64,000 nucleotides of DNA, from positions 1-64,000 of the forward strand of contig WFMF01000300.1 in assembly GCA_011033025.1 (NCBI GenBank). The letters are read 5' to 3'. This document shows, piece after piece, positions 1 through 64,000 of the stretch. A program made the position numbers and the translations under genes. The notes under the pieces were generated by a model. That model had not been told where the DNA came from and ran no database searches. It saw only the letters and a program-made list of their open reading frames with translations. Each line of letters starts with the position of its first letter. The stretch's first letter is position 1. The DNA comes from Beroe forskalii. Its lineage: Eukaryota; Ctenophora; Nuda; Beroida; Beroidae.

Positions 1-290
1 CGAGGATTTAAATATGCTGCCCCCATGTATGGAATGTGTTACCCTATGATATTCGAACTGAAAATAATGTTTCAAGGTTCAAAACCAAGCTAAAAACCTA
101 TTTATTTAAGAAGGCTTTTGATTAAAATATACTAAGTGAAATTATGGACATTTTGAAAGACTTTATCCCTATGAGTCGCTTTTGATAGCTTGGGTTAAAT
201 TATGAGTAGAAATATTTGTAGTTTTGAATCCATTATGGGCTTTAAGGCGATTAATTAAATGTTTGGTTATTATTATTATTATTATATGTT
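1..290 (+). pseudogene. Decayed 3' end of a LINE retrotransposon (ORF2 C-terminus)
   Basis: Bases 30-125 encode WNVLPYDIR followed by FKTKLKTYLFKKAF and a stop. This matches the usual C-terminal tail of CR1/jockey-type LINE ORF2 proteins (W-N-x-LP-x-x-IR then FKxxLKTxLFxxAF). The expected upstream YAAP motif is in a different frame (bases 8-30), so the copy carries a frameshift. A TTA trinucleotide run at about 264-287 looks like the simple-repeat tail such elements leave at the 3' end. The 5' part lies outside the window. Family assignment below LINE level is not possible. Confidence 0.7.
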
Positions 291-811
291 GTTGATTGCT
301 GCGTTTTAGCGTTTGAACGAATGAAGTGTTTACTATTTTCATTTGAAATTCAAGATCTGGAAATAGAGAACGGGTATGGCTTGCATTGTGGAGGCTATTT
401 CCGTTAGTATCTCTTCATAAATCAATGACAGACGTTGGTCGATTTAAATCAATGCTGAGTTGATGGTTAACGGAAAAATGTGAATTTACAGCAATTTAAG
501 ATTGAACAAAATCAAAATCAAATTGAATCGAATTTGGGCATAGCACATTGCGCTTTTGGAATACAGATCTTGGCGTAAATCAATGCTTTGATTCAACGTT
601 CAGTATGAGTACGATACTCGGTTTTAATTTTCAGATTTAATTTCATCATACAAGAGCAAATTATAATGACTTAATGATCAAAACTTGCACGGTCCAGCAT
701 CACTAAAAGTAACTAAAGAATAATGGTCAAGTTTGCTCCTTCATAAACTTTTTGACAGCTTATTATTTGGTCCTGTATCATCTGGCAGGCCCAATGGGCC
801 TTTCTAGTATT
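291..811. other. Non-coding stretch, probably intron of the REXO4-like gene
   Basis: No supported coding sequence on either strand. AT-rich. Bases about 690-810 (CTCCTTCATAAACTTTTTG then GGCCCAATGGGCC) resemble 4150-4310 in the first ZFAND1 intron (CTCCTTCATAAAATATTTTG then CCAACGGGCCTGCTAGT), so a short dispersed repeat is likely. Confidence 0.5.
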
Positions 812-957
812 ATATAATCAATTTTTGCCCGATTTTACCCCTCCCCCTTGTAATCAAGTTTACAGTAATTGTATTTATTGCAATAGCATGTAACGTGATC
901 ACTCAGAAACCCCACTCCCCCTATGTGATTACATAATATGTTAACGAATCCTAAGTT
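812..957 (-). mobile_element. Truncated Harbinger-like MITE copy
   Basis: Read on the minus strand this resembles the complete MITE at 10793-10954: two G-rich blocks, a shared core with GTAACAAATACA-like sequence, and the outer inverted repeat ending GAATCC followed by TAA. The other end lacks the terminal GGGATCGTTCAC, so the copy is truncated. It lies in the probable REXO4-like intron. Confidence 0.6.
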
Positions 958-1078
958 GTTGGGAATGGTTTTATTGTTATATATCTACCATATATAGTTT
1001 GATTTCTTGTTTAACTAATTTCTTTTCTTACTTTAAATTCATGATACTAATAAAGCAATAATGATTAATCTTTGGCAG

Positions 1079-1233
1079 GACTATTATTTGGAAAAGTCAT
1101 ACAGTCTTCCTCTCACTGTTCTATTGAGGATGCAAGAGCAGCTATGAATCTTTATAAAAAAGTTGAAGATCAATGGGATAATCCTGCCAATCCTTTCATG
1201 AATGATACTTATTGGAAAGCTGTGGATAGATAA
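1079..1233 (+). CDS. REXO4: RNA exonuclease 4-like protein, last exon only
   Basis: A 3' splice site (TTTGGCAG ending at 1078) precedes 51 codons ending in TAA. The peptide has SHCSIEDARAAMNLYKKVEDQW, shown here in two parts: HCSIED and ARAAMNLYKKV. This is the ExoIII motif of DEDDh exonucleases, with the catalytic His and Asp spaced H-x4-D, and resembles REXO4 (HCSIQDAQAAM-LY). REXO4-type enzymes are 3'-5' exonucleases of the nucleolus and nucleus. Earlier exons with motifs ExoI and ExoII are not in the window. ISG20-like or AEN relatives share this motif, so the exact paralogue is less certain than the family. Confidence 0.75.
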
Positions 1234-1597
1234 CAGAATAATTTTCTAAATTGTTGTGAAAAAGTTGTTTTATTTAATAAGATATTCATTTTGATACTTT
1301 AGGTACATGCAATAGGGTTACTAGGACAAAGCAAGTAGATATCTAGATTTATTCCAGTCTGTCAACTTTTCAAGCTTCTTTGTGTATTTTATTAACTTAT
1401 TAGATAAACCTAGATACAACTGACAAACAAGTATCTATGGATCAACCGCTCATTTAGACTGTGAGTAAAATTGTAATAATAGGACCATGAAGATTTTTGG
1501 CAATAAGTTTAAATTAGATTTACAGCTGTTGTGAAAGTTTGTTAAATTATTTGTTTATTTTTAAAAGAAAAATCCTCAGATAAGACTAGACACTAGG
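1234..1597. other. Intergenic region between REXO4-like exon and WDR18
   Basis: AT-rich, no coding signal. It must hold the 3' end of the REXO4-like transcript and the promoter/5' UTR of WDR18. No canonical AATAAA or TATA box is convincing. Confidence 0.4.
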
Positions 1598-2800
1598 ATG
1601 ATAGAAGTTAATATACTTCTCAATGAGGAGAGAAGTGGATTATATGCTGTCCAGTCGTCAAACAAGCTAGCCAAATATAAAGTTCCTGAAATGCTCTCAA
1701 AGATCTATTTTCTTGCACCTCATTACATCATGTGTACATCACTCAGAAAGCCTCTGATATACATCTGGAACATGAGTCAGGACTCCTGTGTTCAGAAGTA
1801 TGTGCTACCAGGCATGGCACTATGTCTGTCATCTTCCCCTTGTGGGTTGTACCTAGCAGCAGCCATTGATAATAGCATCAAATTCTGGCATCTGCCAAGT
1901 GGGCAGCTGCTCAATACAGTCAGTAATCACTACCAAAAGATTGAGGTTCTCACATGGTCTCATGATGGGAGACTGATTATTTCTGGAGGTCATGATAACA
2001 ATGTTAATGTATGGGAGTTCTATAAGGTTTTGAATGGGGGATCTAGTTGTTCCCCACTTTATTCCTTTACAAACCATTCAATGTCAATAACTGATATGCA
2101 TTGTGGGTTTGGTGGATTTAAGAGTAGGCTGTTCACATCAAGCCTGGACAATACTTGCAATATTTATGAACTGAGCTCTGGAAAGCTTATGATTTCATTA
2201 GAGTTTCCTTGCCCAATAAATAAATTATTAGTCAACAAATGTGAAAGTAGTGTTTATGCTTTGACTGTAGCAACAGATGTCTATAAAGTGTCATTAATAT
2301 CAGAACCTGATAAAGATATGAGTACTTCAATGAAACCGTTTATCACATGTCCAAATAAAATCACATCTTGCTGTCTCACAGATGATGATAATGCTATTGT
2401 TATTGGAACTTGTGAGAATGAATTGCTGAAATACTGTGCTACAACTGGACAGGTGTTGCCTTTTTCTTTCAAATCGAGAAGCCAAATCTTTGACATGATG
2501 AATATCACCCTTCCCTCATACAAACGGAATGATAAACCAGTATCATTCCCCTATGCCCAACCTTTGCAGAGGACTAACACTGGAGTGTTGCCAGAATGCT
2601 CGCTTTTACTACCGTCTTCAACTCCATCTCTTTCCTTCTGTTCAGATGCCGAATTTCTCAGTCTCGTAAATGAGGCTGTAAAAGAGGAGGAAGAGGAAGG
2701 TCCAGACAGTGTTTCTGATTTGAAACAGAAAGTGGGAGAATTAGGAACGCTATCAGAAAAACTGGTGAAGTTTGCTACTGAACAGTTGATTGGTTCTTAA
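1598..2800 (+). CDS. WDR18: WD repeat-containing protein 18 (WDR18/Ipi3 family)
   Basis: A single uninterrupted 400-residue ORF starting at ATG 1598. Residues about 50-260 form WD40 blades, with Trp-containing strand ends (YIWNMS, IKFWHLPSG, VNVWEFY). Family hallmarks include SPCGLYLAAA, HYQKIEVL-W-DGRLIISGG and SMSITDMHCGFGG. The end (about 355-400) is acidic (EEEEE) and then heptad-like, as in the C-terminal coiled coil of WDR18. In other animals WDR18 works with PELP1 and TEX10 (rixosome) in 60S ribosome maturation and ITS2 processing in the nucleolus. Length is close to the usual 400-430. Neighbours are same-strand housekeeping genes, with no sign of shared transcription. The absence of introns is notable beside the split genes around it. 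Confidence 0.9.
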   Translation: MIEVNILLNEERSGLYAVQSSNKLAKYKVPEMLSKIYFLAPHYIMCTSLRKPLIYIWNMSQDSCVQKYVLPGMALCLSSSPCGLYLAAAIDNSIKFWHLPSGQLLNTVSNHYQKIEVLTWSHDGRLIISGGHDNNVNVWEFYKVLNGGSSCSPLYSFTNHSMSITDMHCGFGGFKSRLFTSSLDNTCNIYELSSGKLMISLEFPCPINKLLVNKCESSVYALTVATDVYKVSLISEPDKDMSTSMKPFITCPNKITSCCLTDDDNAIVIGTCENELLKYCATTGQVLPFSFKSRSQIFDMMNITLPSYKRNDKPVSFPYAQPLQRTNTGVLPECSLLLPSSTPSLSFCSDAEFLSLVNEAVKEEEEEGPDSVSDLKQKVGELGTLSEKLVKFATEQLIGS

Positions 2801-3280
2801 TAGCCTCATCAAGGTTTTGATATCATCAGTTTTCTGATTAGATGCTGTTCAACATTGATGCGGTTCAACTATCATATGATGCCAAAAGCACTAATCCATT
2901 ATTACTGTTGCAATGATACTTGATTAAAAAGTTATTAACAATTTTAAGTTATCATACCGAATGAATGTCATTATGAACTTTTTTATTTATCAACTTTTTA
3001 ATTATCTGACAAGGTTCAATATCATTGTTTTGTTCGATTTCAAGTTACAGGATTTGTTAGCTATGATCCAATAGAAAGACTTCAACTATCTTTCTGCCAA
3101 TGCCTAATATAAACTTTGATTGTTGCTCCAATGGGATGATGCAGTCCATCACAGGACACAGGTTTATAGTTAATATGAATTTGCCATTTGGTATTAATGT
3201 GAAAACATCTCAATATATTTTGTAAAACTTAATAACCACAATTAAATCCTGGGTAGTGGGTACCTATAGTACTATTTCTC
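2801..3280. other. Intergenic: WDR18 3' flank and ZFAND1 promoter region
   Basis: No ORF of interest. Low-complexity AT-rich sequence, with no perfect AATAAA close to the WDR18 stop. The last 40 bases before the ZFAND1 ATG contain GGGTAGTGGGTACC. No promoter motif can be named with confidence. Confidence 0.4.
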
Positions 3281-5225
3281 ATGACCACGGAGACTAGTGG
3301 GTCACGTGATACCAGTTCATGTGACCCGGTTCACATTGGGGAGCAATGCAGCATTGCAACATGTGGAACTCTTGACTTCCTCCCTATCACCTGCTCTTTT
3401 TGTAACTCAGTAGGTACCATGAATTTTCGTATTTTGTAGATGTTTTTCTATTAACAATAATTCAGCAATTCTGACACAAAGAATTATAAATTTCTTCTGA
3501 CTTCTCTACTTCTCTAGTCTCTTCATTCCTTATTACAAATAAGAAAATCTTATATATAAAGTAAAGTCACACGTGAATAATGTTTGTCTGTGCCGCCGTC
3601 CACAATTAAATTTGAGCTTGCCAAGAAAATATCAAGAGAAACGAAGGCTAAGCCGGGCAAAGTCGCGCCGTTGCTATGGCTACAGATATTCTGCACGTGC
3701 AGATTATGATCAGTTCTATGAGAGTGTTTTCTATTACCTTATTACGCAGCTGCTGTGTTTTCTATTACGCAACTGCTGTGCTGTAGTTTTTGAAAATTTG
3801 ACGCGTTCTTTATACTTCGAAGTCAAGATCTCAAGATGGAGAATGTTTTCATAAAACTGTAGCAGAGGTCGGTCGATTATCATGAATCTATTCTGATAAT
3901 AATAGAAACTGTAGTTTTGAAATTGACTGTTTAAGAGCAATTTGCAGAAGTGTACAACTACAATTTAATCGAGTCGAATATAGGTGTAGCAGATACGAGG
4001 ACAGTTCCTGTTCTGGATCAATATTGTGAACGAAACAAAATTTTCCAATGTAAGTATGAGAATCAGTTGTCAGAATTGAAATCATCTTGCAATCAAAACG
4101 GAACAAAATTAACATGGTTTTGCACGACAAAGAGTTACCAACGAAGTTCTATTTTCCAATCTGCTCCTTCATAAAATATTTTGATGCGGTAAAATTAAAA
4201 ACTATCCAATCTATTTGAATGGTAGTGTTTAAAATTTGCGAAAGAGGTGCTGCATAGCAGCGTCGAGTGAGCTGTGTGTTAGGATGTCCAACGGGCCTGC
4301 TAGTGTTCAATAAATTGCATGAATTGTTTGTTACCAGTTAAATCTACTGTTTTCCCAGGTTTTCTGTAAAACACATCACACCCCGAATTCACACGACTGT
4401 GACAAAGTGCCCGAGAGAGCTCCCTCGGAAGTGGCTGTACCAGCGTCACAGACATCTAAACCTTGTCATGTCTGCCAGACTTCAGGTATAGTGGGATGCA
4501 AGAAGCTGGTAATAGGGAGGTTTTTTTTTAATAGGGAGCTTCTTGATATTGAGAGTTTCCAGCATCTCTATTTGGATGCGTCAATTGTAAAGTTTTCAAT
4601 TTTTTGATTTTTCACATTATAACAAAATTATATAATTCCTCGCTAATTTGGTAATTCCATGACAATTGCTACATATACTCGACCTTACTCTAAGTCTAAC
4701 CCCCTTTCTCTCACCTCAGACATAGTGAACGTGGTGTGTGAGGGTTGTGGGAGTGTGTGTTGTATGTCACACCGTACTCTGGAGCAACACACATGCACCT
4801 CACTGCCCTCCAACCAGACATCCTCCAAACCCACCCTCCCTACCCTGCCATCCTCCCAAAACAAAGGGGTCACACCTAAACGCAAGGGAGCAAAGTCTCT
4901 TGCTCTGGAGCGCAAGGTCATGCTCATGAAGATGAAGAACAAGAGTTGTGGTCCGGGATCCATCCCACTCAGTGAGCGGTTGTTTATCAACGTAACCCGC
5001 ACCACGACCAAGGAGCCGTGTTACTACCACTTCAGCAGGAGCTGGCCGGTAGGCCGGTGTGTGGACATGGTGTCCGAGCATCTCAAGATGAGAAATAACA
5101 ACGACAAAGTGGGACATGATGTCCTCACCATGTCCTACAATGGGGCTGATCTGCCCATGTCAGGGATCATGTCCGAGTTTACTGAGAGCGGTGACACTGT
5201 TTTGCTCTACTACCAGCCACCATGA
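3281..5225 (+). CDS. ZFAND1: AN1-type zinc finger protein 1 (ZFAND1), three exons
   Basis: Exons 3281-3409, 4359-4485 and 4720-5225 join in frame (762 nt, 253 residues plus stop). Donors are GTAGGT and GTATAG; acceptors are TTTCCCAG and CACCTCAG. Exon 1 starts ATGACC and encodes IGEQCSIATCGTLDFLPITC, the first half of AN1 finger 1. Exon 2 completes it with FCKTHHTPNSHDC. Exon 3 holds the end of finger 2 (VVCEGCGSVCCMSHRTLEQH then TC), a basic linker and a C-terminal ubiquitin-like fold (about 170-253) ending LLYYQPP. Human ZFAND1 (268 residues) links p97/VCP and the 26S proteasome to stress-granule clearance; the same role is inferred. A polyadenylation signal AATAAA lies at 5270-5275. Exon 1 is short and was found by matching the AN1 motif and splice phase. 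Confidence 0.9.
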
Positions 5226-6233
5226 TGCTCGAGATATATCACGTTCCAGAGGGTGCTATACGACAAACTAATAAAAACTTGTTCCAGTCGCTAGAGACTT
5301 TAAACTTTTAAAGTTAATCCGCCATCGGCCGCCGTGATTTTATTATAGTGAGGACTCACATCAGTAATTTGTTAGTAAGTTACATAAAATTATCCATTAT
5401 TTCAATGACTGCTGGCAATAGCCTATGGAAGTATTGAGCGTTTTAAAACCTGCTCCTAACTGATAAACAGAAGAGTCTGTCAGTTTATTTGTGTCAGATA
5501 CATGTGAATACTGGAGCACAGGACAGCTTTTTAAACGGTTACGGAACAGCTTTTAAAGCTTATAAAGAACTCTGTGTTATAATGATGTGAATGTGCCACT
5601 CCTTGATTTTTTGATAACGATTTTTCTCCAAGTTTGGTCCATATTAAAATATAACAGATGAGTCATGAGTTCCAGAACGGTTGTTTGAATATTATACCCA
5701 TAATGGTGTAGCCATGGCATGTACATACAAATACCTATGCCTACGGGGTCAGTATAATAAAAACACTTCATTTTCTTGCGGTACGTCGGAGATTGGTGAG
5801 TACTCTGCTAAGTTCGACAATACAGTTGAATTTTTGTACTCGACAAATTAGGTCTTATAAGTAAAATGTTTCTTTAGGAGGTTTCGACAGTAGTATGTGG
5901 CTTTTTAACAAAATGTCTTTCCTAAGTATTAAATCAGTTAAGCGATTTTACCTTTTGAAGTAACAGCTACACTTCTAGATGTCTTAAAATTAAGTAATAA
6001 TTTATTGAATAGCTTTTGATAGTGGGGGTAAAAGTTTTGTAATTTCTTACTAGACTTGTTTTTTTATCACCAGAAATACTATTATTGTGTACCTATTCCA
6101 TTTAATTCAAATGATCGATGTATGTATTAACGATATTGTCAAATTATTCCAACTATGTTCATGATACAAATTTGCAACATGAAGTTCACATAATATATAA
6201 AAGTTGTTTCTAACCGACGAATCTCCTGTAGTA
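5226..6233. other. Intergenic between ZFAND1 and alpha-SNAP
   Basis: After the ZFAND1 poly(A) signal there is about 950 bases of AT-rich DNA without supported coding sequence. Short ORFs here lack family features. It probably includes the alpha-SNAP promoter and 5' UTR. An upstream 5' UTR intron cannot be excluded. Confidence 0.4.
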
Positions 6234-7121
6234 ATGGGAGATAACGAGGCTCGAGCTCAAAGTCTCCTGGATGAAGCCAACAAAAAACTCTCATCTGGTC
6301 CCGGTTTCTTCGGCAAACTCTTCGGGGGCGCCTCTAGGAACACGGAGGATGCCATTGACCTGTTCGTGCAGGCTGCTAACAACTTCAAGATGGCTAAGAT
6401 GTGGAGTGAGGCCGGCAACGCCTTCAAGAAAGCCGCATCACTGAACGCTGGCATCTCCAAACACGAGTCAGCTAGTCAGTACGTAGAAGCAGCAACGTGT
6501 TTCAAGAAGAACAACAAGGAAGAAGCAGTGAAGTGTTTGTCAGAAGCAGTGCAGGTGTACGAGGAGTTGGGGAGGTTCAGTATCGCTGCCAAGCACCTGG
6601 CTACTCTGGGAGAGCTGTACGAGACCCTGGACAGTCCTGACATCGAACTGGCTGTCGTTAACTTCGAGAAGGCAGCCACCTATTACGAAGGAGAGGATAG
6701 TGTGAGCAACGCTAACAAGTTCAAGTTGAAAGTAGCCCACTACTCTGCTCTGACATTCACTACTGAAGGCTATGAGAAAGCCCTGGCTATCTATGAGGAG
6801 GTTGCAGGACACAGCATCTCCAATAACCTGTTGAAGTGGAGTGCTAAGGAGTACTACTTCAAGGCAGTGCTGTGTACCATGTGTTTGAAGGGACCAGCCA
6901 GAGACCGGATTACTCATTACGAGGAGGACTTTCCTTCCTTCATCAACTCCCGGGAGCACAAGTTAGTGTGTAGTTTGCAGGATGCTATCGATGAGGCTGA
7001 TACAGATGCTTTTAGTCATCAGGTGCAGGAATATGATAGCATCAGTCCTCTCGATCCGTGGCTCACCAAGATCTTACTGAAGATCAAGAAATCAATGAAT
7101 GAAGACCCGGACATTTGTTAA
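6234..7121 (+). CDS. NAPA: Alpha-soluble NSF attachment protein (alpha-SNAP)
   Basis: A single-exon ORF of 295 residues, the family length. ATG 6234 (MGDNEARAQSLLDEANKKL) is chosen because it aligns with the family start. The reading frame extends 10 codons further upstream without another ATG. Residues about 22-32 (FFGKLFGGAS) match the hydrophobic membrane-inserting loop of alpha-SNAP. TPR-like helical hairpins follow (AANNFKMAKMWSEAGNAF, GRFSIAAKHLATLGELYE, ATYYEGEDSVSNANKFKLKV, YEKALAIYEEV). The C-terminal four-helix region ends with EYDSISPLDPWLTKILLKIK and a penultimate hydrophobic residue, the position known to stimulate NSF. The protein binds SNARE complexes and recruits the ATPase NSF for disassembly in vesicle fusion. 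Confidence 0.95.
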   Translation: MGDNEARAQSLLDEANKKLSSGPGFFGKLFGGASRNTEDAIDLFVQAANNFKMAKMWSEAGNAFKKAASLNAGISKHESASQYVEAATCFKKNNKEEAVKCLSEAVQVYEELGRFSIAAKHLATLGELYETLDSPDIELAVVNFEKAATYYEGEDSVSNANKFKLKVAHYSALTFTTEGYEKALAIYEEVAGHSISNNLLKWSAKEYYFKAVLCTMCLKGPARDRITHYEEDFPSFINSREHKLVCSLQDAIDEADTDAFSHQVQEYDSISPLDPWLTKILLKIKKSMNEDPDIC

Positions 7122-8213
7122 TAATGAAGAAAAGGGGAAATGTGTGACTTTTTTATTTTTGTGATTCAGTGTGAGGCAAGATGGAGGGTAAAACTTTCTA
7201 ACTTTAAACTTACTGAACTCTCAAGTAGATTATTCAGATAATTGAACATGCCAATCTTTGAGTTACCTTGAGTAAATTCCGAGTGCATGAAATCAAAATA
7301 ATTCGTTCTAATATAGTGCCACTTATTTATTGAATGATCTCGAGGTACATTTATTGAATCTGTGAGATTGGTGTACAGAAGAACATAACATTTTTTGTTA
7401 ATAGTGACTCGTTGTATAGCTAAGTCAGCTTAATAATATAATCTAGAACTGATTATAGTAATTGAGTAATATCTGCTTAGATTTTGGACACTTCCTAAGC
7501 TAGAGGGAACGAAATATCAGGATACAAAACATTCACTAATGGGTTTCTTATTGCTCACCAAAGTGTTGAACTGGATCTTTTTCATAAGTCTAATATGGTT
7601 GTTATGAGTGTTAATTTATGAACAAATAGGTACTGAGTTTCAAGTTAACTGTACACATTTTGCAGTTTTCATTTCACTTTAATTCTGATGTTGATATAGT
7701 AATGTTAATGATACTTAATGATGCTGTTCAGAATGTTCAGCTTTTTGTTTTATGTTTGAGTAAATGAACAAAATATCTCAATTAATTCTGATTTTTGCCA
7801 TATTCCTATTGTTTTCCTTACTGTCCCATTTGCATCTTTATGTGAAATCTGATTTTCAGCTGCACAAAATATAATTACAAAATATACAATACTTAATAAA
7901 TTAATTATGAGTACCGTATAGTAGTAGCCTAGAACTTTTTCAAGCTCTTCAATACCTATCATACTATACTCATCACTGTATTATGTCTATCAAAAATTTT
8001 AAGATTGAACACTGCTGTAGTAATTGATTTTCGACACAATCCAGCAATGGCTCAGATTGTTGACCTCAAAGTGAGGTAGTATCCCCTGAACCACGCCAGT
8101 ACTGAGTCCTCCTCTACAACCCTCCGGAACACACTAATCTACCACTTCTCTTCTTCTTCCTCACTTGAGCTTTCATTCTTTCTTAGACAAAATTGCCCCG
8201 TTCCCTGAGTGAC
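7122..8213. other. Intergenic between alpha-SNAP and SBDS
   Basis: About 1.1 kb, AT-rich, no supported gene on either strand. The segment 8140-8185 (CTTCTTCTTCCTCACTTGAGCTTTC) is pyrimidine-rich and just upstream of the SBDS start. It may be 5' UTR, or a 3' splice region if SBDS has a non-coding first exon. Confidence 0.4.
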
Positions 8214-9846
8214 ATGTCAAAGATATTCACCCCTACCAATCAGAAACTCCTCACTAACGTGGTTGTTGTGAAGTTGAAGAAGGGTGGCAAGAGATTCGAG
8301 ATAGCCTGTTACAAGAACAAGGTGGTCGCTTGGCGCAACAAAATGTTTGTATATGATAGCAATCGAAATTATTTTTGTTTAAATCTTACTTTTGCAATAG
8401 AACGTAGCTGAAATTTAAATATGCTAAGTAATAATACTCAAAAGACTTAAGACTGATTAATCTTCGGTCTTCCATGACAAAATGGAAATTAATGAAACAA
8501 ATCACACAAAACACATAAATAACTGTCCAAAAGTCAATGATTAAGCTCACAAGTTTTCTTCTTTCTGAGAAATAAAAGCTACAGAAACTATGCAAATAAA
8601 TCGACGTGTTTTTTCAGAGAGAAAGATATAGAGGAGGTTCTGCAAACAGAGACTGTCTTCACTAACGTATCAAGAGGGGAAGTAGCTAAGGCTGCAGACC
8701 TTAAGAAGGCCTTTAACTCTGAGGATCACAAGAAGATTTGCTTGGAGATTCTAGGTACTGCAATGCAACTGTGTTTTATTTAGCTCGCATATCATAAACT
8801 CATTAAGAAATTTATGCTGATCTACCAATCGTTCCCTATTTATTTGAGCCAAACGTCATTGTAATTCTATCGCGGGGGAGGGGTGCTAAATTGCTATCAG
8901 ATTGAAACTACTAGACAGCTAATACCTAATACTGTTATAGACTATTTATTTACAGTAAAATTATAACATAACTATTCCTGTACCTAAAACAAAGTTCATC
9001 TTCAGATTCTAGAGAAAGGAGAGTTTCAGATATCGGAGAAAGAACGACAAAGTGCCCTGAACAACAAGTTCACTGAGATAGCCTCCAACATTTCCACCAT
9101 GTGTATCAACCCCACCACCCAACGCCCCTACCCGGTTTCCATCCTGGAAAAAGCAATGAAGGACGCTCACATCAGTGCAAAACCTAACAAGTCAGCTAAA
9201 CAACAGGTGCCGGTTTAATATTGCTTTCATGGAATCAGGGATGTGTTTTCGAAATAAGGAGCAATCTTTCAATCATTTGCGAAGCCCCCATTGTTTAAAA
9301 TACAACTTGTATTTGAGAACGCGTCTAACATGTTATCCAATATACAGGCATTGGAAGTGATAAAGATTTTGAAGGAAACGATCCCCATTGAACGAGTGAA
9401 GATGAAAATCAAAGTTTCCATGACCATGTCAGATGCTAAGAAGTGCAGAGATCAGATTAAAGGCCTCTTCATCTCCGTTCTGTCAGAAGACAACGATTCG
9501 CAGTTTGAAATCGTGAGTTACAATCACAAGCTTTACTCGAGGGTAACAGAAGGTTTTTAACTGTATTTTGAGCAATTTTCACAACTTCGTGACCCTATTA
9601 TATGATCTACCCAATCCGTGTCATACATACATACATACATTTTGATACATTTTGTCACTAAATTTCTACTTGATATTTCGATTAATGTTGAAATCTTAAT
9701 CAATTTCTCCCGTATTTCAGACTGGTCTATCAGAGCCCGGTAACTACAAAGAACTAGCTGAGCTGGTGGGCAAGCATTCCAGAGGGAAGGGGATGTGTGA
9801 AGTGTTATGTGTGGAACAATCGTCAGAAAATGCCGTATTTGAGTAA
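8214..9846 (+). CDS. SBDS: Ribosome maturation protein SBDS, five exons
   Basis: Exons 8214-8344, 8618-8754, 9013-9206, 9348-9512 and 9721-9846 join in frame to 250 residues, exactly the human length. Exon 1 encodes [19 protein letters not shown] and [17 protein letters not shown]. Exon 2 continues [20 protein letters not shown]. Exon 3 has [13 protein letters not shown] and the [16 protein letters not shown] helix. Exon 4 starts [20 protein letters not shown], and exon 5 completes the ferredoxin-like C-terminal domain. SBDS works with the GTPase EFL1 to release eIF6 from late 60S subunits. AATAAA lies at 9970-9975. The acceptor of exon 3 is the AG in ATTCTAG, the same seven bases that end exon 2. 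Choosing it restores both frame and family sequence. Confidence 0.95.
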
Positions 9847-10792
9847 CTTCCTACTTCGGGGAGGGACGATATTTTATTCTTTTGAGTTTTGACTCCTTCT
9901 TTGTGATCTGATTTAGTTTTAAATTTCACATTTAATTTGAGGTTTTATTTCAACCGCTTGTTTTTTTTAAATAAAAACCACTAGTTTTACTATATAATTC
10001 AAGTAATCATCGTGTATTATCAAAATGCAATATGTTGCCACGGTACGTTCATCTTTGGGTCGTTCATGAATGATAAAGGACAGCTGCAGAATGTTTGCAT
10101 CCGCTATAGCAGATCTATCTTTACAATTTCAAACTGCAACCTCAGATCAAGACCTCTACAACTTGTATCATGTGTTACTCATACGTGTGCACAAGGATCG
10201 GTCGATAAAAACCCGTCAACATTTCTCTAACGTCCAATTTTACTGGAATCTCTTCGCAGTGTGAGTCCTGTACCGCATTTATGGACACACTTGATGCAAC
10301 ATTTCTCCGCCTAATAGTGCGCGCGCTGTGTCACATTTTTGGCAATTTGCTGCATTGTTGGAGGCCGCAAATAAATAAATGAGAAAGAGTCCACGCAAAA
10401 TACAAATTATCACGCCGCCGCGCGCGCGCCGGTCGCCGCGCGTGTATTATCTCACGATGAAGTATTAATAATTATTACCCTCCCGTGGCTCAAACTCCAG
10501 TGTGATAATTATCGATATATCACTCCTTTGTAGGACTACTGAACAGTGGCAGAATATCGTTAAATAAATTGTTGATTTTATGAAGGAGCACTCGATAATC
10601 TATAAAGACGTTGAATTCAGACGAGGGTCGTCAGACCCGAGTGGTATGAAGTACTGTTTTGTCGGGTAATAATACAATTAACAAACTCATGGATCGTGTG
10701 ATATCGAAAATTGTCAAACTCGGCTGACGCCTCGTGTGATAATTTTCGATATAACACTCCCATTCGTTTGTTAATCTTACATTATAGCATAA
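9847..10792. other. Intergenic, repeat-like
   Basis: No supported gene. CpG-rich simple sequence at 10410-10440. Bases 10495-10765 contain two related inverted units built on GTGATAATTWTCGATATAWCACTCC, likely a degenerate mobile repeat. Short ORFs at 10012-10264 show no recognisable domain. Confidence 0.4.
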
Positions 10793-10954
10793 GGGATCGT
10801 TCACATATTACGTAATCACCTAGAGGGGGAGGGGGTTTCCGAATGATTACGTTACATGTTATTGTAACAAATACAACTACTGTAAACTTGATTACGAGGG
10901 GGAGGGGGGTTTGAAATCGGACAAAAATTGATTACGTAATATGTGAACGATCCC
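10793..10954 (+). mobile_element. Complete PIF/Harbinger-like MITE (162 bp)
   Basis: The ends are perfect inverted repeats of about 26 bp beginning GGGATCGTTCACATATTACG. The element is flanked on both sides by TAA, a TWA-type target duplication typical of PIF/Harbinger. The interior has two G-rich blocks and no ORF. Related copies lie at 812-957 (truncated), 12120-12555 (larger) and 34856-34985 (diverged ends GGGATCTTTCACA). Confidence 0.85.
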
Positions 10955-10961
10955 TAACGGT

Positions 10962-11072
10962 GGCGTGTCGAACTCATATATGCGCGGCTTTTCAATGCGC
11001 GGCTCGCTGCCTGTAATTAACAGGCAGCGAGCCGCGCATTGAAAAGCCGCGCACATATGAGTTCGACACGCC
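10962..11072. repeat. Near-perfect 111-bp palindrome
   Basis: 53-base arms starting GGCGTGTCGAACTCATAT are separated by a 5-base loop (AATTA). Only one position differs between the arms (ATATAT versus ACATAT). It sits 7 bases after the MITE at 10793-10954. Its ends show no obvious target duplication. Confidence 0.9.
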
Positions 11073-11317
11073 CCTGTAATGCTTAACGTAAATGCTTAAA
11101 AAAATTTTGTCCAAGGATAAAACAGTTCAAAAATGATTCGATTTTTGTCCATATGTCCGGTTAAAAAATGCTGGCTGAATGAAGGCTTGCCAGACGTTGT
11201 CTGAGTTCTGACCATTATTTCAGTGAATGCGAAGAGGTCGGACAACGTCTGACAAATAAAGGCCAAGGTATGCTAATCAGAAAAACCGATACATGAACAC
11301 GCACGTCGCGCCAAAAG

Positions 11318-11735
11318 CGTGGTAAAGGGGCCGGTAGAATGCGTGGTAAAGGGGACCGGTAGAAAGCGTGGTAAAGGGGACCGGTAGAAAGCGTGGTAAA
11401 GGGGACCGGTAGAAAGCGTGGTAAAGGTGGCCGGTAGAATGCGTGGTAAAGGGGACCGGTAGAAAGCGTGGTAAAGGGGGCCGGTTGAAAGCGTGGTAAA
11501 GGGGGCCGGTAAAAAGCGTGGTAAAGGGGACCGCTAGAAAGGGTGGTAAAACTGTAAAAGGGGCCGGTAGAAAGCGTGGTAAAGGGGGCCGGTAGAATGC
11601 GTGGTAAAGGGGACCGGTAGAAAGTGTGGTAAAGGGGCCGGTGGAAAGCGTGATAAAGGTCCGACCAGTAGAAAGCGAGATAAAGGGGCCGGTAGAAAGG
11701 GTGGTAAAGGGGCCGGTAGAAAGGACCAAGAGATG
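11318..11735. repeat. 25-bp minisatellite
   Basis: About 16 head-to-tail copies of a 25-base unit (GCGTGGTAAAGGGGACCGGT plus AGAAA). Some copies are a base or more shorter. Apparent ORFs on both strands (for example repeated LSTGPFTT on the minus strand) are by-products of the repeat. Confidence 0.9.
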
Positions 11736-12119
11736 TACAGCTTTCTTTTGTTTGTAATCACTGTTCAGGGGCGCGGTCTTGTGACCACATTTAATGGTTA
11801 AATCTTCCTACCGTACCTGCATTTCATTGGACCCAAGTGAACTAAAAATTGTCCACGGAGTAAAACAAAACTACCCACCATACAAGTTACAAGCAAAGCA
11901 CTAAGGTACAATTAAAACAAGAATTAAAATAAACCTTCCAAAAGTGAAAAGAAATGACACCTAAAACAACATAAGACTATAAATCAATATTAAAAGTGGC
12001 ATAATAATGGTAATACTAATACAAATCACTTTATTTCAATCGTGAAATTCATTTCATAACTTTCATAGCGATTTTCCTTTCACGCAAACATAACCAGCAC
12101 ATAGTCACTGAGATATTAA
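11736..12119. other. Intergenic, no feature seen
   Basis: AT-rich sequence between the minisatellite and the next MITE. No ORF, RNA gene or clear repeat found. Confidence 0.4.
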
Positions 12120-12555
12120 GGGATCGTTCACATATTACGTAATCATCTAGGCGGATGGGGGGGGGGGGGTTCCAAATGATTACGTTTGATTACGGGGAGG
12201 GGGTTTCGTGGTTGATAATGTAATCATAATATCCAAATTTCAAATACAATTTTTGAAATTTTTGCCAAAATATTTTCGGTATTTTTTTTTGCAAAATCTT
12301 CAGAAACCGACTCAAAAATTTAAATAACATTTTCCTCAATATTTCCATCAAAATTTTCAAAAATGGAAACTTTATCAATATTAAAGTATTTACAACTCCC
12401 ATTTTCTTCATTGTGTACTCAGCAAGGTTGGGAGGGGGTGGTAAGTCATGATTACGTAATATTCTCCTCAAGAGGAGGGGGTTGGGCTTTGATTACGTTT
12501 GATCAAGAGGGGGAGGGAGGGGGTTGAAAATGGCAAGATATACGTGAACGATTCC
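12120..12555 (+). mobile_element. Larger Harbinger-like MITE (436 bp)
   Basis: It starts GGGATCGTTCACATATTACG and ends with the inverted, slightly diverged ATACGTGAACGATTCC. TAA flanks both sides (12117-12119 and 12556-12558). Internal ATTACG and G-rich blocks match the 162-bp copy, but about 250 bases of extra AT-rich sequence fill the centre. No transposase ORF. Confidence 0.8.
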
Positions 12556-12558
12556 TAA

Positions 12559-13234
12559 GTTAAGAATCATTATGGCTGTCCATTTTAACTCATTATAAAC
12601 CTTCACCCGGGATGAATTTGCTGAAAAGAGTCGAGGGGACGCAAAAATGCTATGAAATTTGCATAATTTTACTGACAGTCTGTAGGATTGAAAATCAACA
12701 AAAGTAAAATTTTTTGAACATCCTGAATTTAATCCCGAGGCACAACTTTTCAAATGACTAAGAAAATATTTTCATCCAAAATATTTTTATCCAAGTGGGC
12801 ATATCAGTGGTCAAATAGAAGACAACAAGAAGGAATGGTCAGTGACCATGTATTCCTGGCGCCTCCAAGGCTTTCTGAATGGCTAACAAGATCCGATAAA
12901 AATGGTGGTAAAAATGCATGTTCATTGCGGACCACTTAGACGACCTTCAGGACTATTGTTGGGTATGCTACAATTTCTAAGACAATGGGAAATATGGAAT
13001 TTAGCCAAGAAAATATGAATGAAGATTCCTTGCGATTTAATCCGTTCCATCAAAACTAAATATACCATGGGAGAAAAGCATGTAAATTCATTAGCTCAGC
13101 GTCCACCTAAGTCTTATACCAACTCAAGCACAGCGTTCAGTTAAAACTTATTAACAATTTGTGATCAAACGGCAGTTATCTGGTAAATCAGGTCAAAAGA
13201 TATATATCATCTTGCAACTAATTAAAATAAAATA
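12559..13234. other. Intergenic, 3' flank of CSK
   Basis: No supported gene. It follows the stop codon of the minus-strand CSK gene and so includes its 3' UTR. No perfect AATAAA on the minus strand close to the stop was recognised. Confidence 0.4.
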
Positions 13235-22044
<8,810 letters not shown>

Positions 22045-22061
<17 letters not shown>

Positions 22062-22467
22062 CTGAGGATTGGTTTATTAGTCATACCGGCCGTATATCAG
22101 CCACCCCGCTGAGGATTTAGTTATTAGTCATACCGGCCGTATATCAGCCACCCCGCTGAAGATTTGGTTATTAGTCATACCGGCCGTATATCAGCCACCC
22201 CGCTGAAGATTGGTTTATTAGTCATACCGGCCGTATATCAGCCACCCCGCTGAGGATTGGTTTATTAGTCATACCGGCCGTATATCAGCCACCCCGCTGA
22301 AGATTGGTTTATTAGTCATACCGGCCGTATATCAGCCACACCGCTGAAGATTGGTTTATTAGTCATACCGGCCGTATATCAGCCACACCGCTGAAGATTT
22401 GGTTATTAGTCATACCGGCCGTATATCAGCCACCCCGCTGAGGATTCAGTTATTAGTTATACCGGCC
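22045..22467 (-). repeat. 47-bp tandem array containing a splice acceptor and exon start
   Basis: Nine copies with exact 47-base spacing (starts 22045, 22092, ... 22421). On the minus strand each holds a branch-like CTAATAA, a pyrimidine-poor CCAATCCTCAG acceptor, the first coding bases of the CSK exon (CGGGGTGGCTGATATAC) and GGCCGGTATGA. The copy at 22045-22091 is the real exon boundary (exon starts at 22061). The others lie upstream in the transcript as decoys. Confidence 0.9.
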
Positions 22468-22671
22468 ATACCTCAACCATCCAAGCACCTCACCATAGCT
22501 GCCAAATTTTGAAAAAACCGTCGAAGGGCAAGATTTTTGACGAAAAGAAGGGCAAAAAGAAGGGCAATAGGTACCTTTTGGCATAAAAAAATTGCCATTT
22601 TAACAGACAAACCACCATATGAACCCATGCTACCATAGGTTTAAAAGTACCTTTCTGAACACCAGTTACAC

Positions 22672-24256
22672 CACCCTATTATGGGTACCTTTCTGAACCA
22701 CCAGTTACACCAACCAATTATGGGTACCTTTCTGAACCACCAGTTACACCACCCTAATATGGGTACCTTTCTGAACGACCAGTTACACCACCCTATTATG
22801 GGTACCTTTCTGAACGACCAGTTACGCCACCCTATTATGGGTACCTTTCTGAACGACCAGTTACACCACCCTATTATGGGTACCTTTCTGAACGACCAGG
22901 TACACCACCCTATTATGGGTACCTTTCTGAACGACCAGGTACACCACCCTATTATGGGTACCTTTCTGAACCATCAGTTACACCACCCTATTATGGGTAC
23001 CTTTCTGAACGACCAGTTACACCACCCTATTATGGGTACCTTTCTGAACGACCAGTTACACCACCCTATTATGGGTACCATTCTGAACGACCAGTTAAGC
23101 AGTTACACCACCCTATTATGGGTACCTTTCTGAACCACCAGTTACACCATCCTATTATGGGTACCTTTCTGAACCACCAGTTACACCACCCTATTATGGG
23201 TACCTTTTTGGAGTCTGGCCCACCAGTTACATAAGTACATAACCCTTAGAGGTAAAGTTTAAAACGTTAAACTTAAATAACCCTGTCATGGGTACCTTTC
23301 TAGACCACCAGTTTTGCCAACTAATTATGGGTACTTTTCTGATCCACCAGTTACACCACCCTATTATGGGTACCTTTCTGAACCACCAGTTACACCAACC
23401 AATTATGGGTACCTTTCTGAACCAACAATTACACTTACCAGTCATGGGTACCTTTCTGAACGACCAGTTACACCACCATATTATGGGTACCTTTCTGAAC
23501 CACCAGTTACGCCACCAGTTACACACACTATTATGGGTACCTTCCTGAACCAGTTATACCAACTCTATTATGGGTACCTTTCTGAACGACCAGTTACACC
23601 GCCCTATTATGGGTACCTTTCTGAACCAACACTTACACTTACCAATCATGGGTACCTTTCTGAACGACCAGTTACACCACCATATTATGGGTACATTTCT
23701 GAACCACCAGTTACACCACCCTAATATGGGTACCTTTCTGAACGACCAGTTACACCACCCTATTATGGGTACCTTTCTAAACGACCAGTTACACCACCCT
23801 ATTATGGGTACCTTTAGAGTCTGGGCCACCAGTTACATTACCCTGTCATGGGTACCTTTCTGAACCACCAGTTTGCCAACTAATTATGTGTACCTTTTCT
23901 GAACCATCAGATACGCCAACTAATTTGGAATCATGGGTACCTTTCTGAACCAACCAGTTACACTAACCAATTATGGGTACCTTTCTGAACCACCAGTTAC
24001 ACCAACCAATTATGGGTACCTTTCTGAACCACTTACCAATTATGGGTACCTTTCTGAACCACCACATAATTTAACCAATTATGGGTACCTTTCTGAACCA
24101 ACACTTTACACTACCAATTATGGGTACCTTTCTGAACGACCAGTTACACCACCCTATTATGGGTACCTTTCTGAACCACCAGTTACACCACCCTATTATG
24201 GGTACTTTCTGAACGACCAGTTACACTAACCAATTATGGGTACCTTTCTGAAATTA
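22672..24256. repeat. 39-bp minisatellite (about 40 copies)
   Basis: Repeats of a 39-base unit containing ATTATGGGTACCTTTCTGAA and CGACCAGTTACACCACCCT, each with a KpnI-like GGTACC. Because 39 is a multiple of three, long ORFs appear (MGTFLNDQLHHPI, YGYLSEPPVTPP). The frame is broken by indels between blocks, and two units carry an extra AGAGTCTGG(G)CC insert (23210, 23815). It lies between the CSK kinase exons and NUDCD3. Confidence 0.9.
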
Positions 24257-24789
24257 ACACTTACACTTAAAATCGAAACTGATAAAACCATTACCAGCTC
24301 CAAGTCGAACTTCATAAAAACTATTTCTAACCCCTATTATTCTTAGCTTCTCCCTGAATCTTGAAACTGAAATATTCGGGCAATGTAGTGGTTCGAATAT
24401 CACTATTACAACAGGCTGTGTTGTAATAATGTTATTGTTAACACCATCCACACTCAGTACACACATTCTGCTCGCCATTTAATTAGGTTTCGAATGGAAG
24501 ACAAACAACTTCCTCATTGGAAGTGGAAGGCCGGTACTGCATAATTATGATGGTATGATCGCATGCTGATGCAATTAGTGCTGCAGAGGCGGGCGTGAGC
24601 ACCATATCATTAGCCTCTGATGAGAGGGTTATGTTACGGGAGAGAAGCGTGGTGTATCACGTGATTGGTTTAGCCGATTTTCAAGTGCCTCGTTAACCAC
24701 ACTTAAAATCATGTTAGAATTTCGACAAAACCATGATGATCAGCTTGACGAGTACTTTCAGATGAGCTAATAAGTCATCAGATCCCAGG
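24257..24789. other. Non-coding, no feature seen
   Basis: No supported gene on either strand. This is where upstream CSK exons might be expected, but no SH2 or SH3 motif was recognised. Confidence 0.4.
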
Positions 24790-25410
24790 ACCATCACGGC
24801 CCCTATGTACGCGCTTCCCTTCTGAGGAAGCGCGCCGCGCGACTCGATAACAGGGGTATACGTGTTTAGGACGCAGGAGCAAGACAAAATTAAAATTGCA
24901 TTTGCAAAATGCAATGCTCGTCTGACGTCGTCAGACCCATTATTTCAAATTTTAAATTTTTAAGTCGTGGCGCGCGCGCTTCGCGCGTGCGAGGGGGTCT
25001 TTAAACACGTATATCCCTGTCTGCGTTGCGCGGCGCGCTTCCCGTAGGGAAGCGCGCGGCGTGTACACACACCTATGCGGGCTTAGGAAGAGGGGGTCAG
25101 GCAACGCCTGACAACAAAATGCAAGTTCAACTTCAATCTGATTCACTGTCACTGAGGTGTCGCCACCTCTGAGATCGGTGTCTGCAATTTCCACAAAATC
25201 ACAATTTGTACGCGTGTGATACTGATTTAACAGTATACTCACCTACGTACATGGCGCCGCGCGATCGGAAATTTCAGAAGAATTGTCATATCTCGAGGTG
25301 GCTTGCCAGACGTTGCCTGCCCCATATTTTTTCAAAAAGTCGGGGCGCGCGCGCTTCGTGCGCGCGAGGGGGCCAGGCAACGCCTGGCAAGAGGTGGCGA
25401 CACCTGCCTC
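24790..25410. mobile_element. Cluster of GC-rich hairpins, likely non-autonomous foldback DNA
   Basis: Several hairpins of CGCG-rich sequence: GCGCTTCCCGTAGGGAAGCGC near 25036-25057 (shown trimmed), CGCGCGCTTCGCGCGTGCG near 24970, CGCGCGCGCTTCGTGCGCGCG near 25345. GCCAGACGTTGCCTG (25308) faces CAGGCAACGCCTGGC (25375), and AGGTGTCGCCACCTCT (25155) faces AGAGGTGGCGACACCT (25391). Related CAGACGTTGTCTG/GACAACGTCTG pairs lie at 11191 and 11242. No ORF. Confidence 0.6.
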
Positions 25411-25641
25411 ACTGTCAGTTAGATCTAGAAATCATAAATTAAATTAAAATTATAAATATTAAACTTACTCATAGTTCATACATTTATTTAATTTTAAGTT
25501 CAAAACTTCATAACCATGCCAATGACATATCAATATCGTATTCGTAGGTCCAGTCCCTGGCTATCAAATATTTCACAATCAATATCGTAAATTTAGAAAT
25601 AGAATTTGATTACATATATAATTTAAGCCCCGAGTAATTTT

Positions 25642-26591
25642 TCAAGTCCCTGAATCAGGTAAATTGGAGGGGAATGAGTTGGAAAGGTTGATTTTGCTTC
25701 TATCGTAGGCTGTACCAGCAAAGGGGGAACCTTCAGCGTTCCAAGCTTTCTTCAGAATATCTTCTGTCGCCTGCAGTTGAGAGTAAGGATCAGAAAAGGC
25801 ATTCCAAGAGGCCGAAAATAAAAATATGTTAGTGTTTAACTTTCTTAAATTTAAAACATGTATCCTAATCCAGAGACTCAGAGCCCAACCCAATATCAGG
25901 TACGTCTCCCATATAAACGGGAGCCTTCATTATCTATGACAATGACGTCACTCAGAAAAATATAATTAAGCGCACCTAGCGCTTTAAGGACTAGGGTTAG
26001 GGTCAGGATTAGGGCCAGGATTTGTTAGGGTTAGGGTTAGGATTAAGGTTAGGGTTTTGGTTAGGACTATGGTTAGGTTTAGGATACAGAAAAATTGACG
26101 TTTAGATTTGTGACGTCACTCAGAGCCGTTTATATGGGAGAGATACCCAATATCATTATCCTGGTGGAACTGGATGCTCTATTGCTCTAAGTCTTATGCA
26201 TGCTATAATCAATTTCAAAAGTTCAAATACAGTGATCTTCATTCCACTAGCAGGATACAACTACCACAAAGACTGACGTCATCACCATGGCTTAGAGTTA
26301 AAATAATGAATTGGTGACGTTATATATAAATAAAACACACGATGTACAGAATGATTACAGTTACATAATACACATCGTAGAAAATGAACTTCATATTACC
26401 AGTTCGTCGCTGGTGGGGAGGCCCTGTCTCTTCTGGTTCTCATCGTACATGAGTTTCTGAACACAAGCCTTCTCCTCCTGTCCAAACTCGTGCATGTACC
26501 GCGTGGTATCGATATCCGCCAGCTTTATCTCACTCCCTCCCTCGAACATGGCCGTCCACCAGTACCCATCCCGACCCTTCTCCAGATTCAC
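25642..26591 (-). CDS. NUDCD3: NudC domain-containing protein 3, last two exons
   Basis: The penultimate exon 26591-26400 (64 codons, phase 0) encodes VNLEKGRDGYWWTAMFEGGS and QKLMYDENQKRQGLPTSDEL. The last exon 25770-25642 encodes ATEDILKKAWNAEGSPFAGT and ends NLPDSGT. Both match the end of the CS/p23-like domain and the C-terminal tail of NUDCD3 (LKKGWDAEGSPF). Splice signals are CCCCTCAG, GTAATA and CAACTGCAG. NUDCD3 is an HSP90-linked co-chaperone that stabilises dynein intermediate chain and Kelch proteins. Exons for the N-terminus and most of the CS domain, expected above 27310 on the minus strand, were not found. A MITE lies in the intron and a G-rich array abuts the acceptor. Confidence 0.85.
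25899..26147 (+). mobile_element. MITE with telomere-like TTAGGG core
   Basis: A 249-bp element. The left end GGTACGTCTCCCATATAAAC is inverted at the right end (GTTTATATGGGAGAGATACC). An 8-base target duplication CAATATCA flanks it (25891-25898 and 26148-26155). The interior (about 25990-26090) is a degenerate TTAGGG array. It lies in the last NUDCD3 intron. The 8-base duplication fits hAT-type or related transposases. Confidence 0.85.
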
Positions 26592-27310
26592 CTGAGGGGG
26601 AGGGGTTGCAGGGGGGGGGGTTGCAGGGGGAGGGGGTATCAGCGAGGGTTTATCTCGCTCCCTCCCTCGAACATGGCCGTCCACCAGTACCCATCCCGAC
26701 CCTTGCAGGGGTGGGGTGAGGGGAGGGGTTGCAGGGGTGGGGGTTTGCAGGGGAGGGGTTGGGGTTGCAGGTGGGGGTTGCAGGGGTGGGAGTTGCAGGG
26801 GTGGGGGCTGCAGGGGGTGGGGTTGCAGGGGTGGGGGTTGCAGGGGTGGGGGTTGCAGGGGTGGGGGGGTTGCAGGGGGTGGGGGTTGCAGGGGTGGAGG
26901 GTTGCAGGGGTGGGGGTTGCAGGGGGTGGGGGGTTGCAGGGGGTGGGGGGTTGCAGGGTGCAGGGGGTGGGGGTTGCAGGGGTGGGGGTTGGGGGCAGGG
27001 GTGGGGGTTGCAGGGGGGGGTGGGGGTTGCAGGGGGGGGGTTGCAGGGGATGGGGGTTGCAGGGGGTTCCAGGGGGGGGTTGCAGGGGAGGTTGCAGGGG
27101 GTTGCACTTGCTGGGGTGGGGGGTTGCAGGGGTGGAGGTTGCAGAGGTGGGGGTTGCAGGGGAGGGTGGGGGGATGGGTTTGCAGGGGGTGGGGGTTGCA
27201 GGGGTGGGGGTTGCAGGGGGTGGGGGTTGCATAGGGGGGGTGCAGGTGGAGGGGTTGCAGGGGGAGGGGTTGCAGGGGTGGGGTGCTGAGGGGGAAGGTG
27301 GGTTGCAGTG
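26592..27310. repeat. G-rich minisatellite next to the NUDCD3 acceptor
   Basis: About 700 bases of variants of GGGGTTGCAGGGGTGG on the plus strand (C-rich, CTGCAACCCC, on the transcribed strand). Runs of four or more G recur every few bases. Bases 26650-26704 are a copy of 26525-26578, an internal piece of the NUDCD3 exon. Apparent proline- or glycine-rich ORFs are by-products. Confidence 0.9.
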
Positions 27311-28269
27311 GAACTGAAGGGATGGAGACTGAACTTCCCAGCCGGCACAAAGAAACCAAACCAATAATAAACCAATATAAAACGTTTTTCTTTGGTTTAA
27401 TTTTGGCTGTTTTCGTCAAGCGTTATTAATATTTCTAAACGTTTTCGATAATGATACGTTTAATACGATATTTTACGATGAAATTGTCTGGGTGAGGTGC
27501 AGATGAGCGACCAGATTGCAAATGAGCGCATTTGATATGGGTGGGGATAATTGGTACAGCCACAGGGTACATCTCGTTATGAAGAGCTGTACCAGTGTAC
27601 CATAACCATCTCATGATTATATCCCCCCATATCTGATATAGTGATATCAGGATCTATGGGGCTTGCTTGGACCAAGATCCTCAAATTCACAATGACTTGG
27701 ACAATCGTTTTTGTGTAAGCATAGTTTGTACTTTGTATCTTATGTGTACTTTGCTTGTATTACAGTAAACACACCCTGTTCCATTCGATTAACTTCGACT
27801 TGGAGCATTTCATGCTTGTAAATTTGCATAAAATGATGACCCACCCTTAGCAACTTTACGCTACGATTTTACATGCACTTGCAGACTGCAGTTACGATAT
27901 TTTCATATTTTGCCCTTTGTTTTGCCTCTAACTTCTTTGACTTGGAATTTAAACCTTATGGACCTATCTTAGCTTCATGTCAATGTCATTGCACTTGTGA
28001 TGTTGAGAAAATTTAAAATACAAATCCATTATCAGATGAAGTAAGGTGTACCTACTCATGAGTACATGAAAATTCTGTCAAGAATTCTGAGTATACTGAT
28101 GGTGACTAAATTATTTTCTACCTGCTATTGTATTTGCTTTTTTCCATTGGTTAAATTAAATTTACTAGTCGGTTCCCGTCCTACGGACGGCGAATGATGG
28201 CAGCCGCATGAGCTAACGGCCACAAGTCCCTTTGACAGTGATTTGACCGTGCGAGTTTGGAGGGGAAAT
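27311..28269. other. Non-coding, NUDCD3 upstream intron or flank
   Basis: No supported exon on either strand. 28168-28260 contains CGGTTCCCGTCCTACGGACGG, which reads like the start of a dispersed repeat running into the 128-bp tandem repeat. Confidence 0.4.
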
Positions 28270-28830
28270 TCGAAACTTTAATTTATGCGAAAAAAAGCTT
28301 CCACGCCCCCAACGGTTACCCAATATTGCCGACAATATTCTCAAAACCTTTACTCATCATAAGCAACTACATAGCGAAGGAATTTTGAAAAAAATCGAAG
28401 ATCTATTTTTGCGAAAAAGGGCGTGGCCTCCCACGCCCCTTAGGGTGACCCAATAATTCGGACAAAATTCTCAAAACTTTTATTCATCATAAGCAACTTG
28501 ATGGGGAAGGAATTTTGAAAAATTCGAAAGCTTAATTTTGCGAAAAAAGGGCGTGGCCTCCACGCTCCTCAGAGTGACCCAATAATTCGGACAAAATTCT
28601 CAAAATTTTTATTCATCATAAGCAACTCAATGGCGAAGGAATTTTGAAAAATTCGAAAGTTTAATTTTGCGAAAAAGGGCGTGGCCCCCACGCCCCTCAG
28701 GGTGACCCAATAATTCGGACAAAATTCTCAAAATTTTTATTCATCATGAGCAACTCGATGGCGAAGGAATTTGAAAAATTCGAAAGTTTAATTTTGCGGA
28801 AAAGGGCGTGGCCCCACGACCCTCAGGTTG
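28270..28830. repeat. 128-bp tandem repeat (about 4.5 copies)
   Basis: Copies contain AAAAAGGGCGTGGCC, CCACGCCCC, GTGACCCAATAATTCGGACA and GCAACTCGATGGCGAAGGAA. GTGACCC recurs at about 28445, 28574 and 28702, giving a period of 128-129. Outer copies are more diverged. No coding capacity. Confidence 0.85.
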
Positions 28831-30024
28831 ACCTCAAAAATTTTTCTATATTTTTCTGATTCATTGTAACTATCTTGCAACACGATTAAAATATAATTTT
28901 GATGCTAACGTGAAAACGAATCGCCAGCCATAAATAAATATATATATAAATATTAACAACACGCATTATATATAGTAAGATATGATTTTGACCACGATGG
29001 ATATAAACTGGTACTGGTAGATTTAAATGGACTCCATAAAAATGAAATTGAAACTGGTGCGTCCCATGGGATTTGATGTATTGTTTCAAATTCCACTGGT
29101 TACACCGTTTGTAATTGTTCCCAACTTCTATCGTAATTTGCTGTTTGCACAATCATAGGATGGGCAGTCTGAACCTCCAAAATGAAATTTCTTCCATTTG
29201 ACATGAAAATGAATTCGACCTAATGCTCTAATGAAGTTTGTATGAATTGGGCTAATGAATTGGAACTAATGCTGATGCTCTAATTGAACCTACTATTCTA
29301 AAATCAAAATTGCTAAATTGACCAAATTGATTTGTATCAGAGAAGACGCAACAATGCAGCATTTAACTTTGTACTGGGAAAGAGGGCATTTGTTGGTGCA
29401 ATTACGTCTAGGATTGGGGGACATCAATGCTAATGACCTACAGACCAGTTTCTGGGACACCGGAACCATAAAAGCACATACACAAATAACACTTGAGTGA
29501 CGTCATCTTCATGGCATAACACGGTCAATTGATCACATCGATCTGCCTATAGGTAATGTATGCGGAGTACAACGCTCACACCCTATACATTGTGTATACA
29601 GAGCACCATGTACAGAGTGTACATTAGGGGTAATTTGAAGTCATTTGTAGCGGCCCGACACTGGAACGCTATGTCAGGGAGTAATTCTCCCAATCCTTTG
29701 ATAATTCTATTCGTATCTACTGTACCGTTTCTTCCATAGTTGTTGGGATCGGATTAATATCTTTGTAGAAATTTTGTTTTTTGTTTTTGATTGACAATTT
29801 TAATTTGAATGACACTGTACATTGGTACTTCTGAAAGTGAAAACAAGTTGAAGTACACTGCACAAGACTTTATTTTGAAGCTAGAATTTTGAAGGCTTTT
29901 AACATTCAATCTGAATCATGTTTTTCCATTATTCTGAAAAAAGCCATATAACTCTGAATCTGATAAGAAACATTTTACACCCAGGAATGAACACCTTGTC
30001 CTAGAGACACTTAGAACTCCAGGA
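28831..30024. other. Non-coding stretch
   Basis: No supported gene. Several short ORFs lack family features. 30 kb-gene promoter presumably lies near the end. Confidence 0.4.
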
Positions 30025-30843
30025 ATGGACGACTGTTGGCAGAACGTAGCGGAAGTGAGATCCTTCCTCCTCTCCAGCCCCATCACCAAACACCTCACTG
30101 ACACCCTGCCCCGCACCAGCCACCATGGCCTGGGGAGGGGTGAGGAAGAGGCGGGGAGGGGTGAGGAAGAGGCGGGGAGGGGTGAGGAAAAGGCAGCCAT
30201 GTTTGAAAAGGAGGCGGAATTCAGGGAATCTCAGGGCGAGCTCCCCCTGGCACTAGCGTGCTATTCCAAAGCAGCCAGCTTGCTCCTACCAATACTCAGT
30301 GTGACAGAATCTCAGTCAGAGAGCGGCGTGACACGAGACTCGCTGCTGCGGGTTGAGATCAAGCGGGCGTGCCACCTGAAGAAAGCGCGGGATATTTACA
30401 GGAAGATGCTAGTTGAGGCAGTACAGAACCCGGCCCACCCCGTGTCTCCTAAAACAAGGAGAAGTAGGCAGGTTTACAGTGAGAAGAGGCCGTGTAGGTG
30501 GTGTGAGAAGAGGGTCTTCTGGCTGCGGAGGGGAGGATGTTGGGAGTGCGATATGAGGATCAATGGGGACCAGGGCAATCAGGGCTACCGTGACAACCTG
30601 CACCAGGGTTACCATGACAACCTGCACCAGAACCAGGGTTACCATGACAACGACAATCAGCCTCAGGGTAACCGCCACAACCCCAAGAAAGAGGGAATAG
30701 AGATAATGGGATATTCAGGGATTTTGTTGCTGCTGGAGGTAGTGGTGAAGCAGTGTTTGTATCACCATCCAAATGCTCAGTGTGCTCGCCAAGGAATAGG
30801 AAATAAACTTAATATTATGACAATTTATATCAACATTTACTGA
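30025..30843 (+). CDS. Uncharacterised protein with helical MIT-like region and CxxC pairs
   Basis: A 272-residue ORF from ATG 30025. I do not recognise the family. Residues about 35-60 are three near-identical GRGEEEA units. Residues 60-125 are helix-forming (AMFEKEAEFRESQGELPLAL, ACYSKAASLLLPIL, RVEIKRACHLKKARDIYRKM) with the spacing of a microtubule-interacting and transport (MIT) helix bundle. A basic linker is followed by CRWCEKRVFWLRRGGCWEC, two CxxC pairs that could bind zinc. Residues about 190-225 are a GYHDNLHQ-type Asn/His/Gln-rich repeat. AATAAA at 30802-30807 precedes the ORF stop, so the true end may differ. The MIT call is tentative. Confidence 0.55.
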   Translation: MDDCWQNVAEVRSFLLSSPITKHLTDTLPRTSHHGLGRGEEEAGRGEEEAGRGEEKAAMFEKEAEFRESQGELPLALACYSKAASLLLPILSVTESQSESGVTRDSLLRVEIKRACHLKKARDIYRKMLVEAVQNPAHPVSPKTRRSRQVYSEKRPCRWCEKRVFWLRRGGCWECDMRINGDQGNQGYRDNLHQGYHDNLHQNQGYHDNDNQPQGNRHNPKKEGIEIMGYSGILLLLEVVVKQCLYHHPNAQCARQGIGNKLNIMTIYINIY

Positions 30844-32444
30844 AAGATAATTGTACTTGCAGGAGCGTGCAAGTAAGTTATGTACTGGTTTTATTTACAG
30901 TTACACAATTACCAAACCAACAAACACACATCTTGACGAAGATTTTGATTTTCAATTATAATTTTATTTGATATAATTATATTATATTTCAATTTGTTAT
31001 CCTAAATTTTAAAAAAGAGTTTGCATGTTTTTCTTAGTGTTTAAAAGATTAGATTTTGAATATGCAATGCTCAACAGGAAAAATATGTTACACAGGTGCC
31101 TTGACATCGAGGAACGTATCACTCTGAAACGCGCGTACAAATGCCCACACGTGTGGAAATTTCTAAAATCGTTCTCTGATGTCACGGAACCTCTGTTACA
31201 AAAAATTATTTCTTGGGCCAGGAACTTCCTGTCCCAGAGTCCCTTTTTCATTTGTCACCAATTTTGTCTACTTCCTTCATGAAGATTATTTTCCGTATGA
31301 AATCGAAACCCATAACAGTTCAACAGATTACATTTACAAAACAGGCCTGTTTGATCTTCAATTATTACGTCACTTCTTGCTGAAAAAGGCGATAAAAAGC
31401 ACCTGGTATTAAGTTGTGGGAAAATTTTGAGCAGAGAATCCCAATTATGTACGTTTGAGTCGAAACAAAACAAGAATATCATGGTATGGAAATTCCAAAG
31501 TATTATTATACTGTAAGTCTAAAAATTAAAATCAATCTAAAAATAAATGCCATGCAATGAAATCAATCAATGATTAATAGGTATAAAATTGTCAAATAGT
31601 ATGTTAACGTCATTAGGACAAGATAATATAATATATTAAAGGATTAAATAATAAATTCAATTACATTCAATAGCATTCATGCCTATTCCTGCCGAGCTTC
31701 ATTGATACAAGCACTTGTTAAATGTTTACATTGCAAAACTCAAAGCACACTATAAAAACGCCACAATTTACCGTTAAAACCTGTGTTTATTACGCCAACC
31801 TTAATAAACTACTTCTATTGGTATGCCAACTACAAGCATTTCAGTAAAAGTGAGGCTATGAACATCAAAATGTCACCTAAAATTTATGCTAAGAAAATAT
31901 TATCGTCAAATGTTATTTAATGTCAAATTCCTTTCCCTACATCGTTAAGAAGCTACCCTAAAATTACTGTCAAATTGCATCAATTATATATTGGAAGGTG
32001 GGAGAATTTAAAAATAAACTGAGCAAAACAATCAAATAATTTAAACGTTATATAAAATCACCATGGAATGATGAAAATATGTGAATTGAAAACAATGGGC
32101 TTCATTTAAGAGCAGAAATAGTGAATTAACCATTCGGACGGAAACAGTTTCCCGCTTTAATCTTATCAATTAAAAACCATTCATCAAGCAGATTCGTATA
32201 AAGTAAATATCTTACATTTTGAGTCTTTGGGCAGCAAGAGATCTGTCATATCATTTGATTATCAATGCATCTATATAGTTTAGTGTCAGTATTTTGCATC
32301 TGAGTTCTGTGTGTTGGAGGGATGCTCTGTTTGTTCTGATTTTACCGTGCGCATCACTTCCTATTTCACCTCCTCACAGCAGTTCTCTAAATATTCATCA
32401 CAATCCCCACTATTCGAGGGATCCCCTGAGGGGCGGCTCCCCCC
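30844..32444. other. Non-coding stretch
   Basis: About 1.6 kb, AT-rich. ORFs at 31025-31482 on both strands show no recognisable domain. The 3' UTR of the minus-strand zinc-finger gene must lie at its upper end. Confidence 0.4.
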
Positions 32445-34312
32445 TCAGCACTTAGCGACCACCTCCCCCATCACACTCTCCTCCTCACCTCCTGTGGGGG
32501 AGAACTGCCACTGGAGCATGCTCACCGGAGCCTCTGTGCTGTGACTCCCGGGCCGGTGCACGCTCAGGAACTGCATTATCTTGGAGAGCGTGGGGGGCTC
32601 CATCCCTCTGATCTCAAGGTACTTGGAGAGTAGTTTAATGTCCGTGAAGCCGTAGTCGTACGCTTCCAAGATGGCGTCCTTGACGGAGGTGGCGAGGCCG
32701 CGTTTCCGGGCGGCGCCAGGGAGGAGGGAGGAGGAGTGTTGGTGCGGCAGTCCGTTCACCATGTAGGACACTGTGCTTTCCTCGCCGTGGTAAAAGAGCT
32801 GGACTTTAGCGGGGCAGCCGTCTGTGGACTTCATCGTGCACTCGTAGTACACCTGGGAAGGCATGGGCTTAGTGATAGGCTAGTTCTAAACAGGAGTAAC
32901 TGCTCTTACAATTAATTTGCAGCATAGAGGATTAGAATGAAACTGAGGGTTCTGTACAGAACTAACTATTGACACATATGGCATAACGGCCATATTGCAG
33001 GGGAGGGAAAAGAAGCACCATTATAGGCGCTGGGCAACATGAAAACACTCCATCAGCCCTCACCTTCTTGCCGAGTGACCCTGGCTGACTGTGAGAGAAT
33101 TTCCACACTGACTCGTGTTCTAGGAACTTCTTAGCGTCTTCGTGGTTCTGGAAGATGGTGACTGGCGTCCAGTTCTCCGTTGTGCGGGGGGAGAGCGGGG
33201 CTGCTTTGGGGGAGCCCGGAGAGGTGGTGGCTGTCGTGACGGCGGCTTGGAGACTGGCGGCGGCAGCCGTGCTGGATACGATCTTCTGCAGCAGCGCCAC
33301 TTGGTTCTGGGGGAGTGCGGCATGAATGACTCATTAATAAAATCAAGAATGATGCACCTTGTTGCAAGAGTTCAGTCATTGATATCGGGCTCACTAAGAT
33401 AGGAAATATTTACACAGCCCTCTCTTCAGGATATGAAATGACAGCGCTTGTTAAATGTTGACAATGTAAATCAAAATTCAAAATTGATATAGTAGTGTGA
33501 CATAAATTCGACCCCTCTCACCTGAACGCTGATGGAACTGATAGCCACATTGGCGGGGGGAGGGTTGTTGTTGAGTATACTCGAGTACTCTATGTGGTTG
33601 TGAGCCTCCCCATTGGTGTAGAGCAGTGCTGTTCCTACATGGTGGTAGACCACATGACACAGCGAACCACACCCTAACTTAGCTCGTTGTGTGCATTGGT
33701 AGTACACCTGAAGGTTCAAGAGAGGGTTAAGAGGGTTTTTATAGTGGGAATATCGCCGCAGGGAATTGAGTGACGGTACTCAAGGAAGACAATTATATGT
33801 TCACTTGTCATTCTGTGGTAAACAAAAAAGACATTTTATAAATAAGCATTTTGCAGCTGCCATTCAAACCTTCTTTCCCTCGGTTGTTTGGTGACTGTAT
33901 CTGAACTTCCACTTGTTATCACGTGTAATGAAGGCCTTTGCTTCATCAGCAGTTTGGAATAAGGTCTCTGCAGACCATTGAATAGCGGGACCCCGGACTC
34001 TTTGGGGCTTATCTCGCGGTGAACTCTTCTTTCTCGATACCAGGGATGAAAACTGAAAAGAAATGTTGGGTTAAGAACGACGAATCATAACCAAGCAGTT
34101 ATTACACCGTTTATTTCAATGAAGCAGATTGAATAAAGACGTTATTTCATGACGGACGAAGATCAACAGTAAGATGTAGCTTTAAAGTTTAAATACCAAG
34201 TCTGCTCAAAAAGTATAAGTCACTCGAGTAAGTAATTTATTTACCTTTTGATTCCAGCGGGGCGATGACGGTGTTTCTTCTTTGGGTTGGGTTGGGACAT
34301 TGGGATTATTCT
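32445..34312 (-). CDS. Protein with two WRKY/FLYWCH-like zinc fingers, five exons seen
   Basis: Minus-strand exons in transcript order 34312-34245, 34052-33870, 33707-33522, 33306-33064 and 32852-32445 join in frame with good GT-AG sites. Two equivalent modules are seen. Each has a Trp-rich start (QWSAETLFQTADEAKAF-WKFRYS and NWTPVTIFQNHEDAKKFL-WKFSHS), an exon junction after GKK, then VYYQC-x7-C-x(n)-HNH or VYYEC-x7-C-x(n)-HQH. The C-x7-C...HxH pattern is that of WRKY/GCM1/FLYWCH-type fingers, so sequence-specific DNA binding is likely. The linker holds an Ala/Thr-rich coil (TAAAASLQAAVTTATTS). The C-terminal 80 residues contain a helical DAILEAYDYGFTDIKLLSKY and no named domain. The splice position is identical in both modules, which indicates internal duplication. 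The first exon was not found. Transposon-derived origin is possible. Confidence 0.75.
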
Positions 34313-34855
34313 CTAAATAGAACGAATCATGAGCAATTTTATAATCAAGATATGTCACTAAATTAAGATAAATTCAATGTAAAGTCGGTTTATTCGACAT
34401 CATCAATTATTCATAACAATAATAATTCATCTCAATAATTAAATTTAATTATTATAATCTAGGCAGGAGCCTGAGTTGTGCAGTTTTGTCATGTTTTTTG
34501 GGATTCTCTGCTCATTTTTTAACTTTTCAAAATGTTTTTTAAAAATAAATTTTAACTTGGACACGGACATACGTACGTACGTGACCGCACGCTTTAGTTT
34601 TAACTGACAATGATTGCTTTTGATATGATTCCAGAACATCTTTTACGAGACTTGTCACAAGCCGCGCCGCGGATTTCAGCACTCCAAATGCGCGCGTCGC
34701 GCGCGCATGTGCAACTTCCTCCCATACACGATAAATTTTTTTCGAATGATTCTAGAGAAGTTTTAGAAATTTTGACCAGTATTGCTTAGCTAAAGTTTGA
34801 CCTTGTTGTAGCTCTTATTCAATGTAAGTTTAATATCTTTTCATGGAACTTATAA
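34313..34855. other. Non-coding, upstream of the zinc-finger gene
   Basis: No first coding exon recognised. A CGCG-rich patch (34660-34710) resembles the GC-rich hairpins near 25 kb. Confidence 0.4.
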
Positions 34856-34985
34856 GGGATCTTTCACAAATCACAATACACTCATCAATTCAATTTATGA
34901 ACAATACGACAATAAACTTTCCATAGAGCCACTAGACGATAAATCAATCAAGACAGAATAGGTATATGTGAATGTGAAAGATCCC
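34856..34985 (+). mobile_element. Small diverged Harbinger-like MITE (130 bp)
   Basis: Ends GGGATCTTTCACA and TGTGAAAGATCCC are perfect inverted repeats of 13 bases. TAA flanks the left side; the right flank is TCG, so the target duplication is not intact. The terminal sequence is a variant of the GGGATCGTTCACA family. Confidence 0.65.
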
Positions 34986-35494
34986 TCGACAGTTAACCTC
35001 TTATTATAATTTTTGACGCCATAAGGCATACCACAAAAGTACGCAGCCATATTATAATAATCTAGATTAATAAACAGGGTTTTATACGTAATCAACAAGC
35101 TGTTAAAGGGTTCCACCAAGTGCCAATCACCTAAATAACTATTTGACCCGCATCAAGTCATAACAACTTATCGCTCTATCTCACTATAACCATGGGTGGA
35201 TCAGAAACCTGGTCCAGGTTTTCTTCGGCTCCATTTATGGGTCACCCGGTGAATAGTATTCTTGTGTAGACATTTGCTGTTGTTTCTCAATCAGGGCTTA
35301 TTATAATTAGACTTGAGTCAGTGTAATTAGGTACTGTAGTTGTGAATGAATGGCAGACAGTTCTATCTTAATCTATCAGTGAAGCAGTGTCTAGCCATCA
35401 TAATGATGTCACTTCTAGGTCGATGCACGGCGGAAGCACGATCGGGCCAAGGGGCCATGCCCCCCACAATTTTCTGAGAAGAAGGGCCAAGATA

Positions 35495-35841
35495 CTGAAT
35501 TCTGAGATTTTCACGTTACTATGACTTCCATAGCAACCACACGAGCTTCCATAGCAACCGAACTCAAATGGAAGAATCTGCAGGCTCGTTTAAGAAATAG
35601 AACAGATAATTGCCACTTATTTCAATGTTATTGTCGATAGAAAGGGTAGTTAACAATACAAAATGTCTAAATACAGTGAATCTAGCTCAACGGGGTTCAA
35701 TGCATGTTCGATTTACCCCAATTTAGGGTGGAAATTGGGGTAAATTTCAGTGAAAATCCTTAAATTTAAAGTCCGGTTGCTATGAAAACTCGTGTGGTTG
35801 CTATGAAAGTCATAGCAACCTAAAAATCTCAGAATCCAGCG
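35495..35841. mobile_element. Long-inverted-repeat element (347 bp)
   Basis: Left arm 35495-35564 and right arm 35770-35841 are inverted copies about 70 bases long. They are built on CCATAGCAACCACACGAG and TTCTGAGATTTT. A further partial copy of the arm (TTGCTATGGACGTCATAACA) is at 35983-36010. No ORF. Confidence 0.75.
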
Positions 35842-36774
35842 TTGACTGGTTATATTACTGAAACATTCACAGAGTCGAAAAATCCATCCTGTATGATGAC
35901 CAACGAAAACAGTTAATTTGGATTTATATGTCAAAAGTGTCAAAAATCTTTATTTTTATGTCGGTTGTTAGGGGAGCTCTATGGTTGCTATGGACGTCAT
36001 AACAACCTAAAAATCTGAGAATAAATCTTTGGTTGCATACACAGAAACTTTTTACAGAATCGAAATATCTGCTGTATTTTTCGAATTATCAAAAAGTAAA
36101 AGGGGTCAAGACTTTTGGCGCACTGGCAGTGCGTTGCGCTACTTCGTTCGCAGGTTCGGAAATTGAACAATTTTGTAATGAAACTCAAATCAATAAAAAT
36201 ACATGGCCATAGCTAAAAATAACGAAGCGAAAACTCAAAAAATTATTTCCACGGTGCACGTGCATATTTTCAATCGTTGCTATAGCAACTTTAGCGAAAG
36301 AAATGAACTTCTGGTTTGAAAACGTAATTTTTGGACCTTTCCAGGTTTCGTACAAAGAATATGAAATATTTTCTCTGTACCTTCGCCTTTATTAACCCAT
36401 TTCCTGTTATTTGCGCATTATACTCGACCAGAAATTAGCAGAAGGCTTTTCCTCCCACTAAGGATACCAATAACGACATCTGGATCGTAGAAGTACAATT
36501 GATCACCATGCAATGCACTGGACCAGTTGTTACAAGCCATATCGTCTCAAAAAATATTGTACATAAAACACTCGGCTCATTTATTATTATTATATTCAAT
36601 TGTAGAATAGTCTTCATCAAAAGATCAAAGTAATCTAAGAGACGTTGGGTATCCTGGTACCCTATCGACAGGAAAGATCATTGAGGTGAGTGAAACAATA
36701 TTTTAAACGCCTATTCTTTCGTAGTTTTATTATCATGTACATTGTACCGTGAAATTTTTGATTACTAACAGTAA
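35842..36774. other. Non-coding stretch
   Basis: No gene seen. Scattered GTTGCTATAGCAAC-like motifs (36275) relate to the preceding inverted-repeat element. Confidence 0.4.
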
Positions 36775-36901
36775 GTTAGTAAGTAAGTTAGTTAGTTAGT
36801 TAGTAAGTTAGTTAGTTTGTTAGTTAGTTAGTAGGTTAGTTAGTTAGTTAGTTAGTAAGTTAGCTAGAAAGTTAGTTCGTAAGTTAGTTAGTTAGTTAGT
36901 A

Positions 36902-36932
<31 letters not shown>

Positions 36933-36965
36933 AAGTGAGTTAGTGAGTTAGTTAGTTAGTTAGTG

Positions 36966-36996
<31 letters not shown>

Positions 36997-37026
36997 AAGA
37001 TAGTTAGTAAGTTAGTTAGTTAGTAT

Positions 37027-37072
<46 letters not shown>

Positions 37073-37145
37073 GAGTTAGTTAGTGAGTTAGTGAGTTAGT
37101 GAGTTAGTTAGTTAGTAAGTTAGTTAGTGAGTTAGTTAGTTAGTA

Positions 37146-37216
<71 letters not shown>

Positions 37217-37233
37217 GAGTTAGTGGGTTAGTG

Positions 37234-37290
<57 letters not shown>

Positions 37291-37437
37291 TTTAGTTAGT
37301 TAGTTAGAAAGTTAGTTCGTAAGTTAGTTAGTAATTTAGTTAGTAAGTTATTTAGTTAGTTAGTTAGTTAGTAGGTTAGTTAGTTAGTTAGTTAGTAAGT
37401 AAAATAGTTAGTAAGTTAGTTAGAAAGTTAGTTCGTA

Positions 37438-37505
<68 letters not shown>

Positions 37506-37609
37506 GGTTAGTTGGTAAGTTAGTTGGTAAGTTAGTTAGTTAGTTAGTAGGTTGGTCAGTTGGTTAGTTAGTTAGTTAGTTAGTTGGTTAGTTAGTTAGT
37601 TGGTTGGTG

Positions 37610-37672
<63 letters not shown>

Positions 37673-37673
37673 A

Positions 37674-37770
<97 letters not shown>

Positions 37771-37854
37771 TTTAGTTAGTTAGTTAGAAAGTTAGTTCGT
37801 AAGTTAGTTAGTAATTTAGTTAGTAAGTTATTTAGTTAGTTAGTTAGTTAGTAG

Positions 37855-37900
<46 letters not shown>

Positions 37901-37936
37901 AAGATAGTTAGTAAGTTAGTTAGTTAGTTAGTTAGC

Positions 37937-37980
<44 letters not shown>

Positions 37981-38050
37981 CAGTTAGTCAGTTAGTTAGA
38001 TAGTTAGTTATATATAGATAGATAGTAAGTTGGTCAGTTAGTTAGTCAGT
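36775..38050. repeat. (GTTA)n microsatellite, first block
   Basis: About 1.28 kb of GTTA tetranucleotides with interspersed variants (GTAA, GTGA, TTTA, GAAA). Blocks of variants recur, for example the TATTTAGTTAGTTAGTTAGAA unit at 37290 and 37770, showing higher-order duplication. Confidence 0.95.
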
Positions 38051-38051
38051 T

Positions 38052-38841
38052 AACATGTGCAGATATTATGTCCAAATTCTCGGATTTTTTTGACCCTTTC
38101 TAAAGCATTTTTTACACATGCAGTACCGCCCTGGCCAGGGCAGAAGTAGAAAATAAGACCTATCTAGAACGATTATAGTCGTAAAATTTTGGGTCGATTT
38201 GATCAAAGACCTAAATGTCCTGGGTTATGGGCAAAATATAAGTGTCACAAATAGTTAGCATAATATCAGCGCGCTAGCGTCTCCATCGCAAGTTCACACA
38301 TACCTCAGTAGTCAGTCCTCGGCGCATTTTTGAGCGCACTTTTACGAGCTAAAGAAAGGGGGGTCAGCTCTCAAAAATGTTTCCACATTTCCGAAAGCAT
38401 AGGTACTTATCGAACTTTCAGAAAATTATATGGATTATGGGTTTCTTGATTTTTAATTGAGGTATACGCGATTTTCTAAAAAGTGGCGAAAATCGATTTC
38501 CTAATTTTAGGACAAGATTTCAAAATTTGAAGAACTGCGACTTATCTTGAGATGAGACCGGCCAAAGTATCCTTGATAAGGCTGAATTTTGCATTTGGAA
38601 ATTGATTTGAGCCTATTTTGGTGCTCTCAAATAAATACCTTGAGACAAATTTATAAGGTACGAAACTTGGGGATTTTTCGATAAATCCCAATATTTTCGT
38701 TCCCGACAATATTTCAATATGATGACATGATCATTCGTTAACATGCGTAATATTTCCAAAAATATCCCCAAATTTCGGTCCCAAAAAATTTCGATGCCCG
38801 GAATTATTGCTCCATGTAAATTTATTTCGTAAGGTAACGCA
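38052..38841. repeat. 0.79-kb segment, copy 1
   Basis: Unique-looking non-coding sequence beginning AACATGTGCAGATATTATGT and ending TTCGTAAGGTAACGCAA. It is repeated with few differences at 39464-40253. It sits between two GTTA blocks. Confidence 0.9.
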
Positions 38842-38865
38842 AGTTAGTTAGAAAGTTAGTTCGTA

Positions 38866-38948
<83 letters not shown>

Positions 38949-38970
38949 AAGTTAGTTAGTTAGTTAGTAG

Positions 38971-39048
<78 letters not shown>

Positions 39049-39069
39049 GAGTTAGTGAGTTAGTTAGTG

Positions 39070-39158
<89 letters not shown>

Positions 39159-39243
39159 GTTAGTGAGTTAGTGAGTTAGTTAGTGATTTAGTTAGTGATT
39201 TAGTAAGATAGTTAGTAATTTAGTTAGTAATTTAGTTAGTAAT

Positions 39244-39296
<53 letters not shown>

Positions 39297-39364
39297 AAGT
39301 TAGTTAGTTTGTTAGTTAGTTAGTTATTAAGATAGTTAGTAAGTTAGTTAGTTAGTTAGTTAGC

Positions 39365-39400
<36 letters not shown>

Positions 39401-39463
39401 CAGTTAGTTAGATAGTTAGTTATATATAGATAGATAGTAAGTTGGTCAGTTAGTTAGTCAGTT
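38842..39463. repeat. (GTTA)n microsatellite, second block
   Basis: About 620 bases of GTTA repeats ending in the same TATATATAGATAGATAGTAA and GTTGGTCAGTTAGTTAGTCA sequence that ends the first block. Block plus segment therefore form a duplicated unit. Confidence 0.95.
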
Positions 39464-40253
39464 AACATGTGCAGATATTATGTCCAAATTCTCGGGGTTT
39501 TTTGACCCTTTCTAAAGCATTTTTTACACATGCAGTACCGCCCTGGCCAGGGCAGAAGTAGAAAATAAGACCTATCTAGAACGATTATAGTCGTAAAATT
39601 TTGGGTCGATTTGATCAAAGACCTAAATGTCCTGGGTTATGGGCAAAATATAAGTGTCACAAATAGTTAGCATAATATCAGCGCGCTAGCGTCTCCATCA
39701 CAAGTTCACACATACCTCAGTAGTCAGTCCTCGGCGCATTTTTGAGCGCACTTTTACGAGCTAAAGAAAGGGGGTCAGCTCTCAAAATGTTTCCACATTT
39801 CCGAAAGCATAGGTACTTATCGAACTTTCAGAAAATTATATGGATTATGGGTTTCTTGATTTTTAATTGAGGTATACGCGATTTTCTAAAAAGTGGCGAA
39901 AATCGATTTCCTAATTTTAGGACAAGATTTCAAAATTTGAAGAACTGCGACTTATCTTGAGATGAGACCGGCCAAAGTATCCTTAATAAGGCTGAATTTT
40001 GCATTTGGAAATTGATTTGAGCCTATTTTGGTGCTCTCAAATAAATACCTTGAGACAAATTTATAAGGTACGAAACTTGGGGATTTTTCGATAAATCCCA
40101 ATATTTTCGTTCCCGACAATATTTCAATATGATGACATGATCATACGTTAACATGCGTAATATTCCCAAAAATATCCCCAAATTTCGGTCCCAAAAAATT
40201 TCGATGCCCGGAATTATTGCTCCATGTAAATTTATTTCGTAAGGTAACGCAAT
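39464..40253. repeat. 0.79-kb segment, copy 2
   Basis: Near-identical to 38052-38841, offset 1412 bases. Differences seen include CGGATTTTTTT versus CGGGGTTTTTT, CATCGCAAG versus CATCACAAG, and GATAAG versus AATAAG. After it, the sequence passes into unrelated DNA instead of GTTA. Confidence 0.9.
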
Positions 40254-43066
40254 TTTGACCTATGTACTTTGATTATCTGTAAAGTTGTAAGTATAACTCA
40301 AGGAGTTACTCTGTGTTATTTTCAAACCTCGAAATCTATCTTAAAACGAGTTTCAGGGCGCTCGGTAGAATTTGCTGTCATGCCCATATGGAGCTCTACG
40401 AATGCTTGTTTTTGAAAACTCGATAAATGTTATAAGTGATTAAGTAAAAATGTAATTTTAATTGATATGTAATTGTATAAATGCAATTTTAATCGATATT
40501 TTAATATTTTTTGCCCAAGACTTCGCAGCGCGGTTTTATCTTCAGACGTTCAATTACCTGAGTGAACCCTTATCTCAATGGGAAATGGAATGGTCAGGTA
40601 TCATGCACCTTTCGATGGCTTAGCAAATTCAAAACCATTACATCACTGACCATTTTCTTATTGTATTGTATTGTATTGAAGGTTCCCCAAACTCGGAAGT
40701 AAGGGGGACAGTACCCTTAAGGGCACTGCCAGCACTGGGGCCACGGGACACCACTTATAGCGACGGCAAGTTGCCACTGGTACCCACTGGGTGCTCTGGC
40801 TTTATTGGGAACAGCATTTCAGTGACATTGGCTTGGTGAACTTCACTGAGCAATGGGGGTCCGGGTGTTAGGCCAGACAAGCCGCCTTTACTGCTGCACA
40901 CTACAGTTTGAGTCAACTATATCTCTGTCCAAAGCACAGAAAATAGATTTACTCTCTCTGTCCACATTGCCATGGGTCAGTCAAAAAGTCATAAAGGTAA
41001 GTGAAGTTTTGATGGCATGAGCTGGGTTGCCTTCGGTATCAGGTAATTAAAACAGTGGTACGGGTTTCATGTTAAGTGGTAGATTATCAAAATGTCAGGA
41101 CCCTCCTGCTCTCCTTCCATTATTGTCTTGATTAAACTTGATTATCGTCGTCTTTTGTTGTTAGTTACTTTGTATGATTTGGTTGAAAAGGATTATCCCG
41201 GGTATTGGGTTAACCGGTCCTTTTTCCCTTTCGGGAAGAAGGGCCGGGTGAACTGTCTCTATACACGGTTAATAACGTTCGAGACAGTTCCTGATCTCTA
41301 GGGGTTTATGGATCAGTTTGCATTTTAAGAGAGAAAGTACACAACGGCTGAGAGCTTTAAGAGACTGGAACCTCACTGGTAGATCTGGAGGATTTTTTTT
41401 AGTTCTCATCCGGCTGAAAGCACAAAGAACTATTGACTTTAAGAGAAAAGACTAATGGCTGATACAGCGCTAGTCTGTTAGGTTGCACATTGTTCTTATA
41501 CTCCAAGAGCATAAGTTGGCAGCCTACTTGTTGCTTCTTGGTCTTAACGCACCATCGCTGTAGTATTAGCAAGCTAATCTACAGACTACGGCCTCGGGAG
41601 CAGCAACGAAGCTCCGTTCCAGGGAATCTCACCGATGTTCTGATTTAACGGTATGGTGCCCGAATCATCAGAACCTGGTCCCTTTTTTTTCTTTATTTTG
41701 GCCAACCTACCTTTCTTTGTAGAAATCAAGGTTATTTTTCTACCTTAAAAGAACACGCCTTAAATTCTACTAATATTGATTTTTCTAGTATGACTGTTTT
41801 TGGGGCAAATTTGCACAAATTTGTTAAAATGTACTAAGTTTAATACCTTCATTTCTTTCCATTAAACCTGTTTTTTTACTATCCCAACTCAGTTATTTTT
41901 TACACTTAGTATACTTATCTACATGCTCTTAGTCTTTAAGTGTTGCCGAAGAAATTTAAACCAGGCTTTCGCTTATTATCTTTAGAATCGTTCAGTGAAC
42001 GATACAATTTGTTCAGTAAACGATCGCGGTACATTTTGCAGTGTGAGTCGCCTGTATACCACGGCGAGTTTACCATTGGCAAAAATTAACATTCCTAAGA
42101 GAAAGATTATCGGAGTAACACAGAGCGAGTGTCGAAGGTTCAGAGGTGCTCTCAGATATAATTCTCTGGTATTATAAATGGAAACAATTGATGATTTGAA
42201 AATTGGCTCAAATGTTCACTCATTATTCTGAACTTTTTGAGGGTCTTAGAGCACCCATAGCTCATAAGACTTAGACAGTCGATAATTAGTTTCACCCATA
42301 TGTATTTAAATATCAGTATCACTGTTTCATTGCTTTTTTAAAAGATTATTTCGTTTTGGCTGGCTTACTTTTGTGGTGTTGGCCTTCATGTAGTTGTACG
42401 TGCGTCGTTTATGGGGTTGTAAAATATTTTAAAAGTTTAAAGATAATATTATATTTATAGTTTTATGGAGCTGGGACAATTAGGTGTCACTGAAAAGGTT
42501 TCCGTCTCATACTCATTACTAGAACACAGAAAATTACCTTTCATGGTAACTTCAACTTTACCAATGATATTATAAATTATAACTGATATAGCATGGGTGA
42601 CATGAGTTAATAATGTGCGTAGCTGCAAACTTTTTATATCGTTTGGAGACCAACTTTAAAGTTTTAAAGTGCAAACCCTGGCCCTAACAGTGCTTGTTAT
42701 AAAAGGTGCATTTTCATTAAATCTCATTAAATCATTACTGGGTTTGAAAATCTGAGAAACCCAGAAATCTGAGAAACTATTACTTTGCGAAAAACCGCAC
42801 CTTGTGCGAATGCGATGCTTAAAACTCTTAATTAATGCACAGAGGATGAGGTATAATAGTTGATACCGCTGTGAGGTTCAGTTGACTCCAGTGTGGGGTA
42901 AAGTTGAAACCACTGTGATGTTTAGGCGATACAATGTGAGGTATAGTTAACTTCGCGTAAATCTTCCTCATTATTAAATCTTCCTCATTACTGGGTTTGA
43001 AACTTTGGGAAATTTAAGAAATATAACTTTGATAAGAAGCGCACGCTGTTGCTTAAAACTCTTAAT
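40254..43066. other. Non-coding stretch of 2.8 kb
   Basis: No supported gene. A short TATTG run (40660-40680) starts a GC-richer section to about 41700 of unknown origin, possibly transposon UTR. 42715-42840 and 42955-43066 are diverged direct repeats (TCATTACTGGGTTTGAAA ... TGCTTAAAACTCTTAAT). Confidence 0.4.
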
Positions 43067-43765
43067 GGTCGTATGAAAGTATACCAATGACCCCCTGCTG
43101 ACCCCCTACTGAACCCCTGCTGACCCCCTACTGACCCCCTGGTGAACCCCTGCTGACCCCCTGGTGAACCCCTACTGACTCCCTGCTGACCCCCTGCTGA
43201 CCCCCCACAGAACCCCTACTGACTCCCTGCTGACCCCCTGCTGACCCCCCACAGAACCCCCTACTGACCCCCTGGTGAACCCCTACTGACCGCTTTCTTT
43301 AAATTTCATTTTGCCTTATCACAAAGTAATAAGGCAAATAACCAGTCGACCGATGCACCCTCAACAGACCAAAATACCATGAACAGACCCAATATGTTAA
43401 GTATGCTATTTAAGTATTTTAGCTATATTAGTTGTGTTAGTTATGTTTGCCATTACTAACATAAATAACATGTCAAGCGTCATGATAAGGCAAAGTGAAA
43501 TTTAAAGTGCCTTTAGATGTTAAAAATCACTCATGATAGGAATTGAAACAATGATCAGAAAGTGGTCAGTAAGGGTTCACCAGGGGGTCAGTAGGGGTTC
43601 ACCAGGGGGTCAGTAGGGGGTCAGCAGGGGGTCTGTAGGGGGTCAGTAGGGGTTCACCAGGGGGTCAGTAGGGGTTCAGTAGGGGGTCAGTAAGGGGTCA
43701 GCAGGGGGTCAGTAGGGTGTCAGCAGGGGGTCAGTAGGGGGTCATTGGTATACTTTCATATGGCC
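43067..43765 (+). mobile_element. Foldback element with minisatellite arms (699 bp)
   Basis: Inverted ends GGTCGTATGAAAGTATACCA (left) and its diverged complement at the right. Each end is followed inward by an array of an 11-12 base unit (CTGACCCCCTG/CTGAACCCCTA), then by inverted TTTAAATTTCATTTTGCCTT / AAGGCAAAGTGAAATTTAAA. The loop is about 150 bases. An 8-base duplication CTCTTAAT flanks it (43059-43066, 43766-43773). The diverged repeat at 42825-42832 is an uninterrupted copy of the target. No ORF. Confidence 0.85.
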
Positions 43766-43773
43766 CTCTTAAT

Positions 43774-44746
43774 TAATGCACCACGTACTGTCAACTTGTC
43801 AATTTGGTATCTACCTCGGTATGGCGTGTGATCGCCTTGCCGCATTTGTGTTTTGTTACGAAAAATTTACACGGTGTCATTTTTTAATCGAATCGTGAAC
43901 TTTAACAACTGAATAAAAATTATCATACCTTTTATTTCTTTGCAAGTAATCTTGATAGATCTTCTGTCGCAAACTCCCCCCCCCCTCCACCCGAACACGA
44001 AAGTTCCATTCAGAACAAATTACTATTTAGTTATAACTACTAAGTTATGATTCTCAACAGTTGAAACGTCTCAAAAGTAAATAAAAACGAAATTGCAGAT
44101 GCTTCGTTAAAATGCACGTGCTGTGTAGCGCGCGCTACAACATGTAGCCATAGCAACGCGCACAACAGGTGAATTCAACCTAGAACGCGATCTTTATTTT
44201 AGGGTAGATTTTTCGGACTTTCGACTTTATTTGCCAACAATTTAAAGCCTAAATCCTATTTTTGGCCATGTATTTTTTAATTTTAGCCATTGCAAAAAAT
44301 CGCAGCTTTTTATTATTATTCATATAAGCCAGTAGAAGTGCCTCTTTCCTTTATATTAAAGTTGCTCCGAAAATTACGACGTTTAGTTTTAATATGGGCT
44401 AGTTAAAAAAGTCTGGTCAAAAAAGGCCTGTACAATAATATTTCCCGGCCAATAAGGCATGTTAATGTATACATTAATAATGTTCCTACTTACTCACTAA
44501 CCTTCTGATCCTCCCTAGGTAATGTTCATGTCTTATGGGTAGTTAGAAAACAGTGTTTCTTAACACTACTTATCCTACCTGAAGAGTGTTTTTCAACACT
44601 TCTGCTTCATAGTGTTTTACTGTGTTCTTTAACACGACTTTAACACACAGACAGCTCAGTACTTGAGCTCATCCAGCGCCCGGATTGCTGAATAGCAATA
44701 TAGTAGCATTTTAACTCTGATTGAGATCAACTTGATTTGAAAGACA
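43774..44746. other. Non-coding, 5' flank of the KDZ-type transposon
   Basis: No ORF. A C-run at 43975-43990. 44555-44645 has a repeated GTGTTTNTTAACAC motif close to the first transposon ORF, which may belong to its 5' region. Element terminal repeats were not identified. Confidence 0.4.
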
Positions 44747-47700
44747 ATGGATCTTCAGCAGATGCTTCAAGTATCTTCTCTTTTGATGAGTGAATCTTTT
44801 CTCAGATGCAGCCTGTTTGTACATGATTTGCAGGATCCTGACGATGGTCTGATAAACTATTTTCAAAAGCCTTCATTATTGGAAAAGATACGGCCAGAAC
44901 ACAAGTATTCAAATATCTTATTACTGAATACATCATCAGGCTGGATTGTGTATACAAACCTACACAGATCAGGATTTGTGGGGTCTGTGTCAGCCTACTT
45001 TGTGAGAGAACAGGCTCTGCCGGTTGTTTCTTCGCGGTATAAGCAGCTCCTCAGTCACTACTTCCCCGGCATGACGAATGTGGTGTACTATGGCATCTAT
45101 GACTATTCTTCTTTTGATAAAAATGGCATCATGGCAGCTTTGCTTTCAATTCATTCGGTACTCAGAAATGGTCGAATGACAATAAGAAGTATCTTGCAAT
45201 CAGAACAATCTGTTGAATCGATCTGCAGAATGCTGCAAGCAATGCTGAGAAATGGAGCAGTAAATAATTTTCCAGTTTCATTCTACCCTTCTTATCTCGG
45301 AGTCGATGACGAATCTCAAAACGAAACTGAGATACCTGTCAGAAATGTCAAATTCATGGAAGCTTCACGCTTAGAGGAGCAAAATGCCATTAACATTGGA
45401 CTTTCAGTTACTGCAAATCCTAGCCACATCAAGGGCGGAGTTTTCGTGAGTGATGTGTTTCATGGCCAATACGACGAGTCAACTTTGGTCAAAAGAGATG
45501 ACTCTGATGAGGAGGGACATGAAAGAGGTGACATTCTCAAAAGTTCGAGAGAGAATATCAAGGCTGGAATTGCAAAACAACGCAAGCTGGAACTGGAAGT
45601 CGAGAGAGAATTGACTCGAAAAGAATTGGAAACAGATGAGGAGGCTGAGAATGTCACACCATCGGACAACGAAGGGCCTGTCTCATCTGAGTCCGAAGAG
45701 AGCAATTCCGATGACTTGCCAGAATTTGATATAGGTGTTGGGGAGATGATCATCACTGATAGAGATATGGACATAGCTAATGAAAAAGCGAGCATTAGTA
45801 TTGAAGAGATGCAAGTTGAAGAATGTTTGCCATCCAAAAGTACAGTCATTGTTGATGGAAGGACTGAAGAGCCACGAGACAAAGTACGTGTTGTCAATAG
45901 AAAGTGTAAGAAGTTCAAACGCAACCTTTCTATTGATATTCCTGATACAGAACCTGAATGTATTGTGATTGGAGGTAGGATGCTGGACAGTGCAACTGTG
46001 ACTAAAAAAACTGAACATAATGATGCTAACAGAATTTTTATCAATGTAGAATCAGACAGCTCGAGTGATCATAACATGGATGCAGACATGGATGAAAATC
46101 TTTGTGATGGCCGAAACTTAGCAAAAGAAGACTCACATGGGTTGAGTGGTCACAATGTTGAAGTCAATGCTGAGAATCCAGACAATGACAGAAACATAGC
46201 AAAGGACGACTCGCAGGGATTGAGTGATCATAATGCTGCAGTCAATGTTGAGAATCTTGAAAATGACAGAAACTTAACAAAAGAAGACTCACAGGGATTG
46301 AGTGATCATAATGCTGCAGTCAATGCTGAGAATCTTGACAATGACAGCAACTTAACAAATGAAGACTCACATGGGTTGAGTGGTCACAATGTTGATGTCA
46401 ATGCTGAGAATCTTGACAATGACAGCAACTTAGCAGACATTGATGACAATCTTTGCGATGGCAGAAACTTGCCTCAAGAAGACACAAACGAGTTGATCCA
46501 CGGTAATGCTGTAGATAATGCTGACAATCCTGATACTCAACTTAGAGATGATGACACCATTGTTAACGATGGCCACCGAGGAAGTAACAACGATGGTTGT
46601 TACAGTGTTTATATACCAGCTTTGATTCCAGCAAACGAGGACTTCCTCAAAATAAAGGAAACCAAAGATTCAACACTCATTGCTAAGTATAAGAAGGACT
46701 TAGGATGTTATGACCACTGCACAGCAGCTAAGAAGATGAGGAAAGCAAAATCCGGTAAACCCATGAAGCACTATCATTGTCCAAACAAAGGCAGATGTCT
46801 CTACTTTGATAAAGAATTTCTTAATCGCCTAATACCTCATGCTCTGAAATGTACCCATGGAAAAGAAAGGGTCGTATTAAGGAAAGAAAATCGTGAACAA
46901 GCTATTGGCTATACTGGAACACCTGTAAAACCTGACGGCTCAGATCAAGTTGAGGCTGTAGGAGTAGCACCTGTTGATGAAGAACAAACGGCGGGCCATG
47001 GATCAGGTAATACTAACTTGGCAGGAAAGACCAGCAAAGGAAATTTAAGATTTGAAAATGAAGATGGCATCCAAGTAGTAAGTGAAAAATCAGAAGATGA
47101 AGGTTCGGTCAGTTATCATTCAGTTGATACAGGAAATGTTAGATTGGAAAACTTTGAAAACGTCCCGGGAAGCAGAGAGAAGCCAGAAGATGATCATTTG
47201 TCAGGTAAAGCCAATGATGAATGTGCTGGTGCAGAGGCAGATGACGCATTGAGAAATGTAAATGGGTTCAACATAGACACCAGAAACAAATCAGATGATG
47301 ACGCTTTGCCAGACATGGTCACTGACAGATGTAGATCGGTGGGTAAAGAAAATGCTACTTTGGCAGACACATTTTTTGCAAGGAATTCGAAATCAGGTAC
47401 AACTGTATCAAAAGATGATAATATTGATGAATCGATCGCAAGGGTGTGCTGGGGAAGTGAAGGTCACTGTGCTAAAGGAAAAAGAAAGAATGCTTTGTCG
47501 GCATCAAAGCACTTCCACTGCCAAAACTGCGATGAAAATGTTTTCTTTCGTTATCAAAGGGTTTTGAAGCATTTTATAAGATGTACTAAATATTCGTCCA
47601 ATAAGGACGTAAGTGAGAGCGCCACTGATAGCACCAAGCTCATAAACGCGAAGGATAAGCCTCTTCTCCAGAAACATCATAAACTACAGTGCGCAGCAGT

Positions 47701-47875
47701 AGACAGAGCTCATGGCATGTTCTTAGTTTCATCGTCGTTGACAGGCTTAAAGAAGCCAGTGCATGTAAAGATAACACAAAATGAGATGAAATGCACGAGC
47801 AGGGTGTGTATTGATATTTCAGAAAGTGCACGCCAGTCAGGCGATGCTTTTAACCTGTGTGAGCATATATGTTAG
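44747..47875 (+). CDS. Transposon protein: Ulp1-like N-terminus, acidic repeats, zinc fingers
   Basis: 1042 residues from ATG 44747. Residues about 54-140 (ILLLNTSSGWIVYTN, GSVSAYFV, YYGIYDYSSFDKNGIMAAL) follow the strand-helix order of an Ulp1/C48 protease, but the catalytic His, Asp and Cys positions are replaced. Residues 240-440 are acidic and Ser-rich. Residues about 440-565 hold four 26-residue repeats (GLSDHNAAVNAENLDN type). Two related fingers follow, HCPNKGRCLYFDKEFLN-H-x4-C (about 677-705) and HCQNCDENVFFRYQRV-H-x4-C (about 921-947). The C-terminus (KCTSRVCID ... FNLCEHI) looks like the start of a SWIM-like finger whose continuation is in the next ORF. The stop overlaps the next ATG (ATGTTAG), so the two may originally be one protein. 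Confidence 0.7.
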   Translation: MDLQQMLQVSSLLMSESFLRCSLFVHDLQDPDDGLINYFQKPSLLEKIRPEHKYSNILLLNTSSGWIVYTNLHRSGFVGSVSAYFVREQALPVVSSRYKQLLSHYFPGMTNVVYYGIYDYSSFDKNGIMAALLSIHSVLRNGRMTIRSILQSEQSVESICRMLQAMLRNGAVNNFPVSFYPSYLGVDDESQNETEIPVRNVKFMEASRLEEQNAINIGLSVTANPSHIKGGVFVSDVFHGQYDESTLVKRDDSDEEGHERGDILKSSRENIKAGIAKQRKLELEVERELTRKELETDEEAENVTPSDNEGPVSSESEESNSDDLPEFDIGVGEMIITDRDMDIANEKASISIEEMQVEECLPSKSTVIVDGRTEEPRDKVRVVNRKCKKFKRNLSIDIPDTEPECIVIGGRMLDSATVTKKTEHNDANRIFINVESDSSSDHNMDADMDENLCDGRNLAKEDSHGLSGHNVEVNAENPDNDRNIAKDDSQGLSDHNAAVNVENLENDRNLTKEDSQGLSDHNAAVNAENLDNDSNLTNEDSHGLSGHNVDVNAENLDNDSNLADIDDNLCDGRNLPQEDTNELIHGNAVDNADNPDTQLRDDDTIVNDGHRGSNNDGCYSVYIPALIPANEDFLKIKETKDSTLIAKYKKDLGCYDHCTAAKKMRKAKSGKPMKHYHCPNKGRCLYFDKEFLNRLIPHALKCTHGKERVVLRKENREQAIGYTGTPVKPDGSDQVEAVGVAPVDEEQTAGHGSGNTNLAGKTSKGNLRFENEDGIQVVSEKSEDEGSVSYHSVDTGNVRLENFENVPGSREKPEDDHLSGKANDECAGAEADDALRNVNGFNIDTRNKSDDDALPDMVTDRCRSVGKENATLADTFFARNSKSGTTVSKDDNIDESIARVCWGSEGHCAKGKRKNALSASKHFHCQNCDENVFFRYQRVLKHFIRCTKYSSNKDVSESATDSTKLINAKDKPLLQKHHKLQCAAVDRAHGMFLVSSSLTGLKKPVHVKITQNEMKCTSRVCIDISESARQSGDAFNLCEHIC

Positions 47876-49933
47876 CTGCGAATTATTTCAAAGAACATGA
47901 TACTAACCCTGAACATAATGACATGTTTGAAGCTCATATGATGCGTGAAAATAAAGACATAACAAACATTGAAAAAGAACACATTGGAACGTTACTAAGA
48001 GAAAAATATAAGCAGAACTCTCCCATCATAAGAATGTTCCATCCAACTAAAAAGGGTGAAAAAGAAAGTGATGTTCTTCAGGATCATGTATATTTCAGTG
48101 TACTATTTGGAGAGTCACTTGAAGGAAGGGAGAAAATTCAGCATGAGTCCTATTTGGGACGTGTTCTTGTAACTTATTCCAATGGAAAATTAAAATGTGG
48201 GTCTTGCAAAGAGCGTCGGTGTAAACACACTTTGGTTACAATGATGGTTATAAACAATACACTTCTCCATGATGGTCAGGAAAAGTTGGTTTTAGACAAG
48301 GATGTGAAACACGATGGTCTGACACCAAGAGGGTTTACACTAGATCCATTGATTAAAGAACAAATTGAATACATTTATGATAACAAAAGGGTCCCATTTG
48401 AAGTTCCTCACGAGCTCAAAAACAAGCCTTCCAAGAAAACATTTTGTCCAGAAGAGTCAGAGTGCCATAAATGCCATCATATTCTGGAGACTAAAATCAA
48501 AACCAAAAATGGTGTGATATTTTGTCTGGAGAAAAAGTTCACTGGCATCACAGTTGAGGTGAAGACCTGCCCAACATGTAAGCTTGAGTTCAGGTACCAG
48601 GATATATCTGAAGGCTTTCACAATTTCAACAACAATTCATTTTTCAGCATCAAACTTATGGAAACACTTATAAACAGCTGGACAGAGGGAATACCACTTT
48701 CACGGCAATTGACAGTGCTACAACAAAATGTGTCACCCGAAAGTGGCTACAAATTGGACGAAAACTTGATGGCCAAGGCGTTGAGCCACTATCTAGCTTT
48801 GAAGGAGGACCCGAAGTATGCATCATGCTATAGGTGTGGTCATTATCCAGCAATAATCATAATGGACGCTATTAGAAAAATAGCGTTTGATTTAGATAGT
48901 ACAGATGTTGAATATGGTAGTGACAAGTGTTATAATAATTTTGATGATATGAAGAAAAATGCCAGCATGAAAGCTTTGATGAATGGTTTTGTTGACAGAG
49001 GAGTAAAGGCAGCAGAGTTAAAACCGTACGGGTTAAGGACCCCTTACTCATTACCACCTTATGTTAACAATGCGAACAGAGCAGGTCAAACTGCACCTTC
49101 CACCAGGAGATTTGGGCCTGATAATAAGGATGTAACAGAAAGAGGTGACGAGGAGACCATCCATCCTCAGCGCATTCTGGATTTATATGAGGCTAAGGGA
49201 TCAACAGAAGCCATGAAGAATATCTGTAGGAAGGCTGGCTTGCCCATTGGCACAAAATCAGAAATGCGGGATGCCATGCTAAAAGCCTCTGGTTCTGTTT
49301 ACACAGAAATCTGCAAGAACTTTGCGTCTATCACCGGCAAATCAGGTGGGCTTCTTCATGGTCACTGCCAACATGGCTTCACTTATACATTCAAAATTCT
49401 CGTCCTGCCTGAAGGAGTCTCAGACTATACGCGATTACCACCCTGAATTCCGAAAACACGGAATCCCGAAAGTCGGAATCCCGAAAGAATCTGGTCATAT
49501 TCGGAATTCGGATTTTCGGGATTCCAGGGGTTTGCAACACGGAATTCCGAAAATTGAATTTCCTTTACTATTCGGTTAATGAGTCCTATAATCAAGCAAT
49601 TATCCTGTGTTCACGTATAACAAAATTATTAAAGGTACACGAAAGGCAAAAGAAAACAAACTGAATAGACGTATCGCCTTTATCAATCGGTAGGTAAAGT
49701 ATTAACAATAACAAGAGAGATTTCGTACATACTATATAATAATGGCATAATTCTAAACCGTCAAAGGCGGCATCATACATATCATTGAATAAGCGTACCA
49801 AGATTTGATACTGGATACGCCTAATAAGCTAATACTCTAATGGACATCAAGTATTCCACTATTCATGGTTACAAAACATACAAAAATGTCATATCAGACA
49901 ACGTAACTATATGCACAATATTTCCGTTTAAAT

Positions 49934-50018
49934 TGTTTATTACTGCCAATCGCTAAGATGACCCATGGATCTACACTGTAGATCCATGGGTCATCTTAGC
50001 GATTGGCAGTAATAAACA
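49934..50018. repeat. Perfect palindrome, 42-base arms
   Basis: TGTTTATTACTGCCAATCGC starts the left arm; a single central base (C) separates the arms. No mismatch was seen. Inside the MULE at the 3' end of its transposase. Confidence 0.92.
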
Positions 50019-50879
50019 TAAATATAGTCTGTCCACGATTGCCCTGTACTGTAGACTACAGTACAGGGCAATCGTGGACAGACTATATTTTTGAACAGTT
50101 TTCTTGATCCTCTCATTGCGTTTAACGAACTTGTTCCTGGGCTTCCGTGTGGCTTGCATTCCAGTTGAGGACTGTAGTATTTTCAGCTCTGCTTCAGCCG
50201 TAAACTTCGTCAGTATGTCCATCAAACGAGACATCGTAGGACTGGAGCACCCAGCAGCCGTGTTCAGCGCATTGTTTGATCCCTCGGAGAAGTTGTTTGT
50301 CCTCGGGTCATCATTCAAAGTGCTCTCATAATGATTCCACATCTCTACAGGATAGCAGGGGTTGTTCAACCAGGTGGACTCGAAATAGGTGACAAACTCA
50401 GCTGTTTCAGGATATTGACTGAGGCATGATTTGATGTAAGTCCAACCAACCATGACATCTTGAACCGGAACGAAAGCAAGACCATAGATCGAGTGTAGAC
50501 TTGTTTTCATCAGCTCGTTGTCTGCATAGTTCTTGATTTTCCTGAATCTTCTCAACAGACATTGTTTCCAATGAAATAGACACCCTTTAATGATGGCATT
50601 GGGAAAGTGATTTCTGATTGCTATGTGTTCTGATTTTTCGAAGTCCACCATAAAGGTCAATGAGCTAAATTCAGGACAATGATTCTTGACAATGTTCAAT
50701 GAGGCGTCATCTCTGGATAGTAGAATCCTACTTGTGTTACTCAGAACGTTGCGAAGGAAAGCATGGTCAGATGCTGTAGATTCGGCATCGTCAATAGCAG
50801 TAGAGTTGGCGACAGGGACTGGGATATAATCATCCTGCACCAGATGAGCAAAGCCTAAAGCTAATTGCATAACCGTCAA
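49971..50879 (-). pseudogene. MULE transposase, C-terminal part
   Basis: 302-residue minus-strand ORF. It has the MULE signature: MVDFEKSEHIAIRNHFPNA then GCLFHWKQCL (second catalytic Asp and the CxxH motif), FESTWLNNPCYPVEMWN, and RTNNFSEGSNNALN (catalytic Glu). The N-terminal part with the first Asp is absent; minus-strand sequence 50880-51800 has no continuing ORF. The last 40 codons run into two palindromes and are not family-like, so the C-terminus is altered too. Likely unable to act alone. Confidence 0.8.
50020..50090. repeat. Perfect palindrome, 35-base arms
   Basis: AAATATAGTCTGTCCACGAT starts the left arm; a single central base (A) separates the arms. It is one base from the preceding palindrome, with an unrelated sequence. 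Confidence 0.92.
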
Positions 50880-52837
50880 TGTTGTGGTGCTCTAGTTAAC
50901 CCGATAATTTGAACTTAAAGCAGTACCTTGATCCCAAAAATAACATTAAAGTTTTTCTTGTGTTATATTCATTTTTCTTTGATTATTTTATTAGTTTATG
51001 ATTGAACAATAAAAATTAAGTGACAATTAGGTGCACATATATTATGTTGAACTAAATAGGTAGCCACGCTGGTAAAATAACTGATCCATATTATTGCAGC
51101 TCGTGCAAACTGATTAGCTTAGGTATTACATGAAATTCGTGTGAACTGGTGTGACACAAGTTATTCTTTGATTTAAGCCATTTAATTACGACTAAAAAAT
51201 TTCATTCCGTTGGAACACCCCCCACTTTTTGAAATCACGAAAATATGAGTGAAAATCATGAAATACACCCCCCACTTTTGGAATGGTTTCAGCATCCTTG
51301 CATGATGAACGTCGGTATAGAGTGTGAAAAGCATATCTTTTTATATGGTTTTGTTGTTGTTTTTGTTGTGAATTGGGCATAATTGGGTTTAATCGGGTTT
51401 TTTTCCTCATGAAAGGCAAATTCTGTCATTTCCTGTAGACAGGAACTTAAAAAATACCAATGACGGATGACCGACGGTAGCTCATTAGCTCAAGCTGCGG
51501 ATGTGATGGTTATTCCTCATTACACCCACAAACAATGCTAACGATGTTTGTTGTTTCATCGTAATGGTCAATTGATAACGCTTACTTGACAGGTTAGAAT
51601 AACAGTGTAACAGGAGAAATTACGTATCGTGTGATTTATGTGTTTCGAGAGATCGATATACTTAACCGAATCAAGTATCGGACTGTCTAGACTTAACCCA
51701 TTCGGAATTCAGAATTTCGGGACTCCGAAGTTTTCGGGATTCCGGGGGTAAGCTTCGGAATCCCGAATGTTCACTTTTGGAGGAAATCATTCGGAATTCG
51801 GAATTTCGGGATTCCGTGTTTTCGGAATTCCGGGGGTATACCCTATACGCAATGTATAATGTCCATGGATGTCCTACCTACTATGGTCATTTCTGACATA
51901 GCGCATATTTTGGCAAGGCACACCAACTTAAACCATGGCACCGACATCTTTTGGCCATATGACGGCAGAATTTCTGATCCTGATAATACGGAGAGAACGG
52001 AGGACATCAAAGGTGGCAAATGCAAAGTAAACTTTGACTTTATTATACCTAAAGCAGGACCATTTGACAAGGAGGCTCATGATCAACGTTTGAGTCCTCA
52101 TCCTATGACGGGCCACACATCAAGACTTAGTGTCTTAGATAGGTTTCATCAGACAGGGCAGAAGAACACCACGTTGAGAAGGTTAGGTAACATTGAAGGA
52201 TTTGTAGGCCGTGTTAACACGCAAGCTGCCGAACAGGCAAATAGTGTAATCAAGAAGAAAGGGTGGTTTATGAATGAATTGTCCAAGGAAAACTTCGTTT
52301 TGCTCTTTTGGTATAAGCTCATGAAAAAGAACATTCAGATAAATTCCGAATATATGTTAACACTGAGAAAGAAGTACCCGAGCAGAAACATTCATACCAA
52401 CAGTAAGGGTGTTGCTGTGACCACATCTTACGAGGAAAGTATGGGAAAGACAGATGATACTTATGGCTCCAACTCAGATAAAAAGTCTGTTGACCCAGAC
52501 TATCCGGTGGCGGTGCTGAAGAATCCTGGTGACACTGCTCTGGAAATTGCGTGGTTCAATACAGTTTTTTACATGATGTTCTATGGGCCATTTTTCGAGA
52601 GGCTCCAAGCAGTGAGTGACAACTTACCATCAACATACGCTCGTTTGGTGAACCTCCTCAATGAGGGCTATAATGAAACAGCTCACATCAACATAGCAAG
52701 AGAATTTGGAACCACATTGAAGAAAGAGTCTTCCGCTTCGTTCGTTATTCAGGGAGTATGTGATATATATGAGACTATGGCTGAAACGACAGACGTCACT
52801 GTGCTCCTCGTTTCATTAGCAGGAATATCATCAGCAC

Positions 52838-53434
52838 ATGCTGTATCTAAGATCACTCACGAAAATTCAACAAAGGATTCATTCCAAGGGACAGCAACCT
52901 GAGCTGGTCGTAGTGACAAATCCTGATGGCTTTGTGCTCAAAGACGTTAAATGCGAATTCAGTGTGAGAACAAAGGGAGACCCGGTGTCTTATCATGCAG
53001 TGTGCTGCAGCAACACAATCCCTTCGGTGACAGGGCTCATAGCCCACCAGACTTCTGTAAGACGAAACAGACGCTTTTTCAGTTTGGTTGACGACAAGTT
53101 GAAAATGACGTCAGAATCTGGGTTTGTTTCGAACATGAAGAAGTCTGATGTCATCATCTTCCGAAGATATGTGCCTTCTGTTCTTAAAAATGAAGAGAGT
53201 TCATCATCCAAAATGTCTGGTTGTGACAAACAAGGATCGAAGAGGAAGGTCAAAGAATTTGAGTTTGATCCACTTCAAGAGCCCATACATAAGAAAGCAA
53301 AGAAAGATACGAATTGTATGAAAGCTGAATCGTCACGAGTTTGGCTGGAAAGTAATCCGACTTCAAGAACACCGGAATTGCTTCAGGAGCATCGCCAGAT
53401 ATTATACAGTGTGAACAAACAGTATGATAACTAA
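52838..53434 (+). CDS. Transposon linker ORF preceding the Ulp1 protease
   Basis: 198 residues from ATG 52838, overlapping the end of the transposase ORF by 65 bases in another frame. Residues 24-115 (LVVVTNPDGFVLKDVK, TGLIAHQTSVRRNRRFFSLV, DDKLKMTSESG, SDVIIFRRY) resemble the end of a UCH/USP deubiquitinase fold (H-x-GHY-W-DD...YLLFYRR pattern) without a clear catalytic set. This is a tentative reading. The basic SKRKVKEFEFD stretch with KKAKK could be a nuclear signal. It ends with TAA, three bases before the ATG of the protease, in the same frame. Confidence 0.55.
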   Translation: MLYLRSLTKIQQRIHSKGQQPELVVVTNPDGFVLKDVKCEFSVRTKGDPVSYHAVCCSNTIPSVTGLIAHQTSVRRNRRFFSLVDDKLKMTSESGFVSNMKKSDVIIFRRYVPSVLKNEESSSSKMSGCDKQGSKRKVKEFEFDPLQEPIHKKAKKDTNCMKAESSRVWLESNPTSRTPELLQEHRQILYSVNKQYDN

Positions 53435-53437
53435 ATC

Positions 53438-54052
53438 ATGGATACTGTTGCAACCTTGATATCAAGTGAATATAATGTCAACTATCAGATGATAAGGAAT
53501 CATACCATTGAACAACTTGTGACAGGTGATAGCAGTGAATCGAGGTTCATCCAGATCATTCACATTTATGGCTGCCACTGGGTGGTGATGTCAAATGTTA
53601 TGAGTGATGACCCTAAGGACATTGAGGTTTTTGATTCACTATGGACTCAAGCATCCATGCGGGATGCAAGGTTAAGGCTTATGCCAGCAACTGACAAAAT
53701 AGTGAGAGCTGCTTTGCAGCTTAACCCATGGTGTAGGACACTGAGATATATCAGGGTACAGCAACAGATTGGAGGCTACAATGGGTGTGGGCCACTTTCT
53801 TTAATGAACTTCTGGTGTCTGTCTAAAAAAATGTATCCCCATTGGTTCCCTTATGCCCTTGAACCAATTCTGAGATCAAGAATCAAGTCAATTGTTGAGC
53901 AAGGAGAAGCCTCACCTATATTAAGTGACCGTAGAGCTGACAGGACTAAAGAAAAGGAAGAACTGCTTGTTTACAGGAGAACACTGGATAACAGTGATGA
54001 TAATTTCCATCTTGAAAAAAATATGGTCTTACGTCAGTTGAATCGGGGATGA
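53438..54052 (+). CDS. Ulp1/SENP-type cysteine protease (C48 family) of the transposon
   Basis: 204 residues from ATG 53438. Catalytic residues fit C48: His47 (YGCHWVVMSN), Asp66 (EVFDSLW), Gln108-110 (VQQQ) and Cys117 (GYNGCGPLSLMNFW). C48 enzymes cut SUMO or related ubiquitin-like proteins; several DNA-transposon lineages carry them. The region before His47 (IMDTVATLISSEYNVNYQMI) also resembles the family, and the preceding ORF ends in the same frame one TAA codon earlier. The protease may once have been continuous with it. The C-terminal 40 residues are charged with no named motif. Confidence 0.8.
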   Translation: MDTVATLISSEYNVNYQMIRNHTIEQLVTGDSSESRFIQIIHIYGCHWVVMSNVMSDDPKDIEVFDSLWTQASMRDARLRLMPATDKIVRAALQLNPWCRTLRYIRVQQQIGGYNGCGPLSLMNFWCLSKKMYPHWFPYALEPILRSRIKSIVEQGEASPILSDRRADRTKEKEELLVYRRTLDNSDDNFHLEKNMVLRQLNRG

Positions 54053-54239
54053 TGCAGCTGGTTAACAAAAAAGCGTTGATGAAAAGATGTATGAGGAAAA
54101 AACAATCTCTGCCTTGGGATTTAAAACATATCAGCGCAGAAGGGCATATCTAAAGAAAACTATCAAAGAATTAACTGAATATAGTATATTCAATATACTG
54201 AAATTTGGAACAGGTCAAGGGTGGGGGTATGAGAACCTT
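54053..54239 (+). other. Short unique segment before the satellite
   Basis: An ORF from ATG 54087 (MYEEKTISALGFKTYQRRRA) runs into the first satellite unit. It may be the 3' region of the transposon. No domain recognised. Confidence 0.35.
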
Positions 54240-57110
54240 AATAAATGTATCTATTCGAAAAAAGCAGTCCTCAGCATGGCTGAAACTGTCGAGAATACGG
54301 GTCTCCGTTTAGAACAGTGTGTAGGTGTGTTTGTTGTGGGGGTGTCGGGATATCTGCTACCTGAGTAAACTACCAGGAGCATGTCAAAGATGGGAGTATT
54401 TTACTGTATCTATTCGAAAAAAGCAGTCCTCAGCATGGCTGAAACTGTCGAGAATACGGGTCTCCGTTTAGAACAGTGTGTAGGTGTGTTTGTTGTGGAG
54501 GTGTCGGGATATCTGCTACCTGAGAAAACTACCAGGAGCATGTCAAAGATGGGAGTATTTTACTGTATCTATTCGAAAAAAGCAGTCCTCAGCATGGCTG
54601 AAACTGTCGAGAATACGGGTCTCCGTTTAGAACAGTGTGTAGGTGTGTTTGTTGTGGGGGTGTCGGGATATCTGCTACCTGAGTAAACTACCAGGAGCAT
54701 GTCAAAGATGGGAGTATTTTACTGTATCTATTCGAAAAAAGCATTCCTCAGCATGGCTGAAACTGTCGAGAATACGGGTCTCCGTTTAGAACAGTGTGTA
54801 GGTGTGTTCGTTGTGGGGGTGTCGGGATTTCTGCTACCTGAGTAAACTACCAGGAGCATGTCAAAGATGGGAGTATTTTACTGTATCTATTCGAAAAAAG
54901 CAGTCCTCAGCATGGCTGAAACTGTCGAGAATACGGGTCTCCGTTTAGAACAGTGTGTGTAGGTGTGTTTTGTTGTGGGGTGTCAAAGGGATTTCTGCTA
55001 CCTGAGAAAACTACCAGGAGCATGTCAAAGATGGGAGTATTTTACTGTATCTATTCGAAAAAAGCAGTCCTCAGCATGGCTGAAACTGTCGAGAATACGG
55101 GTCTCCGTTTAGAACAGTGTGTAGGTGTGTTCGTTGTGGAGGTGTCGGGATATCTGCTACCTGAGTAAACTACCAGGAGCATGTCAAAGATGGGAGTATT
55201 TTACTGTATCTATTCGAAAAAAGCAGTTCTCAGCATGGCTGAAACTGTCGAGAATACGGCCGGTCTCCGTTTAGAACAGTGTGTAGGTGTGTTTGTTGTG
55301 GGGGTGTCGGGATTTCTGCTACCTGAGTAAACTACCAGGAGCATGTCAAAGATGGGAGTATTTTACTGTATCTATTCGAAAAAAGCAGTCCTCAGCATGG
55401 CTGAAACTGTCGAGAATACGGGTCTCCGTTTAGAACAGTGTGTAGGTGTGTTTGTTGTGGAGGTGTCGGGATATCTGCTACCTGAGTAAACTACCAGGAG
55501 CATGTCAAAGATGGGAGTATTTTACTGTATCTATTCGAAAAAAGCAGTCCTCAGCATGGCTGAAACTGTCGAGAATACGGGTCTCCGTTTAGAACAGTGT
55601 GTAGGTGTGTTCGTTGTGGGGGTGTCGGGATTTCTGCTACCTGAGAAAACTACCAGGAGCATGTCAAAGATGGGAGTATTTTACTGTATCTATTCGAAAA
55701 AAAGCAGTCCTCAGCATGGCTGAAACTGTCGAGAATACGGGTCTCCGTTTAGAACAGTGTGTAGGTGTGTTTGTTGTGGGGGTGTCGGGATTTCTGCTAC
55801 CTGAGAAAACTACCAGGAGCATGTCAAAGATGGGAGTATTTTACTGTATCTATTCGAAAAAAGCAGTCCTCAGCATGGCTGAAACTGTCGAGAATACGGG
55901 TCTCCGTTTAGAACAGTGTGTAGGTGCGTTTGTTGTGGAGGTGTCAAGGATATCTGCTACCTGAGTAAACTACCAGGAGCATGTCAAAGATGGGAGTATT
56001 TTACTGTATCTATTCGAAAAAAGCATTCCTCAGCATGGCTGAAACTGTCGAGAATACGGGTCTCCGTTTAGAACAGTGTGTAGGTGTGTTCGTTGTGGGG
56101 GTGTCGGGATTTCTGCTACCTGAGTAAACTACCAGGAGCATGTCAAAGATGGGAGTATTTTACTGTATCTATTCGAAAAAAGCATTCCTCAGCATGGCTG
56201 AAACTGTCGAGAATACGGGTCTCCGTTTAGAACAGTGTGTAGGTGTGTTCGTTGTGGGGGTGTCTGGATTTCTGCTACCTGAGTAAACTACCAGGAGCAT
56301 GTCAAAGATGGGAGTATTTTACTGTATCTATTCGAAAAAAGCAGTCCTCAGCATGGCTGAAACTGTCGAGAATACGGGTCTCCGTTTAGAACAGTGTGTA
56401 GGTGTGTTCGTTGTGGGGGTGTCGGGATTTCTGCTACCTGAGAAAACTACCAGGAGCATGTCAAAGATGGGAGTATTTTACTGTATCTATTCGAAAAAAG
56501 CAGTCTTCAGCATGGCTGAAACTGTCGAGAATACGGGTCTCCGTTTAGAACAGTGTGTAGGTGTGTTTGTTGTGGGGATGTCGGGATTTCTGCTACCTGA
56601 GTAAACTACCAGGAGGCAGGAGCATGTCAAAGATGGGAGTATTTTACTGTATCTATTCGAAAAAAGCAGTCCTCAGCATGGCTGAAACTGTCGAGAATAC
56701 GGGTCTCCGTTTAGAACAGTGTGTAGGTGTGTTCGTTGTGGGGGTGTCGGGATTTCTGCTACCTGAGAAAACTACCAGGAGCATGTCAAAGATGGGAGTA
56801 TTTTACTGTATCTATTCGAAAAAAGCAGTCCTCAGCATGGCTGAAACTGTCGAGAATACGGGTCTCCGTTTAGAACAGTGTGTAGGTGTGTTCGTTGTGG
56901 GGTGTCGGGATTTCTGCTACCTGAGTAAACTACCAGGAGCATGTCAAAGATGGGAGTATTTTACTGTATCTCTATTCGAAAAAAAGCAGTCCTCAGCATG
57001 GCTGAAACTGTCGAGAATACGGGTCTCCGTTTAGAACAGTGTGTAGGTGTGTTCGTTGTGGGGGTGTCGGGATTTCTGCTACCTGAGTAAACTACCAGGA
57101 TCAGGTCCAA
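54240..57110 (+). repeat. 159-bp satellite array (18 copies)
   Basis: Eighteen head-to-tail copies, counted by GAATACGGGTCTCC (one variant AATACGGCCGGTCTCC), with spacing 159. The unit contains ACTACCAGGAGCATGTCAAA, TATCTATTCGAAAAAAGCAG and AACAGTGTGTAGGTGTGTT. Since 159 is three times 53, a frame of MSKMGVFYCIYSKKAVL then MAETVENTGLRLEQCVG stays open across copies that have GAGAAAACT and stops in those with GAGTAAACT. A few indels (54958, 55700, 56930, 56970) shift frame. Copies are about 97-99 percent alike by eye. Confidence 0.95.
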
Positions 57111-57186
57111 GGTAATTTGGAATTTTACTGTACTGTAAGTTGAAATTTTATTGAGGACTGTCATTATCAAATTGGTAAGACGATAC

Positions 57187-58373
57187 TAGGGTTTCCATCT
57201 AGATATTATCTAGATAAGATTATCTAGACAATTTGCAAAAAATCGTTATCTATTTATCTAGATAATTTGTACTAGATATCTAGATAAATTTCATATCCCT
57301 TTTGCCATGAAATTTCAGCTAAAATCGCCATTTTTCCTGAATTTCTTCAATAATTGTAGGATTTCAAATTTTCAAAATTTCTGATCTGTTCATTTTCATA
57401 CCCGTTTCGGAGATCTTAGGTAGTAAGACAATTTATGGCTATGCATAGGACTTGTGTAACTCATTTCATGATTATATATGGACATAGTTCAATGTTTAGG
57501 GCCCTCAGGTTCATGGGCAGGTTGTTTCGATTCAAGTACTTAGATCTGTTTTACTGATGATTTGACCTTTGTTAAACTGATATGAATAGCTACAGAATTA
57601 GAAGGCGTCGTTCAAAGTATCTTATCACATCTTACAAATCGTCATTTGCCACTTTAACGAAAGTTGAATACCTACTCGTAACACTCGCTATTCTGCTTCC
57701 AATCTATGTCAAATTATTGACGCCCTTTGACGAAAAGTAGGCTGTAAATATGTACGAAAGTAGCCTCCAGCTATGGCAAAGTGATTGCTTATTTGAAAGT
57801 AACCTACAAAACGGTCAATATTAATGCATTCAGCTCAAGAGTCAAGGAACTGTCAACTTTGGTTTGTTATGATGATTTAAAACGAGGGAATTTTATTCCT
57901 TATTTTTTATTCAGTTATTCTCAATTTTACCAGCATTCCAGCAACTCCGAGGCCATCATCATGAAATCTACTTTATTTCGACATTTATTGACTGTTTTCC
58001 GATGAATAATGCAAGTATTAATAGCAACTAATTAGTAGATAATGTTGTTACTTTATGATGGGAGAATTTATGGGTGATCACTGATTTCAACTCAATCAAA
58101 ATGAAGCAATGAATGTCCTGAACTCTATTCAAAATCCTAATATCCTCATGAACTTTTGGTGGCCATTAATATCATCCATTTCAAAAACCGACAGCTGGTT
58201 ATAGTATGATGTTCCACTGCAACAGTAGTGCATTTCTAACGTTGAAAATTGTGTAAAATTTGGATAAATTTCGGAGTCAAAAATTATCTAGTTTATCTAG
58301 ATAATCTAGATAATGGCGAAAAAATTATCTATTTATCTAGATAAAAGATTTCAAGTAGATAATGGAAACCCTA
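57187..58373 (+). mobile_element. Non-autonomous hAT-like element (1187 bp)
   Basis: Ends TAGGGTTTCCAT and ATGGAAACCCTA are inverted. The 8-base duplication GACGATAC flanks them (57179-57186, 58374-58381). Subterminal TTATCTAGATAA motifs are repeated at both ends (57205-57290, 58285-58345). No transposase ORF. Paralogous sequence at 58531-58585 holds the same target uninterrupted. Confidence 0.9.
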
Positions 58374-58381
58374 GACGATAC

Positions 58382-58910
58382 ATTTATTTGGATACACAAC
58401 CTAGTTTATTCAGTAAGAACTTGTCATTCCTGAGAAATCGTTTTAAATTATTTAATGGCAGTAATTTTGAGATTGCTATTTTCAATTAAATATCATTTCT
58501 ATTCATGATGGTATTATCATCAATAATAATGTCATTATCAAATTGGTAAGACGATACTTTTATTTCGACACACAACCTAGTTTATGTGCTACAATACTGA
58601 AATCGTGAACAATATGAAATAATGTATTTCATGGTAGAACGGAGATTATTCTGTTAGGATTTATTAAAGCACTTTTTAAGCTGTTATGTGTTGACGGATG
58701 GCTTTGTTGCTTCATGATTAACCAATGTTAACATTTTGTAGGTTTTAAGATGTAAGAAGAATCTGAATATCACCTTCGATAGAATTTCCAGTGATCCGTG
58801 ATAGGAATTGAGAAGTGTAAATAATACATTGGACTAGCTTTAAAGTTTTAAATTTGATATCGGTGATCTGGCCAGAAATATATTACCACTGAAAAGATAC
58901 GATGATGCAT
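58382..58910. other. Non-coding flank with duplicated target sequence
   Basis: 58397-58420 (ACACAACCTAGTTTATTCAG) and 58567-58590 (ACACAACCTAGTTTATGTGC), with GTCATTATCAAATTGGTAAG at 57160 and 58531, show a local direct duplication that predates the hAT-like insertion. No gene. Confidence 0.6.
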
Positions 58911-58986
58911 AAGAGTAGTTATTGGTCGGCTGATATCATCGAGTGGCGAAGCCACGAGATGATATCAGCCGACCAATAACGCTCTT
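58911..58986. repeat. Near-perfect palindrome with 3-base loop
   Basis: Arms of about 36 bases (AAGAGTAGTTATTGGTCGGC ... with the complement ending CCAATAACGCTCTT) around a GAA loop. A one-base indel and a few mismatches are present (GAGTGGC / GCCACGA). Confidence 0.85.
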
Positions 58987-59907
58987 ATTTTCCTTGTAAT
59001 CTATAAAACACAGTACAAAAGTTGCAGCGAATAGACCATGTCATGTCTTGGGGGTTTAAGGTAAATTTATAATTAAAATATAGGTATAAATATGCAAATT
59101 AAAATCATGCATTCAAGAGTAACAAAAAATCTAAGTTAATTTTTACATATAGGTCAATTTTTGTCATTCATACATTCAACTAGCAAGTAATTTATATGAG
59201 TTTAATAATAATTTAAGGCCTGAAAAGGTATGAGATGCTCTGGGCTAAAACGGGTCATCAGTTGGGCAGGGTGATTGTGCAGTACAAAGTGTACCACACG
59301 CGGTTTTTCGGCCCCTAGCCCAATAAACCATACACCCCGGGGCCATGGAAACAGACAATGAGTACACTGTACTGTATCCATCCCGACTGTAACCAAAAAC
59401 TTAAAAAGAAACACTTGTTTTCATGAAAAAGATGTTTTAAATGGTTTTGAATGCTACGAAAAACATACCGTTGGTACCATTACTTTACACGAGTTACTTT
59501 GATCATCAAAAGTTCAAATAAGGGAACAAGAGGTATTAAGATTCAATGAATGGTAATAAATAAATAATCACAGAGGCAATAAATAAGGCAATTTATGAGA
59601 ATAGGGAGGATGAGCTGAAAACCTCAGGAATTAAGATAAAAGGAATAGTAGACAATTTTGTAGACCAGGCTGGCGCCTGGTGGGAAGATATGGCAAAACC
59701 TCAAGAATTGATATGAATGTATAAATAAAGATTTGGAGACAAATTATAGGAGTAGGCTGGCGTCGCCGACAAGATCTAATTTTTAAAAATTTTATAAAAA
59801 TATTTGAAGTTGGAAGAAGCAGGAGAGTACGTGGTATGAGTTATATGAAGTCGATTACAAAAGAATTTAGTAAATTTAATGATTTAAAGTTCAAACTATT
59901 TCATGTT
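58987..59907. other. Non-coding stretch
   Basis: No supported gene. CCGGGGCCATGG-type GC island at 59280-59345. 59655-59775 has GGCTGGCGCCTGG and GGCTGGCGTCGCC, which may be the 3' region of the following RT element. Confidence 0.4.
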
Positions 59908-60790
59908 TTAAGGTAATGAGATAAAGTGAAGTAAGTAACATTGAAATTTGGCAGTATATTGTATTTCTGTAAAATATTCTTTTGTTAGGAATTTGAAAAG
60001 TTTCTTTAGAAGGATATGCCTTTTACAGCCTTTGGATTCCATGGTGGAAAACAAGGATTTTAAGGATATTAGGAAGTATTTAAGGTCATTGCATACACGT
60101 GCGTATCGTATAACTTGTGTTAGGAAGACATTATAGACAGTCGTGCTGTGTATATTACTTTTAACAGATGGATATTTAACAATGGGAAAACCAAATTTGT
60201 CTCTTTTATCATAAAGAAAGGTTGTAAAGGTATTAGAATTAGAGTCAATCATCATGTCAATTTCTAGCATGGAGGTACGGCTATTATCAGCATTTTCCTT
60301 GTTGATTACTAGTCCTGGTGAATAAATGCTGTCCTTGTAACGTTCAAAATAGCCAAAGTTATTTTTAGGGTTTATATCATCCAGAAACCGATGGGTATAA
60401 TTAAAAAGTTTAGCAACGTGAAGTTTTTTTCTGCATAAATTTTCAATGAAAACAAATTCATCTTTATATAAAACTAAATTTGCTTGATAAGGCGCTTGAT
60501 TATCTCCCATTGGGACACCAATTTTTTGAATTAAGGTTATATCTCCGCATTTAAAATAAGTATTGTGAACAAGCCATGTATGTAGAATAATGCTCTCTTT
60601 GAAGTCAAAATTAAATTTTTATTAGTTAATTTGCTAGAGAAAAAAGCAGATTTGCAACTAAGTGAATTAAAAGAAATGAATTTTCGGTTGTGATTATTAA
60701 AGGCTTTATTGATACACCAGTTTATATTAGAAATTAAAGAGTCATGATTTAAGTTGGTGTAAAGGGTGGAAAAAAATCGTAAGATTCTAT
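59908..60790 (-). pseudogene. Reverse transcriptase fragment of a retroelement
   Basis: Minus strand. An upstream part (about 60780-60650) gives FSTLYTNLNHDSL, the motif-A region of RT. After a frameshift near an A5/T run (about 60615) it continues FDFKESI, NTYFKCGD, IGVPMGDNQAPYQANLVLY (motif B) and YTHRFLDDI (motif C, F-x-DD). It then ends with YDKRDKFGFPIVKYPSVKSN and FLTQVIRYARVC. The order fits a family of animal RTs with PMGxNxAP and YIDD boxes, probably Penelope-like or a related class; that placement is uncertain. The motif-A Asp is not clear because of homopolymer length (GATTTTTTTCC). Non-functional copy. Confidence 0.7.
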
Positions 60791-63300
60791 AACAGGTAAC
60801 CTCAGTACTTATAACTTATCAATGAGATTTTGGAAATGCGTTTTTGGAATTTCTGTTAATTAAAAAAACTCCTACTAATTAGTTATTAGTGCACAGGTCG
60901 CACGAATTAAGTGACGCACTTATTTACATAGTTGTTACACAGTACTATACGCACGTAACGAATTTTTAAACGGTGACGAATGTAACGAATTTTTCAAAGC
61001 CCAGGGATAATTACAATTTTTCGTGAGATTATGTTTCAAAATCAGGAAAAATTTTCGAAAGCGTGAATTCTGTTGTGATTTCATAAAACATTTCGATTTT
61101 CCTTAATTTGAAATATGAAATAAGTGCCGAATTTCGGCTAAATTTTTGACAAATGTAACAACTACCTATGCCTATTTAACCAAGCAAGGTAACTGACTAC
61201 TTGGGTTATCTCTCGCATAAATTCAGCTTAGAAAGTAAAAATTACGTCAGATTTCTTGTTTCGAATAGCGAATTGATCACGTTAAATCGCCTATTTTCCG
61301 TGCAAGACCTACATAGTTGCATACCGCACGCTTCTTCCTTCGGACTGCTGCACCTCTTTGGCATTGTTCCAGCCGTGAGCAGTGAGATATCGATTCACCG
61401 AAAAGTTATTTAACGGCTTGCTATCCGATACAAGTTCTGGTGCTTGCTTCACAAGCACGGTGCTCAGCAGGATATCCTATGTGACTGGTTGAGAGGGCAT
61501 CACGTGGCTAGTCACGTGGTTATTCGGCTCGGGCACGCTCAAGCCACGAGTGCAGGGGCAGGGGTAGTTGGAAAATAATATTACAAACATCACAAGAATT
61601 TAAAGTGAAGCCAATTAGTTTGCACCTTTTCAAGCCGTGGTCTTTTCTGTTGTACAGATGCGGTACATTTGAGGTAATATATTTCTGGGAAGGGTGAGAT
61701 TCCCTTCGACGCCTCACCATCAGGGTCGTCACCCATAAAGGACAAATTAATATTGTAGCTGTAGCTTATGCTTTTCTTATGAATAATTTCGAAATGAATC
61801 TCCGAAATTCCGAGTATTTGATCAACTAATGATTCATTGTGTTCATACGTCATCGGAATAGTCCTTTATTGGTGAACCCTAGGCCGTGGCCAAGGTCTGA
61901 CATAATTGCGATCCTAATATCTTCAACAACTCTCATGAACAATACATTTTATATGGACGCACTAAATATCTGGATCTTCAATTATAGTCAGCTATGGTGT
62001 CTACAGACGCAATGGGATGGTTCACTAGCGCAAGCGTCCAGTTCTATATTTCTGTGAAAAATCCCTCTGCGAGATGGTGTTTTAACTTTTATTTCAAGAA
62101 ACTAGCAGTTCTTTTTGAATGATCGTTATTTTCAATCTTTATTAAATGATTATTTTATGTGTTATTTTTATGTGTTTTATGTGTTAAAGGCCCCCGACCG
62201 AGAAATTTCAAATTTTAATTTTCCATTTTTTATGGTGGAATGTGTTTTTATAGGTGAAATATCAACAATAAGAGCGAAAATCCGGTTTCAATATGACGCT
62301 CATAGCCGCTAATAGCTAATTTAGTTACGAAATTCCTCAAAGGGCAGCAGAATTTTCCCCGTAGTATGGCGGATATTTCTTCGTACGTGATGATGAGAGG
62401 TTTTGTAACTAGCAAAAATTGCAAACCGCGATATTACGGGCACAGCAAAAGTTTTTGAATATTACCTTGATTAGTATTTGAGTAGTTGAATAAACTTGAT
62501 TCTTATAGTAAATGGTGCGACGCTTGAAATATTTACCTTTTATTATTGTTCATATTATAAATTCTGTCAATGATCAAAGCTACATCATGGAACCGACGGT
62601 ATGTTTTTCAAAGCAAGCAAAACCATTTAAGATATATCATATAGTTATCACAAAAAGGATGATGCAAACGATGGCAATTTTAAAGTTATGAGATTTGAGA
62701 TTTTTAATTTTTAGAGAGGAGGAAGTGCAAGCTGTAACGTTTTCTTCAATATATGTAATATATACCTACTAATATTATAAATTAAAAACAGCATTACTTT
62801 TGTTGTGTTTAATACTCTATTATTTTGATCTATTGAGAAGTTCTTGATTCGTGTTTGTCGTTTGAGAGCTATCGCATATTATGTCATCAGACAAAGGGGG
62901 GGGGGTTCCAAATGATTACAGATGATGACAGAGGGGAGGGAGTGGGTTGATGATGTAATATGTAAGGGTCCCCTTTTCCATTTTTATTGGAGTTTAATAT
63001 ATATGTAGCGATATGATCATTTCGGAAATAATGGTTTCAATTTTATCAAATCCATAAACATTTTTCTTTTAATCACTCAGCAGTTATTCAATTATCTAAA
63101 TCAGCTTTGTTTATATTAAAAGTTGACACTTTAATGGTTGCAATAACGTTTCATATTATTTTAGGATAGAAGGGTTATCATGCATAAGCTAGGCAGAAAA
63201 CTCGGCGACGGAACAGTACAGGAGTTTCCTTCTCGTGGTGGACCATCTGCACTACAGCTCCTTCTTATCGGGGGTACTTTTAACATATAATTTAAGATTG
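60791..63300. other. Non-coding stretch of 2.5 kb
   Basis: AT-rich. 62870-62975 (G-run, TTCCAAATGATTACAGATGATG, GGGAGGGAG) resembles a decayed copy of the Harbinger-like MITE family. 63163-63290 after a TTTTAG has a short open frame with LGRKLGDGTVQEFPSRGG that ends TAA; it could be a terminal exon but has no family match I recognise. Confidence 0.4.
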
Positions 63301-63729
63301 TTTGGGTTCCGCAGCCGCAGCAGCGAGTAGATTTACATACGGTTAATAATAATTATATTATGAATTTTAATCGCAGCTCTTTCGTGGTGATGTACCGTAT
63401 TTGCTTAAAACTGTTTAATGGCCAAGCAAGTACTACATGATAACATGCGGCTTCACTGTTCTGGTTCAGCCATTTAATTTCACAAGATTTGGACACAGAT
63501 CTGTCACGATACAAACCTTCAGTATAGGACCCCAGTTTCATGTCACATAATGTTAAAGCTCTTTTCATAGTATGCGAATTGAACTTGTGGCGATCAATTA
63601 ATCCCAACCAATTTCTTGCAAATATAATGTGCAAAGTGCATCGCCTGCAATTAAAATTCATGTCATTATTTTATGTGGCAAAAATCTACTTACTTACTTT
63701 AACTAGCTGTAGTGGCTGCGGAACCCAAA
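63301..63729. mobile_element. Inverted-repeat element (429 bp)
   Basis: The left end TTTGGGTTCCGCAGCC is perfectly inverted at the right end (GGCTGCGGAACCCAAA). AGTAGATTT follows the left end, and the inverted right end contains a similar stretch further in. No clear target duplication. ORFs inside show no known domain. Confidence 0.65.
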
Positions 63730-64000
63730 AAATTTCAAATTTTTTTGGTTGTCCTTTGTAACATACATCGTTCATTGTAACTATAAAATCATGTTGTTGC
63801 TTGGAAATTTTCAAATGTTTTAGCAACATACATTTTCAACCATCTGAAGGGTATGAGTTGGTTAATAACATTACTGATTTTATATCTACAATAAAACAAC
63901 ATGAGTCAATACTGTTGATACTGTCAATACTGACTACAGTAGTCAGTTACATTATTAACAGTATTGGCTGTTGTTATAATAGATATACCTGTAAGGTGTT
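63730..64000. other. Non-coding to the window edge
   Basis: No gene seen. A local imperfect repeat of ACTGTTGATACTGTCAATACTG lies at 63911-63970. Confidence 0.4.

What the first reader, a model, noticed from the sequence alone, without database searches (positions are those of the whole stretch)
44747..54052. KDZ/HMGXB3-type transposon that carries its own Ulp1 protease
One 9-kb plus-strand block combines an acidic zinc-finger protein, a DDE-type transposase with CxC5/CxC6-like Cys clusters, and a C48 protease with an intact His-Asp-Gln-Cys set. Ulp1 proteases in DNA transposons may act on SUMO or ubiquitin-like conjugates at insertion sites or silencing complexes. The full gene set in an animal genome, with an extra protein of unknown role, deserves description as a possible new transposon family.
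Basis: partly seen in the sequence, partly recalled or inferred. Interest (0 to 1): 0.8.

Follow-up and report, generated by a model that had tools for sequence, protein, structure and literature searches.

The report
Dead comb-jelly transposase with SUMO-protease domain
The block is a broken copy of a jumping-gene-like protein family, with named relatives so far only in a comb jelly, in which one very long protein joins a DNA-cutting transposase to a SUMO-type protease and to a second, apparently switched-off ubiquitin-protease fold, which hints that such proteins act on their host's protein tags.

The parts
44517..44746 (+). Leader shared with C691a; holds three GTGTTNNNNAACAC palindromes at 44553, 44586 and 44622
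   Evidence: Alignment to C691a, start judged by eye; 3 matches in the window against 0.14 expected, 0 of 100 shuffles reach 3; 2 in C691a and 1 in C691b, none in 65 of 68 loci
44747..47872 (+). N-terminal part of the protein: acidic (179 D/E, 122 K/R in 1042 aa), 78-bp internal repeats at 46113-46435, two Cys/His finger-like stretches at 46706-46852 and 47447-47584
   Evidence: aligns inside the 2506-aa frame of C691a; no Pfam match at E<=1
47866..49432 (+). SWIM-like C-x-C..C-x-H (48193-48228), CxC4 (48424-48729), first catalytic Asp motif (48856-48879), SAP-like insert (49171-49284)
   Evidence: CxC4 E 6e-13; motif coordinates; the SWIM-like Cys/His columns and the first Asp are invariant in 18 relatives; SAP is called from relatives (13 of 27 rows at E<=5), not from the window piece
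49433..51842 (-). Nested 2410-bp DNA transposon with inverted ends, 8-bp duplication CTATACGC at 49425-49432 and 51843-51850, MULE-like remnant at 49974-50888 (-)
   Evidence: MULE E 3.7e-4, 21.3 bits, below the cut-off of 27.6
51851..52899 (+). Second half of the transposase core: second Asp motif (51886-51903), Glu motif (52216-52242); start of the USP-like domain with its degenerate Cys box (52516-52578, Ala at the Cys place)
   Evidence: Asp and Glu invariant in 18 relatives
52862..53431 (+). Rest of the USP-like domain (conserved end at 53045-53176) and linker; frame shifted against the part before; ends at a stop, 53432-53434
53438..54049 (+). Ulp1 (C48) protease domain with His, Asp, Gln and Cys
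   Evidence: fold shown on relative P0020
54246..57111 (.). 159-bp tandem array, 17.9 copies, also present 3' of C691a and C691b
58408..58912 (.). Non-coding segment shared with C691a at 84%, directly next to the following one there
58913..61574 (.). Stretch absent from C691a at this place, so a later insertion or a deletion there; holds a minus-strand ORF at 59908-60618
   Evidence: no Pfam match for the ORF
61575..62082 (.). Non-coding segment shared with C691a at 80%

Best explanation
A dead copy of a giant single-frame transposase of a family whose named relatives are ctenophore proteins. Intact relatives encode one protein of about 1,100-2,500 aa: acidic N-terminus with Cys/His fingers, SWIM-like and CxC4 zinc modules, a DDE core with a SAP-like insert, a USP-fold domain that has mostly lost its nucleophile, and a C-terminal Ulp1-type protease with an intact catalytic set. 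Most likely working (inferred): the zinc and SAP parts bind element and target DNA, the DDE core cuts and joins DNA, the pseudo-USP docks on ubiquitin-like marks or partner proteins, and the Ulp1 domain strips SUMO or a similar tag from silencing or repair proteins at the site. Shown here: architecture, USP and Ulp1 folds in a model of a relative, conserved catalytic residues, constraint on the coding sequence, dead state of this copy. Inferred: transposition by this protein, the substrate, the docking role.
Against: No terminal inverted repeats or target duplications found for the element itself. Coding pieces of different copies in this genome are at most about 91% alike, which does not look like recent bursts. 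KDZ profile 0 of 27. No solved transposase structure among the rows shown for the core. The two near-identical Mnemiopsis gene models stop inside the USP-like region and so lack Ulp1 as annotated. 2 of 21 loci have no Ulp1 match.
Confidence: 0.6

Rival explanations
1. A domesticated, transposase-derived host gene family that duplicates slowly and keeps its catalytic residues for a cellular job; not a transposon now.
For: Long intact frames despite deep divergence between copies and low dN/dS; no ends found; two pairs of copies lie near each other on one contig (C691, about 25 kb; C173, about 60 kb).
Against: Copies are spread over 18 contigs, with dead and fragmentary ones among them (C360, C284, C153); Mnemiopsis proteins 99% alike on different multi-Mb contigs, although haplotype contigs were not ruled out.
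Confidence: 0.3
2. A true but diverged KDZ (Zisupton-like) transposon whose KDZ core the Pfam model misses.
For: CxC4, described by Pfam as associated with KDZ transposases, in 22 of 27 rows and CxC5 in 7 of 27, at E<=5; Asp-Asp-Glu core next to it.
Against: PF18758 0 of 27; inverted repeats like the 139-241-bp ones of Cryptococcus KDZ elements (PMC12810828, passages) were not found.
Confidence: 0.3
3. The Ulp1 domain is a processing enzyme that cuts the giant chain into products, rather than acting on host conjugates.
For: One very long chain with a low-confidence linker before Ulp1 (model residues 733-796). That related proteases process polyproteins in some viruses is recalled.
Against: No conserved Gly-Gly seen in that linker when the consensus was read by eye. 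Closest folds are SUMO and NEDD8 proteases. No direct test.
Confidence: 0.15

Closest known systems
Ginger1 DNA transposons (PMC2836005, passages)
   Same: Animal DNA transposon whose DDE transposase carries a C-terminal Ulp1 (or OTU) protease domain in the same protein
   Different: Ginger1 has a Gypsy-integrase-like core with H2C2 finger and GPY/F motif, 44-270-bp inverted repeats and lengths of about 2.6-7 kb; here CxC4 and SAP-like modules, a USP fold besides Ulp1, frames up to 2506 aa, no inverted repeats found
KDZ (Kyakuja-Dileera-Zisupton) transposons (PMC12730594, PMC12810828, PMC12062965; passages)
   Same: Cys-cluster zinc modules of the CxC type; DDE-type core; large elements
   Different: PF18758 not detected; no inverted repeats found; no Ulp1 mentioned in the passages seen. 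The founding papers could not be read
Plant MULE and CACTA elements with Ulp1 regions (PMC2528002, PMC2836005; passages)
   Same: Ulp1 domain carried by a DNA transposon
   Different: Other transposase families
Pseudo-USP proteins (Pan2 and a yeast splicing factor appear among the fold matches)
   Same: USP fold; in most rows here the nucleophile is lost
   Different: Those are host proteins; that they are inactive is taken from the entry title for Pan2 and from recall for the other
HMGXB3 (recalled, not tested)
   Same: Recalled to share the CxC4 zinc cluster and a transposase-derived region
   Different: No HMGXB3 sequence was compared here

Membership tests
KDZ transposons | KDZ transposase domain (PF18758) | tested here: not met
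   0 of 27 rows at E<=5; sequence profile only. The family search of the genome was uninformative because nothing rang in the controls either
KDZ transposons | CxC-type cysteine cluster | tested here: met
   CxC4 over the cut-off in the window piece; 22 of 27 rows at E<=5
KDZ transposons | Terminal inverted repeats (139-241 bp in Cryptococcus) and 4-8-bp target duplications | tested here: inconclusive
   Nothing convincing in the flanks of 7 copies; the flanks held are 0.3-6.7 kb on the 5' side and 1.9-9.9 kb on the 3' side, so ends further out are not excluded
Ulp1/C48 (CE-clan) proteases | Fold and His-Asp-Gln-Cys set | tested here: met
USP (C19/C98) fold | USP fold | tested here: met
USP (C19/C98) fold | Catalytic Cys | tested here: not met
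   17 Ser, 2 Ala (one the window), 2 Thr and 2 Cys in 23 rows; 14 Ser and 1 Cys in the 15 of 18 genome copies where the box was found
Ginger1 | Gypsy-integrase-like core with GPY/F motif | tested here: inconclusive
   No integrase family in the Pfam scans; the GPY/F motif was not looked for
HMGXB3 | Homology along the transposase-derived region | not tested
   No HMGXB3 sequence at hand; none among the proteins found that bear a name

The most novel reading that the evidence does not exclude
A transposase lineage that carries two different ubiquitin-family protease folds in tandem: an ancestral USP (still with Cys, and with candidate His and Asp, in distant relatives P0026 and P0029) that became a docking pseudo-protease, and an active Ulp1, so that one protein both reads and erases ubiquitin-like marks where it inserts.
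Probability: 0.35. Interest if true: 0.75.

Novelty: new variant of a known kind. Interest (0 to 1): 0.52.

Why it matters
Proteases for ubiquitin-like tags recur in unrelated DNA transposons (Ginger1, MULE, CACTA), and why they do is open. A family with an intact Ulp1 set, constrained coding sequence and a second, degenerate USP fold, with members in the laboratory ctenophore Mnemiopsis, would let one test directly whether transposases edit SUMO or ubiquitin marks to move or to avoid silencing.

Tried and rejected
An intron there was rejected on the same ground; the reading phase agrees on both sides. A separate gene for the acidic protein was rejected because relatives have it in the same frame.

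Element ends: inverted-repeat searches in the window and C691a and then in the flanks of 7 copies gave nothing convincing. DNA searches with flanks showed that 44041-44362 belongs to an abundant repeat (43 matches listed for the query) and that part of the C1002 3' flank is repetitive (77 matches listed for the query); two short copies were read and no element end was shown. The 5' leaders of C1002 and C717 are 95-98% alike over short pieces while their coding parts are 81-85% alike; not explained. No solved transposase appeared among the 50 rows shown by Foldseek or by VIA-align for the core; this is no evidence of absence. The single-sequence model of the window Ulp1 piece was useless (pLDDT 38.2). 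The PF18758 genome search was uninformative. Pfam found nothing for the minus-strand ORF at 59911-60618, which looked RT-like by eye. PHROGs and NCBIfam gave nothing of use. The KDZ and Zisupton founding papers are not held. Literature searches whose listings showed no report of this architecture: (open-licence library only).

Rows left out before counts: Ulp1 residues were read in 15 of 19 places (the other 4 were not cut out); C284 and C153 transposase pieces were left out of the tree; the USP box was found by pattern in 15 of 18 genome copies (not in C173b, C690, C1097); dN/dS was computed for 11 comparisons over 6 pairs of copies, and dS was not computable in the 5 comparisons with the window. 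Pattern checks of the first Asp and the Glu each missed 1 of 18 genome copies (C1097 and C173b) over; the pattern for the second Asp was too loose to count there.

Full report
WHAT IS THERE. The window is contig C360:1-64000 of a 216-Mb genome of 1134 contigs. On the plus strand 44747-54049 holds open frames 44747-47872, 47866-49443, 51850-52899, 52820-53431 and 53438-54049. Pfam finds CxC4 (a KDZ-associated cysteine cluster) at E 6e-13 in the second piece and a weak C48 match (E 0.09, 13.0 bits against a cut-off of 20.7) in the last; the first, third and fourth have no match at E<=1.

ONE PROTEIN, NOT THREE. Protein searches of the same genome gave 23 matches of the second piece and 19 of the Ulp1 piece; such counts are lower bounds. 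With the split fragments in C284 and in C153 counted once each these are 21 loci; 19 have an Ulp1 match and 2 (C173b, C284) do not. In 12 of these 19 the open frame reported for the transposase match and for the Ulp1 match is the same: C691a 2506 aa, C237 2472, C791 2090, C690 1974, C1002 1905, C717 1775, C1068 1480 (its Ulp1 match runs over one stop), C259 1480, C270 1479, C1 1463, C991 1391, C1097 1099. The window's N-terminal part aligns inside the C691a frame.

THE WINDOW COPY IS DEAD. Against relatives the frame breaks near 47.87 kb and near 52.86-52.89 kb, and a stop stands at 53432-53434. Between 49433 and 51842 lies a nested element of 2410 bp: inverted ends (48 nt, 90%), the 8-bp duplication CTATACGC on either side, reading phase agreeing on both sides, and a minus-strand MULE-like remnant (E 3.7e-4, below the cut-off).

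EXTENT. BLAST finds collinear sequence shared with C691a up to 62082; by eye the match runs from about 44517 to about 62160. It comprises a leader with three GTGTTNNNNAACAC palindromes (0.14 expected in the window), the coding part, a 159-bp tandem array at 54246-57111 (also beside C691a and C691b), and two non-coding segments, 58408-58912 (84%) and 61575-62082 (80%), which adjoin in C691a and were found at no third place (one short 37-bp self-match apart). They are more alike than the coding DNA (66-75% in pieces over 100 bp); I cannot explain this. No terminal inverted repeats were found.

CATALYTIC RESIDUES. Ulp1 His, Asp, Gln and Cys are present in 15 of 15 genome loci read, the window included, of 19 places. 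Among the database relatives P0024 lacks the Cys motif. At the USP Cys place the 23 rows of A3 that show the box have Ser 17, Ala 2 (one is the window), Thr 2, Cys 2 (P0026, P0029) (counted by eye). P0026 and P0029 also have Gly-Gly-His and an Asp where USPs have their catalytic His and Asp (the USP pattern is recalled). Of 18 genome copies the box was found in 15: 14 Ser and one Cys (C691b).

SELECTION AND MOBILITY. In 11 comparisons over 6 pairs of genome copies dN is 0.04-0.19 and dS 0.19-2.1, ratio about 0.05-0.29. The tree (45 rows) joins the window with C691a, C691b and C1068 (100/100); it warns that deeper joins of long branches may be false. Other lineages of this genome group with database proteins of unnamed sources (for example C690 with P0015, C237 and C991 with P0016 and P0017, all 100/100 or 100/99). 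Two Mnemiopsis leidyi proteins, P0012 and P0014, agree at 889 of 898 residues and lie on contigs of 15.6 and 12.6 Mb. I read this as recent movement, though haplotype contigs were not ruled out; as annotated both stop inside the USP-like region and lack Ulp1. Against mobility in this genome: coding pieces of different copies are at most about 91% alike and no ends were found.

ORIGIN. The three relatives that carry an organism name are Mnemiopsis leidyi. That the window is from a ctenophore is an inference.

KNOWN KINDS. Ginger1 transposases have a C-terminal Ulp1 or OTU protease (PMC2836005, passages). Plant MULE and CACTA elements carry Ulp1 (PMC2528002, passages). KDZ elements of Cryptococcus have 139-241-bp inverted repeats and 4-8-bp duplications (PMC12810828, passages); Zisupton makes 8-bp duplications (PMC12730594, passages), and one platyfish Zisupton isoform has an F-box, another ubiquitin-pathway domain (PMC12062965, passages). 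No paper of the open library holds both Zisupton and Ulp1. The founding KDZ and Zisupton papers could not be read, so Ulp1 in them is not excluded.

MECHANISM. Best guess: a DDE cut-and-paste protein that carries its own UBL protease to strip SUMO-like tags from silencing or repair proteins, with a pseudo-USP as docking module. Shown are architecture, folds and residues; substrate, docking and transposition are inferred. Rivals are a domesticated gene family, a diverged KDZ transposon, and polyprotein self-processing.

VERDICT. A decayed member of a transposase family with an integral Ulp1 protease and a mostly degenerate USP fold. New variant of a known kind; KDZ membership not shown; the role of the protease pair is unknown but testable.

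Noticed in passing
window 58408-58912 and 61575-62082; C691:1332140-1333163: Non-coding segments 3' of the window copy and of C691a are 80-84% alike, more than the coding DNA, and were found at no third place.
   Followed up: partly
window 54246-57111; flanks of C691a, C691b, C237, C991, C1002, C717: Tandem arrays lie beside several copies (159-bp units 3' of the window and C691 copies; others 3' of C237/C991 by eye, and 5' of C1002/C717). Their role is unknown.
   Followed up: partly
window 44041-44362: Abundant genomic repeat of about 320 bp just upstream of the leader (43 matches listed).
   Followed up: no
P0026 and P0029 (database proteins, source unnamed): Distant relatives with both a USP domain that keeps Cys and candidate His and Asp, and a C48 domain.
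   Followed up: partly
window 43067-43765: Large inverted pair of 11-bp tandem repeat arrays with arms up to 193 nt.
   Followed up: no
window 36770-38052 and 38842-39464: Long AGTT arrays of about 320 and 155 units.
   Followed up: no
window 59908-60618 (-): 236-aa open frame that looks reverse-transcriptase-like by eye, inside a stretch absent from C691a; no Pfam match.
   Followed up: partly
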